From Prevotella sp. (GTDB lineage Bacteria; Bacteroidota; Bacteroidia; Bacteroidales; Bacteroidaceae), in NCBI GenBank assembly GCA_017417465.1, contig JAFPZD010000095.1, positions 1 through 64,000 on the forward strand: DNA of 64,000 nucleotides, read 5' to 3'. This document shows, one piece after another, positions 1 to 64,000 of the stretch. Each line of letters opens with the position of its first letter. Positions within the stretch are counted from its first letter, which is position 1. The translations under genes and the position numbers were made by a program. The notes beneath the pieces are model-generated. The model did no database searches. It was given only the letters and a program-made list of their open reading frames with translations, and was not told the origin of the DNA.

Positions 1-102
1 ACAATTCACAATTCACAATTCTCAATTCTCAATTCACAATTCACAATTCTCAATTCACAATTCTCAATTCTCAATTCACAATTCTCAATTCTCAACTCAC
101 AA
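1..102 (+). repeat. In-frame heptamer array (CTCAATT/CACAATT)
   Basis: About 14 tandem copies of a 7-bp unit, CTCAATT or CACAATT. Three units are 21 bp, so the array reads in frame as a seven-residue peptide repeat N-S-Q-F-(S/T)-I-H. It continues beyond the left window edge. The same unit occurs at seven further places in the window. Confidence 0.95.
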
Positions 103-1195
103 TGTCCTGGAGAACGACTGCTATCGCATTTGCTTCGACCTGGAGCATGGCGGCACTATAAGTAGCCTCGTTGACAAGTCTTCTGGACGCGAGCTTGTCG
201 ACGCCCAGTCGGAGCGACGCTTTCTGGAACTGCGCGGCCATTTCCCCCAACTGGGTGGCTTTAGCTCCTCGGCTGAGCATCGCGCCCGACTGACGTGGCT
301 CTTGGACGAACCGCTCCGCCAGCAAGTGCGCATTGATGGCGAGGTGGCCGGTGTGCCGTTCTCTCAGACCATTACGCTCACCAAGGGAGAGCCCCGTATT
401 GACTGCCATCTGCACATCGACTGGTCTGAGAATACGCCTGTTGGCGAGGGTGTTCGTTCAAAGCGTAATGACCGTCGCACGCCCTTCTATGACACCCGCT
501 ATATGTTGCGGCTCTTCTTCCCAGCCGCCCTACAGTCTCCACGGCTCAGCAAGGATGCACCTTTCGACGTCTGCGAAAGTCGTCTGGTCGATTCATATTT
601 TAACCGCTGGGACAGCATCCGCCACAACATCGTGCTCAACTGGGTTGACCTGAGCGAAGGCACACACGGTAACGGCCTGGCACTACTGACCGACCATACG
701 ACGAGTTACACCTACGGGCATGATGAGCCACTCTCGCTCACTGTGCAATATTCGGGGCCGGGCCTTTGGTGGCGTAATTATCCCATCGACGGTCCTACCG
801 ACATTTCCTATGCCTTGGTGCCGCATCAGGGAAACTGGGAAGAGGCAGGTCTGCCACACATCCTCGAGAACTATCAGAGTCCTCTCCGAGTAGTCTGCCA
901 CACTTCTCCGAGAGGAGTGGAGGACTTCTCCGAGAGGACTGGGGGGTATTCGCTCTTGTCTACAGACTTCCAAGTCAGTGCGGCCATTTTGCAGCCCGAC
1001 GGTTCTCTGCTCTTGCGACTCTTTAATGCCAGCCGCCACGAGCGAACCTCTGCTTTGCGCCTGAACATGCCTGTCAGTGAGGTGGTGGAGACCGACCTCG
1101 ACGGGCATGAGATTCGTCGCTATGTTCCAGATCGTGAGGGCGTTGTGAACCTGCAGATGCCCCGCTTCGGCATTAAGAACCTGGTAGTTAGATGA
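1..1195 (+). CDS. GH38 alpha-mannosidase, C-terminal part (5' end outside window)
   Basis: The frame is open from position 2 to the TGA at 1193-1195. The protein after residue ~34 of the visible part looks like the C-terminal beta domain of retaining GH38 alpha-mannosidases: the stretches GLALLTDHTTSYTYG and YALVPHQGNWEEAGLP resemble the conserved blocks of that domain. The catalytic N-terminal domain lies upstream of the window. GH38 enzymes remove alpha-linked mannose and would cooperate with the GH92 genes that follow. Two odd stretches are encoded by repeats: the first ~34 residues come from an in-frame heptamer array, and a second insertion (around RVVCHTSPRGVEDFSERTGG) matches a repeat family found again at 48.6 kb. 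Confidence 0.8.
   Translation, partial: QFTIHNSQFSIHNSQFSIHNSQFSIHNSQFSTHNVLENDCYRICFDLEHGGTISSLVDKSSGRELVDAQSERRFLELRGHFPQLGGFSSSAEHRARLTWLLDEPLRQQVRIDGEVAGVPFSQTITLTKGEPRIDCHLHIDWSENTPVGEGVRSKRNDRRTPFYDTRYMLRLFFPAALQSPRLSKDAPFDVCESRLVDSYFNRWDSIRHNIVLNWVDLSEGTHGNGLALLTDHTTSYTYGHDEPLSLTVQYSGPGLWWRNYPIDGPTDISYALVPHQGNWEEAGLPHILENYQSPLRVVCHTSPRGVEDFSERTGGYSLLSTDFQVSAAILQPDGSLLLRLFNASRHERTSALRLNMPVSEVVETDLDGHEIRRYVPDREGVVNLQMPRFGIKNLVVR
882..946 (+). repeat. Imperfect ~21-bp repeat inside the GH38 gene
   Basis: Repeated blocks of the type CTCCGAG-AGTC-GCCACACTT follow one another in frame inside the GH38 C-terminal domain. The same blocks form the non-coding array at 48562-48730. The encoded residues, rich in Ser, Arg, Glu and Gly, do not look like GH38 sequence. 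Confidence 0.75.
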
Positions 1196-1245
1196 AAGAT
1201 GAAAGATGAAAGATGAAAGATGAAAAATGAAAAATGAAAGATTAA
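1192..1245 (+). repeat. Heptamer array AGATGAA
   Basis: About seven tandem copies of AGATGAA/AAATGAA begin within the stop codon of the GH38 gene and end about 25 bp before the probable start of the next gene. The reverse-complement unit, TTCATCT, recurs at 46390-46475. Confidence 0.9.
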
Positions 1246-1268
1246 AATGTAATATGAAAGCTGATATA

Positions 1269-3590
1269 ATGAAACTAAACTTCCTTCTTCCTGTTTCCCT
1301 CTTTCTGTTGGCTAGTTGTCAACAGCCGTCGGCCACTGAGGAGCTTGCCGACCTTGTAAATCCTTTTATCGGTGCCAGCACCAATGTTGACGCCGCAGGT
1401 GCCTATCACGGGCTTGGTAAGACTTTCCCTGGAGCCACAACTCCATTTGGCATGGTGCAGGTCAGCCCGCAGACCATCACGGGTGGCGACAACGGCTCTG
1501 GCTATAGCTATGAGCACCAGACCATTGAGGGATTCTCGATGACGCAGATGAGCGGCATTGGCTGGAACGGCGACATGGGTAACTTCACTGTCATGCCCAC
1601 CACGGGTGAACTACGCACCGTCGCTGGGCGCGATGATGGCACCCTTGCGGGCTGGCGCTCGCACTACGACAAGCAGAGTGAGACGGCCAGTGCCGGCTAT
1701 TACAGCGTGCTACTGACCGACTACAGCATACGTACCGAAGCCACTGCCACGACACGCACCGGATGGCTTCGCTTCACCTTTCCCGCCGACACGCTGTCGC
1801 GTCTCCAGATAGATCTGGCCCGTCGGGTGGGGGGCACTGCTTCGCGCGAATATATGAAGGTGGTCGACGACCAGACCCTTGAGGGCTGGATTGAGTGTCT
1901 GCCCGAAGGTGGTGGCTGGGGCGATGGTGAGGGGCACGCCCGCTACACCGTCTACTTCCATGCTCGGCTGAGTGTCCCCATGCTTCGCTATGGCTTTTGG
2001 TCGGCAGCCATCAGCGCTGATGAACCGCGTCACCTCGACGATGTGGTCAGTACTGCCTATCAGCAGCGCGTGGCTGAGGCCGCCATTGTGGGCCCCTTTC
2101 CAGTCGCCTCCATGGATGAGGCGAGAGAGAATATCACCGAGCTCGAGGGCACTCACATCGGCTTCTTCACCGAGTTTTCCACTGAGGAAGGTCAGCAGCT
2201 GACGCTTAGTGTGGCCATTTCGTATGTCGACATGGAGGGTGCACGTCGTAACTATGAGGCTGAAGCCGCCGGCAAGACGTTCGACGATGTGCACCGTGAG
2301 GCTCGTCAGGCTTGGAACACCTCGCTCGGCTGCATCGAGATTGAGGGCGGCACGGCGGAGGAGCGCACCGTCTTCTACACCGCTCTTTACCATACCCTCA
2401 TCGACCCGCGCATCCATCAGGACGTTGACGGGCGCTACGTGGGCGGCGACTACGAGGTGCATGAGGCAGACAGCACGTTCACCAAACGCACGGTGTTCAG
2501 TGGCTGGGACGTTTTCCGTTCGCAGATGCCCTTGCAGACGATTATCAATCCGACGGTGGTCACCGACCTGCTCGGCTCGCTCACGACGATGGCACAGCAG
2601 AGCGGGCGCGCGTACTACGAACGCTGGGAGCTGCTCAACGCCTACAGCGGCTGCATGCTGGGCAATCCGGCACTCAGTGTGCTGGCCGATGCGTATGCCA
2701 AGGGTCTGCGTAGTGGCTACGATGCCGAACTGGCTTATCAGTATGCCAAGAATTCTTCGGCACGTTTCGGCAACGACGAACTGGGCTTCACACCGGGTGG
2801 GCTGAGCATCTCGTATACGCTTGAGTATGCCTACACCGACTGGTGTATTGCCCAGATGGCGCGCCTCCTTGGCAAGGATGACGAAGCGGCCGTCTACGAG
2901 CAGAAGGCCAAGGCCTATCGTAACATCTTCGATGCCGAGCATGGCTGGTTCCGTCCCCGTGAAGCCGATGGCTCGTGGGCTCCCTGGCCTGCGGAGGGCC
3001 GCCTGAAGGAGTGGTACGGCTGCATAGAGTGTAACCCCTTGCAGCAAGGGTGGTTTGTGCCACACGATGTTGACGGCATGGTCGAGCTGATGGGCGGTCG
3101 CGACAAGGTGGTGGCCGACCTCGACAGCATGTTCGCCCAGACACCGTCCGACATGTACTGGAACCTCTATTACAACCATGCCAACGAGCCAGTACACTTC
3201 ATCCCCTTCCTCTATAACCGCCTTGATGAACCCCGCAAGACGCAGCAGTGGACGCGCTTCATCTGTGCGCATGCCTATCATAATAAGGTAGAAGGTTTGG
3301 TAGGTAACGAGGATGTGGGCCAGATGTCGGCGTGGTACGTGCTGGCCGCCTCAGGCTTGCACCAGTATTGCCCCGGCGACACGCGCTTCGAGCTGACCAG
3401 TCCTGTGTTCCGCCGTATCGTGTTCCACCTGCCTAACGGCAACGACTTCACTGTCGTGGCCCACAATAATAGTCCTGAACATATCTATATCGGCTCTGCC
3501 CGACTGAACGACAAACCGCTTGACAAGCTGTGTATCGACTACAGCGAAGTGATGAAAGGCGGCGTGCTTGAATTGAGAATTGAGGATTGA
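1269..3590 (+). CDS. GH92 alpha-mannosidase, lipoprotein
   Basis: GH92 enzymes are calcium-dependent inverting exo-alpha-mannosidases, many of them acting on alpha-1,2-mannose of high-mannose glycans. The start at 1269 is preferred because it gives a clean lipoprotein signal (MKLNFLLPVSLFLLASC); upstream ATGs at 1227 and 1257 would add 14 or 4 residues derived largely from repeats. The protein begins with the family's NPFIG-type motif, and PGATTPFGMVQVSPQT and GNEDVGQMSAWYV are typical GH92 blocks. HANEP has the expected catalytic acid Glu at residue 640. The last residues, ELRIED, are encoded by the beginning of the heptamer array at 3571, so the natural C-terminus may have been altered. Confidence 0.93.
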   Translation: MKLNFLLPVSLFLLASCQQPSATEELADLVNPFIGASTNVDAAGAYHGLGKTFPGATTPFGMVQVSPQTITGGDNGSGYSYEHQTIEGFSMTQMSGIGWNGDMGNFTVMPTTGELRTVAGRDDGTLAGWRSHYDKQSETASAGYYSVLLTDYSIRTEATATTRTGWLRFTFPADTLSRLQIDLARRVGGTASREYMKVVDDQTLEGWIECLPEGGGWGDGEGHARYTVYFHARLSVPMLRYGFWSAAISADEPRHLDDVVSTAYQQRVAEAAIVGPFPVASMDEARENITELEGTHIGFFTEFSTEEGQQLTLSVAISYVDMEGARRNYEAEAAGKTFDDVHREARQAWNTSLGCIEIEGGTAEERTVFYTALYHTLIDPRIHQDVDGRYVGGDYEVHEADSTFTKRTVFSGWDVFRSQMPLQTIINPTVVTDLLGSLTTMAQQSGRAYYERWELLNAYSGCMLGNPALSVLADAYAKGLRSGYDAELAYQYAKNSSARFGNDELGFTPGGLSISYTLEYAYTDWCIAQMARLLGKDDEAAVYEQKAKAYRNIFDAEHGWFRPREADGSWAPWPAEGRLKEWYGCIECNPLQQGWFVPHDVDGMVELMGGRDKVVADLDSMFAQTPSDMYWNLYYNHANEPVHFIPFLYNRLDEPRKTQQWTRFICAHAYHNKVEGLVGNEDVGQMSAWYVLAASGLHQYCPGDTRFELTSPVFRRIVFHLPNGNDFTVVAHNNSPEHIYIGSARLNDKPLDKLCIDYSEVMKGGVLELRIED

Positions 3591-3639
3591 CAATTGTGAA
3601 TTGTGAATTGAGAATTGTGAATTGTGAATTGAGAATTGA
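3571..3639 (+). repeat. Heptamer array AATTGAG/AATTGTG
   Basis: About ten units of AATTGWG, overlapping the last codons and stop of the GH92 gene and ending just before the GH2 start. This is the reverse complement of the array at 1-102. Confidence 0.95.
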
Positions 3640-3646
3640 CACCGAT

Positions 3647-6367
3647 ATGAAGCGATTATTCTTGAATATCTTGATGCTGATGGCAGCCATGACCATGGAG
3701 GCACAGCTGCTCAGCTATTCGCTGGATACGAGCGATGGCTTTGCGAAGTGGACAGTGAGTCCTGAACGCAGCATGGAAGATGCCGTCACAGCCCCCGTGC
3801 CAGGCACGGTGTTCACCGCCTACGTGGAGGCAGGCCGTGAGGCTTGCCCTGAATACGGTAGCAACATCTACCGCGTGGACGAAACGAAGTATAGCCGTCC
3901 CTACTGGTATCGCACGGTGTTTACCCTTCCGCGGCCCTTGCAGGCTGATGAGCGCCTCTGGCTCTGCTTTGACAATACCAACCGTTATGCCGACTTCTGG
4001 TTCAACGGAGAGAAGGTTTCTGGCACGCCGACCTCTGAGAAGGATGTCAGCGGCCACATGCTTCGCTCGCGGTTTGATGTCACCCGGCTGTTATCCAGCG
4101 GCGGAGCGCTGGGCACTGGCGGCGGAGAAGCAACGGGCACGATAGAGGTGAAGATCTATGACACAGACCAGAAGAAGACGCGCAAGGCTGAAGGCCCTTA
4201 TGGTGTGGCTTGTAGCCCCAGCTATCTGGCCGGTGCCGGATGGGACTGGATTCCCTACATCCCCGGTCGTCTGGCCGGCATCACGGGTCACGTGCACCTC
4301 GAGGTGACCCGCGACGTGCGGCTGCTCGACCCCTGCGTACGTACCCGGCTTATCCCTTTCTCCCCCGACAAAGCAAGGGGGCTTGCCCCCTTGTCCTCCC
4401 CCTCCGAGGGTGAAATGGCTGAACTGACTGTTATAGCCGATGTGGCCAACGCCTCGGAGACCAGGCAGCTGGTCACGGTGAGTGGCACCATCATGCCAGG
4501 CAATCTGCAGTTCACCAAACAGGTATGGGTGAATCCCCTCGACACAGCCGCCCTGCGTATCGACCGCCGCGATGCTGAGGCTCTCGTCGTCAATCAGCCC
4601 CGTCTCTGGTGGCCTAACGGCTACGGAGCGCCCAACCTCTACGAGTGCCACCTACGCTGCTATACCGACGGGAAGCTTAGCGATGAGCGTACCCTACGCT
4701 TCGGCATCCGCCAATATGACTACCGCATCGAGACCAACGATGTGGGCTATCCCGTTCTCCAGTTCTATGTCAATGGTCAGCGTGTCTTCCTGAAGGGTGG
4801 CAACTGGGGCATGAGCGAGTACCTGTTGCGCTGCCATGGCCGCCAGTACGAGACCTATATCCGCCTGCACCGCGACATGAACTTTAACACCATCCGCCTC
4901 TGGACAGGCTGTGTCACCGATGACGAGTTCTACGACTACTGCGACGAACAGGGCATCATGGTCTGGAACGACTTTTGGCTCTACGTCGCCTTTAATGACG
5001 TCGTCAACCACGACGACTTCAAGCGCAACGCCCGCGACAAGGTGCGACGCCTGCGCTCCCATCCCTCAATAGCCCTCTGGTGCGGTGCCAACGAGACGCA
5101 CCCCGTTCCCGACATTGACCAAGCCCTGCGCATGATTGTCATGGAGGAAGACGCCAATGAACGCCTCTATAAGTCGTGCTCGAACCAGGACGGTCTTTCG
5201 GGCAGTGGCTGGTGGAAGGACCTGCCCCCGCGCCACCACTTTGAGACATCGGCCAGCAACCTGGCTTTCGATACCCCCGCCTACCCCTACGGCCGCACGT
5301 ACGGCTATGGCATGCGGTCGGAGATTGGCATGGCCACCTTCCCGCAATACGAGAGTGTGCAGCTCTTCATTCCCAAGGAGAAGCAGTGGCCGCTGCCCAC
5401 CGACGACCAGCTAAAGGACGAGGATGACAACGTCTGGAACCACCACTTCTTTGGCAAGGAGGCTTCGAACGCCGGACCTGCCGACTACCGCCGCTCAGTA
5501 GACGAGCGCTATGGCGCTTCTAAGTCGCTTCAGGAGTTCTGCGACAAGGCTCAGCTGGTCAACCTTGAAGACATGCGTGGCATGTATGAGGCTTGGCAAG
5601 ACAAGATGTGGAACGACGCTGCGGGCCTGCTCATCTGGATGAGCCATCCCGCCTATCCCTCGTTCGTCTGGCAGACCTACGACTACTACCTCGACCCCAC
5701 CGGCTGTTACTGGGGAGCTCGAAAGGCTTGTGAGCCGCAGCACGTGCAGTGGAATTGCCTGACAGGCAGCGTCAAGGTTGTCAATACCACGTCAGCTGCC
5801 ATACGTGATGCCACCGTGCGTGCCACAGTCTTCAGCCTTGACGGTCGTGAGCTCAACCGTCGCGAATCCGTCGTCAGCGTCGATGCCAGCGATGTGGCTG
5901 AAGCCTTCTCCGACCTCCCCCTTGTGGAAGGCTTGAAGCTCTCTCCCTCTGACCTCGTGTTTATTCGCTTGGAGCTTAGAAGTGCCGATGGCGAACTGCT
6001 CTCTGAGAACCTCTATTGGCATAATACCGCCCACTATCTTGATAACGCCCAACTTTGGCATCTGCCAGAGGTCCGCTTGAAGGTGGAAGTCGTTGATGGA
6101 CAGACCGTCCGCCTGAAGAACACCACGCAGCGCGTTAGCTTTGCCAACCGTCTGCGCCTGATTGACACTAAGACTGGTGAGCGCGTGCTTCCCGTCATAT
6201 GGAGTGATAACTATGTCACGCTAATGCCCGGCGAAGAACGTGTCATTACGTTCAGCCATGGTTCATCAACGGTTGGTAATCGTCCGTTGTCTATTGGAAT
6301 AAAGCCTTTTGGTCAGAAAGAGAGGACGGTGAGAATTGAGAGCCCATTTACTATCGTAAATAAATAG
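3647..6367 (+). CDS. GH2 family beta-mannosidase-like enzyme
   Basis: A GH2 enzyme of the beta-mannosidase/exo-beta-glucosaminidase type, about 906 residues. A sugar-binding domain occupies the N-terminus (YWYRTVFTLP, FDNTNRYADFWFNG), followed by an Ig-like domain and the TIM barrel. Glu483 in WCGANE is the expected acid/base and Glu559 in RSEIGMATFP the expected nucleophile. In this locus it would remove the core beta-1,4-mannose or a related beta-linked sugar after alpha-mannose removal. ATG at 3647 gives a signal peptide; an upstream start at 3587 would only add residues encoded by the heptamer array. A REP-like stretch at 4360-4414 is translated in frame (around ARGLAPLSSPSEGE). Confidence 0.88.
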   Translation: MKRLFLNILMLMAAMTMEAQLLSYSLDTSDGFAKWTVSPERSMEDAVTAPVPGTVFTAYVEAGREACPEYGSNIYRVDETKYSRPYWYRTVFTLPRPLQADERLWLCFDNTNRYADFWFNGEKVSGTPTSEKDVSGHMLRSRFDVTRLLSSGGALGTGGGEATGTIEVKIYDTDQKKTRKAEGPYGVACSPSYLAGAGWDWIPYIPGRLAGITGHVHLEVTRDVRLLDPCVRTRLIPFSPDKARGLAPLSSPSEGEMAELTVIADVANASETRQLVTVSGTIMPGNLQFTKQVWVNPLDTAALRIDRRDAEALVVNQPRLWWPNGYGAPNLYECHLRCYTDGKLSDERTLRFGIRQYDYRIETNDVGYPVLQFYVNGQRVFLKGGNWGMSEYLLRCHGRQYETYIRLHRDMNFNTIRLWTGCVTDDEFYDYCDEQGIMVWNDFWLYVAFNDVVNHDDFKRNARDKVRRLRSHPSIALWCGANETHPVPDIDQALRMIVMEEDANERLYKSCSNQDGLSGSGWWKDLPPRHHFETSASNLAFDTPAYPYGRTYGYGMRSEIGMATFPQYESVQLFIPKEKQWPLPTDDQLKDEDDNVWNHHFFGKEASNAGPADYRRSVDERYGASKSLQEFCDKAQLVNLEDMRGMYEAWQDKMWNDAAGLLIWMSHPAYPSFVWQTYDYYLDPTGCYWGARKACEPQHVQWNCLTGSVKVVNTTSAAIRDATVRATVFSLDGRELNRRESVVSVDASDVAEAFSDLPLVEGLKLSPSDLVFIRLELRSADGELLSENLYWHNTAHYLDNAQLWHLPEVRLKVEVVDGQTVRLKNTTQRVSFANRLRLIDTKTGERVLPVIWSDNYVTLMPGEERVITFSHGSSTVGNRPLSIGIKPFGQKERTVRIESPFTIVNK
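4360..4414 (+). repeat. GC-rich REP-like stretch inside the GH2 gene
   Basis: AAGGGGGCTTGCCCCCTT is a palindrome, followed by CCTCCCCCTCCGAGGG. The stretch is read in frame as a low-complexity insertion between the sugar-binding domain and the Ig-like domain. Similar blocks occur at 7300-7352, 12792-12828, 44464-44600 and 58050-58143. Confidence 0.65.
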
Positions 6368-6399
6368 TAAATTGTCAAATCGTAAATACATAAGAGACG

Positions 6400-9021
6400 A
6401 TGAATTATAGATTATTGATAGCTCTACTTTTGATCATCGCTTTGTCGTCGTGTGGCTCGAGCTCCTCGTCGCTAAAGCCTGACCATCTGCTTTGTGAAAA
6501 CCTTGAGCAGCCATTAGGCATCGACAACGTGCGGCCCCACTTCAGCTGGCAGAACATGTCAAACAAACAAAAAGCCTGCCAGACAGCCTACGAGATAGAA
6601 GTGGCTTCTGACAGCCTGTTGCTCGTTACTGGCAAGGCTGATCTATGGCAGTCAGGCCGAGTGGAGAGTGCCGATCAGGTGATGGTTGAATACGATGGAC
6701 AGCCCCTCAGCGAGCGCAGTCTCTGCTATTGGCGCGTACGTACCTGGGACGAGCTGCAGCGTCCCTCGGTGTGGAGCAAAGTCGAGCGTTTTAGTGTAGG
6801 ATTGCTGAATGGGATGGCTGGCGACTACATTGGCATGGACACAGCTTATGGCGACGTGCGTTCACCGCTGCTTCGTTCAACATTCAACGTTCAACGCCCC
6901 TCTGCCACCACTTTCGTCCATGTCAACTCCCTAGGCTATCATGAGCTCTACGTCAATGGACATCGTGTAGGCGACCGCGTGTTGCAGCCCGCCATGTCGC
7001 AGCTCGACACCCATTCACTCATTGTCACCTACGATGTCACTCCTTATATTATAAAAGGTGTCAACGAGCTGGTGGTCTGGGCAGGCCAAGGCTGGTACAA
7101 AGAGAATACCTTTAAAGCGCAGTATCCCGGCCCGCTTGTGAAGGTCGAAGTCGATGAGCTTCTGGCTGACCGTCAGTGGTGCATCATCTGGCAGACCGAT
7201 GCCTCTTGGCAGGCCTCGCCCAGTAGCTATGGTGACACCGGCACGTGGTATCCGCTACAGTTTGGCGGTGAGCGTATTGATGGACGCCTCCTGCCTGCTG
7301 ACAAGGGGACAAGCGACAAGGGGGCAAGCGACAAGGGGGCAAGCCCCCTTGCTTCCGCCAACCTTGAAGCCCGCGCATGGACGCCCGTTAAGGTGGTCAA
7401 CGTTGATGGTATGAGGGCTACGCCACAGATGTTTGGTGGCAATCGGATTGTTGACCGTGTAAAACCCAAGAGCATCAGCGAGACAGCTCCCGGCGAGTGG
7501 CTCATCGACATGGGACGCGTGCTGACGGGCTGGCTTGAGGTACGTCTCAGCGGACTCAGCGAGGGTCAGGAAGTGACGACCCAATACACCGATTATATTC
7601 CCGTCGGTAGCACGTTTGAGAGTCAGGGCGAAGGCGATGTCTACGTCGTTGGCGGCAGTGGTCATGAGGAAGTCTTCTGCAATAAGTTCAACCACCACGC
7701 CTTCCGCTACGTGCTCCTCAAGTCGCCCATACAGCCCGAGGTGACCGCACTGCAGCTGTCGGGCGTCAGTGACGCGCGCTCTTCGTTTGCCTGTAGTGAC
7801 GACGACCTTAACCGCATTCACGACATGATTCATTACACCATGCAGTGCCTGACGTTCAGTGGCTATATGGTTGACTGTCCGCATCTGGAGCGCATGGGCT
7901 ACGGAGGCGATGGCAATTCGTCGACCATGACGTTACAGACCATGTACGACGTGGCGCCCACTTTCCTTAACTGGCTGACGGCGTGGGGCGATGTCGTTGA
8001 GCCCAATGGGTCGTTGCCCTATGTGGCACCTGCCGGTGGCGGCGGTGGCGGCCCTTATTGGAGCGGCTTCATTGTCATGGCTCCATGGCGTACTTACTTG
8101 AACTATGCTGACCCGCGTCCCATGGAGCGTCTGTTCGATAAGATGAACCAGTGGCTTGGCTACGTTGAGGCTTGTAGTGTTGACGGCCTCTTGCAGACTT
8201 GGCCTGACACGCCGCGTCGGATGTGGTTCCTGGGTGACTGGCTGGCACCCCAGGGTGTTGACGTAGGTGGCGAGTCACCTGTATTGGCCAGCAATTGCTT
8301 CGTCAGCGACTGCCTCTTGGCCATGACCAAGATGGCTCGCGCACTTGGCCGTGACACAACCGACTACGTGGCGCGTCGCCAAGCTTTGAACCAACGTATT
8401 CATGAAGCGTTCTACCATCCAGAGTCGCAGACCTACGGCACGGGCTCAGTCCTCGACATGTGCTACCCCGTGCTTGTTGGTGCCGTGCCCGACAGCCTGT
8501 GCACAGCAGTGAATGCAAAGATTGTTGAGCGCTCACGCACGGTTTATGGTAGCCACATAGCCGCAGGTCTGATGGGTGTGCCCATCTTTACGCAGTGGGC
8601 AACTGAAAAAGGCGAAGTCGACCTGATGGTTCAGCTTCTCCGTCAGCCCGATTACCCCGGTTATCTGCACATGCTGGCCAATGGCGCCACTACAACTTGG
8701 GAGTCGTGGAACGCTGAGCGTAGCCGTGTTCATAACTGCTATAATGGCATTGGCACTTGGTTCTACCAAGCATTGGCCGGCCTACGGCCTGATGCCGAGC
8801 ATCCTGGCTATCGGCACGTCACGATAGCCCCCCAGCAGGGACTTGCAGAGACCTTGTCGTGGGTCAAGGCCTCAGTCCCCACGCCCTATGGCCCCATCAG
8901 TGTTGAGTGGCGTGGCAAAGAACTACAGGTCGACCTGCCTGTGGGCGTGACGGCCGACGTTGTGTGGGGGACTAACCAGACCGTGGTAACAGCAGGGCAT
9001 TGGAAGTTTAAGAAAGATTAA
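6400..9021 (+). CDS. GH78 alpha-L-rhamnosidase, lipoprotein
   Basis: 873 residues with a lipoprotein signal (LLLIIALSSCGSS). The N-terminal region (PLGIDNVRPHFSW, QTAYEIEVASD) is that of bacterial alpha-L-rhamnosidases, followed by lectin-like domains and an alpha/alpha barrel. D492, E497 and D504 in the DCPHLERMGYGGDG block match the spacing of the catalytic residues of GH78 enzymes, and TTWESWN supplies the second Glu. The expected activity is release of terminal alpha-rhamnose by inversion. Its presence in a mannose-directed locus is unexpected; either the target glycan carries rhamnose or the enzyme has a different specificity. Residues ~301-315 are a translated 15-bp tandem repeat. Confidence 0.88.
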   Translation: MNYRLLIALLLIIALSSCGSSSSSLKPDHLLCENLEQPLGIDNVRPHFSWQNMSNKQKACQTAYEIEVASDSLLLVTGKADLWQSGRVESADQVMVEYDGQPLSERSLCYWRVRTWDELQRPSVWSKVERFSVGLLNGMAGDYIGMDTAYGDVRSPLLRSTFNVQRPSATTFVHVNSLGYHELYVNGHRVGDRVLQPAMSQLDTHSLIVTYDVTPYIIKGVNELVVWAGQGWYKENTFKAQYPGPLVKVEVDELLADRQWCIIWQTDASWQASPSSYGDTGTWYPLQFGGERIDGRLLPADKGTSDKGASDKGASPLASANLEARAWTPVKVVNVDGMRATPQMFGGNRIVDRVKPKSISETAPGEWLIDMGRVLTGWLEVRLSGLSEGQEVTTQYTDYIPVGSTFESQGEGDVYVVGGSGHEEVFCNKFNHHAFRYVLLKSPIQPEVTALQLSGVSDARSSFACSDDDLNRIHDMIHYTMQCLTFSGYMVDCPHLERMGYGGDGNSSTMTLQTMYDVAPTFLNWLTAWGDVVEPNGSLPYVAPAGGGGGGPYWSGFIVMAPWRTYLNYADPRPMERLFDKMNQWLGYVEACSVDGLLQTWPDTPRRMWFLGDWLAPQGVDVGGESPVLASNCFVSDCLLAMTKMARALGRDTTDYVARRQALNQRIHEAFYHPESQTYGTGSVLDMCYPVLVGAVPDSLCTAVNAKIVERSRTVYGSHIAAGLMGVPIFTQWATEKGEVDLMVQLLRQPDYPGYLHMLANGATTTWESWNAERSRVHNCYNGIGTWFYQALAGLRPDAEHPGYRHVTIAPQQGLAETLSWVKASVPTPYGPISVEWRGKELQVDLPVGVTADVVWGTNQTVVTAGHWKFKKD
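7300..7352 (+). repeat. 15-bp tandem repeat in frame in GH78
   Basis: Three direct copies of GACAAGGGGRCAAGC (7300-7314, 7315-7329, 7330-7344), then CCCCTTGCTT. They encode DKGTS-DKGAS-DKGAS. The last copy can pair with the following CCCCCTT to form a hairpin. Confidence 0.9.
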
Positions 9022-9072
9022 CGCATCCACATTAGTGGCTCTCTCGCCCCCAATCGTGTAAACAATAAAAAA

Positions 9073-9104
9073 GAGGAGATGAGGAGATGAGGAGGTGAGG
9101 AGGT
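9073..9104 (+). repeat. Octamer array GAGGAGRT
   Basis: Four exact tandem octamers (GAGGAGAT twice, then GAGGAGGT twice) in the gap between GH78 and SusD, 40 bp before the SusD start. It is purine-rich and could act as a ribosome-binding region, but this is inference. Confidence 0.85.
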
Positions 9105-9144
9105 AAAGTATAAATGCAAAACTTGAATAATTAAGATATAGTCT

Positions 9145-11010
9145 ATGAGAAAAAGAAAGCTATTATTCCCGCTGCTGTTGAGCGTTCTGCTCTTAGCGGC
9201 CTGCAACGACAGCTTCCTCGACCAGACGGCCACCACCGACCTGAACGAGGAGAGCGTCTTTGCTGACAGTGCCTATGCCACAGGCTTCCTCACCGAGATC
9301 TATGCCGACATTGGCTTCGACACTGACCTCGACCGTTTCGGCGAAGGTGGACTGCAGTGTGCAGCCGACGAGTCGGAGCCGCGTGCTTCGTCGAACATCT
9401 CTACAGGCCTTGCCTTTGCTACAGGCACTATCAATCCTGTGATTGTCACAAACGACGTCTGGGACAAGTGCTACACAAACATCCGTCGCTGTAACAAGTT
9501 CCTGCAGCTGGCCGACCGCGCTCCCATCGATCCCGCTACCCTGTTGCAGTACAAGGCAGAGGCCCGCTTCCTGCGAGCCTGGTACTACTACATCTTGTTG
9601 CGTCACTATGGCGGTGTGCCTATTGTCTATGACAAGATTTATGGCGCTGAGGACGAGATTGACGCCACACGCCAGACCTACGAGACTTGTGTAGAATACA
9701 TCATCGACGAGTGCAACGCCGTGCTGGCTGAAAACGTGTTGCGACCCCGTAATTCGGGCCGTAGCAACGGGCGCATCAGTCAGGCTGCCTGTTACGCGCT
9801 TATCATGCGTGTCACCCTTGATGCCGCCTCGCCTCTGCACAATGGTTCTGGGTTCGGCACTGAAGAGACCAAGCCGTTTTTAGGCTATGCCGACGCCGAT
9901 CCAGCGCGTTGGCGCCGTGCCTACGAAGCTGCTAAGCGTGCCATGCAGATGCAGGGCGACTACCGGCTGTTTGAGGTTCACACTTGCCATAAGTTCCCCG
10001 ACGGGAACGATGGCAAAGCTGAGCCTGGCTGGGGCTTCTATGCCGTACAGTCGCCTGCCGAGTTCGTCAATGTCTACACCGATGAGACCGATCGTGGTAC
10101 GTTCAGCTATCCCTATGCCGCCTATCAGGAGATTATCCTGATGAAGAAGATGCCCATCAGGATTACCACCTGCCAGCTGCTCGACCCCCCATCGTGTGGA
10201 GGTAATGGTGGAGCAGGCTATGCCTACTACGATTTGGCGAAGGCCTTCCCGATGGCTGACGGAAAGCCCATCGAGGAGAGTGCCTATAAATACAATCCCC
10301 TGCAGCCGGCGCAGAACCGCGATCCTCGGTTCGAGAACTCCATTGTCTACAACGGCAGCCGCATCTGCAATCAGCAGAACTACAGCTATACCGTATATAC
10401 TTTTCAGGGTGAGAACTCCACCGCAGACGCTGTCCACAGCGGAACGCCAACAGGTCTCTACACCCGTAAGATGCTGCCTCGCGCTGCCTCTGGCAACTGG
10501 TGGGTTGAACCACCGCAGTCCCGACCGCTCATACGTTTCGCTGAGGTCATGCTGAGTTATGCCGAGTCTGCCAACGAGTGGCAAGGCCCTGACTTCTCTG
10601 AAACACTGGCCGACGGCAATACGTATGGCCCACTCGAGGTTCTTAAACTGCTGCGTCGTCGGGCTGGTATCCTGCCCGGTGCCGATGGCATGTACGGCCT
10701 GAAGGCCGGCATGTCGAAAGAGGAGATGCGTGAGGCTATCCGTCTGGAGCGCCGTATCGAACTGGCTTTCGAAGGCTTCCGATTCTTCGATGTGCGTCGT
10801 TGGATGATTGCCGAGCAGACTGAGAATCAGCCTATGCACGGTATGGAGATTACCCGCGTAGTCAACGAAGAGACAGGTGCCATCAGTTACGTGCCACGTG
10901 AATTTGTTGTGCGTAACCATGTGTTCCGTAAGGCCATGTACTTTTGGCCTATCCCGTATGCTGAGATTGTGAAGACGCCCGACCTCGTTCAGAATCCTTA
11001 CTATGATTGA
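9145..11010 (+). CDS. SusD/RagB-like glycan-binding lipoprotein
   Basis: 621 residues; signal MRKRKLLFPLLLSVLLLAAC with a lipobox Cys. SusD proteins are outer-membrane lipoproteins that cap a SusC channel and capture oligosaccharides. Family marks are EARFLRAWYYYILLRHYGGVP near residue 150, NRDPRFENSIVYNG in the middle, and MREAIRLERRIELAFEGFRFFDVRRWMIAE near the C-terminus. Unusually, no susC gene lies directly upstream. The nearest one is separated downstream by two small genes; a possible partner by domain type is the SusC at 17342. Confidence 0.93.
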   Translation: MRKRKLLFPLLLSVLLLAACNDSFLDQTATTDLNEESVFADSAYATGFLTEIYADIGFDTDLDRFGEGGLQCAADESEPRASSNISTGLAFATGTINPVIVTNDVWDKCYTNIRRCNKFLQLADRAPIDPATLLQYKAEARFLRAWYYYILLRHYGGVPIVYDKIYGAEDEIDATRQTYETCVEYIIDECNAVLAENVLRPRNSGRSNGRISQAACYALIMRVTLDAASPLHNGSGFGTEETKPFLGYADADPARWRRAYEAAKRAMQMQGDYRLFEVHTCHKFPDGNDGKAEPGWGFYAVQSPAEFVNVYTDETDRGTFSYPYAAYQEIILMKKMPIRITTCQLLDPPSCGGNGGAGYAYYDLAKAFPMADGKPIEESAYKYNPLQPAQNRDPRFENSIVYNGSRICNQQNYSYTVYTFQGENSTADAVHSGTPTGLYTRKMLPRAASGNWWVEPPQSRPLIRFAEVMLSYAESANEWQGPDFSETLADGNTYGPLEVLKLLRRRAGILPGADGMYGLKAGMSKEEMREAIRLERRIELAFEGFRFFDVRRWMIAEQTENQPMHGMEITRVVNEETGAISYVPREFVVRNHVFRKAMYFWPIPYAEIVKTPDLVQNPYYD

Positions 11011-11056
11011 GCGGCTTTGTATCATGAATAATGAAAAGTGAATAATGAATAGTGAC

Positions 11057-11500
11057 ATGAAAAGAAAGCTATTATATGTTATATTAGGAGCCTTGGCAAT
11101 CGCCGGGTGCTCGCAGTTCAGCGACGACTCAAATCCCTACGATGTCACAGAGGCTGTCAAGGACGTGAGCGGTGTATGGAAACTGAAGTCCGTTACCCGC
11201 AACAATATCGACATCACAACCGATATGGACTTCAGTCGTTTTGCCCTTCACATGGGTGACGACGGTCGCTATCACATTGAGAACTATTTGCCTTTCGTAG
11301 TGCAGAAAGACGGCCAGTGGAGCACCGACAACCCGCACTATCCGTTCAGGCTCTCGTTCCTTGAGGACGGGGCTGCCACGAGCGTCGATGTCGACTTCCG
11401 TTCACCTGTTGTTGGCGGTCAGCGTTCATTGCTTATCACCCTCTCGCCAGGGTGTGCCAGCAATGTCTATACCTACACGCTCGAACGAACTGAAAACTGA
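11057..11500 (+). CDS. Small lipoprotein, DUF5004-like, PUL-associated
   Basis: 147 residues from ATG 11057 (an upstream in-frame ATG at 11045 adds MNSD). MKRKLLYVILGALAIAGC is a lipoprotein signal. The body (VSGVWKLKSVTRNNIDIT, then a pattern of short beta strands) suggests a lipocalin-like or beta-barrel fold of the DUF5004 type; this assignment is from memory of the family's look. Proteins like this accompany SusC/SusD pairs and may be surface glycan-binding proteins. It sits in the apparent operon 46 bp after susD. Confidence 0.6.
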   Translation: MKRKLLYVILGALAIAGCSQFSDDSNPYDVTEAVKDVSGVWKLKSVTRNNIDITTDMDFSRFALHMGDDGRYHIENYLPFVVQKDGQWSTDNPHYPFRLSFLEDGAATSVDVDFRSPVVGGQRSLLITLSPGCASNVYTYTLERTEN

Positions 11501-11602
11501 TATTAGCGGAGTCGGAACTATCTTACTATACCTCTCCCGCTCGGCTTTGCCGCTTCGCTCTGCGAAGAACTCTTAACTACTCAACTCCTATACTCAAAAA
11601 CA

Positions 11603-12679
11603 ATGAAAAAACTCCTCAGACATTTCACAGACGTGATCATACTGGCTGTAGCCGTGGCCCTGTCTGCTGCTGACTGTGTCTTCATCGACGATTACCATAT
11701 CGCTCAGAAAGATGCCAGTGGCAACGACGTTTACTATGCACAGGCGCAGTCCAACGTGACATTTGTTCTCGATGGACATATTCAGTGTCGCACCACCGAC
11801 AACGCGGGCTGTACTACCAAGTTCGTCTTTGCTATGCTCGTACCCCGCGACTGGGATCTGGCAAACAATGCCACCGTCACCTATAAGTGCGACATTGCTG
11901 CCGACCGTAACCTTGAGATGCCCATGTCCGTTATCCCCGATTCACAGCTGCCCAAGTGGGGCGAAGGCCGCACATGGGTGCAGTGCTTGCTGGGCGAATA
12001 TGGTGTTGGCCCCAATGTGTTAGATGACATGGAGTGGGTGGTCTTCCAGACCGACCTCACTTGGAATATCACCAACAACCAGGATCCTACCTATAAGATC
12101 TTTGTGCGTACAAAGACCGGCAAGCGAAACCTCAGGTGCAAGATTGGATTCTTCGTCAACCACACCGACGATGGCTTCAGCAACGGTACCGAGCACCGCA
12201 AGATCATCTTCGCCACGGAGTGCTTCGAGGTCGTTGGGGGCAAGGGCATGCCCATCGATTTCTGTAACCGCCACTTCAATCGCGTGGCGCCACTTACTTG
12301 CCTTCAGGACGACTATGTCACTATCAGCTATCTGGCTGATGTAGAACTCTCAACGGAAAACAACCCGCTGGCTGCATCTGACGACATCTATCTCCAGGGG
12401 CATGCCGTTACCACTACTGGCAAGGTCTACAATGCACCTCCCATTGGACAGCAGACGCGCATGAATCGTCAAAACTCACTCGGTCGCACGTTCAATTTGA
12501 CCATCTGGCCTGCCGGCTTCTTCGGAGTGCCGGCTGACGAGCAGATCGACCACCTCGATTACTACTTCTCTAACGCCGATGGCTCGAAGATAGTCAATCA
12601 GTCTGACGACGACTGCGTGCAGTTGGGCTCGTCCAACAGCGACAATGAGTTGTTTAATCTGAAGTTTGAATGCGAATAA
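11603..12679 (+). CDS. Exported PUL protein, DUF4961-like
   Basis: 358 residues with an N-terminal hydrophobic signal segment (FTDVIILAVAVALSAADC). The rest is predicted mainly beta, with an Ig-like opening. It resembles DUF4961 proteins, which occur beside DUF5004 and SusC/SusD genes in host-glycan loci of Bacteroides. A role as an additional surface glycan-binding protein is inferred from position only. It is followed after 18 bp by susC. Confidence 0.6.
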   Translation: MKKLLRHFTDVIILAVAVALSAADCVFIDDYHIAQKDASGNDVYYAQAQSNVTFVLDGHIQCRTTDNAGCTTKFVFAMLVPRDWDLANNATVTYKCDIAADRNLEMPMSVIPDSQLPKWGEGRTWVQCLLGEYGVGPNVLDDMEWVVFQTDLTWNITNNQDPTYKIFVRTKTGKRNLRCKIGFFVNHTDDGFSNGTEHRKIIFATECFEVVGGKGMPIDFCNRHFNRVAPLTCLQDDYVTISYLADVELSTENNPLAASDDIYLQGHAVTTTGKVYNAPPIGQQTRMNRQNSLGRTFNLTIWPAGFFGVPADEQIDHLDYYFSNADGSKIVNQSDDDCVQLGSSNSDNELFNLKFECE

Positions 12680-12697
12680 CCTCCAATCCCGCAGATT

Positions 12698-15556
12698 ATG
12701 AAGACAATCATCAAATATCTAATCGCCTGTTCAGTATGTTGCGTTGCCAACACTACCTCTCTCTTCGCTCAGACTGATGAGAAGGCAGACAGCCTCCCCC
12801 AATCGGGTGAGGTCGGAGAGGGCTCACAAGTAGCCTCCGCACCTACGGTCAGCGGCCGTGACATGGAGAAATACCTCTCCACCGACATCCTCACCTCCTT
12901 GCAAGGGCGCATCCCAGGCCTCAACATCAGTCAGTATAGGGGCAGCGACCTGCCGCGCACCTCTGTCAACACCTCCGCCGACCTGATTGGCTATCGGCCT
13001 GCCAGCTATGGCCAGACGCCCTATAGCGACAACACGCGTTTCTTCATCTCGTCACGTGGCCTGGCACCTGTCATCATCGTTGACGGCATCGAGCGCAATA
13101 TGCTCTCCCTCGACCCCGAGGCCATCGAGAGCGTCACGGTGGCCCGCGATGCCCTGTCATCCATGTTCTTGGGCATGAAGAGCTCACGTGGTGCCATGAT
13201 TATCACCACCAAGATGCCGACGCGCGACCGCTTGCACTTTGGATTCACGGCAAAGTGGGGCCTGCACAGCAACACGATGAATCAGAAGCCACTTTCTGCC
13301 GACGCCTACGCCTACCTGCTCAACGAAGCTTTGCAGAACGATGGGCGCTCGGCCATCTATAACACGGCCGACCGCGACGCCTACCAGACCCAGTCCAGCC
13401 CCTATACCCATCCCAATGTCAACTGGTACGATGAGCTACTTAATAAGAATGCCATGTCGCAGTCTTACAACCTCAACGTCAGTGGTGGCGGGCGGGTTGC
13501 CCAGTTCTTTGTCTCGCTGGGCTACACCGGTGAGGACGGTCTTTTTAAGACCAACAAGGACAACGGCTACAACACCAACTTGGACATCAACCGCTACATG
13601 ATTTCGTCGAAAGTCAACATCAACATTACCGACGACTTCACCGCTTCGATGACGGCTATCGGACGCGTCATTGAGGGTAACCAGCCCGGTGGCTCCGGCT
13701 CAGGCTACAGCGATCTGTTGCTCAATATCTGGCGCACGCCAAACAATGCCTATCCCATCCATAACCCTAATGGCACGTGGGGCGGCTCAATGGCTCACAC
13801 CAACAACCTGGCCGCGCAGGCATGGGAGTCGGGCTACATCAACGACAACATGCGCGACATCATGGCTACGCTAACCCTCAAGTACGACTTCGACAAGCTG
13901 GTGCGCGGCCTCTCTGCTTCGTTCACCGGCAGCGTGGCCCATCAGACGCGCACCGCCATTGTTCGCACTAAGCAGAACCCCGTCTACAACTATTCTATCG
14001 TCGACGGTCAGCCAACCTACCTGCTCTTCGGCAACTCCGTGTCGCAAAGCAATGGCTTTACTGCCGTGTCAAGCTACCAGAATCTCTACGGGCGGCTCAA
14101 CATTGACTATGATCGTCATTTCGGACTCCACCATCTGGCCTTTGGCCTTATGGGCGACACCCGCCACGAGCTGGTGCAGTATGACCTGCCTATGATTCCC
14201 TCCGACATGATGGAGAGTGTACGCTATGACTACGACCGACGCTATTTCCTTGAGGCGGCCATGACGCAGAGCTACTTTAATCGCTACGCCCCTGACAACC
14301 GCTGGGGCAACTTCTTTGCCGTAGGTGCCGGGTGGGACATGAGTCGTGAGAGTTTCATGGAAGATGCCGATTGGCTCGACCAGCTGAAACTGCGCGCTAC
14401 TTATGGCCATACGGGCAACGGCATCGACAATGCCGGCTACTACCAATACCGGCAGCGCTTCTCGCAGAATGCTACAGCAGCCTATCCGCAAGGAACGTCG
14501 ATGAACACCACTGGTGGTATCTTCACCACCGAGACCATGCCCATTGCTAATCCCTTCATCACCTTCGAGAAGGCCCACAAGCTGAACATCGGACTTGATG
14601 CCGCATTGCTTGGCCGACGCTTGGAGGCTACCGTGGAATACTATAACGACAAGTACCTCGACCTGTTGCAGACACGTGGAAAGAGCATTGAGCTCATGGG
14701 TGCCACGTATCCTACTGAGAACATCGGACGCTCGCGTCGTCAGGGCTTCGACGTCAGTCTCTCCTGGCGTGACAAAGTGGGCCCGGTGTCCTATTACATT
14801 GCCCCCAATTGGAGTCTGGAGAAGACCGAGCTGCTGTTTATGGATGAGCAGGAACAGCCCCATAACTATCTGAGGCAGACAGGTCGACCACTCGGTGTCG
14901 TATTCGGTCTGCAGGCCCTCGGTTTCCTGACGGCTGACGACATTGCACAGGGATATCCCGTGATGCAAGGTGTTGAAGTGCAGCCAGGTGACGTGAAGTA
15001 TGCCGACCTGAACAACGACAAGATTATCGATGAGTACGACCGCACCGTCATTGGCGGTGACAAGCCCCTCCATTACTTCGGCCTCGACCTCGGTGTCAAC
15101 TTTGCAGGCTTCGAGCTGTCGATGCTCTGGCAGGGCGTTTACAACCGTGACCTTTACGTCAACGATCGTACGCTTGTCGAAGGCTTCCAGAGTATTGGTA
15201 ACACCTACGGGCAGGCTTATCAGAACATCCTTGCCCGTTGGACGCCAGAGACGGCTGCGACGGCTACCTATCCCCGACTCTCAGCAGGTGGTAACACCTA
15301 TAACTACGGTGGTATGTACGGCTCATCACTATGGATGCACAAAGGCAACTTCATCCGCCTGAAGAACATCCAACTGGCTTACAACCTGCCGGCTACCTTC
15401 TGCCGCAACTATCTTGGCGGTGTTGGCGTCAAGGTCTTCTTCAACGCCCAGAACGCTCTCACCTTCTCTGCTTGCGACTTGGTCGACCCCGAGGTGACGT
15501 TCACCTCGTCGCCCATGCAGCGCTGCTTTTTCACTGGCATCAATCTCAACTTCTAA
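12698..15556 (+). CDS. SusC-like TonB-dependent transporter lacking the N-terminal regulatory-like domain
   Basis: 952 residues. SusC proteins import oligosaccharides across the outer membrane. After the signal peptide (…NTTSLFAQ) the protein goes almost directly into the plug (RDMEKYLSTDILTSLQGRIPGLN, VIIVDGIERNMLSLDPEAIESVTV), without the CarboxypepD_reg-like domain seen in the SusC at 17342. The plug and C-terminal barrel are otherwise complete, ending in TGINLNF with a terminal aromatic residue. The stretch LPQSGEVGEGSQVAS before the plug is a translated GC-rich repeat, so the missing domain may have been lost in a rearrangement there. susD follows after 15 bp, the usual order. Confidence 0.9.
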   Translation: MKTIIKYLIACSVCCVANTTSLFAQTDEKADSLPQSGEVGEGSQVASAPTVSGRDMEKYLSTDILTSLQGRIPGLNISQYRGSDLPRTSVNTSADLIGYRPASYGQTPYSDNTRFFISSRGLAPVIIVDGIERNMLSLDPEAIESVTVARDALSSMFLGMKSSRGAMIITTKMPTRDRLHFGFTAKWGLHSNTMNQKPLSADAYAYLLNEALQNDGRSAIYNTADRDAYQTQSSPYTHPNVNWYDELLNKNAMSQSYNLNVSGGGRVAQFFVSLGYTGEDGLFKTNKDNGYNTNLDINRYMISSKVNINITDDFTASMTAIGRVIEGNQPGGSGSGYSDLLLNIWRTPNNAYPIHNPNGTWGGSMAHTNNLAAQAWESGYINDNMRDIMATLTLKYDFDKLVRGLSASFTGSVAHQTRTAIVRTKQNPVYNYSIVDGQPTYLLFGNSVSQSNGFTAVSSYQNLYGRLNIDYDRHFGLHHLAFGLMGDTRHELVQYDLPMIPSDMMESVRYDYDRRYFLEAAMTQSYFNRYAPDNRWGNFFAVGAGWDMSRESFMEDADWLDQLKLRATYGHTGNGIDNAGYYQYRQRFSQNATAAYPQGTSMNTTGGIFTTETMPIANPFITFEKAHKLNIGLDAALLGRRLEATVEYYNDKYLDLLQTRGKSIELMGATYPTENIGRSRRQGFDVSLSWRDKVGPVSYYIAPNWSLEKTELLFMDEQEQPHNYLRQTGRPLGVVFGLQALGFLTADDIAQGYPVMQGVEVQPGDVKYADLNNDKIIDEYDRTVIGGDKPLHYFGLDLGVNFAGFELSMLWQGVYNRDLYVNDRTLVEGFQSIGNTYGQAYQNILARWTPETAATATYPRLSAGGNTYNYGGMYGSSLWMHKGNFIRLKNIQLAYNLPATFCRNYLGGVGVKVFFNAQNALTFSACDLVDPEVTFTSSPMQRCFFTGINLNF
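12792..12828 (+). repeat. REP-like GC-rich stretch at the SusC N-terminus
   Basis: CCTCCCCCAATCGGGTGAGG followed by TCGGAGAGGG, in frame, at the point where the regulatory-like domain would be expected. It resembles the blocks at 4360 and 58050. Confidence 0.5.
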
Positions 15557-15571
15557 ACATGTTCGAACAGT

Positions 15572-17338
15572 ATGAAAGCTAATAAGTATATATTCCTTCT
15601 TTCTGCAGCATCCGTGTTGGGTTTGACTGCCTGTATGGACAACTACGAGACGCTGCCCGCTGATGAGTTTACCACCGAGTACCTGTTCTCGACCACTGAC
15701 TCGCTGGGCACTCAGGCCCGACAGTACCTCAATACCATCTACGACATTCTGGAGAACGGCCACAACCGTGTTGGTGGATACTATCTTGACAGCTCTACCG
15801 ACGATGCCATTAGCATCGACATGGACGGCGAGCCCGACGTGTTACGTATTGCAACAGGCCAGTACACCGCCAGCAACCGAGTCAGTTCCGACATGCGTTG
15901 GGGAGAGTACTACACCGGCATTCGCAAGGTCAATATCCTCATTTCGGGCATCGACAGTGTGCCCTATCGTGCCACTTATCGCAACGCTTTGGGGCAGACG
16001 CGCCCCTTGGGCGTCTCGTTCAAGGCCGAGGCCCGTTTCCTGCGTGCCTGGTTCTACTTCCAGCTGCTGCGCCGCTACGGTGGCGTTCCCCTGGTGGGTG
16101 ACAAAGTGTTCGACCTTGACGACGACATGGAACTGCCGCGCAACACGTTTGCCGAGTGTGTCGACTATATTGTCAACGAGCTTAACGACATTCAGGACTC
16201 GCTGCGCAGCGTGAGTACCATCAGCTCCGAGTTTGCGCATGCACCGACGAAGCAGGCCTGCCAGGCCCTAAAGTCGCGTCTGTTGCTCTACGCTGCGTCA
16301 CCGCTGTTCAACGGCCATACGCTGGAGTCGGGCAACGCGCTTGTGGGCTACCCCTCCTACGATCCTAATCGCTGGAAGCTGGCTGCCGATGCAGCCCGCG
16401 AGTTGATCGAGGGCGCTGGCCATAAGGGCAAGGACAGCCTGACGCTCACCGAGGACGTTCGCGACGTGTTCCTGAACTTCTATGACTATGGTGCCAATCC
16501 TGAACTCATCTTCTTCCGCCAGGGTGGCAACGGCACCAACGTAGAGAACCAGAACGGTCCACTCGGCTTCACCGGCAGCAGGATGGGCAATGGCCGTACG
16601 TGTCCTACCCAGAACCTTGTCGATGCCTTCCCGATGGCCGATGGCCGCATGCGCGGCGACAGCCCCACGTATCAGTATTCCGACGATAACCCGTATGCCA
16701 ACCGTGACCCACGGTTAGACAAGACCATCCTTCACAATGGCTCCCAGTGGCTAGGCACGACGCTTGCCACGTGGCAGGGCGGCACGAACAATCCCGCCAA
16801 TGGCGCTGACTACTCGCTGACCAGCTACTTTATGTGTAAGTTCATGGGCAAGTTCCAGAATGCAAGCGAATACTCGTCGGTGCTCCACGCTTGGGTGATG
16901 TTCCGCTATGCCGAGATTCTGCTCAACTTTGCTGAGGCAGAGAATGAGTCGGTAGGCCCCACTGCCGAGGTTTACGATGCTCTTTACACGCTGCGTGCGC
17001 GAGCAGGTATCAAGCGTGGCTCCGTGGCGGGCTACCGTTACGGACTGAAGCAGGACATGACACAGGATGAGATGCGCGAAGTCATCCGTAACGAACGGCG
17101 CATTGAACTGGCCTTCGAGGAACACCGTTTCTACGACATACGCCGCTGGCGCATTGCCGAGCAGCTGTTCTCGCAGCCGCTTCAGGGCATGCAGGTCGTT
17201 GAGAGTCAGGGCATGACCACCTACACCCGCATCGACGTGCTGAAGGTCAACTTTGAGGCCCGCAACAATCTCTATCCCATTCCTTACTCGGAAGTGAACA
17301 AGAACAGGAACATGGTTCAGAACCCTAATTGGAAATAA
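15572..17338 (+). CDS. SusD/RagB-like glycan-binding lipoprotein
   Basis: 588 residues. The signal MKANKYIFLLSAASVLGLTAC ends in a lipobox Cys. Typical blocks are KAEARFLRAWFYFQLLRRYG (around residue 155), NRDPRLDKTILHNG, and REVIRNERRIELAFEEHRFY near the C-terminus. It is 15 bp after one susC and 3 bp before another, so it could form a binding lid for either. The canonical C-then-D order favours pairing with the upstream susC. Confidence 0.93.
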   Translation: MKANKYIFLLSAASVLGLTACMDNYETLPADEFTTEYLFSTTDSLGTQARQYLNTIYDILENGHNRVGGYYLDSSTDDAISIDMDGEPDVLRIATGQYTASNRVSSDMRWGEYYTGIRKVNILISGIDSVPYRATYRNALGQTRPLGVSFKAEARFLRAWFYFQLLRRYGGVPLVGDKVFDLDDDMELPRNTFAECVDYIVNELNDIQDSLRSVSTISSEFAHAPTKQACQALKSRLLLYAASPLFNGHTLESGNALVGYPSYDPNRWKLAADAARELIEGAGHKGKDSLTLTEDVRDVFLNFYDYGANPELIFFRQGGNGTNVENQNGPLGFTGSRMGNGRTCPTQNLVDAFPMADGRMRGDSPTYQYSDDNPYANRDPRLDKTILHNGSQWLGTTLATWQGGTNNPANGADYSLTSYFMCKFMGKFQNASEYSSVLHAWVMFRYAEILLNFAEAENESVGPTAEVYDALYTLRARAGIKRGSVAGYRYGLKQDMTQDEMREVIRNERRIELAFEEHRFYDIRRWRIAEQLFSQPLQGMQVVESQGMTTYTRIDVLKVNFEARNNLYPIPYSEVNKNRNMVQNPNWK

Positions 17339-17341
17339 GCT

Positions 17342-20300
17342 ATGAAACGACTCCTTTCTATATTTGTATGCCTGGCGACCGTAGTGCTCGCTATGGCTCA
17401 GTCGATGAATGTCAGTGGTGTGGTAACGTCGGCTGACGACGGCGAGACGCTCATCGGTGTCACCGTTAAAGTCAACGGCACTAACCGCGCTACCGTTACC
17501 GACGTCAATGGTCGCTACACGCTGACCATCAACCAGGGCGAACGCATCACCTTCAGCTATGTGGGCTACCGCGAATATTCGGTTGTACCTCGTTCGGCAA
17601 CGCTTCATGTCACGATGCAGACCGACAATAGCTCGCTCGACGAGGTCGTTGTCGTGGGCTACGGCCAGGCTAAGCGTATCACGCTGACAGGTGCCGTCAG
17701 CGCCATCAATGGCAAGGAGCTGCAGAAGGTGCCTGTCAGCAGTGTGCAGAATACGCTGGCTGGTAAGCTGCCTGGCTTCTTTTCGCAGCAGCGCAGTGGT
17801 CAGCCTGGTAAGGATGCCTCTGACTTCTTCATTCGTGGCGTCAGCTCACTCAACAGCGATGGCAACAAACCCCTTATCATCGTTGACGACGTGGAGTACA
17901 CCTACGACCAGCTTTCGCAAATCAACGTCAATGAGATTGAGAGTATCTCCATTCTGAAGGACGCATCGACCACGGCTATCTATGGTATTAAGGGTGCCAA
18001 CGGCGTACTCGTGGTAAAGACGCGTCGTGGCGAAGGCGGTGCACCTAAGATCAATGTGCGCATGGAGACCGGTGTGCAGATGCCCGTCCGCACGCCCAAG
18101 TTCCTGGGCAGCTACGAGACGGCCATGCTCGTCAACGAGGCCCGTGCCAACGACGGTCTGCAGCCTCGCTTCACTGACACCGACTTGGAGCACTTCCGTA
18201 CGGGTGATGACCCTTACGGCTATCCAGACGTGAACTGGTACGAAGAAATCTTCAAGAAGTCTGCGCAGCAGTCGAACATGAACGTCGACGTCTCTGGCGG
18301 CTCTGACCGTCTGAAGTATTTCGTCTCCGTTGGCTATTTTAGTCAGAACGGCTTGGTGCGTGACTTCGACTCCGGCGACGAACTGAACAGCAACTACCGT
18401 TACCGTCGCTTCAACTTCCGCTCAAATCTGGACTTCCAGGTGACGAAGAACCTCAGCATGCGCCTCGATATCACCTCTCGCTTCATGAACATCAACGAGC
18501 CGCGTGGCATCAATGCGACCGGCGAGATCTACAACTTCTCGGCCATGCACCCCTACTCGTCGCCAGTGGTAAACCCCAATGGGTCGTACTCGTACTACTA
18601 CGACACCGACTCACGCCGCCCGACGCTGAATGCCCGCCTGGCCAATGAGGGCTACGTGCGCTCGCGCCGTAACGATAATAACCTGCTCTACCAGGCCAAT
18701 TGGGATATGGGCTTCCTTACGCAGGGCTTGTCGTCAAACGTTCGTCTGGCCTATTCGACCATCGACGAGAATGCTCGTGCCGCCTGGAGAGAGTCCTTCC
18801 CCACCTGGCACTATAACTCGGCCACCGACACCTATACTATCAACCCCGACAACGTCTTTACCAAAGGCGTGCCAGCTATCACTGTTGACCCGCGCACCGC
18901 CATTAAGGACATGAACCTCATGGCCTCGCTGAACTATCACCGCGTCTTTGCCGATGCTCATGATGTTGAGGCCATGCTCTTCTACAACCGCGAGAGCACC
19001 ACGACTGAGCTCAATACGCCGGGATGGGTGGGCGCCCCCAAGGTTCCTGAGAAGTTCATGGGTACCACGCTGAAGCTCAGCTACAAGTATAAGAACCGTT
19101 ACCTGATTGATGTGAACACCGCTTACAACGGCTCCGACCGTTTTGGCGAAGACCACCGATTCGGTTGGTTCCCCGCTGTGGGTTTGGGCTGGTCGATTTC
19201 TGAGGAGCCTTGGTTCAAGGACGCCGTTCGTGGCTTTGACCTGCTGAAGATTCGCGCCAGCTACGGTCTTGTCGGTTCCGATGTGGCCATGGGCAACCGC
19301 TACCTCTATAATCAGGTGTATGAGCCAGGACGTACCTATCCCTTCGAAGAGTACGAGAACATGCAGTTCCAGGGCTACCGCGAGGGCGCACTGGGTAACG
19401 ACCACGTGACATGGGAGAAGGCCAAAAAGCTGGACATCGGTGTTGACGTGAACCTCTGGAACAGTGTCTCGATTACGTTCGACTATTTCTACGACAAGCG
19501 CTACGACCAGCTTGTCTACCGTAACGACATTCCCTTGATGCTCGGTGTGGGTACTTCGCCTATCAATGTGGCACGTACCACTAACCGCGGTTTCGACGGA
19601 CAGGTGGGCTACCGCAACCACTGGGGCGACTGGAGCTTCAATACCAACCTTGTCTTTTCGTATGCAAAGAACAAGATTGAGTATATGGCCGAGGCACAGC
19701 AGATGTACCCGTGGCTGGCTCAGACTGGCCATAGCATCGGACAGCAGTTTGGCTACACATGGGATGGCTACTACACGCCCGAAGATGTGGCACTTATCGA
19801 GGCTAAGGCCGATGGTGCCCCCGCCGTGCCCAACATCGACATTCCTGTGCAGGCTGGTGACCTGAAGTATCGCGACCTGAACGGTGATGGTGTGATTGAC
19901 GACTATGACAAGAGCCCCATCGGACTGCCCAACCTGCCTAACACGACCCTTGGCTGGACGCTTGGCGGATCGTGGAAGGGCCTCACGCTGAGTGTGCTGT
20001 TCCAAGGCTCGTTCAATTACAGCTTCAGCGTTGTGGGTACGGGTATTGAGCCTTTCAAGAGCCAGTTCCAGCCCCTGCATCAGAAGCGTTGGACCCTCGA
20101 TCGTTACACCAACGGCGAGAGCATCGAGTTCCCGCGCCTGACAAGCAATCCATCAACCATCAACAGCGCCGCTGCCTATATGTCTGACTTCTGGCTCATT
20201 GATGCCTGGTACATCCGACTGAAGACTATCGACCTGAGTTACGACTTCCCACGCAAGTGGACGCCCCGCTTTGTCAGTTCGCTTCGCCTCTACATGAACG

Positions 20301-20428
20301 CCTATAACCTGTTCACATGGACCAGCTACGACAAGTATCAGCAGGATCCTGAGATACAGACCAACTCGGCTGGTGATGCCTACATGAATCAGCGTGTACT
20401 CAACTTCGGTGTCTCGGTAGGGTTTTAG
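17342..20428 (+). CDS. SusC-like TonB-dependent transporter with CarboxypepD_reg-like domain
   Basis: 1028 residues. In order: signal peptide (1-20), CarboxypepD_reg-like domain (~23-95, VSGVVTSADDGETLIGVTVK), TonB-box-like DEVVVVGYG (100-108), plug, then a long beta barrel. The EF-hand-like DLNGDGVIDDYDKSPIG near residue 845 is common in this family. It starts 3 bp after susD. No susD follows; the next gene is GH92. Together with the orphan susD at 9145 this suggests that the ancestral C-D order was permuted. Confidence 0.93.
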   Translation: MKRLLSIFVCLATVVLAMAQSMNVSGVVTSADDGETLIGVTVKVNGTNRATVTDVNGRYTLTINQGERITFSYVGYREYSVVPRSATLHVTMQTDNSSLDEVVVVGYGQAKRITLTGAVSAINGKELQKVPVSSVQNTLAGKLPGFFSQQRSGQPGKDASDFFIRGVSSLNSDGNKPLIIVDDVEYTYDQLSQINVNEIESISILKDASTTAIYGIKGANGVLVVKTRRGEGGAPKINVRMETGVQMPVRTPKFLGSYETAMLVNEARANDGLQPRFTDTDLEHFRTGDDPYGYPDVNWYEEIFKKSAQQSNMNVDVSGGSDRLKYFVSVGYFSQNGLVRDFDSGDELNSNYRYRRFNFRSNLDFQVTKNLSMRLDITSRFMNINEPRGINATGEIYNFSAMHPYSSPVVNPNGSYSYYYDTDSRRPTLNARLANEGYVRSRRNDNNLLYQANWDMGFLTQGLSSNVRLAYSTIDENARAAWRESFPTWHYNSATDTYTINPDNVFTKGVPAITVDPRTAIKDMNLMASLNYHRVFADAHDVEAMLFYNRESTTTELNTPGWVGAPKVPEKFMGTTLKLSYKYKNRYLIDVNTAYNGSDRFGEDHRFGWFPAVGLGWSISEEPWFKDAVRGFDLLKIRASYGLVGSDVAMGNRYLYNQVYEPGRTYPFEEYENMQFQGYREGALGNDHVTWEKAKKLDIGVDVNLWNSVSITFDYFYDKRYDQLVYRNDIPLMLGVGTSPINVARTTNRGFDGQVGYRNHWGDWSFNTNLVFSYAKNKIEYMAEAQQMYPWLAQTGHSIGQQFGYTWDGYYTPEDVALIEAKADGAPAVPNIDIPVQAGDLKYRDLNGDGVIDDYDKSPIGLPNLPNTTLGWTLGGSWKGLTLSVLFQGSFNYSFSVVGTGIEPFKSQFQPLHQKRWTLDRYTNGESIEFPRLTSNPSTINSAAAYMSDFWLIDAWYIRLKTIDLSYDFPRKWTPRFVSSLRLYMNAYNLFTWTSYDKYQQDPEIQTNSAGDAYMNQRVLNFGVSVGF

Positions 20429-20519
20429 GGAATTGAGAATTGTGAATTGTGAATTGTGCATTGTGAATTGATAATTGTGAATTGATAATTGTGAATTGAT
20501 AATTGTGAATTGTGAATTG
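20429..20519 (+). repeat. Heptamer array AATTGTG/AATTGAT supplying the next start codon
   Basis: About 12 units of AATTGWG/AATTGAT fill the whole gap between the SusC stop and the next gene. The last unit ends in TTG, directly followed by AAG, which is the only start giving a full signal peptide for the downstream GH92. Confidence 0.93.
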
Positions 20520-22736
20520 AAGTCAATCGTCGTTATCGTGTCAGCACTCCTCTTCCCCCTCCTCATGGAGGGGGCTGACTTAACGCGACTTGTTGACACA
20601 CGTCAGGGCACTGACTCCCACTTTGGGCTAAGTCGTGGCAATACCTTTCCTGCCACGGGCATGCCTTTTGGCATGCATCTGTGGTCGCCCCAGACGGGTA
20701 AGAACGGCGATGGTTGGAAATACCAGTGGCAGGCAACGTCGCTGCGGGGCCTTTGTCAGTCGCACCAGTGCAGCCCCTGGGTGGGTGACTATGCTGTCTA
20801 TTCGCTGATGCCCGTGACCGGACAGCTCCGCACTGCTGAAGACGAGCGTGCCACGGCCTACAGTCATGACGACGAGGTGGCTCGCCCCCACTACTATCGG
20901 GTTCGTCTCTCTGATGGCACTGTTGCTGAGGTTGCACCAACCACGCGTGGGGCGCACTTGCGTTTCAGCTATCCACGCCGACAGCCTGCCTGGCTTGTCA
21001 TCGATGGCTATGTCGGTCAGTGGGATATGCACATCGATGTCGAAAAGCGTCAAATCACGGGCTGGGTCAACAACCAGCGCTTCGTCAACCATGCTGAGAC
21101 CTTCCGCAGCTATTTCGTCTTACAGTTCGACCGACCTTTCACGGCACATGGACAGTGGGAAGGTGGCGTTTATGTGGGCTTTGCACCTGGCACTAAAGTG
21201 CAGGTGAAAGCGGCATCGTCGTATATCAGCGAGCAGCAGGCATGGCTTAACCTGACCACTGAGCTGGGTAACGACCGGACACTTGAGCAGACGTGTGAGC
21301 GCGGCCGGCAGACATGGAACGAGCTGTTGGGGCGCGTGCTCGTTGAAGGGGGCACGCTCGAGCAGCAGCGCACGTTCTACAGCTGTTTGTTCCGTGCTAA
21401 TCTCTTCTCTCGCAAGTTCTATGAGCGTCGTGCTGACGGTACACCTTATTATTATAGTCCTTACGACGGGCAGGTGCACGACGGCTACATGTACACCGAC
21501 AATGGCTTCTGGGACACTTTCCGCTCACAGTTCCCACTCACGTGCCTGCTCCATCCCACGCAGCAGGGACGCTACATGCAGGCTTTGCTACAGGCTCAGC
21601 ACGAGTGTGGGTGGCTGCCCTCATGGTCGTTCCCCGGCGAAACGGGTGGCATGGTGGGCAATCATGCCATGTCGCTTCTGGCCGACGCCTGGGCCAAGGG
21701 CATACGAACCGTTCCGGCCGACAGCATCTTGAAGGCCTATGCCCATGAGGCTATGAACAAGGGACCGTGGGGTGGGGCCAACGGGCGTGCGGGGTGGAAG
21801 GAATATTTCACTTTGGGCTATGTGCCTTTCCCCGAGTCGCATGGTTGCGTCACCCAGACGTTGGAGTACGCCTATGACGATTTCTGTGCCTATCAGGTTG
21901 CGCGCAGCGTTGGCAACAGCCATTATGAGCAAGTATTCGGCCGACAAATGATGAACTATCGTAACCTCTGGGATGCCAGCACGCGGTTCATGCGGGCACG
22001 CACCGTCGATGGTAACTGGTATGAGCCTTTCGACCCGTTGGAGTGGGGTGGTCCTTACACCGAGGGTAACGCTTGGCACTACGTGTGGTCGGTGTTCCAC
22101 GATGTCCAGGGGCTTATCAACCTGTTTGGGGGCGATGAGGCTTTCGTCAGCAAGATCGACAGCGTCTTCTCCATGGACAACACCGTCCATCCTGGATGGT
22201 ATGGTGGCATGATTCACGAAATGGTAGAGATGCAACAGGCCGAGATGGGGCAGTATGCCCATGGCAATCAGCCCATCCAGCATCTGCCTTACCTCTATTG
22301 TTATGCGGGGCAGCCGTGGAAGACCCAGTACTGGGTGCGGCAGATTATGGACCGACTCTACAACAGCACGCCTCAGGGCTTCCCGGGCGATGAGGATCAG
22401 GGCGGCATGTCTGCATGGTATGTCCTTAGTGCCCTCGGGCTTTACGCCGTGACGCCTGGCACTGACCAGTATGTCGTTGGAAGCCCGCTGTTCTCGCGTG
22501 TCACGCTGACCTCTGAGCAGGGCCAACGCTTTGTCATCGAGGCACGTGGCAACACTTCCGACAATGTCTATATCGACAAGGCTGAACTCAACGGGGCGCC
22601 TTTCGATCGCAACTATCTGACCTACGACGAAATCACGCGTGGAGGCCATCTCGTCTTCACAATGTCTGACCATCCGAACCGTCAGCGCGCCACCTCGAAA
22701 GTTGCTGCGCCTTTCTCTCTTTCAAAACCTCAGTAA
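20517..22736 (+). CDS. GH92 family enzyme with Gln at the catalytic acid position
   Basis: No ATG occurs in frame between the stop at 20478-20480 and Met17 of the proposed protein. TTG 20517 gives MKSIVVIVSALLFPLLMEGAD, a good signal peptide; in-frame GTG 20505 and TTG 20496 are alternatives inside the array. Family blocks are DTRQGTDSHFGLSRGNTFPAT, MPFGMHLWSPQTG and GDEDQGGMSAWYVLSALGLY. At the place of the usual NEP motif it has GNQP, with Gln585 instead of the catalytic acid. Such a change is known from GH92 enzymes acting on mannose-1-phosphodiesters, where a good leaving group needs no acid; applied here this is inference. The GH92 at 54852 shares the change. Confidence 0.88.
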   Translation: MKSIVVIVSALLFPLLMEGADLTRLVDTRQGTDSHFGLSRGNTFPATGMPFGMHLWSPQTGKNGDGWKYQWQATSLRGLCQSHQCSPWVGDYAVYSLMPVTGQLRTAEDERATAYSHDDEVARPHYYRVRLSDGTVAEVAPTTRGAHLRFSYPRRQPAWLVIDGYVGQWDMHIDVEKRQITGWVNNQRFVNHAETFRSYFVLQFDRPFTAHGQWEGGVYVGFAPGTKVQVKAASSYISEQQAWLNLTTELGNDRTLEQTCERGRQTWNELLGRVLVEGGTLEQQRTFYSCLFRANLFSRKFYERRADGTPYYYSPYDGQVHDGYMYTDNGFWDTFRSQFPLTCLLHPTQQGRYMQALLQAQHECGWLPSWSFPGETGGMVGNHAMSLLADAWAKGIRTVPADSILKAYAHEAMNKGPWGGANGRAGWKEYFTLGYVPFPESHGCVTQTLEYAYDDFCAYQVARSVGNSHYEQVFGRQMMNYRNLWDASTRFMRARTVDGNWYEPFDPLEWGGPYTEGNAWHYVWSVFHDVQGLINLFGGDEAFVSKIDSVFSMDNTVHPGWYGGMIHEMVEMQQAEMGQYAHGNQPIQHLPYLYCYAGQPWKTQYWVRQIMDRLYNSTPQGFPGDEDQGGMSAWYVLSALGLYAVTPGTDQYVVGSPLFSRVTLTSEQGQRFVIEARGNTSDNVYIDKAELNGAPFDRNYLTYDEITRGGHLVFTMSDHPNRQRATSKVAAPFSLSKPQ

Positions 22737-22745
22737 CCATCTCCC

Positions 22746-24926
22746 ATGACAAAAGTAGTCCTCAAGCTCATCAGCATCACCCTGTTCTGTTCCGTATGCT
22801 GCGTTATCAACGCAGTTCCCAACACACCGTCTGCCGACCGCGCTCACCAGGTGAACACGCTCATCGGCACTAAGGGCGCTGGCCTTACCTCTGGCTACCT
22901 TTACCCCGGTGCAACTTATCCGCACGGCATGGTGCAGTTCACCCCGACTTATTTCGCCAAGAACGCTGGCTTCGTGGTCAACCAGAACAGCGGTGGCGGA
23001 TGCGACCACATGGGCAACTTCCCAACCTTCCCCATCAGCGGTTGCCTCACTGCTTCGCCTGACAGGATTCGCAACGCCCGTTTTCAGGTGACTGACGAGC
23101 AGGGGCATGCCGGCTACTACCAAGCCTGCGTGAATGGCAATGTCTCAGCAGCGCTCACCGTCACCGAGCGCACTGGCATGGCGCGCTACGTCTTCCCCGC
23201 CGCCTCTCCTGCCTCCCCCTCCTCTTTCGGCACTGTCATCATCGGTGCCGGCATTGCTGCCACTCGCATCACCGAGGCTGCGCTCGTCCTGACCTCCCCC
23301 CGCACGGTCGAAGGCTATGCTGACGGTGGCTACTTCTGCGGTATCCGCACCCCCTACAAGGTTTACATCGCCGCCGAGTTCGACGTCGACGCCGTAGCCA
23401 CCGGCACGTGGAAGGGCGACCGTCTGCATCCTGGGGACACCTTTGCCGAGGGTGAATCATCAGGCGTCTACTTCACCTTTGACACTTCAAAGCAGCAGAC
23501 CGTCCACTATAAGTTCGCCATCAGCTACGTATCTGTTGAGAATGCCAAGGAGAACCTTCGTACAGAGAACCCCAACTGGGACTTCGACGCTGTGTGTCAA
23601 CGGGCCGAAAACGCCTGGGAGAACATGCTTGGCAAGATCGACGTCAAGGGAGGTACCCCAAGCCGTACCACGCAGTTCTACACTCATCTCTACAGGGCCT
23701 TTATCCATCCCAGTCTTGCAAGCGATGTGAATGGTGAGTACATGGGTGCCGACTTCCGCATTCATCACACCACAGCCAACTATTACTCGCAGCTGAGCAA
23801 CTGGGACACCTATCGCACGCAGATTCAGCTGCTGAGCATCATTGAGCCCGACGTTGCCAGTGACATCGTCGTTTCCCACCTGTTGTTTGCCGAGCAGTCA
23901 GGAGGTTCTTTCCCACGCTGGGTCTTAGCAAACATCGAGACAGGCATCATGCAGGGCGACCCTTCGGCCATTCTCGTTTGCAACGCGTGGGCTTTTGGCG
24001 CTCGCAATTACGACGCCCGTGCACTCTTCGACATCATGCGCCGTGGTGCTGAGGTGCCTGGTGCCAAGTCGCAGCAGGAGGAGACGCGGCCCCACCTGCG
24101 ACAGTATCTTGAGAAAGGCTACTGTCCCGCCTCCATACAGCTCGAATACACCTCGGCAGATTTTGCCATAGGCCAGTATGCCCTCTATGCCGCAGGCGAC
24201 GAGTTTGCCTCGTGGCACTATGCCGCCACCGCCCGCTCCTGGAAGAACCTCTACAACGCTGAGACCGGCTGGCTGCAGTCGCGCAATGACGACGGCTCGT
24301 GGAAACCCCTCAGCGAGGACTTCCGCGAGGCCACCTATCAGGACTACTTCTGGATGGTGCCCTACAACCTCAAAGGCCTCATCGACATCATCGGCGGACC
24401 AGCAAAAGCCGAGCAGCGCTTGGATGACTATTTCGTCCGTCTCGATGCCGGCTACGGCGACACGTGGTTCGCCTCGGGCAACGAGCCCAGTTTCCACATC
24501 CCTTGGGTCTACAACTGGGTGGGCTGTCCGTGGAAGACGTCGCAGGTCGTCCGACGCACACTCAACGAGCAGTATAGCGACCATATCGACGGGCTGCCGG
24601 GCAACGACGACCTCGGCTCCATGGGGGCGTGGTATGTATGGGCCTGCGTAGGTCTCTATCCCATGATTCCCGGGGTTGCCGGCTTCACGGTCAATACACC
24701 CATATTCCCTGAGGTCACCATCCACCTGCCCAACCACGACATCCGCATCAAGGGCGGCTCTGAGCGTAATATCTACACCTCCCGGCTCACGCTTAATGGC
24801 CAGGAGCACCGCTCAACATGGATTCCCTGGCAACAGCTCGCCTCTGGTGCCACAATTGACTACAAAACCGCTGCAAGTCCCGACCGCAAGTGGGGCACGC
24901 AGCTTCCACCACCTTCCTATGAATAG
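22746..24926 (+). CDS. GH92 alpha-mannosidase
   Basis: 726 residues starting 9 bp after the previous GH92, so probably cotranscribed. Signal peptide MTKVVLKLISITLFCSVCC-INA. Blocks VNTLIGTKGAGLTSG, YLYPGATYPHGMVQFTP, FASGNEPSFHIPWVYN and GLPGNDDLGSMGAWYVW are diagnostic. Glu580 in GNEP is the expected catalytic acid, unlike its neighbour. The exact linkage cut cannot be read from sequence alone. Confidence 0.92.
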   Translation: MTKVVLKLISITLFCSVCCVINAVPNTPSADRAHQVNTLIGTKGAGLTSGYLYPGATYPHGMVQFTPTYFAKNAGFVVNQNSGGGCDHMGNFPTFPISGCLTASPDRIRNARFQVTDEQGHAGYYQACVNGNVSAALTVTERTGMARYVFPAASPASPSSFGTVIIGAGIAATRITEAALVLTSPRTVEGYADGGYFCGIRTPYKVYIAAEFDVDAVATGTWKGDRLHPGDTFAEGESSGVYFTFDTSKQQTVHYKFAISYVSVENAKENLRTENPNWDFDAVCQRAENAWENMLGKIDVKGGTPSRTTQFYTHLYRAFIHPSLASDVNGEYMGADFRIHHTTANYYSQLSNWDTYRTQIQLLSIIEPDVASDIVVSHLLFAEQSGGSFPRWVLANIETGIMQGDPSAILVCNAWAFGARNYDARALFDIMRRGAEVPGAKSQQEETRPHLRQYLEKGYCPASIQLEYTSADFAIGQYALYAAGDEFASWHYAATARSWKNLYNAETGWLQSRNDDGSWKPLSEDFREATYQDYFWMVPYNLKGLIDIIGGPAKAEQRLDDYFVRLDAGYGDTWFASGNEPSFHIPWVYNWVGCPWKTSQVVRRTLNEQYSDHIDGLPGNDDLGSMGAWYVWACVGLYPMIPGVAGFTVNTPIFPEVTIHLPNHDIRIKGGSERNIYTSRLTLNGQEHRSTWIPWQQLASGATIDYKTAASPDRKWGTQLPPPSYE

Positions 24927-24929
24927 ACC

Positions 24930-25031
24930 ATTGTGAATTGAGAATTGAGAATTGAGAATTGTGAATTGAGAATTGTGAATTGTGAATTGAAAATTGTGAA
25001 TTGTGAATTGTGAATTGTGAATTGTGAATTG
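24930..25031 (+). repeat. Heptamer array AATTGAG/AATTGTG supplying a start codon
   Basis: About 14 units fill the gap between GH92 and GH130. As at 20519, the final AATTG is directly followed by AAA, so TTG-AAA becomes the likely start of the GH130 gene. Confidence 0.93.
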
Positions 25032-26147
25032 AAAATTATTGGCCTTTCCCTGACGCTCCTGCTGGTCGTCGCATGCACCGCGCCTACGCCTCAGTCCTCA
25101 GCCGACTGGGCACTGGGCCCTTTCGAACGTCCTGCAGGCGTCAATCCCGTTTTGTCACCCGACTCTTCGAGCCTGTTCTTCTGCCCCATGCGTGGCGTGG
25201 CCGTTGACTGGGAGGGCAGCGACACATTCAACCCCGCAGCCACGGTGCTCAACGGGCGTGTCGTGCTGCTCTACCGTGCTGAAGACAACTCTGCCGTAGG
25301 CATCGGACAGCGCACCTCGCGCATTGGCTATGCCTCATCGCCCGATGGACTGTTCTTCGTCCGTCATGGTGCTCCCGTGCTCTATCCCACACCCGACGAC
25401 GAACAGGCCGACAACGAGTGCCCCGGTGGCTGTGAGGACCCCCGCGTGGTACAGACCGACGATGGGCTCTACCTGATGCTCTACACACAGTGGAATCGCC
25501 GTCAGGCACGCCTGGCCGTGGCTACTTCGCGCGACCTCGTGACGTGGCAGAAGCATGGGCCTGCCTTCGCTGCGGCTTATGGCGGGCGCTTCAAGGACGA
25601 CTTCTCGAAGTCGGCATCTGTTGTCACTTGCCTGAAGGATGGACAACTGGTGGTGGCTCGCATTGGTGGCAAGTACTGGATGTACTGGGGTGAGCAGTTT
25701 GTCAACGTTGCCACGTCGACCAATCTCATCGACTGGACACCACTGCTCGATGCCGACGGCCAGCTGCTCCGCGTGATGGAGCCGCGCAAGGGGCACTTCG
25801 ACAGCCAGCTCACCGAGTGTGGCCCGCCTGCGGTGCTCACCCCAAAGGGCATTGTGCTCATCTATAACGGCAAGAATCTCGAAGGCCCCGATGGTGACCA
25901 GCGCTATGTGCCCAATACCTACTGCGCCGGGCAGGCCCTCTTCAGCGCCGACAACCCTGCGCATCTGCTCGACCGCCTCGACGAGCCATTCTTCCTGCCT
26001 GAGGCCGACTTTGAGTGCAGTGGGCAGTACCCTGCCGGCACCGTCTTCACCGAAGGACTTGTCTATCATCGCGACCGCTGGTTGCTCTACTATGGCTGTG
26101 CTGACTCCCGCGTCAGCGTGGCTGTCTATAATCCCAATAAGATTTGA
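25029..26147 (+). CDS. GH130 beta-mannosidase/mannosyl-phosphorylase-like lipoprotein
   Basis: About 372 residues from TTG 25029, which gives the lipoprotein signal (M)KIIGLSLTLLLVVAC; GTG 25017 is the alternative and would add NCEL from the repeat. No ATG is available. GH130 five-blade propeller marks are FNPAATVLNGRVVLLYRAED, SRIGYASSPDGLFF, GGCEDPRVV with the acidic residues of the active site, and a C-terminal GTVFTEGLVYHRDRWLLYYG. GH130 acts on beta-mannosides, either by phosphorolysis or, in exported lipoprotein members, by hydrolysis of beta-1,2-mannose. Export points to the hydrolytic group. Confidence 0.85.
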   Translation: MKIIGLSLTLLLVVACTAPTPQSSADWALGPFERPAGVNPVLSPDSSSLFFCPMRGVAVDWEGSDTFNPAATVLNGRVVLLYRAEDNSAVGIGQRTSRIGYASSPDGLFFVRHGAPVLYPTPDDEQADNECPGGCEDPRVVQTDDGLYLMLYTQWNRRQARLAVATSRDLVTWQKHGPAFAAAYGGRFKDDFSKSASVVTCLKDGQLVVARIGGKYWMYWGEQFVNVATSTNLIDWTPLLDADGQLLRVMEPRKGHFDSQLTECGPPAVLTPKGIVLIYNGKNLEGPDGDQRYVPNTYCAGQALFSADNPAHLLDRLDEPFFLPEADFECSGQYPAGTVFTEGLVYHRDRWLLYYGCADSRVSVAVYNPNKI

Positions 26148-26195
26148 GAATTGAGATTTGAGAATTGAGAATTATGAATTGTGAATTGAGAATTA
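26143..26195 (+). repeat. Heptamer array between GH130 and GH31
   Basis: Units AATTGAG, ATTTGAG and AATTGTG begin in the GH130 stop codon and end about 14 bp before the GH31 ATG. Confidence 0.9.
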
Positions 26196-26208
26196 TAAAC
26201 AGCAAAAC

Positions 26209-28422
26209 ATGAAAAAACTATTCTTGACACTCGTAGCCGCCCTGAGCATCACGGCGGCGTTCGCTCAAGTCGCCACGATGGTGGGCGACCGTGTGGCTGC
26301 TTTCTACCCAAAGGACTTCAATCCTGATATGCACCTGCCGTCACCAATCTTCCTGCGTGAGCTCACCCCGATGGGACAAGTGCCTGCCGACTGGCAGCTT
26401 CGTCCGCAGTTCAGTGTGCAGGATGGTCACAGCGTGGCCACCTTTGACGTGGGTGATGCCGACCTTTATGGCACGGGCGAAGTCTACGGTGACCTGCGTC
26501 GTAACGGCGAGACAGAAGGATTTTGGAACAAGGATAATGGCCTCTATTTGTCCGAAGGTGGCAAGCGTCTCTACCAGACTCACCCCTGGGTGCTTGGCGT
26601 GCGAAAGGATGGTACTGCCTTTGGCCTGATTGCCGACAACACGTGGAAGTCGAAGCTGACCACCGACCGCATCGTGCGCTTTGAGAGCGAAGGCCCTGCC
26701 TTTCGTGTGGTCGTCATCGAGCGCCAGTCACCTGCTGAGGTGCTCTGCGAGCTGGGACGGTTGAGCGGTACCATCGAGATGCCGCCTCTTTGGGCACTGG
26801 GCTACCATCAGTGTCGTCACAGCTACGTGCCCGACACGTGGGCCATGGAGATTGCCGACACGTTCCGTGAGAAGCAGATACCCTGCGATGTCATCTGGCT
26901 CGACATTATCTATATGGACGGCTTCCGCATTTTTACTTTCTCCCCCAAGGAGATGCCCGACCCGAAGCGCTTCAACGACTACTTGCATGAGCGGCACTTC
27001 AAGTCGGTGTTTATGATCGACCCAGGCGTGAAGGTCGACCCTGACTACTTCGTCGACCAGCAGGGCATGGCGGGCGACTACTATGTGAAGACCAAGGACG
27101 GCGAGCCCTTCGTGGGCAGAGTGTGGCCCGGCGACACTCACTTCCCCGACTATATACGTCCTGAGGTGCGCCACTGGTGGAGCACGCTCTATAAAGACTT
27201 CATGGCCACCGGCATCGACGGCATCTGGAACGACATGAACGAGCCATCCGTCTTTGGCGGCCCCGACGGCTCGATGCCCGAGGACAATATGCATGGAACT
27301 GAGAATGATTACACTCAAGCCGACAACTCCGCCAACAACTCTAATCATAATTCTCAATTCTCAAATCTCAATTCTCAATTCTCAACTCTCAATTCTCAAT
27401 TGACCAATTCTCAATTCTCCCACCTCCGTTACCACAACGTCTATGGCTACAACATGGTGAAGGCTTCGCGCGACGGCATCCTGATGGCTAATCCGCAGAA
27501 GCGTCCTTTCGTGCTGTCGCGCTCAAACTTCCTCGGTGGTCAGCGCTATGCTGCCACGTGGACGGGTGACAATGCCTCTACATGGGAACACATGAAGGCC
27601 AGCATCCCCATGACGCTCAATATGGGACTCACAGGACAGCCCTTCAACGGCCCCGACATCGGTGGATTCGCACGCGACTGTAACGCTGAGCTGCTGGCAA
27701 ACTGGACTGCCATCGGCGTCTACTTCCCCTTTGTGCGCAACCACTGCTCGCTTCAGGAAGTGCAACAGGAGCCATGGGCTTTCGGCGAGAAGGTTGAGCA
27801 GGTCTGTCGCACGGCTATCAATCGCCGCTACCGTCTACTGCCCTATGTCTACACGCTCTTCCGCGAGGCTGCGCTCACGGGTATGCCTGTCATGCGGCCT
27901 GTCTTCATGTCCGACCCGAGTAATCCTGCACTCCGCTCGGAGCAACAGGCATTCCTGCTCGGAGGAGACTTGCTGATTGTTCCGAGGTGGGCTGAGAACC
28001 CTGTACTGCCAACGGGCGACTGGAAGACTTTCACCATGGAGCAGGGCGACGACGGCTATCAGGCTCGTCTGGCTCTCCGGCCAGGAGCTGTGCTGCCTGT
28101 TGCCAATCTGTACCAGAACACCGAGGAGTATCGCACCGACTCACTGACGCTGCTCGTCAATATCGATGATAAAGGCTATGCGAAGGGACGGCTCTACGAG
28201 GACGACGGTGAAGGCTTCGGCTACCGTAAAGGCGACTATGCCGACTACAGCATTGTAGCCAAGGCCGAAGGGAAGATGCTTACCGTGTCGTTGCAGCAGG
28301 AGAAAGGACGGCGCGAACAGCAGGCACGTTGGCTCCGCATTGGTCAGTTAGTGGGTGGAAAAGTGATCTACTCCGACTGGCAAAAGGGCACGACCGCCAG
28401 TGTGAAGCTGAAGAAGAGTTAG
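26209..28422 (+). CDS. GH31 alpha-glucosidase
   Basis: 737 residues, signal peptide MKKLFLTLVAALSITAAFAQ. GH31 retaining alpha-glucosidase: Asp342 in GIWNDMNEPSVF is the nucleophile, Asp454 in TWTGDNASTW the acid/base. In a high-mannose N-glycan locus it could remove the glucose caps of immature glycans; starch-like substrates are equally possible. Residues ~378-404 are not GH31 sequence but a translated heptamer array (N-S-Q-F type repeats) between the two catalytic residues. The frame is kept, so the insertion is probably tolerated in a surface loop. Confidence 0.9.
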   Translation: MKKLFLTLVAALSITAAFAQVATMVGDRVAAFYPKDFNPDMHLPSPIFLRELTPMGQVPADWQLRPQFSVQDGHSVATFDVGDADLYGTGEVYGDLRRNGETEGFWNKDNGLYLSEGGKRLYQTHPWVLGVRKDGTAFGLIADNTWKSKLTTDRIVRFESEGPAFRVVVIERQSPAEVLCELGRLSGTIEMPPLWALGYHQCRHSYVPDTWAMEIADTFREKQIPCDVIWLDIIYMDGFRIFTFSPKEMPDPKRFNDYLHERHFKSVFMIDPGVKVDPDYFVDQQGMAGDYYVKTKDGEPFVGRVWPGDTHFPDYIRPEVRHWWSTLYKDFMATGIDGIWNDMNEPSVFGGPDGSMPEDNMHGTENDYTQADNSANNSNHNSQFSNLNSQFSTLNSQLTNSQFSHLRYHNVYGYNMVKASRDGILMANPQKRPFVLSRSNFLGGQRYAATWTGDNASTWEHMKASIPMTLNMGLTGQPFNGPDIGGFARDCNAELLANWTAIGVYFPFVRNHCSLQEVQQEPWAFGEKVEQVCRTAINRRYRLLPYVYTLFREAALTGMPVMRPVFMSDPSNPALRSEQQAFLLGGDLLIVPRWAENPVLPTGDWKTFTMEQGDDGYQARLALRPGAVLPVANLYQNTEEYRTDSLTLLVNIDDKGYAKGRLYEDDGEGFGYRKGDYADYSIVAKAEGKMLTVSLQQEKGRREQQARWLRIGQLVGGKVIYSDWQKGTTASVKLKKS
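27345..27418 (+). repeat. In-frame heptamer array inside GH31
   Basis: About ten units of CTCAATT and variants, in the stop-free orientation, inside the catalytic barrel region between nucleophile and acid/base. Confidence 0.93.
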
Positions 28423-28478
28423 GAGAGAGCCGTTCCATTTTCAACACGGTTTCATGCGGCGTAAATCCCTGTTTGACT

Positions 28479-28566
28479 GTCTTACCACTTAAGTCGCAAG
28501 TTCTTACCACTTAAGTCGCAAGTTCTTACCACTTAAGTCGCAAGTTCTTACCACTTAAGTCGCAAG
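28479..28566 (+). repeat. 22-bp tandem repeat, four copies
   Basis: Three exact direct copies of a 22-bp unit beginning TTCTTACCACTTAAGTCG (28501-28522, 28523-28544, 28545-28566), preceded by a fourth copy at 28479 differing at its first bases. Each unit contains the palindrome CTTAAG. It lies 57 bp after the GH31 stop, at the end of the locus. The rest of the 28423-28814 gap holds only AT-rich sequence and a -7 promoter element. Confidence 0.93.
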
Positions 28567-28773
28567 ATAGTTTTCCAGGCACTTGGGGACTCGTTGCTTA
28601 GGTTTTGCAAGCCTCATGCAAAGGTTGCCAAGGCGCACGAAACAGCGTTTTGGGAACTTGTGGAAGTGGAATAATTGATGTAAAAAACGGACCAAAGGGC
28701 CATTCTGCGGCGCTTTGGTTCGATTTTTGCTTTTTTGTGCTCAATTTTTTTATGCGATGAACTGATTATTGCT

Positions 28774-28781
28774 TAATTTTG
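28774..28781 (+). promoter_or_regulatory. Likely -7 element TAATTTTG before the sigma factor gene
   Basis: TAATTTTG matches the Bacteroidota -7 consensus TAnnTTTG. No good TTTG -33 box lies 19-21 bp upstream, so it may be weak or regulated. Confidence 0.45.
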
Positions 28782-28814
28782 CCGCCGAATTACAATAAGC
28801 TAAAACCTACAAGC

Positions 28815-29306
28815 ATGGATTTCGACAAACTCTACACACAGCTGTTCCCGCGTCTGGTGCAAGTGGCATCGGCGTGGATGGCGAGTGAGGAGGCTGAAGA
28901 TCTTGTGCAAGATGTGCTGGTGAAGTTATGGGAACAGCGCGAAAGGCTCTCGTTCGTCAACAATATTGAAACGTATGCTTTTGCCGCCGTTCGTCATAAG
29001 TATTTGGATTACCTCAAGCACAAGACCTACGTTCGTGAGCATCAGCACAGCGTGTGGGCGAACATGAGGCTCGCATGCGATCTGGAGAGTCCCACGCGTG
29101 ATGTGGAGTATCGTGAGCTGTGCAACCGAGTAGAGTGGGCCGTTGGGCAGTTGCCCAAACGCAGCAGAGCGGTGTTCGTCCTGAGTAGATTTGAGGATAA
29201 GACAAACGCAGAGATTGCTATCGAGATGGGCATCTCTGTGAATACTGTGGAGTGCCACATGACGCAGGCACTGCGACGTATGAATTACTATTTGAGAGTA
29301 TCTTAA
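28815..29306 (+). CDS. ECF-type RNA polymerase sigma factor
   Basis: 163 residues from ATG 28815; the in-frame TTG at 28779 overlaps the promoter. Region 2 (FDKLYTQLFPRLVQVASAWM, then AEDLVQDVLVKLWEQ) and region 4 (LPKRSRAVFVLSRFEDKTNA, then EIAIEMGISVNTVECHMTQAL) are clear. ECF factors of this kind often control susC/D loci together with a FecR-like anti-sigma protein. No such gene is next to it, and neither complete SusC in the window shows an obvious N-terminal signalling domain. Its target is unknown; the preceding locus is a candidate. Confidence 0.9.
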   Translation: MDFDKLYTQLFPRLVQVASAWMASEEAEDLVQDVLVKLWEQRERLSFVNNIETYAFAAVRHKYLDYLKHKTYVREHQHSVWANMRLACDLESPTRDVEYRELCNRVEWAVGQLPKRSRAVFVLSRFEDKTNAEIAIEMGISVNTVECHMTQALRRMNYYLRVS

Positions 29307-29308
29307 TC

Positions 29309-29341
29309 AAGGAGTAAGGAGTAATAAAGGAGTAAGAGTAA
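29309..29341 (+). repeat. Short AAGGAGT repeat
   Basis: AAGGAGT twice in tandem, then imperfect copies, in the gap between the sigma factor and SGNH hydrolase genes. Confidence 0.7.
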
Positions 29342-29359
29342 ATGATAATTTTAGTCGAT

Positions 29360-30772
29360 ATGAAAAAGAAAACCTTCAATCTTCAGTCTTCAGTCTTCAG
29401 CTTTATCTTAGTTTTGGCTGGCTTGTTCGTTGCGTCCAGCGCAATGGCCCAGCAGGTGGCTCCCTTCAAGAAAGGCGATCGCGTGTGCTTCGTTGGCAAC
29501 AGTATTACCGATGGTGGACACTACCACTCATACATCTGGCTCTATTACATGACCCACTTCCCCTTCGAAGAGATGTGGATGGCCAACTGCGGCGTGGGAG
29601 GCGACACCAGCCTGGAAATCCTGAACCGTCTGGATGGCGACGTCTTTGCAAAGCGTCCAAACGTCATCACCCTGACTTTCGGCATGAACGATAGCGGCTA
29701 CTTCGAGTACAACGGCGATGAGCCAGAGAAGTTTGCTGCTGAGAAACTGGCTTTGGCACAGAAAAACTTCAGTGAGATTGAGAAGCGCCTGAAAGGCCGT
29801 CCTGAGACGCGCATGATTATGATCGGCACTTCGCCCTACGACCAGACGTCGACCTTCAACGACAACATCTTCCGCAACAAGAACAACACCATCGGTAAGA
29901 TTGTCGACTTCCAGAAGGAGGCCGCCAAGACCAACGGCTGGGAGTTCGTAGACTTCTGGGCTCCAATGAACAAGATCAACGAGGAACAGCAGGCCATTGA
30001 CCCCACCTACACCATCTGTGGCAACGACCGCATCCATCCTGACAACGACGGACACCTCGTCATGGCCTACCTCTTCCTGAAGGCACAAGGCATGGCCGGC
30101 AAGAAGGTGGCCGACGTCGAGGTGAACGCCAAGAGCAAAAAGGTGGTGAAGAGCGAGAACTGCGAAATCACCAACGTCGAGAACCGCAGCGGTGTGCTGA
30201 CCTTCGACTATCTGGCCCACTCGTTGCCCTTCCCCCTCGACACCATTCCTCGCGGCTGGGAATACCGTCGCCAGCAGGCTGCTGCCCTGAAAGTCATTCC
30301 TCAGTTCATGGACGAGATGGACAACGAAGCCTTCTGTGTCACTGGCCTGAAAGGACAGTACCAGTTGCTCATCGACGGACAGCTCATCGACACATTCACC
30401 GCCGACCAGCTCTCGGCAGGCATCAACCTGGCCTGCTATCGACACACGCCACAGTATGTGCAGGCCAAGACCATCATGGAGCTTAACGAGAACCGTTGGG
30501 AGATTGAGCGCCAGTTCCGCGACTACGCCTGGTTGCAGTACAACTTCTTCATGAAGAAAGGCATGCTCGACCAAAACGACGAGCAGGCAGCACGAACCTT
30601 CCGCGCCGGACAGGACGACGGTTGGGTGGCTGCCAAGCGTGGCCTCTACGACAAGATGATTCACAAGGAGGTGCGTGACATGCACATCCGTCAGATGGAC
30701 ATGATTGTCGAGCGCATCTATCAGATTAACAAGCCTCAGGTGCGCAAGATTACCCTCACGCCCGTAAAATAA
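29360..30772 (+). CDS. Exported SGNH/GDSL hydrolase
   Basis: 470 residues; signal peptide ends at AMA-QQ. SGNH blocks: GNSITDGG with nucleophile Ser48, GVGGDT at 78-83, GMND at 108-111, and GNDRIHPD with Asp223 and His226. Members are esterases, often removing acetyl groups from glycans. The C-terminal ~230 residues are an extra domain not assigned here. The signal peptide contains FNLQSSVFSF, encoded by a CTTCAGT heptamer repeat. The ATG at 29342 would add only six residues; 29360 fits the signal better. Confidence 0.82.
   Translation: MKKKTFNLQSSVFSFILVLAGLFVASSAMAQQVAPFKKGDRVCFVGNSITDGGHYHSYIWLYYMTHFPFEEMWMANCGVGGDTSLEILNRLDGDVFAKRPNVITLTFGMNDSGYFEYNGDEPEKFAAEKLALAQKNFSEIEKRLKGRPETRMIMIGTSPYDQTSTFNDNIFRNKNNTIGKIVDFQKEAAKTNGWEFVDFWAPMNKINEEQQAIDPTYTICGNDRIHPDNDGHLVMAYLFLKAQGMAGKKVADVEVNAKSKKVVKSENCEITNVENRSGVLTFDYLAHSLPFPLDTIPRGWEYRRQQAAALKVIPQFMDEMDNEAFCVTGLKGQYQLLIDGQLIDTFTADQLSAGINLACYRHTPQYVQAKTIMELNENRWEIERQFRDYAWLQYNFFMKKGMLDQNDEQAARTFRAGQDDGWVAAKRGLYDKMIHKEVRDMHIRQMDMIVERIYQINKPQVRKITLTPVK
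29373..29401 (+). repeat. Heptamer repeat in a signal peptide (CTTCAGT)
   Basis: CTTCAAT, CTTCAGT, CTTCAGT, CTTCAGC in tandem, spanning the n/h boundary of the SGNH hydrolase signal peptide. Confidence 0.8.
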
Positions 30773-30780
30773 AGGCCGCG

Positions 30781-30872
30781 TTATCCCGTTTTAACGTTAA
30801 TCCCGTTTTAACGTTATAACGATATAACGTAATAACGTTATAACGAAATAACGAAAATAACGAAACCGCGAA
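30781..30872 (+). repeat. Octamer-like array NNATAACG
   Basis: Two copies of TAACGTTAATCCCGTTT-like sequence, then about eight units of ATAACGTT/ATAACGAA. It fills the gap between the SGNH hydrolase and esterase genes, with a unit not shared by neighbouring arrays. Confidence 0.85.
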
Positions 30873-30893
30873 ACAACAAAAAACAGAAGAATT

Positions 30894-31700
30894 ATGGTAA
30901 GAAGATTGTTTCTCTTCCTCCTTGGCCTGACCGCCGTGATGGCGGCTCAGGCTGGGAGTGTGGTCGACGAGCGTGTCTATAGCAACGCTATGGGCCGCGA
31001 CGTCGAGGTGACCGTCGTGCTGCCAACCGCCGCAGAGGGTCCTTTCCCCGTCGTCTACCTGCTGCACGGGGCTTACGGCCATGAGCGCTCATGGCTCGAG
31101 ATAAGGCCCGACCTGCCTGAGGTCGCCGACCGCGAGGGACTCATCTTCGTTACCCCAAGGGCATACAACACATGGTACTTCGACAGTCCGCTGAACCCCA
31201 GCGTGCGCTACGAGACCTTCCTCGCCGACGAGCTCGTCAGCTTCATCGACAGCCACTATTCCACCATTGCCAGTCGTAACGGACGAGCCATCACGGGCCT
31301 GAGCATGGGTGGCCACGGCGCTATGCACACGGCCATGCGCCATCCCGACGTCTTCGGGGCCGTGGGAAGCACCAGCGGCGGAGTCGACTTCCGCCCGTTC
31401 CCGCAGAACTGGGACATCAAGGAGGTGCTCGGCGAAATGGCTGCCAATAAGCAGACGTGGGACGACCATGTCGTCGTCAACCTCATACAGAACATCGAGA
31501 ACCGTCAACTCGCCATCATCTTCGACTGCGGCGAGAGCGACTTCTTCCTCGAAGTGAACAAAGAACTACACCAGCGGCTGCTTGGACGAGGTATCGAACA
31601 CGACTTCATTCAGCGCCCCGGTGCCCACGATAGCAACTACTGGGCGAACGCCATCGACTATCAGTTGCTGTTCTTTAAAAAATATTTCTCGAAACAATAA
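30894..31700 (+). CDS. Exported alpha/beta-hydrolase esterase (esterase D/CE1-like)
   Basis: 268 residues, signal peptide to AAQA-G. FPVVYLLHGAYG, then GLSMGGHGAM with nucleophile Ser137, Asp216 in CGESDFF and His245 in PGAHDSNYW form the triad. The family includes feruloyl/acetyl esterases and S-formylglutathione hydrolase-like enzymes. The signal peptide and the SGNH hydrolase next to it suggest removal of ester groups from polysaccharide. Confidence 0.82.
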   Translation: MVRRLFLFLLGLTAVMAAQAGSVVDERVYSNAMGRDVEVTVVLPTAAEGPFPVVYLLHGAYGHERSWLEIRPDLPEVADREGLIFVTPRAYNTWYFDSPLNPSVRYETFLADELVSFIDSHYSTIASRNGRAITGLSMGGHGAMHTAMRHPDVFGAVGSTSGGVDFRPFPQNWDIKEVLGEMAANKQTWDDHVVVNLIQNIENRQLAIIFDCGESDFFLEVNKELHQRLLGRGIEHDFIQRPGAHDSNYWANAIDYQLLFFKKYFSKQ

Positions 31701-31719
31701 AACAAAAAGAGAGCAGACT

Positions 31720-33816
31720 ATGATGCGTAAGGGTGTAATTGGTAGCGTGCTCGTCGCCGCTGCAGCCGTTGCATGGCTCTGTGTGTCGTGCTATAAGATT
31801 ACGTTTATTAAGCAGGAGCACACGATCATCAAGGGCAATGTGTTCAACGGAAAGATGGTGGTGAAGTCCACCGGTAACACCGCCGGAGGCGTCTACCATG
31901 TCTATGGCCTCTTCGGCATCAGAGTACCAATAGGGTGGGAGGTCGACGGCAAGATCGTGATGACGCAGGTGGCCAAGCCTACCACCGACACGGGCGACCC
32001 CGACTACAACCGTGACATCAAGCGGACGCTGGTGCCATGTCCCGAATACACTGACATGCTCAACCGCGACTATCCGCGCAAGGGCTACACATGGCTCGGC
32101 TATGTCACCGACAGCGATTTCAAGACGTTGCTCAGCGGCGAAGACCCTGACAAGCGTGTCGACAGCATCTACGTCTCCTACGACATCGCTACCAGCTACG
32201 ACCATACGGGCATCTACTACCTCGACTATATCGCTGGCCAGATCGACCACGACAAGCTCGACCAGGTGGCCACCGCCGATCGCGACTGGACGACACGCGT
32301 CGCTACGTTCTCGGGCGACCACATCAACAACGTCTACTTCACTGATACGAGCATCAAGGTGACCAACACCGATGGCACGATGGACGAGTTGGGCGATGAG
32401 CTCTGGGCCATGCCCGAAGAGTGGGAGCTGGAAGCCATGCCCAGCTCAACCTACCAAGGGACGGCGCGTGCCTTCAAAGACCTTAAGTACAACAAGCTCT
32501 TCACCCGTTCGCGCGGCTGGAACGGTGGCGATGGCGTGCTCACCGTAGGCCTGCCCAACGGCGATGTCTTTTGGACGTTCAACGATAGCTTCTATGGTGT
32601 GGTCAACCCAAGCAACCGCTCGCGTGGCAGCTGCAGCTTCCCACGCAACAGCATCATGGTGCAAAAGTGCCGCGACGGCGTGCTTGGCGAGACGCCCGAG
32701 GATTTGGTATGGCTCGCCGACTACGTCAACTGGACGCACGCTAGCGGCGACCGCTATTTCCATGCCCGTACGCACCTGCGCCACCCTGGTGGCGAGAAGA
32801 CCGACGCTGAGATTGCAAAGGGCGATATCGATCAGGGCAAGGTCTACTGGTCGGGCGACGGCACCGTCTACAACGGCAAGCTGCAGATGATTTGGGTGGG
32901 CGTACAGTCGTCTGAGTTGCTCAACCTCGACGCAGCACTGTGTACCTACAGCCTCGAGGGCAACGAGCCTGAGGGCTACTACCTCAGCACCATTCCCGAC
33001 TATCTGCCCCACGAAGGCGACTACCTCTACCGCGAAGACCACACCCCCAACAAGCAGATTGGCCCTTGTGCCTACGGCTCAACCCTCTTCGAGGCTGAGG
33101 ACGGCCATACATACCTCTACGCCGTGGAGAACTCGACCACCGTGGTGGCTCGCACTGCCACGCACGACCTCTACAGCCCGTGGCAATACTACGTCAAGGA
33201 CGCCAGCGGCAATTGGACGTGGCAGGACAACTATCCCACGGAGAACGAGCGTCGCCGCTCAAGCATCATGACGTCGAGCAGCTGGGGCATCATGCTGCCC
33301 TGGGTGTTCAAGCAGGGCGACTGGTACTTCATGACCTCGCAGGCACCCATCTTCTCGCCCGAAGTCTACATTTATCGCTCGAAGTCGCCCTACGGTCCCT
33401 TTGACGACCGCAAGCTGTTGTTCCGCTTGCCCGACCATCTCGACAAGATGGGACCGCAGCAGTACCACTGGCTCTACATGGTCAACCTGCATCCCGCACT
33501 CTCGCGTCAGGGCGAACTGGTGTTCTCGACAAACAGCGATACCGAAGACTTCTGGGATAACTTCAATGCGCTGGGCTCAGCTGATTACTACCGGCCGTTC
33601 TTCTATCGCGTCTTCGACTGGCAGAAGGTCTACGACGACCTTAACACCGAAGGCATCGATGCCCCTCGCAGTTTGCCTCGCCCTACAAGGGCCGCTGACA
33701 ATGCCTACTACGACCTTCAGGGCCGCCGCATGACGCATTCTCCATCCTCAATTCTCAATGCTCAATTAAAGAAAGGTGTCTACGTTCATGCCGGCAAGAA
33801 GGTCGTCGTGAAGTAG
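31720..33816 (+). CDS. Exported DUF4185/DUF5005-like protein with C-terminal sorting-type tail
   Basis: About 698 residues starting MMRKGVIGSVLVAAAAVAW with a lipobox-like CVSC. The central part (GDVFWTFNDSFYG, GEKTDAEIAKGDIDQGKVYW, MTSQAPIFSPEVYIYRSKSP) resembles beta-propeller proteins grouped as DUF4185 or DUF5005; the catalytic role is unknown. It ends in YYDLQGRRM…KKGVYVHAGKKVVVK, a C-terminal tail common in exported Prevotella proteins. That tail is split by SSILNAQL, encoded by a heptamer repeat. An in-frame upstream ATG at 31582 lies inside the esterase gene and is rejected. Confidence 0.7.
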   Translation: MMRKGVIGSVLVAAAAVAWLCVSCYKITFIKQEHTIIKGNVFNGKMVVKSTGNTAGGVYHVYGLFGIRVPIGWEVDGKIVMTQVAKPTTDTGDPDYNRDIKRTLVPCPEYTDMLNRDYPRKGYTWLGYVTDSDFKTLLSGEDPDKRVDSIYVSYDIATSYDHTGIYYLDYIAGQIDHDKLDQVATADRDWTTRVATFSGDHINNVYFTDTSIKVTNTDGTMDELGDELWAMPEEWELEAMPSSTYQGTARAFKDLKYNKLFTRSRGWNGGDGVLTVGLPNGDVFWTFNDSFYGVVNPSNRSRGSCSFPRNSIMVQKCRDGVLGETPEDLVWLADYVNWTHASGDRYFHARTHLRHPGGEKTDAEIAKGDIDQGKVYWSGDGTVYNGKLQMIWVGVQSSELLNLDAALCTYSLEGNEPEGYYLSTIPDYLPHEGDYLYREDHTPNKQIGPCAYGSTLFEAEDGHTYLYAVENSTTVVARTATHDLYSPWQYYVKDASGNWTWQDNYPTENERRRSSIMTSSSWGIMLPWVFKQGDWYFMTSQAPIFSPEVYIYRSKSPYGPFDDRKLLFRLPDHLDKMGPQQYHWLYMVNLHPALSRQGELVFSTNSDTEDFWDNFNALGSADYYRPFFYRVFDWQKVYDDLNTEGIDAPRSLPRPTRAADNAYYDLQGRRMTHSPSSILNAQLKKGVYVHAGKKVVVK
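33736..33767 (+). repeat. Heptamer repeat in the C-terminal tail
   Basis: CTCCATC, CTCAATT, CTCAATG, CTCAATT in frame between the DLQGRRM motif and the KKGVYVHAGKK tail. Confidence 0.85.
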
Positions 33817-33853
33817 TTGAAATGGTGTTGAAACTTTTTTTAAGGCTTATCGC

Positions 33854-33884
33854 TTGCGTAATCCATAAAGATTTCGTATTTTTG
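33854..33884 (+). promoter_or_regulatory. hflX promoter
   Basis: TTG at 33854-33856 and TATTTTTG at 33877-33884 with 20 bp between: a good match to the Bacteroidota promoter. The hflX ATG is 32 bp downstream. Confidence 0.7.
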
Positions 33885-33915
33885 CACGCGATTATTCACC
33901 ATTAACAACTACTGA

Positions 33916-35238
33916 ATGAAAGAATTTGTCATCTCAGAGGCAAAGGCCGAGACGGCCGTGCTGGTGGGACTGATTACGAAAGAGCAAGACGAAGCCAAAA
34001 CAAAAGAGTACCTGGACGAGCTGGAATTCCTCGCCGACACGGCGGGGGCACGCACCGTGAAGCGCTTTACGCAGAGGGTGGGTGGCCCCAGTCAGGTGAC
34101 TTATGTCGGTAGCGGAAAGCTGCAAGAGATTAAGCAATACATCAAGGATTGTCAGGACGCTGCCGACGAGGCTGCCCATAACGCTGAATCCATTCTCAAT
34201 TCTCAATTGTCAACTGACACGCGCGAGCTGCCCCAGCCCGTAGGCATGGTCATCTTCGACGATGAGCTGTCGGCCAAGCAGATTCGAAACATTGAGAAGG
34301 AGCTGCAGGTGAAAATTCTCGACCGCACGTCACTTATCCTCGACATCTTTGCCATGCGTGCCCAGACGGCAGAAGCAAAGGCACAGGTGGAGCTGGCACA
34401 GCACCGCTACATGCTGCCCCGCCTGCAGCGGCTGTGGACGCATTTGGAACGCCAAGGCGGTGGTTCTGGTTCTGGCGGTGGAAAGGGCTCCGTAGGACTT
34501 CGTGGCCCTGGTGAGACGCAGCTGGAGATGGACCGCCGTATCATCCTTCACCGTATCACCCTGCTGAAGCAGCGCTTGGCCGAGATCGACCAGCAGAAGA
34601 CGACGCAACGCAAGAACCGCGGGCGCCTCATTCGTGTGGCCCTTGTAGGCTACACCAACGTGGGCAAGTCGACGCTGATGAACCTGCTGTCGAAGAGCGA
34701 CGTCTTTGCCGAGGATAAGCTGTTTGCCACACTCGACACGACGGTGCGCAAGGTTACCATTGAGAACCTGCCCTTCCTGCTGGCCGACACTGTGGGCTTC
34801 ATCCGTAAACTGCCCTCCGACCTGGTGGAGTCGTTCAAGAGCACCCTCGACGAGGTGCGCGAGGCCGACTTGCTGGTGCATGTGGTGGATATCTCGCACC
34901 CCGGCTTTGAGGAGCAGATACGCGTGGTGGAGCAGACACTGGCCGACCTTGGCTGTCAGGACACGCCGTCGATGATTGTGTTCAACAAGACCGATGCCTA
35001 CACCTGGACACCGAAGGAGCCCGACGACCTGACGCCATCTACCCGCGAGAATGTCTCGCTCGAAGAACTGAAGCGCACGTGGATGGCCAAAATGCACGAC
35101 GACTGCATTTTTATTTCTGCCCGCCAGCGGGACAATATCGATGAGCTTCGGACGTTATTATATAATAAGGTACGCGAACTCCATGTGCAAAAGTACCCGT
35201 ATAACGACTTCCTCTATCCAGTAGTCGAAGCTGAGTAG
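33916..35238 (+). CDS. hflX: GTPase HflX
   Basis: 440 residues. HflX binds ribosomes and rescues or splits stalled ones. The N-terminal HflX domain has VGSGKLQEI (64-72) and IFDDELSAKQIRNIEK; a Gly-rich linker at 181-195 is followed by GPGETQLEMDRR. The G domain has G1 GYTNVGKST (245-253), switch II DTVGFIRKLP and NKTD. Residues ~91-99 (ESILNSQLS) come from a heptamer repeat inside the N-terminal domain, just before the IFDDEL block. The gene has its own promoter. Confidence 0.95.
   Translation: MKEFVISEAKAETAVLVGLITKEQDEAKTKEYLDELEFLADTAGARTVKRFTQRVGGPSQVTYVGSGKLQEIKQYIKDCQDAADEAAHNAESILNSQLSTDTRELPQPVGMVIFDDELSAKQIRNIEKELQVKILDRTSLILDIFAMRAQTAEAKAQVELAQHRYMLPRLQRLWTHLERQGGGSGSGGGKGSVGLRGPGETQLEMDRRIILHRITLLKQRLAEIDQQKTTQRKNRGRLIRVALVGYTNVGKSTLMNLLSKSDVFAEDKLFATLDTTVRKVTIENLPFLLADTVGFIRKLPSDLVESFKSTLDEVREADLLVHVVDISHPGFEEQIRVVEQTLADLGCQDTPSMIVFNKTDAYTWTPKEPDDLTPSTRENVSLEELKRTWMAKMHDDCIFISARQRDNIDELRTLLYNKVRELHVQKYPYNDFLYPVVEAE
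34190..34214 (+). repeat. Heptamer repeat inside hflX
   Basis: CTCAATT twice with flanking degenerate copies, in frame, in the linker of the HflX N-terminal domain. It is the same unit as at 1-102. Confidence 0.85.
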
Positions 35239-35239
35239 A

Positions 35240-35319
35240 AGAGGAGTAATTGAGGAGTTAGGGGGAGTAAATTGAGGAGTTAGGGGGAGTTAAAGGGGAG
35301 TTAGGGGGAGTTAAAGGGA
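35240..35319 (+). repeat. Left array of S23 cassette 1 (GGAGTTAGGG/GGAGTTAAAGG)
   Basis: About seven G-rich units beginning directly after the hflX stop. A higher-order unit is GGAGTTAGGGGGAGTTAAAG. The same sequence occurs inverted on the other side of the S23 gene (35770-35876). Confidence 0.92.
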
Positions 35320-35353
35320 CGGCAGTTTCAAAGAATATAAACGTAACGATAAT

Positions 35354-35731
35354 ATGGGAACATATAGCTTTGAGGACGTTTTAGCGTGGCAAAAAGCGCA
35401 TGCTTTTGTGCTATATGTCTATGAGGTAACCCGCTCTTTTCCTGAGGATGAGCGTTTCGGACTGACGTCCCAGTTCCGCCGGGCGGCAGTTTCGATTGAG
35501 GCAAACATTGCTGAAGGCTATAAGAAATTAAGCAAACAGGACAAGTTGCGGTTCCTGAATATTGCCCAGGGAAGTCTGGAGGAATGTCGCGACTATCTCT
35601 TGCTTGCCCATGATTTGGGCTATTATGGAGCGGATGTGTTCGCACAACTGCACCAAAAAATTGAGAATGCGAGTATGTTTTTAAATTCATATTGCAAAGG
35701 AATCATCAATAACAGCGGTATCAAGGATTAG
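35354..35731 (+). CDS. Four-helix-bundle protein, S23/IVP family (cassette 1)
   Basis: 125 residues, all predicted helical. FEDVLAWQKAHAF and FRRAAVSIEANIAEGY (NIAEG at 51-55) are the family signature. S23-type proteins were first noted in insertions in 23S rRNA genes, and related proteins (Avd) occur in diversity-generating retroelements; their general function is unknown. The gene lies alone between two inverted tandem-repeat arrays, inserted between hflX and the DUF4954 gene. A second, diverged copy is at 37890. Confidence 0.88.
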   Translation: MGTYSFEDVLAWQKAHAFVLYVYEVTRSFPEDERFGLTSQFRRAAVSIEANIAEGYKKLSKQDKLRFLNIAQGSLEECRDYLLLAHDLGYYGADVFAQLHQKIENASMFLNSYCKGIINNSGIKD

Positions 35732-35769
35732 AATACTTGAGGAATGCTTGTGGAAACGTATATTCTATC

Positions 35770-35876
35770 GTCCCCTAACTCCCCCTAACTCCCCTTAACT
35801 CCCCCAAACAACTCCCGAAAAAACTATCGTCCCCTAACTCCCCTTAACTCCTCCTAACTCCCCTTAACTCCCCCAA
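35770..35876 (+). repeat. Right array of S23 cassette 1, inverted (CCCCTAACTCC/CCCTTAACTCC)
   Basis: About eight C-rich units, the reverse complement of the left array, ending 18 bp before the DUF4954 start. Within it, CTATCGTCCCCTAACTCCCC occurs twice as a direct repeat. Confidence 0.92.
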
Positions 35877-35893
35877 AAAACACCCACACAATT

Positions 35894-37747
35894 ATGAGAG
35901 AATACAGACAACTGAGAGAAGATGAAATCCAGATCCTCGAGGCCAACGTATGCTGGGCCGAAGACTGGTCGCGCGTAAAAGTCGCCGAAACGTTCATACC
36001 CTATAACTTCCACCGCGTGATGTTCTATGGCGACATCCGCCTGGGATCGTTCGACAAACAGGTAGAGGTGGCCAAGGGCTTCGTGAAGCACTCGGGCATC
36101 AACGATGCCACGCTGCGCAATGTCTCCGTCGGCAACGACTGCCTCATCGAGAAGGTGGGCAACTTCATCAACAACTACACCATCGGCGACGACTGCTACA
36201 TCTCGAACATCTCGACGATGGAGACCCTCGAGGGGGCCAGCTACGGTGCCGGTTCCACCATCTCCGTGCTCAACGAGATGGGCGATGGCAACGTCACCCT
36301 CTTCCGCGAGCTGAACTCGCAGCTGGCAGCCTTTATGGTGAAGTACAACCGCGACAAAGCTCTGACAGCACGCCTCCAGCAACTCATCGACGACGAGGTG
36401 CGCGTGTCGATGCCCGAGCGTGGCACCATCGGCAACCGTGTGAAGATTGTCAACACCAAGGACATCACCAACACCGTCATCAAGGGCGACTGCGAGATCA
36501 ACGGCGCTGCCCGCCTGGCCGACTGCACCATCCTGAGCTCTGAGGACGCCAGCGTCTACATCGGCACGGGCGTCATCTGCGAGAACTCGATCATCTGCGA
36601 TGGCTGCTCCATCAACAACTCCGTGAAGATGCAGGACTGCTTCGTGGGCGAGGCCTGTCAGATTACCAATGGCTTCACGGCCGAGGCCAGCCTCTTCTTT
36701 GCCAACTCGTTCATGGCCAATGGCGAGGCCTGTGCCGCCTTCTGCGGCCCCTTCTCGGCCAGCCACCACAAGTCGAGCCTGCTCATCGGTGGGCAGTTCT
36801 CGTTCTACAATGCTGGCTCGAACACCAACTTCTCGAACCACGCCTACAAGATGGGACCGCTGCACTACGGCACCCTGGAGCGTGGCTCGAAGACGGCCTC
36901 GGGCAGCTACGTGCTCATGCCTGCCACCATCGGCGCCTTCTCCGTCTGTATGGGTAAGCTGATGCACCATCCCGACACCCGCAACCTGCCGTTCTCCTAC
37001 CTCATAGCCTATGGCGACACGATGTACCTCGTGCCTGGTCGTAACATCACCACCGTCGGCCTCTACCGCGACATCAAGAAGTGGCCCAAGCGTGACAAGC
37101 GTTCGAAGCAGTCGAAGAAGTCGATTATCAACTTCGACTGGCTGTCGCCCTTCACCGTAGGCGAGATTATCGAGGGCATCAAGGTGCTGAAGGACCTGCG
37201 CAACGCCTCCGGCGAGAATGTGACGACCTACAACTTCCACGAGTATGTCATCAACAACTCATCGCTCGTCAAAGGCTTGAAGTACTACGACATCGCCCTG
37301 CGCATCTATATGGGCGCCGTGCTGAAGCGTGCCCAGAAGGAGGGCTTCTTCGGCGTGCCTGACTCCGAGGTGGGCAAAGGTCCCTGGTGCGACCTCTCCG
37401 GCCTCCTGCTCCCTGAGAGCGAGGAGCAGCGGCTGCTCAACGATATCAAGGACGGCACCATCGAGAACATCCAGCAGGTGCTGGCCCGCTTTGAGGAAAT
37501 CAACGACTGCTACAGCGACTACCGCTGGGCATGGTCCTACCAGCTCATCCTCGACTACTACCACCTCGATGAGCTCGACGAACAGGCCTGTGAGCGCATC
37601 CGCGAGGACTATGTCCGTGCCCGCCGTGCCTGGATTGCCGAGATCCGCAAGGACGCCGAGAAGGAGTTCCAGCAGGGCGACGTCGACCAGGAGACGCTCG
37701 ACAGCTTCCTCGAGCAGCTCGACCACGAGGTAGACTACGAAAACTGA
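35894..37747 (+). CDS. DUF4954 family protein
   Basis: 617 residues, no signal peptide. The middle part shows the hexapeptide rhythm of a left-handed beta helix (NVSVGNDCLIEKVGNFINN, YTIGDDCYISNIS, CFVGEACQITNGFTAEASLF), as in nucleotide-sugar acyl- or uridylyltransferase-like proteins. The C-terminus is helical and acidic. DUF4954 proteins are common in Bacteroidota; the reaction is not known to me. The gene is bracketed by the two S23 cassettes. Confidence 0.85.
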   Translation: MREYRQLREDEIQILEANVCWAEDWSRVKVAETFIPYNFHRVMFYGDIRLGSFDKQVEVAKGFVKHSGINDATLRNVSVGNDCLIEKVGNFINNYTIGDDCYISNISTMETLEGASYGAGSTISVLNEMGDGNVTLFRELNSQLAAFMVKYNRDKALTARLQQLIDDEVRVSMPERGTIGNRVKIVNTKDITNTVIKGDCEINGAARLADCTILSSEDASVYIGTGVICENSIICDGCSINNSVKMQDCFVGEACQITNGFTAEASLFFANSFMANGEACAAFCGPFSASHHKSSLLIGGQFSFYNAGSNTNFSNHAYKMGPLHYGTLERGSKTASGSYVLMPATIGAFSVCMGKLMHHPDTRNLPFSYLIAYGDTMYLVPGRNITTVGLYRDIKKWPKRDKRSKQSKKSIINFDWLSPFTVGEIIEGIKVLKDLRNASGENVTTYNFHEYVINNSSLVKGLKYYDIALRIYMGAVLKRAQKEGFFGVPDSEVGKGPWCDLSGLLLPESEEQRLLNDIKDGTIENIQQVLARFEEINDCYSDYRWAWSYQLILDYYHLDELDEQACERIREDYVRARRAWIAEIRKDAEKEFQQGDVDQETLDSFLEQLDHEVDYEN

Positions 37748-37750
37748 TTT

Positions 37751-37834
37751 AAAGGTAAAAAAGTAAAAAGGTAAAAAAGTAAAAAGGTAAAAAAGTAAAA
37801 AGGTAAAAAAGTAAAAAGGTAAAAAAGTAAAAAG
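37751..37834 (+). repeat. Left array of S23 cassette 2 (octamer GTAAAAAR)
   Basis: About ten octamers alternating GTAAAAAG and GTAAAAAA, starting directly after the DUF4954 stop. The reverse complement forms the array at 38281-38318 on the other side of the S23 gene. Confidence 0.94.
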
Positions 37835-37889
37835 TGGATGAGTGAAAAGGTAAAAGAGCAGTAGATTAAAAAGGATATTGACAATTCTA

Positions 37890-38240
37890 ATGAGTGACAG
37901 TGTTATATATAAACTCAGTAAACTGTTTGCGTTGCGGATAATTAAACTGTATAATTACCTACGCGAAGAGCAACAGGAATATGTTATGTCGAAACAAATA
38001 TACAGAAGTGGGACAAGCATCGGTGCCAATATTGCTGAAAGTATATTTGCCCAAAGCGATGCCGACTACGTTAACAAGCTGAAAATATCCCTGAAAGAAG
38101 CCAGTGAAACCCGCTATTGGCTGGAGCTGCTTTTCGAAGCGGGTACTATTTCAGAGGAGGCATACGCCTCAATGCTCAATGATGTTAATACAATTATCGG
38201 TACAACAATAAACATTATAAACAAAAAGATGAATTCATGA
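37890..38240 (+). CDS. Four-helix-bundle protein, S23/IVP family (cassette 2)
   Basis: 116 residues from ATG 37890 (a TTG at 37878 is the alternative). YRSGTSIGANIAESIFAQS and LKISLKEASETRYWLELL match the S23 signature (NIAES at 47-51) but differ strongly from the copy at 35354. Its stop codon overlaps the ATG of the M16 peptidase gene. It is flanked by inverted octamer arrays, the right one lying inside the next gene. Confidence 0.87.
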   Translation: MSDSVIYKLSKLFALRIIKLYNYLREEQQEYVMSKQIYRSGTSIGANIAESIFAQSDADYVNKLKISLKEASETRYWLELLFEAGTISEEAYASMLNDVNTIIGTTINIINKKMNS

Positions 38241-41206
38241 AACAGAAAGAGTTTAATGTGAAACGGGTAAGAAACAATTATTTTTTACTTTTTTACCTTT
38301 TTACTTTTTTACTTTTAGTTGCTTCCTGTGGCGGCAAGTACAAGTATGAAACCGTAAAGGGCGACCAGACGAAGACGCGTATCTACACGCTGAAGAACGG
38401 TCTGAAGGTCTACCTCAGTGTGAACAAGGAAGAGCCTCGCATCCAGACGTTTATTGCCGTGCGTACTGGCTCGAAGAACGACCCCGCCGAGACCACCGGT
38501 CTGGCCCACTACCTGGAGCACCTGATGTTCAAGGGCACCGACAAGTTCGGCGTCACTGATGCGGCTGCCGAGGCACCACTGCTCGACCAGATTGAGCAGC
38601 AGTACGAGCACTACCGCACCCTCACCGATCCCGCCGAGCGCCGTCAGGCCTACGCCGTCATCGACTCGCTGAGCCAGGAGGCTGCCAAGTACTTCATCCC
38701 CAACGAGTACGACAAGCTGATGTCGGTCATCGGTGCTGAGGGCACCAACGCCTACACCTCCGAGGACGTCACCTGCTACACCGAGGACATCCCTTCGAAC
38801 GAGGTTGAGAACTGGGCGAAGATCCAGTCGGACCGCTTCCAGAACATGGTCATCCGTGGCTTCCACACCGAGCTGGAGGCCGTCTACGAGGAGTACAACA
38901 TCCACCTGACCAGCGACATCGACAAGGTGTTTGTTGCCCTCTCTGCCAAGCTGTTCCCCACGCACCCCTACGGCACGCAGACCACCATCGGTACCCAGGA
39001 GCACCTGAAGAACCCCTCGATCACCAACATCAAGAACTACTTCCGCAAGTGGTATGTGCCTAACAACGTGGCCATCTGCATGTCGGGCGACATGAACCCC
39101 GACGAGGTCATCGCCACCATCGACAAGTACTTCGGCGCTTGGCAGCCCGCCCTCGACGAGCAGGGCAACCAGCTGGCTTCCGTGCCACAGCCCACGTTCC
39201 CCGAGCAGCCTGAGATTACCGCGCCCATCGACACCACCGTCGTTGGCCTCGAGGCTGAAAACCTGTGGATGGGCTGGCGCTTCGACAGCGGCAACTCCTT
39301 GCAGATCGACACCCTGCAGGTCATCGAGTCGATGCTGAGCAACGGCACCGCCGGCCTGCTCGACCTCGACATCAACCAGCAGATGAAGATGCTGAGCTCC
39401 ATGGGCGGCGTCATGCCCCAGATGGACTATTCGCTGTTCCTCATGTCGGGTACACCACGCGAGGGACAGAGCCTCGACGAGGTGCGCACGCTGCTGCTCG
39501 CCGAGCTCGACAAACTGAAGAATGGCGACTTCAGCGACGACCTGCTGCCATCGGTCATCAACAACATGAAGCTGCACTACTACAACCAGCTCGAGAGCAA
39601 CGAGAGCCGCGCCAGCATGTTTGTCACCGCCTTCATCAACGACACACCCTGGCAGCAGGAGGTCACCGCACTCGACCGCATCGAGAAAATCACGAAGGAC
39701 GAGATTGTGGCCTTTGCCAACCGCCACTTCAACGACAACTACGTGACCGTCTTCAAGCGGCAGGGCGTCGACACCACGCAGAAGAAGATCGACAAGCCGC
39801 AGATTACGCCCATCCCCACCAACCGCGACCTTGTCAGCGACTTCGTCAAGGCTATTCAGGAGACCGAGGTGAAGCCTATCGAGCCGCGCTTCGTCGACTT
39901 CAAGAAGGACCTCGCCTTCGGCACCATCGGCGCCAATGCCCAGCTGCCCTACATCTACGTCAAGAACCAGGAGAACGGGCGCTTCCAGATGGCCCTGCGC
40001 TACGACTTCGGTGAGGAGAGCGACGTGCGCTACACCTATGCCGCCGACTATCTCGACTACCTCGGCACCGACTCACTCACGCCCGAGCAGCTCAAGCAGC
40101 AGTTCTACAAGCTCGCCTGCTCCTACTCCGTCGTCGTCATGCCGCGCAGCATCTCAGTCACCCTCAATGGCCTGGGCGAGAACATGCCACAGGCACTCGC
40201 ACTGCTCGACAACCTGCTGCAGAACGCTAAGGTCGACACCATGGCTTGGATGCAGTACTGCGCACTCACGGCCAAGCAGCGTGCCGACAGCAAGGCCGAC
40301 CAGCGCACCAACTTCAACTACCTCTACAACTACGGTCTCTACGGCCCTTACAATCCCTACCGCAACCAGCTGAGCGATGCTGAGCTCGCACAGACCAATC
40401 CCCAGGACCTGCTCGACCTGCTGAAAGGCCTTGCCCAGTATGAGCATACCATCCTCTATTACGGCCCGATGAGTGAGCGTGAGCTGGCCGACGCCATCAC
40501 CAAGGCGCATAAGGTCGGCGCAGAGCTGCAGAAAGCACCCGAGGGACGCAACTACGTCCTGCAGGAAACGCCTGAGAACGAGGTGCTGCTGGCTCCCTTC
40601 GATGCCAAGAACATCTACATGCGCATGATCCACAACGAGCAGCGCCCGTGGAATGCCGACGAGGCACCGCTCCACGCCCTCTTCAACGAGTACTTCGGTG
40701 GCGGCATGAACACCATCGTCTTCCAGGAGCTGCGCGAGGCCCGTGGCCTGGCCTACAACGCCTTTGCTGCCTACGTCGACCCGCAGTACAAGGACCAGCC
40801 CGAGTACTTCTTCACGCACATCATCACCCAGAACGACAAGATGATGGACTGCGTGCGCCAGTTCCACGTCATCCTCGACACCATCCCGCAGAGCGAGAAC
40901 GCCTTCAACATTGCCAAGGAGGCACTCACCAAGCGCCTCGCAAGCCAGCGTAACACCAAGTTCGGGCTTATCAACTCCTGGCTCGTCGCTCAGCAGCGTG
41001 GCATCGACTACGACATCAACGAGCGCATCTACAACGCGTTGCCGCACCTTACGCTCAAGGACATCGTCGACTTCGAGCAGCAGCTCATGGCGCACAAGGC
41101 CTATCGCTACGTCATCCTCGGCGACGAGCGCGACCTCGACCTGGCCGCCCTCCAGCAGTACGGCCCCATCAAGCGTCTCTCCACGCAGGAGATATTTGGC
41201 TATTGA
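38237..41206 (+). CDS. M16 family zinc metallopeptidase lipoprotein
   Basis: 989 residues. Inverse zincin motif HYLEH at 91-95 in TGLAHYLEHLMFKG, with Glu94 as catalytic residue and His91/His95 as ligands; the third ligand lies in ELEAVYEEYN. A second M16-like half follows, as in the pitrilysin/insulinase type. It is predicted to be a periplasmic or surface lipoprotein (LLLVASCGG). The hydrophobic core of the signal peptide, YFLLFYLFTFLLL, is encoded by the octamer array TTTTTTAC. The start codon overlaps the stop of the S23 gene, so the first ~28 residues appear to come from the S23 cassette. Confidence 0.92.
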   Translation: MKQKEFNVKRVRNNYFLLFYLFTFLLLVASCGGKYKYETVKGDQTKTRIYTLKNGLKVYLSVNKEEPRIQTFIAVRTGSKNDPAETTGLAHYLEHLMFKGTDKFGVTDAAAEAPLLDQIEQQYEHYRTLTDPAERRQAYAVIDSLSQEAAKYFIPNEYDKLMSVIGAEGTNAYTSEDVTCYTEDIPSNEVENWAKIQSDRFQNMVIRGFHTELEAVYEEYNIHLTSDIDKVFVALSAKLFPTHPYGTQTTIGTQEHLKNPSITNIKNYFRKWYVPNNVAICMSGDMNPDEVIATIDKYFGAWQPALDEQGNQLASVPQPTFPEQPEITAPIDTTVVGLEAENLWMGWRFDSGNSLQIDTLQVIESMLSNGTAGLLDLDINQQMKMLSSMGGVMPQMDYSLFLMSGTPREGQSLDEVRTLLLAELDKLKNGDFSDDLLPSVINNMKLHYYNQLESNESRASMFVTAFINDTPWQQEVTALDRIEKITKDEIVAFANRHFNDNYVTVFKRQGVDTTQKKIDKPQITPIPTNRDLVSDFVKAIQETEVKPIEPRFVDFKKDLAFGTIGANAQLPYIYVKNQENGRFQMALRYDFGEESDVRYTYAADYLDYLGTDSLTPEQLKQQFYKLACSYSVVVMPRSISVTLNGLGENMPQALALLDNLLQNAKVDTMAWMQYCALTAKQRADSKADQRTNFNYLYNYGLYGPYNPYRNQLSDAELAQTNPQDLLDLLKGLAQYEHTILYYGPMSERELADAITKAHKVGAELQKAPEGRNYVLQETPENEVLLAPFDAKNIYMRMIHNEQRPWNADEAPLHALFNEYFGGGMNTIVFQELREARGLAYNAFAAYVDPQYKDQPEYFFTHIITQNDKMMDCVRQFHVILDTIPQSENAFNIAKEALTKRLASQRNTKFGLINSWLVAQQRGIDYDINERIYNALPHLTLKDIVDFEQQLMAHKAYRYVILGDERDLDLAALQQYGPIKRLSTQEIFGY
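38281..38318 (+). repeat. Right array of S23 cassette 2, inside a signal peptide
   Basis: TTTTTTAC, TTTTTTAC, CTTTTTAC, TTTTTTAC, TTTTAG: the inverted counterpart of the GTAAAAAR array, read in frame as the h-region of the M16 lipoprotein signal. Confidence 0.92.
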
Positions 41207-41238
41207 GGTAGAAGTTAAAAATACCTTGGTATTGTTTT

Positions 41239-41342
41239 GAAAGAAATCAGCAACAATTAGAAAGAATAATATCCAACAATGAGAAATAATATTTCTTCTA
41301 ATTTCTGGATGTAATTCTTTCTAATTGTTGCCTATTTCTTTC
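41239..41342. repeat. Large inverted repeat (37-bp arms)
   Basis: Arms 41239-41275 and 41306-41342 pair almost completely (blocks GAAAGAAAT, CAACAATTAGAAAGAAT and ATCCA). It may be a transcription stop after the M16 gene or a small non-autonomous element. Confidence 0.8.
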
Positions 41343-41398
41343 ATTGAACATCGCACCAAGTTATTTTTTAAGTAGATGAACACAATTTTTTTATAAAA

Positions 41399-41468
41399 AA
41401 CAACGAATTAAACGAATTAAACGAATTACAATGCGCAACAATTCGTTTAATTCGTCAAATTCGTTGTT
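41399..41468. repeat. Second inverted repeat (29-bp arms) built on ACGAATTAA
   Basis: Arms 41399-41427 and 41440-41468 differ at two positions. The left arm itself is a tandem repeat of the nonamer ACGAATTAA. It lies 69 bp before the GH31 gene. Apart from this and the hairpin at 41239, the 41207-41536 gap shows no gene. Confidence 0.85.
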
Positions 41469-41536
41469 GGAAAAAGGATAATTTGTATAAACTAAATTTG
41501 AATAGTTACTTATCATAACTGAATCCACTAACCTGT

Positions 41537-44440
41537 ATGAAACACTCCTTCTTCCTACTCCTGGCAGCGAGTTTGCTTGCAGCTTGCACCTCAGCTCCCG
41601 TAGAGCGTACGGACCGCGGCGTCATCGTGCGCCTCGCTCCTGAGTCCACGAACCAGACGCGCCAGGTGCGTGTCGAGGTGCTCGGCGAGAAACTCATCCA
41701 CGTCTCTGCCACGCCCGAGAAAAGCTTCTCCTCGAAGCAGAGCCTCGTCGTGCTGCCCGTCAGCGCGACGACAGCCTTCACCGTTGACGAGCGCGACGAC
41801 TCGGTGCTGGTGCGTACCGCAAAGGTGACGGCGGCTGTGAGCCGTCAGACCGGCGAGGTGCGGTTCCACGATGCCGCCGGCCAGCTCATCCTCGCTGAGG
41901 ACAGCGCCGGACGCTCGTTCGCTCCCATCGAGGTGGAGGGCACCCGTGCCTACAGCGTGCGCCAGGTGTTCCAGTCGGCTGCCGATGACGAGGGCTACTA
42001 TGGCCTGGGTCAGCATCAGGCCGACGAGTTCAACTACAAGGGCAAGAACGAGGAGCTGTTTCAGTACAACACGAAGGTGTCCGTGCCGTTCATCGTCTCG
42101 ACACGGGGCTATGGCATCCTGTGGGACAGCTATTCCCTGTGCCGTTTCGGCCATCCCGACGCCTACGTTCAGTTAGGCGACGTGTTCCGTCTCTACGACA
42201 AAGAGGGTAGGGAAGGGGCCCTGACGGGTACCTACCAGCCCGCCGACAACACGAAGGAGCCGCTGGTGCGGCGCGAGGACTCGCTCTACTTCGAGCACTA
42301 CGACCGTGCCACCAACTTCGCAACCGTCGTCAACCTGCCCGACTTCCCCTTTGCGGGGAGCCACGTCAGCTACGAGGGCGCCATCGAGCCGAAGCAGGAC
42401 GGACAGTACCACTTCATACTCTACTATGCTGGCTACATGAAGGTGTGGCTCGGCGGACAACTGGTGGTGCCCGAGCGCTGGCGTGCCGCATGGAACCCCA
42501 ACAGCTATAAGTTCACGGCCGACCTGAAGGCTGGCGAGCGCGTGCCCCTGAAGATCGAGTGGCTGCCCGATGGCGGCACCTCGTTCTGTGGGCTGCGCGT
42601 GCTCACGCCAAGGTCTGCAGATGAGTGTCGGAAGATGTCGTGGTGGAGCGAGATGCAGCCGCAGCTGGACTACTACTTCGTCGCTGGCGACTCGATGGAC
42701 GAGGTTGTCAGTGGCTACCGCACGCTCACGGGCAAGGCACCCATCATGCCGAAGTGGGCCATGGGCTTCTGGCAGAGCCGCGAGCGCTACAAGACGCAGG
42801 ACGAGCTGCTGGCTACGCTCGGCGAGTTCCGCCAGCGCAACATCCCCATCGACAACATCGTGCTCGACTGGTTCTATTGGCCTGAGACACAGTGGGGAAG
42901 CCATGAGTTCGACGCTGACCGCTTCCCCAGCCCCAAGGCGATGGTCGACAGCGTCCACAAGCTGAATGCGCACCTGATGATTTCCGTGTGGCCGAAGTTC
43001 TATGCCGCCACCGAGCACTTCAAGGAGTTCGATGCAAAGGGATGGATGTACCGCCAGGCCGTCGTCGACAGCATCCGCGACTGGGTGGGACCGGGCTACG
43101 TCGGCTCGTTCTACGATGCCTATAGTGCCGACGCCCGCCAGCTCTTCTGGAACCAGATTGCCGAGCACCTCTACCCGCTGGGCATCGATGCCTGGTGGAT
43201 GGACGCCAGCGAGCCTAACGTGAAGGACTGCACCGACCTGGAGTACCGCAAGATGCTGTGTGGACCGACGGCGCTCGGACCGTCAACGCAGTATTTCAAC
43301 ACTTACGCCCTGATGAACGCTCAGGCCATCTACGAGGGGCAGCGCACTACGCAACCTGAAGGTGAGGCGCGCGTGTTCCTGCTGACGCGCTCGGGCTTCG
43401 CTGGCCTGCAGCGCTATTCCACGGCAACATGGAGTGGCGACATAGGCACCCGCTGGGAGGATATGAAGGCGCAGATCTCGGCCGGCCTGAACTTCGCCGT
43501 CAGCGGCATTCCCTACTGGACGATGGACATTGGCGGCTTCTCGGTCGAGGGGCGCTACTATGGTGCGCAGGAGGCCTACAACCGCACGGGGCAGGAGAAT
43601 GCCGACCTGCGGGAGTGGCGCGAGCTGCAGGCACGCTGGTATCAGTTTGGAGCCTTCTGCCCGCTCTACCGTGCCCACGGTCAGTATCCCTTCCGCGAAG
43701 TCTTTAACATCGCGCCTGAGCAGCATCCCGCCTACCAGTCGATTGTCTACTACACCAAGCTGCGCTACCGCCTGATGCCTTACATCTACTCGCTGGCTGG
43801 CATGACATGGACCGACGACTACACCATCATGCGACCGCTGGTGATGGACTTCACCGCCGACCATCAGGTCTACGACATCGGCGACCAGTTCATGTTCGGA
43901 CCCGCGCTGATGGTGTCGCCCGTCTATGTCTACGGTGCGCGCAACCGTGAGGTCTATTTCCCTGCCGACAGCGGCTGGTACGACTTCTACACGGGCCGTT
44001 ATGTTCCCGGAGGCCAGCGCCTCTCCGTCGCTGCTCCCTACGAGCGCCTACCGCTCTATGTGCGCGAGGGAAGCATCCTCCCCGTAGGCCCCGACATGCA
44101 GTACAGCAACGAGAAGCCGGCGTCAGAGCTGACCCTTTATGTCTACACGGGTCGCAACGCTCACTTCACGCTCTACGAGGACGAGGGCACCAACTACAAT
44201 TACGAGCGCGGCCAGTATGCCACCATCCCCATGACCTACGACGAGCAGCAGGGCACCCTCACCATCGGCGCTCGCAACGGCTCCTTCCCCGGCATGCTGC
44301 AAACACGCACCTTCAACGTCATCTTCGTCGGTAAGCGCAACCCCGTCCCCTTCGCTTCGGACGCCGCCGCCACTGGTGCCGCCTCGTCTACCGTTGTCAC
44401 CTACGACGGCAGCCCCCTCACCGTTTCGGCAAAAGAGTAG
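41537..44440 (+). CDS. GH31 enzyme with PA14 insertion, alpha-xylosidase-like lipoprotein
   Basis: 967 residues, lipoprotein signal MKHSFFLLLAASLLAAC. A PA14-like domain (~274-358; GAIEPKQDGQYHFILYYAGY, then FTADLKAGERVPLKIEW) interrupts the N-terminal part, as in several alpha-xylosidases that act on xyloglucan. Asp556 in WWMDASEPNV is the nucleophile and Asp635 in TWSGDIGTRW the acid/base. Alpha-xylosidase is the best guess; alpha-glucosidase remains possible. It is not clearly part of the mannan locus. Confidence 0.88.
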   Translation: MKHSFFLLLAASLLAACTSAPVERTDRGVIVRLAPESTNQTRQVRVEVLGEKLIHVSATPEKSFSSKQSLVVLPVSATTAFTVDERDDSVLVRTAKVTAAVSRQTGEVRFHDAAGQLILAEDSAGRSFAPIEVEGTRAYSVRQVFQSAADDEGYYGLGQHQADEFNYKGKNEELFQYNTKVSVPFIVSTRGYGILWDSYSLCRFGHPDAYVQLGDVFRLYDKEGREGALTGTYQPADNTKEPLVRREDSLYFEHYDRATNFATVVNLPDFPFAGSHVSYEGAIEPKQDGQYHFILYYAGYMKVWLGGQLVVPERWRAAWNPNSYKFTADLKAGERVPLKIEWLPDGGTSFCGLRVLTPRSADECRKMSWWSEMQPQLDYYFVAGDSMDEVVSGYRTLTGKAPIMPKWAMGFWQSRERYKTQDELLATLGEFRQRNIPIDNIVLDWFYWPETQWGSHEFDADRFPSPKAMVDSVHKLNAHLMISVWPKFYAATEHFKEFDAKGWMYRQAVVDSIRDWVGPGYVGSFYDAYSADARQLFWNQIAEHLYPLGIDAWWMDASEPNVKDCTDLEYRKMLCGPTALGPSTQYFNTYALMNAQAIYEGQRTTQPEGEARVFLLTRSGFAGLQRYSTATWSGDIGTRWEDMKAQISAGLNFAVSGIPYWTMDIGGFSVEGRYYGAQEAYNRTGQENADLREWRELQARWYQFGAFCPLYRAHGQYPFREVFNIAPEQHPAYQSIVYYTKLRYRLMPYIYSLAGMTWTDDYTIMRPLVMDFTADHQVYDIGDQFMFGPALMVSPVYVYGARNREVYFPADSGWYDFYTGRYVPGGQRLSVAAPYERLPLYVREGSILPVGPDMQYSNEKPASELTLYVYTGRNAHFTLYEDEGTNYNYERGQYATIPMTYDEQQGTLTIGARNGSFPGMLQTRTFNVIFVGKRNPVPFASDAAATGAASSTVVTYDGSPLTVSAKE

Positions 44441-44463
44441 ACACTGGGGGCCACACTGCCCCG

Positions 44464-44600
44464 AATGTCCATAAAAGACCTCCCCTAACCCCTCCTGTAG
44501 GAGGGGGATAAGTTACCATATCCGCCGCAGGTCTACCTTCTCCGCCGCAGGTCTAACCAACACCCCCTCCCTTGGGGAGGGGGTTGGGGGGTGGGTTTTG
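44464..44600. repeat. GC-rich palindromic and direct repeats between convergent genes
   Basis: ACCCCTCCTGTAGGAGGGG and CCCCCTCCCTTGGGGAGGGG are hairpins. Between them TCCGCCGCAGGTCTA occurs twice. The stretch separates GH31 (+) from ino1 (-) and could serve as a two-way terminator. Confidence 0.65.
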
Positions 44601-44616
44601 GTAGGGGGCTGGCTTT

Positions 44617-45975
44617 TCAATCCACCTCCTCGTCGGCCTCGTACCCTCCCATCTCTCTGATGGCGTTCTTCAGCATCGTGTACTGCTGGTACAGGTTGTT
44701 CACCGGCTCCTCGCCCTGCACATAGTCGTGCATGGGCGACTTCAGGAAGAACGACAGGAACCGCTGCGTGCCCCATCGTCCTGCGCGTGCGGCAAGGTCG
44801 CTCAGCAGGCACAGGTCGAGGCACAGCGGAGCAGCGAGGATGCTGTCGCGGCAGAGGAAGTTGATCTTGATCTGCATCGGATAGCCCATCCATCCGAAGA
44901 TATCGATGTTGTCCCAGCCCTCCTTGTTGTCGTTGCGCGGCGGGTAGTAGTTGATGCGCACCTTATGGTAGTACTGCGTGTCCTCGTCGTTGCCGTGGCC
45001 GTAGAGGTCGGGTTGCACCTCGGGCTTCAGGATGGTCTCAAGCGTCGACAGCTTCGACACCTCCTTCGTGCGGAAGTTAGCCGGCTCGTCGAGCACCATG
45101 CCGTCGCGGTTGCCCAGGATGTTCGTCGAGAACCAGCCGCTCAGACCCAGGCAGCGCACGCCGATGATGGGTGCGAAGCCCGACTTCACCAGCGTCTGAC
45201 CCGTTTTGAAGTCCTTGCCCGCGATGGGCATCTGCGTCTTCTCGGCCAGCTCCCACATGGCGGGGATGTCGACCGTCGTGTTCGGCGCACCCATGATGAA
45301 CGGCGCACCCTCCTGAAGCGCCGCGTAGGCGTAGCACATCGACGGCGCGATGTGCTCACGGTCGTCAGCCTTCAACGCCTGCTCCAGAGCCGCCAGCGTG
45401 TAGTGCACCTGCTTGTCCACGGGCACATAGATCTCGGTCGATGCCGCCCACAGCACCACGATGCGGCTGCAGCCGTGGGCCTGCTTGAACTGGCGGATGT
45501 CCTCGCGCAGCATCTCGACCATCTCCCACCGCGTGGGCAGCGCGCATTGCCCGTCGACCACCGTGCACTTCACGTTGTCACCATCCAGGCGCTTGGCATA
45601 GTTCTTATCGAAGGCGGCCTTCATCGGCACAATCTTCTCCAGCTCATCGCGCACGGGCTCGATGTCCTTCTCCTTCAGCACCTCGGCATACATCGCAGCC
45701 TGATAGGCGTTCTGGGGGTACACGTCCCAGCAGCCGAAGACAATGTCGTTCAGGTCGGCAAGGGGCACGATGTCCTTGTACGCCAGGTACTGCTTGTCAG
45801 CGCCCTTCCCGATGCGGATCTTGTCGTACTGCGTCATCGACCCCACGGGCTTGGCCAGCCCCTTGCGCGTCATCAGCACGCCAGTCATAAAGGTTGTTGC
45901 CACGGCGCCGTTGCCGACGACGAGGATTCCCAGCTTGCCCTCTGCGGGCTTGACGATGTTCTTTTTCTGTTCCAT
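44617..45975 (-). CDS. ino1: Inositol-3-phosphate synthase
   Basis: 452 residues. Converts glucose 6-phosphate to inositol 3-phosphate with NAD, the first step to inositol lipids in Bacteroidota. The dinucleotide-binding GILVVGNGAVATTFMTGVL near the N-terminus, VVLWAASTEIYVP, GAPNTTVDIPAMWELAE, GKDFKTGQTLVKS and the C-terminal NFLCRDSILAAPLCLDL are characteristic. Cytoplasmic. A -7-like element lies about 65 bp upstream on the minus strand. Confidence 0.93.
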   Translation of the reverse strand: MEQKKNIVKPAEGKLGILVVGNGAVATTFMTGVLMTRKGLAKPVGSMTQYDKIRIGKGADKQYLAYKDIVPLADLNDIVFGCWDVYPQNAYQAAMYAEVLKEKDIEPVRDELEKIVPMKAAFDKNYAKRLDGDNVKCTVVDGQCALPTRWEMVEMLREDIRQFKQAHGCSRIVVLWAASTEIYVPVDKQVHYTLAALEQALKADDREHIAPSMCYAYAALQEGAPFIMGAPNTTVDIPAMWELAEKTQMPIAGKDFKTGQTLVKSGFAPIIGVRCLGLSGWFSTNILGNRDGMVLDEPANFRTKEVSKLSTLETILKPEVQPDLYGHGNDEDTQYYHKVRINYYPPRNDNKEGWDNIDIFGWMGYPMQIKINFLCRDSILAAPLCLDLCLLSDLAARAGRWGTQRFLSFFLKSPMHDYVQGEEPVNNLYQQYTMLKNAIREMGGYEADEEVD

Positions 45976-46037
45976 GTTTTGCTGTCGTTTAGTTTATGAT
46001 AAGTTGTGACTATGTCCATCCCTCTCGGAATCGGCGA

Positions 46038-46045
46038 CAAAGTTA
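46038..46045 (-). promoter_or_regulatory. Likely -7 element TAACTTTG for ino1
   Basis: Read on the minus strand this is TAACTTTG, 62 bp before the ino1 ATG. The -33 position has only a TTTC-like match. Confidence 0.5.
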
Positions 46046-46092
46046 CTCATTTTCGTGGAACTAACGAAAGCTTTTCCATTTTTTAACCTCTC

Positions 46093-46205
46093 CACTCGCT
46101 CCGCCTCGCCCTGCGCTTGCCTCTCCTCTCCCTGCGCTTGCCCCGCCTCGCCCTGCGCTTGCCTCTCCTCGCCCTCCACTTGCCTCTCCTCCCCCTCCAC
46201 TTGCG
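46093..46205. repeat. ~21-bp tandem repeat (CTCGCCCTGCGCTTGCCTCTC)
   Basis: About five imperfect copies of a unit CTCGCCCTGCGCTTGCC. On the minus strand it has no stop and would read as a seven-residue repeat of EGEERQ(A/V)Q type, but no gene context supports translation. It is the main content of the 45976-46517 gap together with the terminator and the ACCGTG array. Confidence 0.85.
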
Positions 46206-46293
46206 GTATGCACTTGTATCGTTCTGTATGCCGCGTTGTTAACGCGGCCCCGCCTCCTTCCCCATCCCTATTTGTCCCTGTAGTCTTTACTCC

Positions 46294-46335
46294 CCACAAA
46301 AAAGGGGACGTGTATCTCACACATCCCCTTTCTCA
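46294..46335 (-). terminator. Rho-independent terminator of the HU-like gene
   Basis: On the minus strand GGGGATGTGTGAGATACACG-TCCCC forms a stem of about 10 bp with one mismatch, followed by TTTTTT. It lies downstream of the HU-like gene and upstream of ino1. Confidence 0.75.
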
Positions 46336-46360
46336 CGCGGCACCAAAATCCTCACGTTTC

Positions 46361-46509
46361 ACCGTGTTCAACCGTGTAGAACCGTGGCTCATCTTTCATC
46401 TTTCATTTTTCATCTTTAATCTTAATTAAGACCGTGTTCAACCGTGTAGAACCGTGGCTCATCTTTCATCTTAATTAAGACCGTGTTCAAACCGTGTAGA
46501 ACCGTGGCT
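46361..46509. repeat. Three ~29-bp repeats of ACCGTGNNNN decamers mixed with TTCATCT heptamers
   Basis: Copies at 46361-46389, 46431-46459 and 46480-46509 each hold three decamers starting ACCGTG. Between them lie TTCATCT/TTCATTT heptamers, the reverse complement of the array at 1192-1245. Confidence 0.9.
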
Positions 46510-46517
46510 TCACCCCC

Positions 46518-46994
46518 TTAAGGCTCCTCGTCCTCCTCCTCGTCCTGGGGCAGGTAGTCGTTGGGATCCAGCTTCTGGAAGCTCATCTTCGCCATGATCT
46601 TACGCGAAGTGATCTCCTCCTCCTTCACGTTCTCGGGATACAGTCTGAGGTGTACACCCTTGAGGTTCGTGCTGATGTCGAAGTCCTCTTCCGAGGCGGC
46701 AGGTTCGCACTCGAACGTCGGACGGAACGTCCCCAGTCCGTCGAGCTTCACGGCCACGCCCGTCGAGATGATCTCAATCAGGCAGTCCACGATCTCCTGC
46801 ACCACGGCCGCATACACAGCCTTGCCGAACGAGCCATTGTGCTCGAAGATGTGCTTCACCAGACCCTTCGTCGACAGCGTCTGCGTGCAGTGAGGCACTG
46901 CCACAAACTTACCCACCACGCCGGGAATCGGAAAACGCTCGTTACCCTTGATCTCACGGATGCGATACTGCATCGCAATCTTGTTTCTTGCCAT
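46518..46994 (-). CDS. HU-like DNA-binding protein
   Basis: 158 residues. The central part (TKGLVKHIFEHNGSFGKAVYA, VDCLIEIISTGVAVKLDGLGT) follows the HU/IHF-related fold of the extended histone-like family of Bacteroidota. The C-terminus is acidic (PQDEEEDEEP). Proteins of this kind often sit near VirE_N/DUF3987 genes; here such a pair is 4.3 kb away on the other strand. Promoter at 47165-47196, leader of about 165 nt. Confidence 0.82.
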   Translation of the reverse strand: MARNKIAMQYRIREIKGNERFPIPGVVGKFVAVPHCTQTLSTKGLVKHIFEHNGSFGKAVYAAVVQEIVDCLIEIISTGVAVKLDGLGTFRPTFECEPAASEEDFDISTNLKGVHLRLYPENVKEEEITSRKIMAKMSFQKLDPNDYLPQDEEEDEEP

Positions 46995-47164
46995 AATGTA
47001 AAAATAAATGGTATTAGATTATTAACTCTGCGGCCAGCTACATCGGGTGAACCGCTCCCGCTGTTAGCCCTCTCGAAAACCCTTTCCTTTCAGCATTCAT
47101 CGGGCTCTTTCCGGGGCTTGGAAGTCTGAACAGGCGCCTTTGTCCGTCCCTCCATTTCTGCCTA

Positions 47165-47196
47165 CAAAGGTACAATATTTTTCTCAAACCACCAAA
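47165..47196 (-). promoter_or_regulatory. Promoter for the HU-like gene
   Basis: On the minus strand: TTTG (47193-47196), 20 bp, TACCTTTG (47165-47172). The start codon is about 170 bp downstream, leaving a long leader with no ORF recognised. The gap 46995-47320 otherwise contains only the divergent promoter at 47259. Confidence 0.75.
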
Positions 47197-47258
47197 CCTT
47201 TCCGCCCTTTTCTCGTGTTAAAAAACGTTATCCTTTCCACGATTTCCTTTCCCCATTC

Positions 47259-47290
47259 TTTGGCGTTTCGATAATTTTGTACTACCTTTG
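47259..47290 (+). promoter_or_regulatory. Promoter of the RelB/YafQ-type module
   Basis: TTTG 47259-47262, 20 bp, TACCTTTG 47283-47290; the antitoxin ATG is 31 bp downstream. Confidence 0.8.
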
Positions 47291-47320
47291 CAACCAATTG
47301 TATTACAAACCACTACAGCA

Positions 47321-47590
47321 ATGGAAACGCCCATCGTCCGCCGTCCCACCTCTTTCCGCCTGCGTACCGACCTCTTAGACGTCCTCAAGCGTAACGCAGC
47401 CCGCCAGAACCGCACCCTCAACAACTACGTCGAGAGCGTCCTCCTCGACATTGTCTACAACGAGCCCAACGACCTTACGAAGGCCGCCATCCACGAGGCC
47501 ATGAACCGCAAGGACTATCCCGAGGACGAGCTCTACACGAATGCCGACGACATGTTCAACGCCATTTTTGAAGAAGACGACAAAGCATGA
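47321..47590 (+). CDS. RelB/DinJ-type antitoxin
   Basis: 89 residues from ATG 47321; a TTG at 47288 falls in the promoter and is rejected. The N-terminus (TSFRLRTDLLDVLKRNAARQ, NRTLNNYVESVLLD) is a ribbon-helix-helix DNA-binding domain, and the acidic C-terminus would bind the toxin. Its stop overlaps the toxin start (ATGA). Such antitoxins repress their own promoter. Confidence 0.82.
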   Translation: METPIVRRPTSFRLRTDLLDVLKRNAARQNRTLNNYVESVLLDIVYNEPNDLTKAAIHEAMNRKDYPEDELYTNADDMFNAIFEEDDKA

Positions 47591-47871
47591 AGAGGCTATT
47601 CCCCTCGGGGCAATATAAAAAAGACTTGAAGCGCTATCGTCACCAGCCTAAAAAACTGAAAGCGCTTGGAGAAGTTCTCGACATGCTCGTCAAAGAGCAG
47701 CCAATCCCGCCCGAATACTTTCCACACATGCTGCAGGGCGACTTCAAGGGCTGCATGGAGTGCCACATTCAGGGCGACTTCCTGCTGGTTTGGTTCGACC
47801 CCTCTACCGACATCATCGAGCTCGTCCGCCTCGGTTCCCATGCCGAACTCTTCGGGAAGCAGCAGCGATGA
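47587..47871 (+). CDS. YafQ/RelE-type mRNA interferase toxin
   Basis: 94 residues. YafQ-type toxins cut mRNA on the ribosome. PPEYFPHML, GCMECHIQGDFLLVW and LGSHAELF carry His47, His60, Asp64 and His85, matching the spacing of the catalytic residues of YafQ. The gene appears intact and is translationally coupled to the antitoxin. Confidence 0.87.
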   Translation: MKRLFPSGQYKKDLKRYRHQPKKLKALGEVLDMLVKEQPIPPEYFPHMLQGDFKGCMECHIQGDFLLVWFDPSTDIIELVRLGSHAELFGKQQR

Positions 47872-47894
47872 GTCCACAACTTTTCACCCAATAA

Positions 47895-47925
47895 TTTGGC
47901 GTTTACGAAAAAACAATTACCTTTG
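47895..47925 (+). promoter_or_regulatory. Promoter of the DUF3791-type genes
   Basis: TTTG 47895-47898, 19 bp, TACCTTTG 47918-47925; the ATG at 47963 follows. Confidence 0.75.
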
Positions 47926-47962
47926 CCAGCGAAATTGGAAACTTCATCCACAAGCTGAGAAT

Positions 47963-48202
47963 ATGACAACTACCACAGTTCAACAAACTCAATTTGTCAC
48001 GTTAGCCATCGGGGCCACGGCACAGCGCATGGGCATCACAACCACCGAGCTGTTCAACCGCCTGAAGCACCACGGGCTGGTACGCCGACTGCTCTTCGAC
48101 TGCTACGACACGTTGCACACCGAGAGCATTGACGGCGTGGCATGGAACGTGCAAGAGGCCCTGAAGAACTGGGACGCCAAAGAGAAAGGAGGCCAGCGAT
48201 GA
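47963..48202 (+). CDS. DUF3791-like small protein
   Basis: 79 residues from ATG 47963. The pattern FVTLAIGATAQRMGITTTEL…LFDCYDTLHTES looks like DUF3791 proteins, which occur in toxin-antitoxin-like neighbourhoods (often beside DUF3990). The stop overlaps the next ATG. Function unknown. Confidence 0.65.
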   Translation: MTTTTVQQTQFVTLAIGATAQRMGITTTELFNRLKHHGLVRRLLFDCYDTLHTESIDGVAWNVQEALKNWDAKEKGGQR

Positions 48203-48399
48203 GAGATCAAGTGCTTTGGCGAAAAGTGGGACGAATAGCCGCCCTGCTGGCAGAACGCCTCGATATTGATGCGGAACGCGCCCTCGACATCCTCTACAAC
48301 TCGCGCACATATTCCTTGCTCACCAATCCTGACAGTGGTCTGCAGCTACAGAGCGACGCCTACATTCTCGCCGACCTCCTGCGCGAGCTGGATGCATAG
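48199..48399 (+). CDS. Small protein of a DUF3791-associated type
   Basis: 66 residues: LWRKVGRIAALLAERLDIDA, then ERALDILYNSRTYSLLTNP and SDAYILADLLREL. It resembles a companion of DUF3791 proteins. It overlaps its upstream neighbour by 4 bp and the following nucleotidyltransferase remnant by 8 bp, so the three form one transcription unit. Confidence 0.6.
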   Translation: MRDQVLWRKVGRIAALLAERLDIDAERALDILYNSRTYSLLTNPDSGLQLQSDAYILADLLRELDA

Positions 48400-48541
48400 T
48401 CACACTTTTGGCAACCGGCGAAAGCTAAAAGCAGTAAAGCAGGCGATAACACAGCTCCTTGCCGAATACTTCAAGACGCAGCCCGTCCTGGAGGCATGGC
48501 AACGCCCTGCTATCACCCCACTCATGGTGCCAGGAGGGTAG
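48392..48541 (+). pseudogene. Truncated minimal nucleotidyltransferase (MNT-type)
   Basis: The 49-residue frame reads ITQLLAEYFKTQPVLEAW, which is how MNT-type nucleotidyltransferases begin, just before their conserved LFGSYARGE motif. Here that motif is missing: unrelated residues (QRPAITPLMVPGG) and a stop follow, then the repeat array at 48562. The catalytic part is therefore lost. Recognition rests on a short stretch. Confidence 0.6.
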
Positions 48542-48561
48542 GAGTTACCTCCATCTTGATT

Positions 48562-48730
48562 CCTCTCCGAGCAGTCCGCCACACATCTCCGAGCAGTCCG
48601 CCACACTTCTCCGAGTAGTCCGCCACACATCTCCGAGAGGACTGCCACTCCACTCCGAGCAGTCCCCCACACTTCTCCGAGCAGTCCCCCATTTCCCTCC
48701 TGCGAATGTGCTGGATTCCTCCGAGCGGCC
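48562..48730. repeat. ~21-bp repeat array (CTCCGAGCAGTC-CGCCACAC)
   Basis: About eight imperfect copies of CTCCGAGCAGTCCGCCACAC. It follows the nucleotidyltransferase remnant. A related array is translated inside the GH38 gene (882-946). The gap 48542-49091 holds this array, two copies of the TGCAATATT palindrome and a promoter. Confidence 0.85.
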
Positions 48731-48764
48731 TGCCGTTATTTGGGGGTCATGGATGGGGTCATAT

Positions 48765-48783
48765 TGCAATATTGAGTATTGCA
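48765..48783. repeat. TGCAATATT-palindrome, copy 1
   Basis: TGCAATATTGAGTATTGCA; one mismatch from the 19-bp palindrome found at 48915 and 54055. The longer block 48761-48787 is a direct repeat of 54051-54077 with one mismatch. Confidence 0.9.
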
Positions 48784-48914
48784 TGCACGCTACTGAGTAT
48801 GAGGAAAAGGATAGATAGTAGTAATTATTAAGTAATATATTAATAATCAATCATTTATATTACATTATTAATCCTTATTAACTGTCTCCTTTCTTCGAAG
48901 TCGGAAAAAACGAA

Positions 48915-48940
48915 TGCAATATTCAATATTGCAATATAGC
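48915..48940. repeat. Left 26-bp inverted repeat of the VirE_N/DUF3987 module
   Basis: Contains the perfect palindrome TGCAATATTCAATATTGCA followed by ATATAGC... read inward as TATAGC. The whole 26 bp is the exact reverse complement of 54048-54073. Confidence 0.93.
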
Positions 48941-48982
48941 TCGGGGTATTGGGGGGAGGCAGAAAAAAAACATTCTCAACTG

Positions 48983-49013
48983 TTTGTGGTTTCAGAAAAA
49001 AATTGTAACTTTG
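48983..49013 (+). promoter_or_regulatory. Promoter of the module's first operon
   Basis: TTTG 48983-48986, 19 bp, TAACTTTG 49006-49013, just inside the left inverted repeat. The first ORF starts about 80 bp (49092) or 240 bp (49251) downstream. Confidence 0.75.
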
Positions 49014-49091
49014 CCGACGATAAACATAAAAGCGGCAAGTGGGGGGTAATGATACACCGCACGGGACCCGAATAATAATAATACATGGTAT

Positions 49092-49223
49092 ATGCTTCGA
49101 TTGAGTTTTGCGCAGGTGCAGGGGCGGGCAGGCTCAGAAGACTCAGCGGAGATGCAGAACATTCTTATAGACGGAAAACGGCTGAAGGACATCAGCGACC
49201 TGCCGCTGGACCAGGCTGTGTAA
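49092..49223 (+). CDS. Possible 43-residue protein
   Basis: ATG 49092 to TAA 49221-49223; the second half (MQNILIDGKRLKDISDLPLD) looks protein-like and could start alone at ATG 49152. It ends directly before the ATG at 49224. No family recognised. Confidence 0.4.
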   Translation: MLRLSFAQVQGRAGSEDSAEMQNILIDGKRLKDISDLPLDQAV

Positions 49224-49250
49224 ATGCTTAATAAAAACAGTGAAAAAAGT

Positions 49251-49934
49251 ATGGAAACGCAATTAGTAAGGCTGGACGCGCCGTATAACCTCATTTGTGA
49301 CAGTTTGGGTAACTTTGCCCTGCACATAGCCACGCTGATAGTTGTCGAGAAACAGCCGCTCGTGAATTCCGCTGGCGTGGACCTGGGCGAGAGGACTGTT
49401 GCACGGAGCTATCCGGTCGTAAACAAGGGTGGCAGTCTTGACGGCCAGGTGTGGATGAATACGGAGCTAAAGGACTGCATGGCCGTGGCGCGTGAAAACC
49501 AAAATGTGTCGCTCTTTACCTTGAAGCAGGTAATGGAATTCTGCTATCAAAATGCCCCCAGGTACCGTTTCGAGTTTTTACCCCATTTGTTGGCTGTTGA
49601 AGCTTCGCGCTACGGCATCAAATTCATGCTGCCTACTGACAAAGTGGGCCGTGCGGTTGCCGACTATATGGTGCGCCTCGTGTTCGACGAAGGCGGCAAC
49701 GATGGGGTATGCATGGTTTACTCGTCAAGGGACAGCGACTTCTATTTTTTCGGAGGCTTTAGAACGGCTGACCCCTCTGATGAAGACGAGTGCATCAGTA
49801 GCCTGGCTGCACTGCGCGACAGCTATCTGATGTCATTAAGGAGTGCGGGTCTCCGCAGTATACGCTTTACCACCGAGGACAAGGCGTACCAGAACTTTGT
49901 CGACAAACTGAACCGCTACGGGGTTGATGAATGA
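49251..49934 (+). CDS. Unrecognised protein A of the module
   Basis: 227 residues from ATG 49251 (METQLVRLDAPYN); an upstream in-frame ATG at 49224 adds nine residues. No signal peptide or clear membrane segment. FALHIATLIVVEKQPL, FCYQNAPRYRFEFLPHLLAV and CMVYSSRDSDFYFFGGFRTA suggest a mixed alpha/beta fold. Its end overlaps the next gene by 8 bp, so the two are translationally coupled. I do not recognise the family. Confidence 0.75.
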   Translation: METQLVRLDAPYNLICDSLGNFALHIATLIVVEKQPLVNSAGVDLGERTVARSYPVVNKGGSLDGQVWMNTELKDCMAVARENQNVSLFTLKQVMEFCYQNAPRYRFEFLPHLLAVEASRYGIKFMLPTDKVGRAVADYMVRLVFDEGGNDGVCMVYSSRDSDFYFFGGFRTADPSDEDECISSLAALRDSYLMSLRSAGLRSIRFTTEDKAYQNFVDKLNRYGVDE

Positions 49935-50592
49935 GGCTTACACACCCGTAACCCGCTCTGAAGCCCGGCATTTCGCAAAGATAGCCGAGGGGCTGCCCCG
50001 TGAAAACGTGACTCTGCTGCAGGGCATCCTTTACCGACGCATCTCGGAAGCAGGGTGCGAATCGGACGAAGTGCTGGGGATTGTCGACGGCATGACGGAA
50101 CGCTTTGTCGAGGAAGACCGCGAGATGCGCCGCCAGCTGATGCTGGGGGAGCTCAGACTGCAGGGCACGCTGGAGCAAGAGCGGATTGAGGCTGACGACG
50201 ACCAGATTATAACGGCCATCAAACGGACGCTCCCCAAGTTCAAGAGCACCCGCGACTGGGGCGGCATCTACCGCATCCTGGTTGACTTCTGCGACTTTCC
50301 CAGCGTCAAGACCGATTTCACGCAACGGTTCTGGAGGATGGGCATCTACGCCACGGACAGCCCTGCCTGCCTTGAAGGGTTCACCCGGGACGCGCCACCG
50401 GCCATCTACAAGGAAGAGTATGGCGACCATCCGTTCGGATATCAAGTCATGCAAAGGGGGTGCCCGGCCAACTGGCCCGCCACCTACTACGAATGGCAGA
50501 AGAGGGATTTGCCAAATCGCGACTTTGAGGACAGGAAGCTGATTGCCCGTCTCTTCCTGGAAAACCTGCGCAAGGCTGTCTATGGGCGTTAA
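49927..50592 (+). CDS. Unrecognised protein B of the module
   Basis: 221 residues from ATG 49927, overlapping the end of protein A. The first half is rich in charged helices (FVEEDREMRRQLMLGELRLQ); the second half has DWGGIYRILVDFCDFP and NWPATYYEWQKRDLPNRDFE, rich in aromatic residues. No signal peptide. Family not recognised. It is followed by operator-like repeats and a terminator. Confidence 0.75.
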   Translation: MNEAYTPVTRSEARHFAKIAEGLPRENVTLLQGILYRRISEAGCESDEVLGIVDGMTERFVEEDREMRRQLMLGELRLQGTLEQERIEADDDQIITAIKRTLPKFKSTRDWGGIYRILVDFCDFPSVKTDFTQRFWRMGIYATDSPACLEGFTRDAPPAIYKEEYGDHPFGYQVMQRGCPANWPATYYEWQKRDLPNRDFEDRKLIARLFLENLRKAVYGR

Positions 50593-50655
50593 ACTCGACG
50601 ATAGTGTATTATCGTAATCACTTTCGTCCCCTCTGCTGATTATTACTCGACGATA
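50593..50655. promoter_or_regulatory. Operator-like repeats downstream of protein B
   Basis: ACTCGACGATA occurs at 50593-50603 and 50645-50655, exactly 52 bp apart (about five helical turns). The first copy is part of an inverted repeat ACGATA-N6-TATCGT (50598-50615). Confidence 0.5.
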
Positions 50656-50666
50656 ATCCATTAAAT

Positions 50667-50697
50667 ACGTAGTCATCGCGACTACGTGTTTTTTTTA
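50667..50697 (+). terminator. Rho-independent terminator after protein B
   Basis: ACGTAGTC-ATCGC-GACTACGT, a perfect 8-bp stem with 5-nt loop, followed by a run of T. It separates two transcription units in the module. Confidence 0.85.
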
Positions 50698-50701
50698 TTT
50701 G

Positions 50702-50709
50702 TACCTTTG
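50702..50709 (+). promoter_or_regulatory. -7 element TACCTTTG of the second operon
   Basis: A consensus -7 box 31 bp before the next start. Its -33 region would fall inside the terminator hairpin, and no TTTG is seen there. Confidence 0.6.
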
Positions 50710-50739
50710 TGCATAGATTTATTTTTAACCGTAAAAGAT

Positions 50740-51264
50740 ATGCATAAAATGGAACAGAACACAACGTACGTCTCGCGCCCAAAAGGGAAGCCGGACGAGA
50801 GCCTGAAAGGCAAACTGAACAAGTGGGACAATGGTTACGCGGAATTCATTCCGCAGGGCACACGCGAGAACCAGCGACAGATGCTGCGCCAGCTTGGCGA
50901 CTCGTCGTTCTACAAGACCGAGGGGCGGAAGGAGTCGAGCTACTCGCTGCACCTGAACGTTGACGCCAAGGACTGCGCCGACCCTGTGGCCGAGCTGTTC
51001 GCACAGTTCCTCCACCTGACCGAGGGTGAGCGCAAGCAGGTGCCGCGCATGCCTGAGGGCAGCGAGGGGCGCATGCTGCTGGACAACGGCCAGGGCCTGC
51101 AGGTGTGGCTCGACACGTCGCGCGGCGAACTGAACATCCTGACACGCCTGGCGTGCTCGGCTGACATTGAGCGCCAGCTGCTGCAGGCCCAGGCCCAGAT
51201 GAACGTCTGCGTAGGCCGCTGCCGGAGGGAAATCGTTGACATTGGTATAATAAATAAGGTGTAA
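50740..51264 (+). CDS. Unrecognised protein C of the module
   Basis: 174 residues from ATG 50740 (alternative ATG 50749). It is basic at the N-terminus (YVSRPKGKPDESLKGKLNKW) and then mainly charged; SYSLHLNVDAKDCADPVAEL and QGLQVWLDTSRGELNILTRL suggest alternating strands and helices. The next gene begins 3 bp after the stop, so it is probably cotranslated with the VirE_N-like protein. Family not recognised. Confidence 0.75.
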   Translation: MHKMEQNTTYVSRPKGKPDESLKGKLNKWDNGYAEFIPQGTRENQRQMLRQLGDSSFYKTEGRKESSYSLHLNVDAKDCADPVAELFAQFLHLTEGERKQVPRMPEGSEGRMLLDNGQGLQVWLDTSRGELNILTRLACSADIERQLLQAQAQMNVCVGRCRREIVDIGIINKV

Positions 51265-51266
51265 GC

Positions 51267-52037
51267 ATGGAAACGAATTGGCGATTTGTCTATCAGCAGA
51301 ACATGTACTGGGGCTCGTGCGAGCCTTGTACGGCATCGGTGTTCGCAACCCTTGTCCGCGACGGGGTCGTAAACTGGAAGATCAGCATGCGTCAGGCCGT
51401 GCGGCGTGCAGTGAGCGAGGGACAGCCACTTGACAGGTTTGCCGCCGACGGCGACTTCCAGCGCTGGTGCTTCAAGAAGCAGGCCCGTCCGCGTGCGGGC
51501 GAGGAGTTTGCCCAGCTGGCCACGGCAGCGAAACTGCTGCAGTGGGGCGAGGAACTGAAGTGGAGCCTCCCTGACTTCGTGTTTGCCGTCAGCGAGTTTG
51601 GGCTGGTGCCACGACTCGACAGGAGTGGCAACCCGCTTCTCGACGACGAGGGCAACCCCAAGATGTACCGCCGCCGCCAGCAGTCGAACATACGCCACCT
51701 GAGCGGGCTGTTCATGAGCGACTACGACCACCTGCCTTTCCCGCCTCAGGAGCTCTACGAAATGACGCTCCGTCAAGGGTTCCCGTGGAAGGTGTGCCTG
51801 GCCCACATCACATCGTCGGGCGAGGGGCTCCGTTTGGTCTGCGAGTGTCTGCCCGGTGCGGGCAACATTGCCGACCAGCAGTACCTGCAGGCACAGGAGC
51901 TCGGCATGCTCGACGTGAGGGGCGTGACGGGCAAGCCTGTCACCGACAACTCGTGCATCAATGCCGACAAGCTGTCGTTCTGCCCGCGGCTGCAGGACAT
52001 ATTATTTATCGACGAAGATTTATTGTTTCATTTTTAA
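51267..52037 (+). CDS. VirE_N-like (primase-type) protein
   Basis: 256 residues. HLSGLFMSDYDHLPFPPQEL and WKVCLAHITSSGEGLRLVCE match the pattern of the VirE N-terminal/BT4734-like domain, related to primases, with the Asp-Asp pair in SDYDHL as likely metal ligands. In many Bacteroidota this domain is fused to a DUF3987 helicase; here the two are separate genes 13 bp apart. Start at ATG 51267. Confidence 0.7.
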   Translation: METNWRFVYQQNMYWGSCEPCTASVFATLVRDGVVNWKISMRQAVRRAVSEGQPLDRFAADGDFQRWCFKKQARPRAGEEFAQLATAAKLLQWGEELKWSLPDFVFAVSEFGLVPRLDRSGNPLLDDEGNPKMYRRRQQSNIRHLSGLFMSDYDHLPFPPQELYEMTLRQGFPWKVCLAHITSSGEGLRLVCECLPGAGNIADQQYLQAQELGMLDVRGVTGKPVTDNSCINADKLSFCPRLQDILFIDEDLLFHF

Positions 52038-52049
52038 CATGTAAGTTTT

Positions 52050-54038
52050 ATGGAAGAACAAAACATTTTCCAGAACGAGTTCGACCGTCAGTACGTCGAC
52101 TCGTATCGTAACGAGAACAGTAAGGCCACCAACCCCGACCACGTGCTGCCAGGCAACACGGCGGACGGGGCGAAGGGTGGCGAGTCAACAACCCCCTTGA
52201 AGGCTGACGGCGACGCTGCCAGGCAGCTGGCCAGCCAGGTGGCGGCGAAGCCCGACGACGCAGCACAGCTGTTCGGACACTCCGTCATCGACTATGTCAA
52301 CGCCATGTACCCCGACGGCCCCAGCGTGCGCCACACCGCCGCACTGAAGCTGATGTACGACCTGCTGGTGCTCTTCGACGCCGACCGTGAGCTTTCGAGC
52401 CGCACGCTGAAGTCAATCCCGTGGGTGAACGACATCGTCAACGAGCGTGGCATGGCCGAGATTGACCGCATCGGAGAGGCAGCGGCAAAGCGCCTGCACA
52501 AGCGTGAGAGCGACTACCTGAGTGACCCGCAGCCCTCGAAGGAGATGCGCCGCGCCATCAAGGCCGTGACAGGATGCGACTACACCGCGCTGGTGCGTCA
52601 GGGACGTGCGCAGTCCATGGGACGTGCGGCTGCCATGCAGACTGACATCATGCAGGTGCTGGTGCGCTTCGGTCGCGAGATAGAGAAATTCTTCAAGGAC
52701 TATCCGCTGATGCGACTGCTCTGCTTCCGACTGAAGCACAAGTACTATGCGGCGGCCTTCTTCGTCGGCGGAGCCTTTGCCACGACGCTCCTCACAAGGT
52801 GCTACTACAGCTTCTGGCCGAAGCCCGGCAAGCGCTGCCGCCTGAACAGCCTGGTGCTGCTCATAGGACGCATGGGCGGAGGCAAGCAGATAGCCGTCGA
52901 CCTCTACAGAATCATGATGGAGCCAGTCAGAAAGGCCGACCAGGCACAGATAGCCGCCCTGAACGCCTTCAACGCTGAGCGCGAGCAGAACAACGGGGGT
53001 GCCAGGAACAAGAAGCCCCGCCCTAAGGGCATCTATCGTGCACTGCCCGCCGAAACCTCAACCGCAGCACTGCGCGAGGCCGAAGCCAATGCCCACGAGA
53101 CCATCGACGGCGAGGAATACTACCTGCACGTCAGCGTCTTCGACAGCGAGCTGCAGAACACCCTCTCGCAGGCAAAAAAATCGTACATGGACGCCCTGCA
53201 GACCTACTGGCTGAAAAGCTACCACAACGAGCCACACGGGGCCTATCTGAAGACCTCCAGCGCACCGGTCGGTGAGACGGACGTACACTTCTCAGCCGTC
53301 TACACTGGCACCGACGACTCGCTCAGAAAACTTAACACTGAAAGCAACTTTGTCAACGGTCTGGACTCACGCCTCACAGTAGTACCCAACGCCGACTCGA
53401 ATTTCGAGATGATGGATGCCCAAGACTACGACGACGCGGCACGCCAGCGCGATGCCGACCTGCTGGAATGGGCTTACAAGCTCGACACAACGAAGGGCGA
53501 CATACCGTGCAAAGCCGTCAGCGATGCACTCAAGAACTGGACAGCACGCCGAATGGCTGACGCCAAGGAAAACGACGACCTGGCCGAGGAAGACCTGGTG
53601 AAGCGACCCTGCTGGCACGCCATCAATTATGCACTCCCCTTCATCCTAAGCCGCCACTGGAACAAGATGGTGAAGGACACCGACGGACGCTGGAAGTGCG
53701 GGCCGGACTTCGCCGTCGACAAGACCGACGTGCGCCTGGCGATTCTTATAGCCAACGCCCAGCTGGCATTCCAGGAGTACTACTTCAAGACGGTCGGCGA
53801 AAAGCACTACGACAACCTCGCCGTCGAGCGCGCCTCCAACGTGCGCCATCAGCAGCGCACACTGCTGGCCTACCACCGGCTGCCCAACCCCTTTACAAGC
53901 GACGACGTCAAGCGCGAATACGGCTACGACAGCGTAGGCTCCGTCTGCAGCCGCCTGAAGCACCTCTGCGACGACGGGCTGGCAAAGAAGATACGGCGAG
54001 GCCCCGACAAGGGAAAATACGCCAAGCTGACCGAGTGA
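52050..54038 (+). CDS. DUF3987-like protein with degenerate Walker A
   Basis: 662 residues. The central region has SLVLLIGRMGGGKQIAVDLY (Walker A at ~273-279, Gln in place of the usual Ser/Thr) and VFDSELQNTLSQAKKSYMDA, typical of DUF3987 proteins, often described as primase/helicase-like. The C-terminus contains a winged-helix-like RLPNPFTSDDVKREYGYDSV, followed by a basic tail. The loss of Ser/Thr in Walker A questions ATP hydrolysis. It ends 9 bp before the right inverted repeat. Confidence 0.75.
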   Translation: MEEQNIFQNEFDRQYVDSYRNENSKATNPDHVLPGNTADGAKGGESTTPLKADGDAARQLASQVAAKPDDAAQLFGHSVIDYVNAMYPDGPSVRHTAALKLMYDLLVLFDADRELSSRTLKSIPWVNDIVNERGMAEIDRIGEAAAKRLHKRESDYLSDPQPSKEMRRAIKAVTGCDYTALVRQGRAQSMGRAAAMQTDIMQVLVRFGREIEKFFKDYPLMRLLCFRLKHKYYAAAFFVGGAFATTLLTRCYYSFWPKPGKRCRLNSLVLLIGRMGGGKQIAVDLYRIMMEPVRKADQAQIAALNAFNAEREQNNGGARNKKPRPKGIYRALPAETSTAALREAEANAHETIDGEEYYLHVSVFDSELQNTLSQAKKSYMDALQTYWLKSYHNEPHGAYLKTSSAPVGETDVHFSAVYTGTDDSLRKLNTESNFVNGLDSRLTVVPNADSNFEMMDAQDYDDAARQRDADLLEWAYKLDTTKGDIPCKAVSDALKNWTARRMADAKENDDLAEEDLVKRPCWHAINYALPFILSRHWNKMVKDTDGRWKCGPDFAVDKTDVRLAILIANAQLAFQEYYFKTVGEKHYDNLAVERASNVRHQQRTLLAYHRLPNPFTSDDVKREYGYDSVGSVCSRLKHLCDDGLAKKIRRGPDKGKYAKLTE

Positions 54039-54047
54039 AACCCTCGC

Positions 54048-54077
54048 GCTATATTGCAATATTGAATATTGCATGCA
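54048..54077. repeat. Right 26-bp inverted repeat of the module
   Basis: 54048-54073 is the exact reverse complement of 48915-48940 and contains the palindrome TGCAATATTGAATATTGCA at 54055-54073. 54051-54077 is also a direct repeat of 48761-48787 with one mismatch. Confidence 0.93.
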
Positions 54078-54172
54078 TGAAAGGTAAACATGAAAAGTGT
54101 CCCGCTGCTCGCAGAATGAGTGGCGGGACGCTGTTGTTATTGCTGTTGCTGTTTTATTGTCGCCGATATGAA

Positions 54173-54517
54173 CTACACCGCCGCTTCTGACTCTACTTTC
54201 TCTTCCAGCGCTTGCTTGATGTATGCGTTTAGCGTCACGCCGGCCTGACGGGCAAGGATAGCAATCTGGCGATGGGTGGTCGGTGTCAGCCTCACGTTCA
54301 GCACGCCGCTGTAGCTCTTGGCGGGCTCTATGCCCTCGTCCTCACAATAAGCCAGGTAGTCGTCGACAGCCTCATGGAAAGCATCGGTCAGCTCCTTCAC
54401 ACTCTCGCCCTCGAAGTTCACCAAGCCGTTGATGCCCTCAATCTTTCCGAAAAACACGTTGTCTTTCTCGCTGAAGGCTACCGACCCCAGATAACCTTTG
54501 TAAGTCATTGTATTCAT
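54173..54517 (-). CDS. hicB: HicB-type antitoxin
   Basis: 114 residues (alternative start at 54508, giving MTYKGYLG). The N-terminal half (GYLGSVAFSEKDNVFFGKIE, ELTDAFHEAVDDYLAYCEDE) is the HicB partial RNase H-like fold; the C-terminal half (LNVRLTPTTHRQIAILARQ…LNAYIKQAL) is a ribbon-helix-helix DNA-binding domain. It lies downstream of hicA and should neutralise it and repress the promoter. Confidence 0.9.
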   Translation of the reverse strand: MNTMTYKGYLGSVAFSEKDNVFFGKIEGINGLVNFEGESVKELTDAFHEAVDDYLAYCEDEGIEPAKSYSGVLNVRLTPTTHRQIAILARQAGVTLNAYIKQALEEKVESEAAV

Positions 54518-54566
54518 ATCGCTCGTTCTTTCCTTATTTTATAAAACCTGCTTCTTTCAAATCTTC

Positions 54567-54791
54567 TTAAACCTGCTTCATTGCATAGCCCTTCACGATG
54601 TTGCCAGGATGTGGCTTGTGCAGCATGATAGGACGCTTGCTGCCATTTTTGAAGATGACACGCGAACCTGACGTCCTTCCTTTGTCGCCTTTTTCATAGC
54701 CAAAGCTTTCGAGCAATCGTTGCATCTCGTCGAACGTAAAGTCCGATGGCATCCGCATGAAACGTTCCCGTAGTTTATCCTTTGTTCCCAT
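54567..54791 (-). CDS. hicA: HicA-type toxin, C-terminally truncated by a nonsense codon
   Basis: 74 residues. DFTFDEMQRLLESFGY, TSGSRVIFKNGSKRPIM and LHKPHPGNIVKGYAMKQV are typical of the Bacteroidota type of HicA, a small double-stranded-RNA-binding-fold mRNA interferase. The frame stops at AMKQV with TAA, and continues in frame as EDLKEAGFIK until 54534, which is how this family normally ends. A single TTA to TAA change would explain it. The last ten residues form the final helix, so the toxin may be inactive or weakened. Confidence 0.82.
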   Translation of the reverse strand: MGTKDKLRERFMRMPSDFTFDEMQRLLESFGYEKGDKGRTSGSRVIFKNGSKRPIMLHKPHPGNIVKGYAMKQV

Positions 54792-54813
54792 TCAGTAGTT
54801 CATAATCATGCTG

Positions 54814-54845
54814 CAAAAGTAACTATTATTTAGTTGCAAACCAAA
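54814..54845 (-). promoter_or_regulatory. hicAB promoter
   Basis: Minus strand: TTTG (54842-54845), 20 bp, TACTTTTG (54814-54821); hicA starts 23 bp downstream. Confidence 0.7.
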
Positions 54846-54851
54846 TTATTC

Positions 54852-57071
54852 TTATTCTTTTTCTGCTTTTTCAATCATTTTTAGCGTTTGATAAGGTGGG
54901 GCACTAACAATGGTGAGCGTTTTTCCTTGTGCCAGGTCGTCGTGGCGGACGAACCAGCCTTTGAGGGGTTTGTTGCCGATGAGGATTTGCTTGATTTTGG
55001 TGCCGCTGCCCTGACGGATGATGGTGAAGGTGTTGCCCGTGGTGGCGAGGGTGAAGTCGATGCGGTCGAAGAGGGGTACGGTGACGATGTACTCGGGGTC
55101 GGCTGGCGAGTAGGTGTAGATGCCGATGGCGTTGAGGACGTACCATGACGACATCTCGCCCGCATCGTCCATGCCGGCGTAGGCCAGATGCTCCTCGCCC
55201 ATGCCGTAGTAGTCGTTGAGCAGGGTGTTGAGCACCTGTTGGGACTTCTCCTGGCGGTCGATGAAGTAGTAGGCGAAAGGGAGGCTGTGGCCGGGCTGGT
55301 TGCCGTGGCAGTAGAGGCCGAGGTAGCCCGTCAGGTTCCATGCCTCGTAGCCGCCGTTGGGTTGGGTGAAGAGTGAGTCGAGCTTGTGCTCCACGGCTTC
55401 GTTCGAGGGGTAGAGGCTGACGGCTCCGTAGGGGTCGTGGGGTGCGAAGAGCATGGAGTTCCACGCGTCGGCCTCGCGGTACATGTAGCGGTAGTAGGGG
55501 TAGTCGGTGCGGAAGTCCTTGATCCACGAGCCGTCGGCCAGTCGTCCGCGCCAGAAGCCTGTCGTGGGGTCGAAGAGGTTGCGGTAGTTCTGGGCGTGCT
55601 GTAGCAGCAGCTTCTCGTTCTTCTTGTCCTTCAGCTCGCGTGCCACGAGCGCTGTGGCGTAGTCGTCGTAGGCATACTCGACGGTCTTGGTGACCGATGC
55701 CTTTGTGCCATCCTCGTTCCATGTGGGCACGTCGAAGGTGTCCTTCTCGGCTATCCAGCCCTGGCGTAGGTACTCGTCGAGGAACTCACGTCCGCCGCGT
55801 CCTGGCACGGTGGCGTTCTTCAGCATCAGCTTGTAGGCGCGCTGCAGGTCGAAGTTGCGGATGCCGCGCAGCCATGAGCCTGCCACGAAGGCTGCGGCGT
55901 GGTCGCCGTGGAAGAACGAGGGCATGTAGCCGCCCTGCTTCTCACCGCGGTCGATGCACGACTTGATGATGTCGGCGGCCACGTCGGGCGTGATCATTCC
56001 CAGGAGGATGAGCTTGTTGCGGTAGGTGTCCCAGAACGATGGGTTGTTGTAGAAGCGGAAGTCGGCCTTGGTCACTTGTCCGCGGTCGTCGCGGTACTCG
56101 CCGTTGACGTCGCTGCGCAGGTTGGGGAAGAGGAAGGCCTTGTAGAGCGTGGAGTAGAGCATGGCCTGCTGCTCGGTGGTGCCACCGCTGACGCGGATGT
56201 GGCTTAACAGCTGTTCCCATGTCTGGTCGGCGTCGGCCCTGACCTGTTCGAAGTGCTTGTTGTCGTTGAGGAGCTCGGCCTCGAGGTTCTGCCTGGCATT
56301 CTCGATGCTGACGAATGAGAAGCCGATGCGCACTTCAAGTGGCTGGGCATCACGGCTGTTGCGGAACGACACGATGCCCACGGCCTCGCGGAACTCGCGC
56401 CGTGTGTCGACGCGCTCGATGTCGTAGTTGGTGACGGCATAGAAGTAGGCGCGGCCCTCGCCGTCCTGAAAGCCCTCGAAGGCGCGCTGTCCGGCCTGTC
56501 GCACCTCGTAGCGGCGCGGTCGTGCGTTGGAGTGGCTGATGTCGACCAGCAGCTTCTTGTCGTCGCCGGCACGGAAGGTGTAGCGATGGTAGGCACAGCG
56601 CAGGGTGGTGGTCAGCTCGGCATTGACGTTGTAGCGCTCCAGGTAGACCTGGTAGTAGCCCGGATGGGCCGACTCACGCTGGTGGCTGAACCACGAACAG
56701 TAGTTGTCGGGGCGCCACTTGCCCTCGGTGGTCACAGGCAGCAGGGGCACGTGCAACAGGTTCCAGTGGCCCTTGCAGGTGTGGGCGAAGCCATAGATCT
56801 GGTGGTCCTCATACTGGTAGCCGGAGCCCGTGTGATACTTCGTGACGGGCGTACACTGCACCATGGCGTTGGGCAGGGCGGCACCGGGGAACGCCTCGGC
56901 GCCCCATGCGCGCTTCTCCTCCGTGCGGGTGTAGCCCAGGTCCTGCGGCGTCCACAGGGTGGTGGTGCCCACGAAGGGGTTCACTTTGTCGGTCACTTCG
57001 CCTGCCGTGGCTGACAGGGCGGCGCATAGCAGTAGAGCCGTGATGAGGAATGCTTTGCTTCTTAGTTTCAT
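54852..57071 (-). CDS. GH92 family enzyme with Gln at the catalytic acid position
   Basis: 739 residues from ATG 57071, with signal peptide MKLRSKAFLITALLLCAALS-ATAG; the longer frame to 57359 runs through a promoter and is rejected. DKVNPFVGTTTLWTPQDLGY, FPGAALPNAMVQCTPV, YRDNKLI-type blocks and GMDDAGEMSSWYVLNAIG are GH92-like. As in the GH92 at 20517, the NEP motif is GNQP, with Gln592. It is far from the main locus and on the other strand. It may act on a mannose linkage with a good leaving group, for example a phosphodiester; this is inference. Confidence 0.88.
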   Translation of the reverse strand: MKLRSKAFLITALLLCAALSATAGEVTDKVNPFVGTTTLWTPQDLGYTRTEEKRAWGAEAFPGAALPNAMVQCTPVTKYHTGSGYQYEDHQIYGFAHTCKGHWNLLHVPLLPVTTEGKWRPDNYCSWFSHQRESAHPGYYQVYLERYNVNAELTTTLRCAYHRYTFRAGDDKKLLVDISHSNARPRRYEVRQAGQRAFEGFQDGEGRAYFYAVTNYDIERVDTRREFREAVGIVSFRNSRDAQPLEVRIGFSFVSIENARQNLEAELLNDNKHFEQVRADADQTWEQLLSHIRVSGGTTEQQAMLYSTLYKAFLFPNLRSDVNGEYRDDRGQVTKADFRFYNNPSFWDTYRNKLILLGMITPDVAADIIKSCIDRGEKQGGYMPSFFHGDHAAAFVAGSWLRGIRNFDLQRAYKLMLKNATVPGRGGREFLDEYLRQGWIAEKDTFDVPTWNEDGTKASVTKTVEYAYDDYATALVARELKDKKNEKLLLQHAQNYRNLFDPTTGFWRGRLADGSWIKDFRTDYPYYRYMYREADAWNSMLFAPHDPYGAVSLYPSNEAVEHKLDSLFTQPNGGYEAWNLTGYLGLYCHGNQPGHSLPFAYYFIDRQEKSQQVLNTLLNDYYGMGEEHLAYAGMDDAGEMSSWYVLNAIGIYTYSPADPEYIVTVPLFDRIDFTLATTGNTFTIIRQGSGTKIKQILIGNKPLKGWFVRHDDLAQGKTLTIVSAPPYQTLKMIEKAEKE

Positions 57072-57147
57072 GCTTTTTTGTGTTGTGATGCGTAAGGATG
57101 TTCCATATTGACCCTTTAGACGAGGGCTTCGTTTTGCAATTCGGCGA

Positions 57148-57155
57148 CAAAGGTA
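57148..57155 (-). promoter_or_regulatory. -7 element TACCTTTG for the GH92 gene
   Basis: Minus strand, 77 bp before the ATG at 57071; no clear -33 box. Confidence 0.5.
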
Positions 57156-57262
57156 CGAAAAAAATGGGAAAGAGAAGCCATGGACGGGCAGGATGCTGTT
57201 AAACTTTATTAAATGATGGTGGGAAAGTAGGACGTGAGGCCTCCTATGTGATAAAAAAGTTG

Positions 57263-57270
57263 TACCTTTG
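57263..57270 (+). promoter_or_regulatory. rplU-rpmA promoter -7 element TACCTTTG
   Basis: Consensus -7 box 94 bp before rplU. The leader between them is GC-rich in its first 50 nt and could fold, as leaders of ribosomal protein operons often do, but I cannot name a known element. Confidence 0.6.
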
Positions 57271-57363
57271 CAGCCCGAAATGAGTCCGTGGAGGCTTGGT
57301 GAAGTGTGCGCGACCGCGTACCGCCTTACGGAAAAACCCCTAAAATACAAGTTAAACAAAGCA

Positions 57364-57681
57364 ATGTACGCAATTGTAGAAATCCAGGGTCAGCAGTTCA
57401 AGGTCGAGGAGGGCAAGAAGCTCTTCGTTCACCACATCAAGGATGTGGAGGCCGGTAAGACTGTTGAGTTTGACAAGGTGCTGCTGGTTGATGCCGACGG
57501 CGCTGTCAAGGTAGGCGCACCCACCGTAGACGGTGCAAAAGTTGTAGTTGAAGTAGTGAACCCGCTGGTTAAGGGCGACAAGGTGATTGTCTTCAAGATG
57601 AAGCGTCGCAAGGACTCCCGCAAGCGCAACGGCCATCGTGAGCAGTTCACTCAGGTAGAAGTTAAACAAGTAATCGCTTAA
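57364..57681 (+). CDS. rplU: 50S ribosomal protein L21
   Basis: 105 residues from ATG 57364 ([20 protein letters not shown]). The pattern [16 protein letters not shown] and [19 protein letters not shown] is that of L21, which binds 23S rRNA. An in-frame TTG at 57268 would add 32 residues of leader sequence and is rejected. rpmA follows 14 bp later. Confidence 0.97.
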
Positions 57682-57695
57682 GGAGGAACAGAATT

Positions 57696-57959
57696 ATGGC
57701 ACATAAAAAAGGTGTAGGTAGTTCTAAGAACGGTCGCGAGAGCGCTGCTCAGCGACTTGGCGTTAAGATCTGGGGCGGCCAGAAAGTTACTGCGGGCAAC
57801 ATCATCGTCCGTCAGCGTGGCACCCATCACAATCCCGGCAACGGTGTGGCTATCGGTAAGGACGACACGCTCTATGCACTGATCGACGGCACGGTGAACT
57901 TCCACCGCGGCTATCGCAACAAGAGCGTCGTCTCGGTCATTCCTAACCCTGAGGCATAA
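57696..57959 (+). CDS. rpmA: 50S ribosomal protein L27
   Basis: 87 residues: [60 protein letters not shown]27 reaches into the peptidyl transferase centre. It starts with MAHKKG and has no N-terminal extension requiring cleavage. Cotranscribed with rplU. Confidence 0.98.
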
Positions 57960-58007
57960 AGGATCGCCAAGAGACATTAACAAACACTTATTCCAAACAA
58001 ACAACAG

Positions 58008-58038
58008 CTCCCCCGGTGACCAGACGGTCGCCGGGGGT
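58008..58038 (+). terminator. Hairpin after rpmA
   Basis: CCCCCGGTGACC-AGAC-GGTCGCCGGGGG, a 12-bp stem with one G-T pair. No T-run follows, so it may be a factor-dependent stop. Confidence 0.6.
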
Positions 58039-58049
58039 GTCTGCGTATA

Positions 58050-58143
58050 GGCCCCTCCCGGCCTCCCCGAAGGGGGAGGAGATGCCTCACGGAGTCCCCG
58101 AAGGGTTAGATCTCCTCCCCTTTCGGGGAGGTCGGGAGGGGCC
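58050..58143. repeat. REP-like inverted repeat, 34-bp arms
   Basis: Arms 58050-58083 and 58110-58143 pair with two mismatches (blocks GGCCCCTCCCG, CCTCCCCGAA, GGAGGAGAT). The loop holds a third partial copy (AGTCCCCGAAGGG). Fragments of this kind are found inside the GH2 and SusC genes. The rest of 57960-58285 holds the rpmA hairpin and a promoter. Confidence 0.85.
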
Positions 58144-58241
58144 ACCACATATTTATATTAGTATTGCACGTGCGCGCGTAAATACTCGTTAATAAATAAT
58201 AAAAGGTGGGGCGTGATGACTTAAATTCCGTAAAAAAGGCG

Positions 58242-58249
58242 TAACTTTG
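58242..58249 (+). promoter_or_regulatory. -7 element TAACTTTG before the fasciclin gene
   Basis: Consensus -7 box 37 bp before the ATG at 58286; the -33 region has no clear TTTG. Confidence 0.55.
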
Positions 58250-58285
58250 CACTGACTATAAGGAACTAATGACTAAAATGTGTAT

Positions 58286-60706
58286 ATGAAAAGACTAACA
58301 ACGTGCGCGAAAGCAGTGGTATGGCTGTTGCTTTCCGTGTTGCTGTTGCCGTCGTGCTCCGACATGGACGAGTACTTCGAGACCCCTTCGTGGATACAGG
58401 GCTCGATCTACGAAAAGCTTGAGGCACAGGGCAACTACTCGCTGTTCCTGCGTGGTGCTGAGCGGGCTGGCTATGCGCCCATTCTTAACGGCAAGGCTAT
58501 TCTTACCGTGATGGCACCCGACGACAACGCGATGGCCGATTACCTGCAGAAGACCTACGGCCATGCCGACATCGACCAGCTGTCGGTTGGCGAGGTATCG
58601 AAGCTGATTGGCTTCCACATCCTGTACTACAGTTACGACAGTGACAAGCTCACCAACTTCCGTCCGTCGGAGGGCGATGGCGCGAGCGACGAGGAACGCC
58701 TTCAGAAGGCAGGCCTCTACTACAAGTTCCGCACGCGTTCGCAAGACCCTGTGGTGCTTGAGGCCGATACTGCCTACGTCTATCATTACGACCGTTTCCT
58801 GCCGGTGTTCTCCTACATGATGTTCCGCACCAAGGGCATCGACGCCGCTCGCAACTACAGCTACTTCTTCCCCGAGACGGGGTGGACGGCCGACGGCAGC
58901 TTCCAGGTGGGCAATGCCAACGTGCTGGCCCCTGACGACAAGGCCAACACGGCCAAGAACGGCTACATCTATAGGATCGACCGCGTGCTGCGCCCTATGG
59001 AGACCATCTATACGGAGCTGAAGAACTCGGGCAAGTACCAGAAGTTCCTCTCGTTCTACGACCAATATAAGAGCTACCAGAAGTCGACAGACCTGACGCG
59101 TGACTTTGCGACCACGGCCGACCAGAAGGAGAAGGGACTCTACACCATCAGCTTCGGTCAGCTGCCCGCCATTGCCAACGAGTGGCCTGTGGAAGACTAC
59201 CGCCAGTTCACGTCGCTGTCGCACCGTGCCTATAGCATCTTTGCACCCACCGACCAGGCCATGGACAACTTCTTCCAGGACTACTGGCACGTGGGTGGCT
59301 ACGAGTCTATCGACGATGTGCCTACGAGTCAGATGACCACACTGCTGCTGCACAGCATCTTCTCGGAGCCGAGCGCCCAGAAAGACCAGAGCATGATCTT
59401 CCCACAGGAGATTGAAGAGGGCAAGATCAAGGACTCGGAAGGTAACGTCATTCGCTTCAACACCGACGACGTGCCCCAGCAGGACCGCATCATCTGCTCG
59501 AACGGCGTGCTCTATGGCTGTGCCGTGCTGACGCCTCCCGCCATGTTCAACAGCGTCACCGGCCCTGCCTACCAGTACAAGAAATACAGCACCTTCGGCA
59601 CCATGCTGTCATCGACGGCCGCCAATGGCTCCGGTCTCGACAAGACCTTCTCGGCCGAAGGCATCAGCTACATCATGCTCTATCCTGACAACGAGCAACT
59701 TGCTGAGAGCGACGCTCAGATCACCGTTGCCAGCGGCACGCCTGCCACCATCATGACGCAACCCATCACTGCCGACGAGCCCGTCGCCCTGTCGTCGGGC
59801 GTGGTCACCAGCTATGTCAATGCCCATGCCGTGATGGCCATCGACGGCAACACGGTGCTGCCTACGGGCAACACGCAGCCCGCCGTCTTCGCCACGATGC
59901 AGACGTCGCCGATGAAAGTCTATTGGTATGTCAAGAACGGTAAGATTACCAACAGCATACAGTACAACCGGACGCTGCGCTATGCCGCCAACCCGTGGAC
60001 CGATGACGACATCTGGGCCACTTTCGAGCCGCTGGACTACCGTGGCGACATCAACGGATGGACCAATGGCCACGCCTACAGTTACGACCACCTGCTGCTG
60101 CGCGGCAACTACGAGTCGAACGAGAGCTTCTATGCCCTGCTCGGCGACCAGAACCGCGATACGCAGACCGAGTTCTACGGCTGGTATGCGCTGCTGCAGG
60201 CTGGTGGCTTCCTGTCGGCCGGCAAGGTGTCGTTCATGAACGAGAACTGCATGATGTTCGTGCCCACCACGAATGCGCTGACACGTGCCCTCAATGCGGG
60301 TCGCATCCCCGGCGTTGAGCTCACGGCAGGTGGCGAAGGCGACCCCCTGTCGCACCTGAACGTCACCGACAAGCAGGCCCTGCAGAACTACCTCGTGCGC
60401 TACTTCGTGCCCCTGTCGACGGCTGTCATCACCAACTATCCCTACCTGGGATGGGGTGAGACCACCACGCAGCTGGAGTTCGGCGGGCTGCAGACGATCC
60501 AAGTGATGGACGACAGCGGCGATTCGCCCGTCGTTGGCAAGAGCTACGTGCTCAACGTCTTCGACAATGGCTCGGCGCTGAGCGTGCAGACACGCGACCT
60601 GCAGACCGGCGAGCAGAGCCCGCAGGTGAACGTCATCGGCGACTACGACTACTTGCCGTTTATCTTCAACGACGGCGTGGTGTACTTCCTGGAAGAGGCG
60701 CTTTAA
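58286..60706 (+). CDS. Fasciclin-domain lipoprotein
   Basis: 806 residues from ATG 58286; the lipoprotein signal ends LLLPSCSDMDEYF. FAS1-like blocks: YSLFLRGAERAGYAPILNGK with TVMAPDDNAMADYL near residue 80, and AYSIFAPTDQAMDNFFQDYW near residue 325; a third degenerate one lies near the C-terminus. Such proteins occur next to SusC/SusD pairs as surface adhesion or glycan-binding proteins. A susC gene follows after a heptamer array. Confidence 0.8.
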   Translation: MKRLTTCAKAVVWLLLSVLLLPSCSDMDEYFETPSWIQGSIYEKLEAQGNYSLFLRGAERAGYAPILNGKAILTVMAPDDNAMADYLQKTYGHADIDQLSVGEVSKLIGFHILYYSYDSDKLTNFRPSEGDGASDEERLQKAGLYYKFRTRSQDPVVLEADTAYVYHYDRFLPVFSYMMFRTKGIDAARNYSYFFPETGWTADGSFQVGNANVLAPDDKANTAKNGYIYRIDRVLRPMETIYTELKNSGKYQKFLSFYDQYKSYQKSTDLTRDFATTADQKEKGLYTISFGQLPAIANEWPVEDYRQFTSLSHRAYSIFAPTDQAMDNFFQDYWHVGGYESIDDVPTSQMTTLLLHSIFSEPSAQKDQSMIFPQEIEEGKIKDSEGNVIRFNTDDVPQQDRIICSNGVLYGCAVLTPPAMFNSVTGPAYQYKKYSTFGTMLSSTAANGSGLDKTFSAEGISYIMLYPDNEQLAESDAQITVASGTPATIMTQPITADEPVALSSGVVTSYVNAHAVMAIDGNTVLPTGNTQPAVFATMQTSPMKVYWYVKNGKITNSIQYNRTLRYAANPWTDDDIWATFEPLDYRGDINGWTNGHAYSYDHLLLRGNYESNESFYALLGDQNRDTQTEFYGWYALLQAGGFLSAGKVSFMNENCMMFVPTTNALTRALNAGRIPGVELTAGGEGDPLSHLNVTDKQALQNYLVRYFVPLSTAVITNYPYLGWGETTTQLEFGGLQTIQVMDDSGDSPVVGKSYVLNVFDNGSALSVQTRDLQTGEQSPQVNVIGDYDYLPFIFNDGVVYFLEEAL

Positions 60707-60748
60707 AGTGAAGCGTGAAAAGTGAAGAGTGAAAAGTGAAGAATGAAA
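60707..60748 (+). repeat. Heptamer array NGTGAAR
   Basis: Six tandem units (AGTGAAG, CGTGAAA, AGTGAAG, AGTGAAA, AGTGAAG, AATGAAA) directly after the fasciclin stop and reaching the SusC start region. Confidence 0.9.
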
Positions 60749-60757
60749 ACTAAAAGT

Positions 60758-63700
60758 ATGAAACACAAGATATTACTGACACTACTGTTCTGCCTTTGTG
60801 CCATCGGCATGCAGGCTCAGGACGTCGTGACAGGTAACGTCACTGAGATGTTCGGCAACTCGAAGGAGGCGTGCATCGGCGTGAACGTCACGTTCCAGAA
60901 CAGTCAGAACCGTATCGTCACTGGTACGGTCACCGACTTCAACGGTAACTACTCGCTGAAAGTGCCTGCCGAGAAGGGCCTGACGCTCGTCTTCTCGTAC
61001 ATCGGCATGAAGACGCAGCGCTTCAAGTACACTGGCCAGAAGACGCTCGACGTCACCATGGAGAGCGACGCCCACCAGATTAAAGAGGTGGAGGTGAAAG
61101 GCACGCGTGGCGGCACCCGCAACGACATGGGACTGACGCAGCGCCAGCAGTCGTTCGCCACACAGAAGATCGACATGGGCGAAATCATGGCTGTCTCGCC
61201 CGTCACCAGCATCGAGGAGGCCCTGCAGGGTCAGCTCGGTGGTGTGGATATCCTGGCCGCCGGCGACCCCGGTGCCAAGAGCACCATCCGCATCCGTGGT
61301 ACGGCGACGCTGAACTCGAGTGCCGACCCGCTTATCGTTATCAACGGTGTACCCTATAACACCTCGATTGACGACAGCTTCGACTTCAATACCGCCTCGC
61401 AGGAAGACTTTGCACAGATGCTCTCGCTGAACCCCAACGACATCGAGAACATCGAGGTGCTGAAGGATGCTGCCTCGACTGCTGTCTACGGTACCGCAGG
61501 TGCTAACGGCGTGCTGCTCATCACGACGAAGAAAGGTGCCATGGGCAAGACCAACTTTACGTTCTCGACGAAGAACTCCGTGAAGTTCGAGCCCAAGTCG
61601 ATGCCCATGCTCGGTGGCAACGAGTACGTGGCCTACATGCAGGACGCCCTCTGGAACACCGCCAACGCCCAGGGACTGAACGGCAACGGACTGCTGGAGG
61701 ACCTGTTCGACCGCTATGAGATTGGCTATAACCAGTCGTGGCGCTACTTCGACGAGTACAATCAGGACGTCGACTGGCTGTCGTACCTCACGAAGAATGC
61801 CTTCACCACCGACAACTCGTTCTCGATGTCGGGTGGTGGCGAGCGTGCCACCTACCGCTATTCGCTGAGCTACCTTAACGAGGGTGGTACCACAAAGGGC
61901 ACGGGGCTGGACCGTCTGACCACCTCGCTCGATATCGGTTACAAGTTCTCGGAGAAGCTGCGCGTCAATGCCGAGTACACCTATTCCGATACCAAGAAGG
62001 ACAACCCCTGGACGGACAATGCCCGCGCCGAGGCCCTGCGTAAGATGCCCAACAAGAGCCCCTACTACATCGACGACGCCACGGGTCAGATGACCGACAT
62101 TTACTTCACCCGCCAGAACGCCGAGGAGTTCCAGGGTGCCTTCTCGAGCAACAGCAACTTGGGCGGCGGCAGCTCGAAGAACTTCCACCCCATCATCATG
62201 GTGGAGGACAGCTATCGCAAGCTCGTCACCAAGGAGCAGAAGATGACCGTCCGCGCCAACTACTACGCCACGCCTTGGCTGCGCTACACCGGCTACGTCT
62301 CGATGAAGTACAACACACAGAAGACGGAGTCGTTCCTGCCGCAGTCGGCCACGGGCGTCACCACTAACTCGCAGTTTGCCAACCTCGCCGGCGACAGCTA
62401 CTCGAACAACTTCTCGCTGCAGACGGAGAACAAACTGATGTTCAACAAGGACTGGAAGGACAAGCTCCACCAGCTCGTCATCACCGCCCTCTGGCGAACG
62501 GCGCAGAGCCGCTCGTCGACCAATGCTGCCATGCGCTACAACGTGGCGTCGGCAGCCATTGCCGACCCGGGCTCTGGTGGTGGTGTGCTCATCAAGCAAG
62601 GCTCTGGCGAGAGCGAGGTGACCACCCTTTCGGGCATTGGCTCCGTGGTCTACACCTTGTTGGATCGCTATACCGTCAACGGCACCCTGAACTACGAAGG
62701 TAAGTCGTCGCTCGGTAAGGACAACCGCTGGGGTCTGTTCCCAAGCGTGGGTGTCAGCTGGCAGCTGGCCGACGAGAAGTTCATGTCGTGGAGCGACGAG
62801 TGGCTCACGGAGTGGAAGCTGCGTGCCAGCCTTGGTACCAGTGGTAATGCCCCTGGCGGCACGTCGCCCTACGTGGGCACCTACTCGGCCATCGGTAGCT
62901 ATATGGATGCCAGCGCCATCTCGTCGAGCACCATGCAGCTGAACAAGCTGAAGTGGGAGACGTCGACAGAGTTTGACCTTGGTACGGACCTGACACTCTT
63001 CGACGGACGCCTCACCGCCTCGTTCGACTGGTACCGCAAGAAGACGCGCGACCTGCTGCAGCGGAATGTTACCGTGCCCGAATACATGGGTTACCCCTCG
63101 GCCACCATCAGCTACTGGAACTCAGGTAAGCTGAAGAACGAGGGTTGGGAGTTCCGCATCGACTACGAGGTGTTCAAACTGAAGGACTGGCAGTTGAAGG
63201 TAAACTGGAACATCAACCGCAACATCAACACCATCGTCGAGCTGCCTGAGAACATGAGCTCAGACGACCCGCAGGTGGCCAACGGCGTCTACAACACGAA
63301 GATTCTCAGCGGCACCGCCGTCGGCTCTTTCTTCGGCTTCCGCTCGCTCGGCGTCTATCATAACCAGGAGGACACCTACGCCCGCGACAAGGAGGGCAAC
63401 GTGATGTACGACATGCAGGGACAGCCCATCATCATGTACAACGGCCAGTATCGTTGCTATCCTGGCGATGCCAAGTATGAGGATATCAATTTCGACGGCC
63501 GTATCGACAAAAACGACATTGTCTACATCGGCAACTATAACCCCGTGGTCAGTGGTGGCGGCGGCTTCAACCTGAAGTACAAGAGCTTCGGATTGACTGT
63601 CTTCATGCACTACCGACTGGGACAGAAGATTATCAACCAGGCACGTATGAACGCCGAGGCCATGTATAACCGCGACAACCAGTCGACGGCCGTGCTGCGC

Positions 63701-64000
63701 CGCTGGCGTACGGAGGCCGATGTCGACACAGACATCCCACGCGCCCTCTACAACTACGGCCTGAACTACATGGGTAGCGACCGCTTTGTCGAGGATTGCT
63801 CATTCCTGCGCCTGAAGACTCTCTCACTGAACTACAACTTCCCCAAGACATTCTGCAAGAGTCTTGGCGTGAACACGCTCAGCGTCTTCGTCACTGGCTA
63901 CGACCTCTTCACCATTACCGAATACACGGGTCAGGACCCAGAGGTGACGCTGCCAACGAAGGTCACCGACGTGGCTTACGACAAGTCGCAGACACCGCGC
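60758..64000 (+). CDS. SusC-like TonB-dependent transporter (3' end outside window)
   Basis: 1081 codons without a stop up to the window end. ATG 60758 gives MKHKILLTLLFCLCAIGMQA-QD; in-frame ATG 60743 would add MKTKS from the repeat. A CarboxypepD_reg-like domain (VTGNVTEMFGNSKEACIGVN, FNGNYSLKVPAEKGLTLVF), a TonB-box-like KEVEVKGTRG, plug (SIEEALQGQLGGVDILAAGD, IRIRGTATLNSSADPLIVIN) and most of the barrel are visible. With the fasciclin protein it begins a second utilisation locus whose SusD should lie just beyond the window. Confidence 0.93.
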   Translation, partial: MKHKILLTLLFCLCAIGMQAQDVVTGNVTEMFGNSKEACIGVNVTFQNSQNRIVTGTVTDFNGNYSLKVPAEKGLTLVFSYIGMKTQRFKYTGQKTLDVTMESDAHQIKEVEVKGTRGGTRNDMGLTQRQQSFATQKIDMGEIMAVSPVTSIEEALQGQLGGVDILAAGDPGAKSTIRIRGTATLNSSADPLIVINGVPYNTSIDDSFDFNTASQEDFAQMLSLNPNDIENIEVLKDAASTAVYGTAGANGVLLITTKKGAMGKTNFTFSTKNSVKFEPKSMPMLGGNEYVAYMQDALWNTANAQGLNGNGLLEDLFDRYEIGYNQSWRYFDEYNQDVDWLSYLTKNAFTTDNSFSMSGGGERATYRYSLSYLNEGGTTKGTGLDRLTTSLDIGYKFSEKLRVNAEYTYSDTKKDNPWTDNARAEALRKMPNKSPYYIDDATGQMTDIYFTRQNAEEFQGAFSSNSNLGGGSSKNFHPIIMVEDSYRKLVTKEQKMTVRANYYATPWLRYTGYVSMKYNTQKTESFLPQSATGVTTNSQFANLAGDSYSNNFSLQTENKLMFNKDWKDKLHQLVITALWRTAQSRSSTNAAMRYNVASAAIADPGSGGGVLIKQGSGESEVTTLSGIGSVVYTLLDRYTVNGTLNYEGKSSLGKDNRWGLFPSVGVSWQLADEKFMSWSDEWLTEWKLRASLGTSGNAPGGTSPYVGTYSAIGSYMDASAISSSTMQLNKLKWETSTEFDLGTDLTLFDGRLTASFDWYRKKTRDLLQRNVTVPEYMGYPSATISYWNSGKLKNEGWEFRIDYEVFKLKDWQLKVNWNINRNINTIVELPENMSSDDPQVANGVYNTKILSGTAVGSFFGFRSLGVYHNQEDTYARDKEGNVMYDMQGQPIIMYNGQYRCYPGDAKYEDINFDGRIDKNDIVYIGNYNPVVSGGGGFNLKYKSFGLTVFMHYRLGQKIINQARMNAEAMYNRDNQSTAVLRRWRTEADVDTDIPRALYNYGLNYMGSDRFVEDCSFLRLKTLSLNYNFPKTFCKSLGVNTLSVFVTGYDLFTITEYTGQDPEVTLPTKVTDVAYDKSQTPR

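Follow-up and report, generated by a model that had tools for sequence, protein, structure and literature searches.

Two genes of the S23 family lie in the 64,000-nucleotide stretch of Prevotella DNA analysed here (hereafter, the window), each enclosed between an array of short tandem repeats and an inverted copy of that array, and the question raised by this locus is what kind of unit, if any, such a cassette represents. A sequence-only reading of the window had taken it for a mobile or repeat-generating cassette that carries its own inverted arrays and is inserted exactly between genes. The relevant features are collected in Table 1.

Table 1. Features of the two S23 cassettes and their neighbours (positions in the window)
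Feature	Position	Strand	Remarks
hflX	33916..35238	+	Upstream neighbour of cassette A; Pfam GTP-bdg_N, GTP-bdg_M, MMR_HSR1
Cassette A, left arm	35239..35319	+	G-rich array of GGAGTTAGGGGGAGTTAAAGG-like units; TRF
S23a gene	35354..35731	+	125 aa; four-helix-bundle 23S_rRNA_IVP family; PF05635, E 1.1e-36
Cassette A, right arm	35772..35874	-	Inverted left array, CCCCTAACTCC-like; TRF; pairs with left arm
DUF4954/DUF6819 gene	35894..37747	+	Between cassettes A and B; PF16314, E 1.8e-163
Cassette B, left arm	37751..37855	+	AAAGGTAAAAAAGTAA array; TRF, 100% matches over 37751-37834
S23b gene	37878..38240	+	Listed from TTG, ATG at 37890; PF05635, E 3.9e-27
Cassette B, right arm	38281..38316	-	Inverted; TRF; within signal-peptide part of M16 ORF
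M16 peptidase gene	38237..41206	+	Downstream neighbour of cassette B; PF05193 and PF00675

For cassette A, the proposed order of hflX, array, S23 gene, inverted array and DUF4954 gene was confirmed by the open reading frames, by TRF, by the Pfam match and by an inverted-repeat score of 31.0; the hflX stop codon occupies positions 35236-35238 and is followed by the G-rich array, which extends to 35319. The corresponding order in cassette B (score 33.5) also held, except that the right array lies inside the open reading frame of the M16 peptidase, the start codon of which is overlapped by the stop codon of S23b. This corrects the sequence-only reading, for the right arm of cassette B is M16 coding sequence and not intergenic. 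This arm resembles a signal-peptide array present in relatives that lack S23b (L078, L079 and L084), an observation that counts against a mobile element. Both cassettes, of about 570-640 bp, lie outside any rRNA gene, their neighbours being the hflX, DUF4954 and M16 genes; a search of Rfam gave no rRNA match between positions 33000 and 42000, and six weak Rfam matches in the window were set aside because all fell below the gathering scores of their families.

The pairing of the arms greatly exceeds the background. The inverted-repeat score in sliding windows over the same genome had a median of 9 and a 99th percentile of 13.5 (7,296 positions, S23 places included), and of the nine independent places in about 457 kb that scored at least 20, six were S23 cassettes and three were repeats of other kinds. 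We drew the line for a bracketed S23 locus at a score of at least 16, a level reached at nine independent non-S23 places in 1,214 kb of control sequence, so that inverted arrays are not equally frequent at unrelated genes. When arms were cross-paired between loci, the median scores were 8 to 9, as against 15 to 30.5 for their own pairs within loci; L104 was dropped from this control as short, and in the part of it outside the genus Bacteroidota was taken to include Ignavibacteria and Balneolaceae-type records. Individual loci do deviate: L004 is no simple case of inversion because the direct repeat of its flanks is even stronger (78.5 vs 27.0), and L210 carries similar arrays on both sides in the same direction, which counts against a mobile element.

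The arrangement of an S23 gene between an array and its inverted copy is real and general. Twelve of the 15 PF05635 matches in the window's own genome were above the cut-off and 10 were counted as full-length-type loci, all of which scored at least 16. Among the best matches listed, the line was reached by 53 of 57 loci of the same genus, 27 of 43 in a set from the genus and order (16 below), 12 of 30 and 31 of 62 in two Bacteroidota sets (18 and 31 below) and 8 of 15 from other phyla (7 below), where mis-binning is possible because most of the records are MAG contigs. The same was true of 7 of 11 loci on cyanobacterial plasmids (4 below; 11 of 29 plasmid records) and, among the matches listed, of 27 of 36 loci on IMG/VR contigs (9 below). 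The archaeal S23 locus scored 14.5. Hence S23 genes lacking matched arrays exist (L048, L061, L106 and L134, for example); they are a minority near the window and common away from the genus, which counts against the mobile-element reading.

These counts refer to best matches (30 per genome search; the best 80 of 580; 11 of 29 plasmid records) in sets that overlap (for instance, L145 = L003, L175 = L008 and L171 = L046). In places several loci share a site, and some loci form nearly identical pairs (L173/L174, L187/L188); neither kind represents independent events. Short loci were excluded from four sets of the tally (3, 1, 2 and 1), as were four identical IMG/VR loci; one scoring covered 31 of the 41 IMG/VR loci, and the tally drew on all of them. 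In one locus set, 3 of 60 loci, at contig ends, were left out. Two matches in the window's genome were not counted as full-length type, namely, L011, a truncated copy (score 9.0), and L012 (score 8.0), a member of a longer S23-matching family (about 240-330 aa; L012-L015 and L062-L064, scores 6.5-9.0) that is outside the present finding. A tblastn search of 50,697 phage records with S23a (E 1e-5) found nothing, and eight cyanobacterial loci matched nothing in Rfam up to E 0.1.

The arms share a simple construction. The repeat unit is 7 nt in most of the phyla sampled and often 8 in the window's genus; outside the genus, in loci scoring at least 15, self-match was 0.58-0.72 at lag 7 and near 0.25 at most other lags apart from 14. 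Among heptameric arms selected additionally for a lag-7 self-match of 0.5, 40 of 56 contain an in-phase AG, which, with ties counted, was the most phase-conserved dinucleotide in 34 of the 56 left arms, and the G-rich strand is usually on the left in the reading direction of S23. Alignments of arms span four to five units.

The arms are part of the element and travel with the S23 gene between sites. S23 identity and arm similarity are correlated over 1,338 pairs of different sites (54 loci; Spearman 0.53, a value reached in 0 of 2,000 permutations), and three different sites in Flavobacteriales carry similar arrays around S23 genes that are 80-82% alike in nucleotides. The units of cassettes A and B, as the sequence-only reading had it, look unrelated; the correction is that the difference reflects two S23 lineages, each unit following its own.

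Are the cassettes, then, insertions? Of 30 loci (own loci included), 2 have S23 at the junction of hflX and DUF4954, 25 have an empty junction and 3 could not be compared; at the junction of DUF4954 and M16, S23 is again present in 2 and lacking in 26, and in the remaining 2 no M16 gene was recognised. This refutes fixed positions without empty sites. On cyanobacterial plasmids, empty sites were found at about 90-98% identity; the elements there are about 410-510 bp long, and the inserts measured 428 bp at one site and 417 bp at another. Precise empty sites in relatives are a hallmark of mobile elements and, together with the controls, support the original proposal that the cassette is mobile and carries inverted arrays of its own; it may or may not also generate repeats. 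S23 shares its strand with both neighbouring genes, called by a longest-ORF heuristic, in 51 of 57 loci of the genus, as against 42% of 267 triples, and in 50 of 61 named loci (of 80), as against 55% of 287. The element lands between co-directional genes, typically in the gap between the stop codon of one and the start codon of the next, and is oriented along the host transcript. Two plasmid cassettes (L326 and L333) lie inside cas operons, and another strain of the genus lacks the cassette at one cas10-cmr3 junction, so an S23 gene that adjoins CRISPR or other operon genes should not be taken for their functional partner; two papers do place the S23 family with domains linked to CRISPR or immunity.

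Arrays are not exclusive to S23, since heptamer pairs without S23 occur on Nostoc plasmids and solo arrays of other units occupy the empty hflX-DUF4954 site of L087-L090. One solo array (L339) is a decayed copy, and the remaining solo arrays and S23-less inverted pairs may likewise be derivatives of S23 elements.

The protein itself is conserved by purifying selection, with dN/dS of 0.03-0.19 in 11 of 14 S23 pairs, the other three being saturated (pairs picked for similarity). S23a matches the structure 2gsc (E 1.3e-18), which, like 2rld, contains five chains, and S23 has been described as a homopentameric toroid (PMC4990558). Homology of PF05635 and Avd has been suggested (PMC10053308); the bAvd family PF22296 matches S23a at 30.1 bits, below the 40-bit cut-off.

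Taken together, these observations make it probable that each S23 gene and its two inverted arms constitute one small mobile element that lands between co-directional genes. Most likely, the S23 homopentamer would bind the arrays at both ends, perhaps with one array unit for each of the five subunits, given that four to five units are aligned, and the bound ring might keep the two ends joined while the element moves or is maintained. Because neither a nuclease nor a polymerase was recognised in the element, movement would require an enzyme supplied in trans, conceivably a host transposase or one of the IS200/IS605 type.

The latter possibility can be taken further, the cassettes being mere passengers of an IS200/IS605-type single-strand transposase that recognises their hairpin ends. 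Elements of this group insert next to a fixed oligonucleotide and do not duplicate the target. In Nostoc, two miniatures that lack S23 but have the same heptamer arms are inserted next to ATAAAG without target duplication, which we take to be the IS200/IS605 style, and the window's genome contains two Y1_Tnp (PF01797) matches, on contigs C91 and C15, the window cassettes themselves encoding no Y1 transposase. However, transposases of this type are common, being present in 5 of 14 control genomes, and finding them here counts for little. The plasmid inserts that carry S23 share neither exact ends nor target with the miniatures; their junctions at plasmid sites 1, 4 and 5, though ambiguous, look different, and site 1 may show a duplication of 3-4 bp. 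We regard this explanation as unlikely. A rather stronger competitor, still short of probable, acts at the RNA level: the arms would pair in the polycistronic transcript and the S23 frame would be looped out or cut by RNase III, so that the genes on either side suffer no harm from the insertion and the pairing is kept by selection on RNA. This agrees with the orientation of the insertions along the transcript, with the folding of cassette A, examined alone, in which the two arms close in one long stem (z -8.3, 20 shuffles), and with the 24 of 33 cases at shared sites in which an arm fits its own partner better than that of every relative; moreover, intervening sequences of 23S rRNA with S23 frames have complementary borders and are cut by RNase III (PMC4990558). 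Selection on the sense RNA alone should, however, produce an excess of G.U pairs over A.C mismatches, and 94 arm duplexes (loci scoring at least 16, eight duplicates or near-duplicates dropped) showed none (101 vs 118, p 0.28), which leaves RNA-only selection without support in this test.

Two further explanations are less likely still. S23 could be a resident operon regulator, the ring of which binds repeats in its own mRNA as the TRAP ring does, with the arrays as regulatory sites and the gene not selfish. Phase-conserved AG units on the sense strand, purifying selection and the placement of S23 in operon-like gene runs would all suit such a role; the patchy presence with many empty sites, the approximately 30 different pairs of neighbour genes (heuristic ORF call) and the inverted rather than one-sided arrays make it quite improbable. 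Coincidence with ordinary repeats made by slippage, to which the many solo short-period arrays in the window's genome might point, is already contradicted by the control scans, by the cross-pairing and by the tie between arm sequence and S23 lineage, and deserves hardly any credence. A small mobile element remains the reading that we prefer.

We found no description of array-bracketed S23 cassettes in the open-licence literature searched, preprints excluded. The nearest relatives are the intervening sequences of 23S rRNA, which contain a single frame of the same S23 family between complementary ends and, at 428 nt in Coxiella, are of the size of the plasmid inserts (PMC4990558); these, too, are called selfish and have a patchy distribution. 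The cassettes differ in that they sit between protein genes, that their ends are short-period arrays and that their S23 is under purifying selection rather than decaying. Nevertheless, the S23-coding rRNA insertions are probably the same kind of element that landed in rRNA genes. The Avd proteins of diversity-generating retroelements belong to a related family, whereas no reverse transcriptase domain was found among the five window ORFs scanned. With miniature elements derived from IS200/IS605 the likeness lies in the two Nostoc miniatures, which have the arms of S23 cassettes and insert beside ATAAAG without target duplication, whereas the cassettes encode a conserved protein and appear to differ in their junctions. 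Eukaryotic foldback elements also have terminal inverted repeats made of short tandem units but are not known to be related to the cassettes in sequence. The BrickBuilt elements of Porphyromonas are small, intergenic and repeat-bearing and occur in a Bacteroidales species, but, as described, contain internal 23-nt direct repeats, short non-array terminal repeats and no S23, a term with 0 occurrences in that text (PMC4596501).

Another comparison is with intergenic heptameric repeats, such as the STRRs of cyanobacteria. TAACTGA (PMC4679880), GGGAATC of Xanthomonas and GGGGA(C/T)T of Nostoc (PMC4692102) have the same period, are mostly intergenic and are scattered over Cyanobacteria, Bacteroidetes and Gammaproteobacteria; the Xanthomonas and Beggiatoa repeats are considered here as the papers report them. 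Convergent pairs number 70 and 75 in two xanthomonads (PMC4692102). Against a link to S23, nearly every TAACTGA set in a Beggiatoaceae genome is a direct repeat in one direction, a single case being inverted (PMC4679880), and the GGGGA(C/T)T repeats of the Nostoc PCC 7120-type 'Ana' form few pairs, none on its plasmids, the authors finding generally no association with insertion sequences (PMC4692102); the term S23 is absent from both texts. It is nonetheless possible, if doubtful, that S23 elements are an ancient minimal class of mobile elements present in many bacterial phyla, perhaps also in archaea, in which the pentamer reads some five in-phase heptamers per end, with arms, decayed copies and miniatures as a main source of the heptameric arrays of cyanobacteria and other bacteria and the 23S rRNA insertion as one special landing site; our estimate of its likelihood is lowered by the few inverted pairs reported in Nostoc and Beggiatoaceae and by the score of the archaeal locus. 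The finding ties S23 to intergenic repeats with no attached protein in PMC4679880 and PMC4692102, and provides a genomic setting for a protein family whose name reflects its location in rRNA alone.

Both S23 genes of the window (PF05635, a four-helix-bundle family known from 23S rRNA intervening sequences) lie between a short-repeat array and its inverted copy, as the sequence-only reading had noted. That reading also held that both cassettes were inserted exactly between genes, which is the case for cassette A but not for cassette B, where the right array lies inside the signal-peptide part of the M16 peptidase ORF. A (TTTTTACC)-like array encodes the M16 signal peptide also in three relatives (L078, L079 and L084), all lacking cassette B, so that here an array has turned into coding sequence.

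Cassettes and other repeat features (window positions unless a locus is named)
Feature	Position	Description
Cassette A		hflX stop, G-rich unit array, S23 gene (PF05635), array inverted, DUF4954
Cassette B		DUF4954 stop, GGTAAAAAAGTAAAAA array, second S23 gene (PF05635), inverted array in M16 ORF
Coding array	38281-38316	(TTTTTACC)-like, encodes M16 signal peptide
9-mer pair	41402-41470	closely spaced S23-less inverted arrays (AACGAATTA and complement), resembling a miniature hairpin
Solo arrays	1-103, 1190-1264, 3570-3639, 20430-20519, 24930-25037, 26140-26194, 60705-60757	~7-nt period, no S23, mostly at gene boundaries
Heptamer array	27349-27419	within long ORF 26209-28422, frame unbroken
22-bp unit arrays	28480-28566, 48564-48691	first with four perfect copies
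ACCGTGT/AACCGTG repeats	46361-46509; L017 10180-10760	in L017 a strong palindrome without S23
GC-rich palindromic repeats	L018 761-1720; L022 15780-16220	REP-like, both intergenic and intragenic; CTCCTTGGGGAGGGC-like and similar
Interrupted S23 gene	L327 1400-2100	182-bp miniature inside

The arms were scored by the inverted-repeat pairing of 250-300 bp upstream of a gene against an equal length downstream. Against a genome background with a median of 9 and a 99th percentile of 13.5 (7,296 sliding positions, S23 places included), the ten S23 loci of this genome scored 25.5-51.5; one of them, L010, contains a stop codon, and the flanks of another, L004, harbor an additional direct repeat that is stronger (78.5) than the inverted pairing. 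Nine independent places in ~457 kb reached at least 20, six being S23 cassettes and three repeats of other kinds. The sequence-only reading had proposed comparing S23 genes with random genes, and the comparison favors its view: all 10 S23 loci score at least 16, as against only nine independent places in 1,214 kb of S23-masked sequence (four sets), three of these at 20 or more. Under a stricter control, in which the left arm of one locus was scored against the right arm of another, own pairs exceeded the 99th percentile of 90 cross pairs in 10/10 cases in this genome and, among the matches listed, the corresponding line in 27/43 loci of genus plus order, 12/30 of the phylum, 27/62 named loci and 9/15 outside Bacteroidota. 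The truncated L011 scored 9.0 despite a match above the Pfam cut-off. A longer family (~240-330 aa; L012-L015, L062-L064) with weak PF05635 matches has no inverted arms; L012 scored 8.0, though over the cut-off, and other short repeats occur near L013-L015.

The inverted-arm signal fades with distance from the genus, yet persists. Among the matches listed (best matches of longer lists, in partly overlapping sets), scores of at least 16 were obtained for 53 of the 57 loci scored in the genus, 27/43 of genus plus order, 12/30 and 31/62 in Bacteroidota, 8/15 in other phyla, 7/11 on cyanobacterial plasmids and 27/36 in IMG/VR. The eight from other phyla, where most loci are on MAG contigs, are assigned by record title to Opitutae, Desulfuromonadales, Betaproteobacteria, a delta proteobacterium, Clostridia, Parcubacteria, Desulfosarcina and Acidobacteria. 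A single archaeal locus was scored (L267, Methanophagales); its value of 14.5 is over the 95% cross-pair line of its group (12.0) and under the 99% line (~15.5).

Left arms scoring at least 15 outside the genus match themselves at lags 7 (0.58-0.72) and 14, most other lags being near chance, whereas lag 8 is best within the genus; median alignment lengths of 28-37 nt correspond to four to five units. The left arm is richer in G than in C in 121/133 loci scoring at least 15 (by set 50/56, 32/36, 8/9, 8/8, 23/24). AG is the most phase-conserved dinucleotide in 34/56 heptameric left arms, ties counted, and a profile built from the 40 loci in which at least 60% of units have AG in the same phase is N-A-G and then four loose positions. 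The arms are linked to the S23 lineage: arm similarity tracks S23 identity (Spearman 0.529 left, 0.521 right; 1,338 genus-locus pairs at different sites; 0/2,000 permutations), and where loci share a site, an arm's own partner was superior to each relative's arm in 24/33 cases. In Flavobacteriales, three S23 genes that are 80-82% identical at the nucleotide level occupy different places, each accompanied by TGTATAAT-like arrays, although in one (L210) both arrays run in the same direction and the contig end cuts the downstream side.

The element with inverted-array ends also has empty sites, which the sequence-only reading had suggested looking for. Among 30 loci read, the hflX-DUF4954 site was filled in two, empty in 25 and not comparable in three; at DUF4954-M16, two were filled, 26 had no S23 and two no recognised M16 gene. 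In the filled relative (L067, hflX-DUF4954), S23 is 71% identical and the unit has changed in both arms; some of the empty loci there, L087-L090, contain solo arrays built of other units. Closer empty sites occur on cyanobacterial plasmids, matching at ~98% identity (insert 428 bp), 92-95% (insert 417 bp) and, at two further sites, 91-93%. Picosynechococcus PCC 7003 has a cassette between cas10 and cmr3, and PCC 7002 lacks it. In one relative (L339), judged by eye, a left array remains together with the disrupted beginning of S23, one route by which a solo array can arise. Two plasmid cassettes (L326, L333) lie within CRISPR operons, cas10-cmr3 and cas6-cas4.

On three Nostoc plasmids, the heptamers of S23 arms recur in S23-less pairs (eight by reading of the match list), all in the plus-then-minus order seen around S23, and in solo arrays. 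One such miniature, of 182 bp, interrupts S23 in L327, the sequence on either side otherwise matching the intact gene; for a second copy, of 220 bp, there are empty sites at 96-98% identity. Both adjoin ATAAAG without target duplication, a pattern that resembles IS200/IS605 insertion. Related sequence occurs in 29 and 34 plasmid records.

The element has an orientation bias and a conserved protein. Both neighbours lie on the S23 strand in 51/57 genus loci (baseline 42% of 267 triples) and 50/61 named loci (55% of 287), loci of one site not being independent. The dN/dS ratio is 0.03-0.19 in 11 of 14 chosen S23 pairs, the other three being saturated; whatever maintains the element thus depends on the protein. 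The S23 ring probably binds the arrays. Pairing of the arms as RNA could also maintain them, and the predicted cassette A transcript does fold with its arms paired (z -8.3, 20 shuffles), but arm mismatches show no G.U preference (101 vs 118, p 0.28), and we therefore rank this explanation second. For binding by a ring, PMC4990558 describes the family as homopentamers and both solved structure entries contain five chains; the fit of five subunits to four to five heptamers per arm is no more than suggestive.

Intervening sequences of rRNA that carry an S23 frame are already described as selfish elements (PMC4990558). In the open-licence literature, preprints excluded and with few subscription journals, no description came to light of S23 genes that lie between protein genes and have inverted arrays. 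The heptamer repeats already published offer a lead to a match with S23 arms, not a proven one: convergent pairs are many among the GGGAATC arrays of Xanthomonas and few among the GGGGA(C/T)T arrays of Nostoc (PMC4692102), whereas the TAACTGA arrays of Beggiatoaceae form almost none (PMC4679880).
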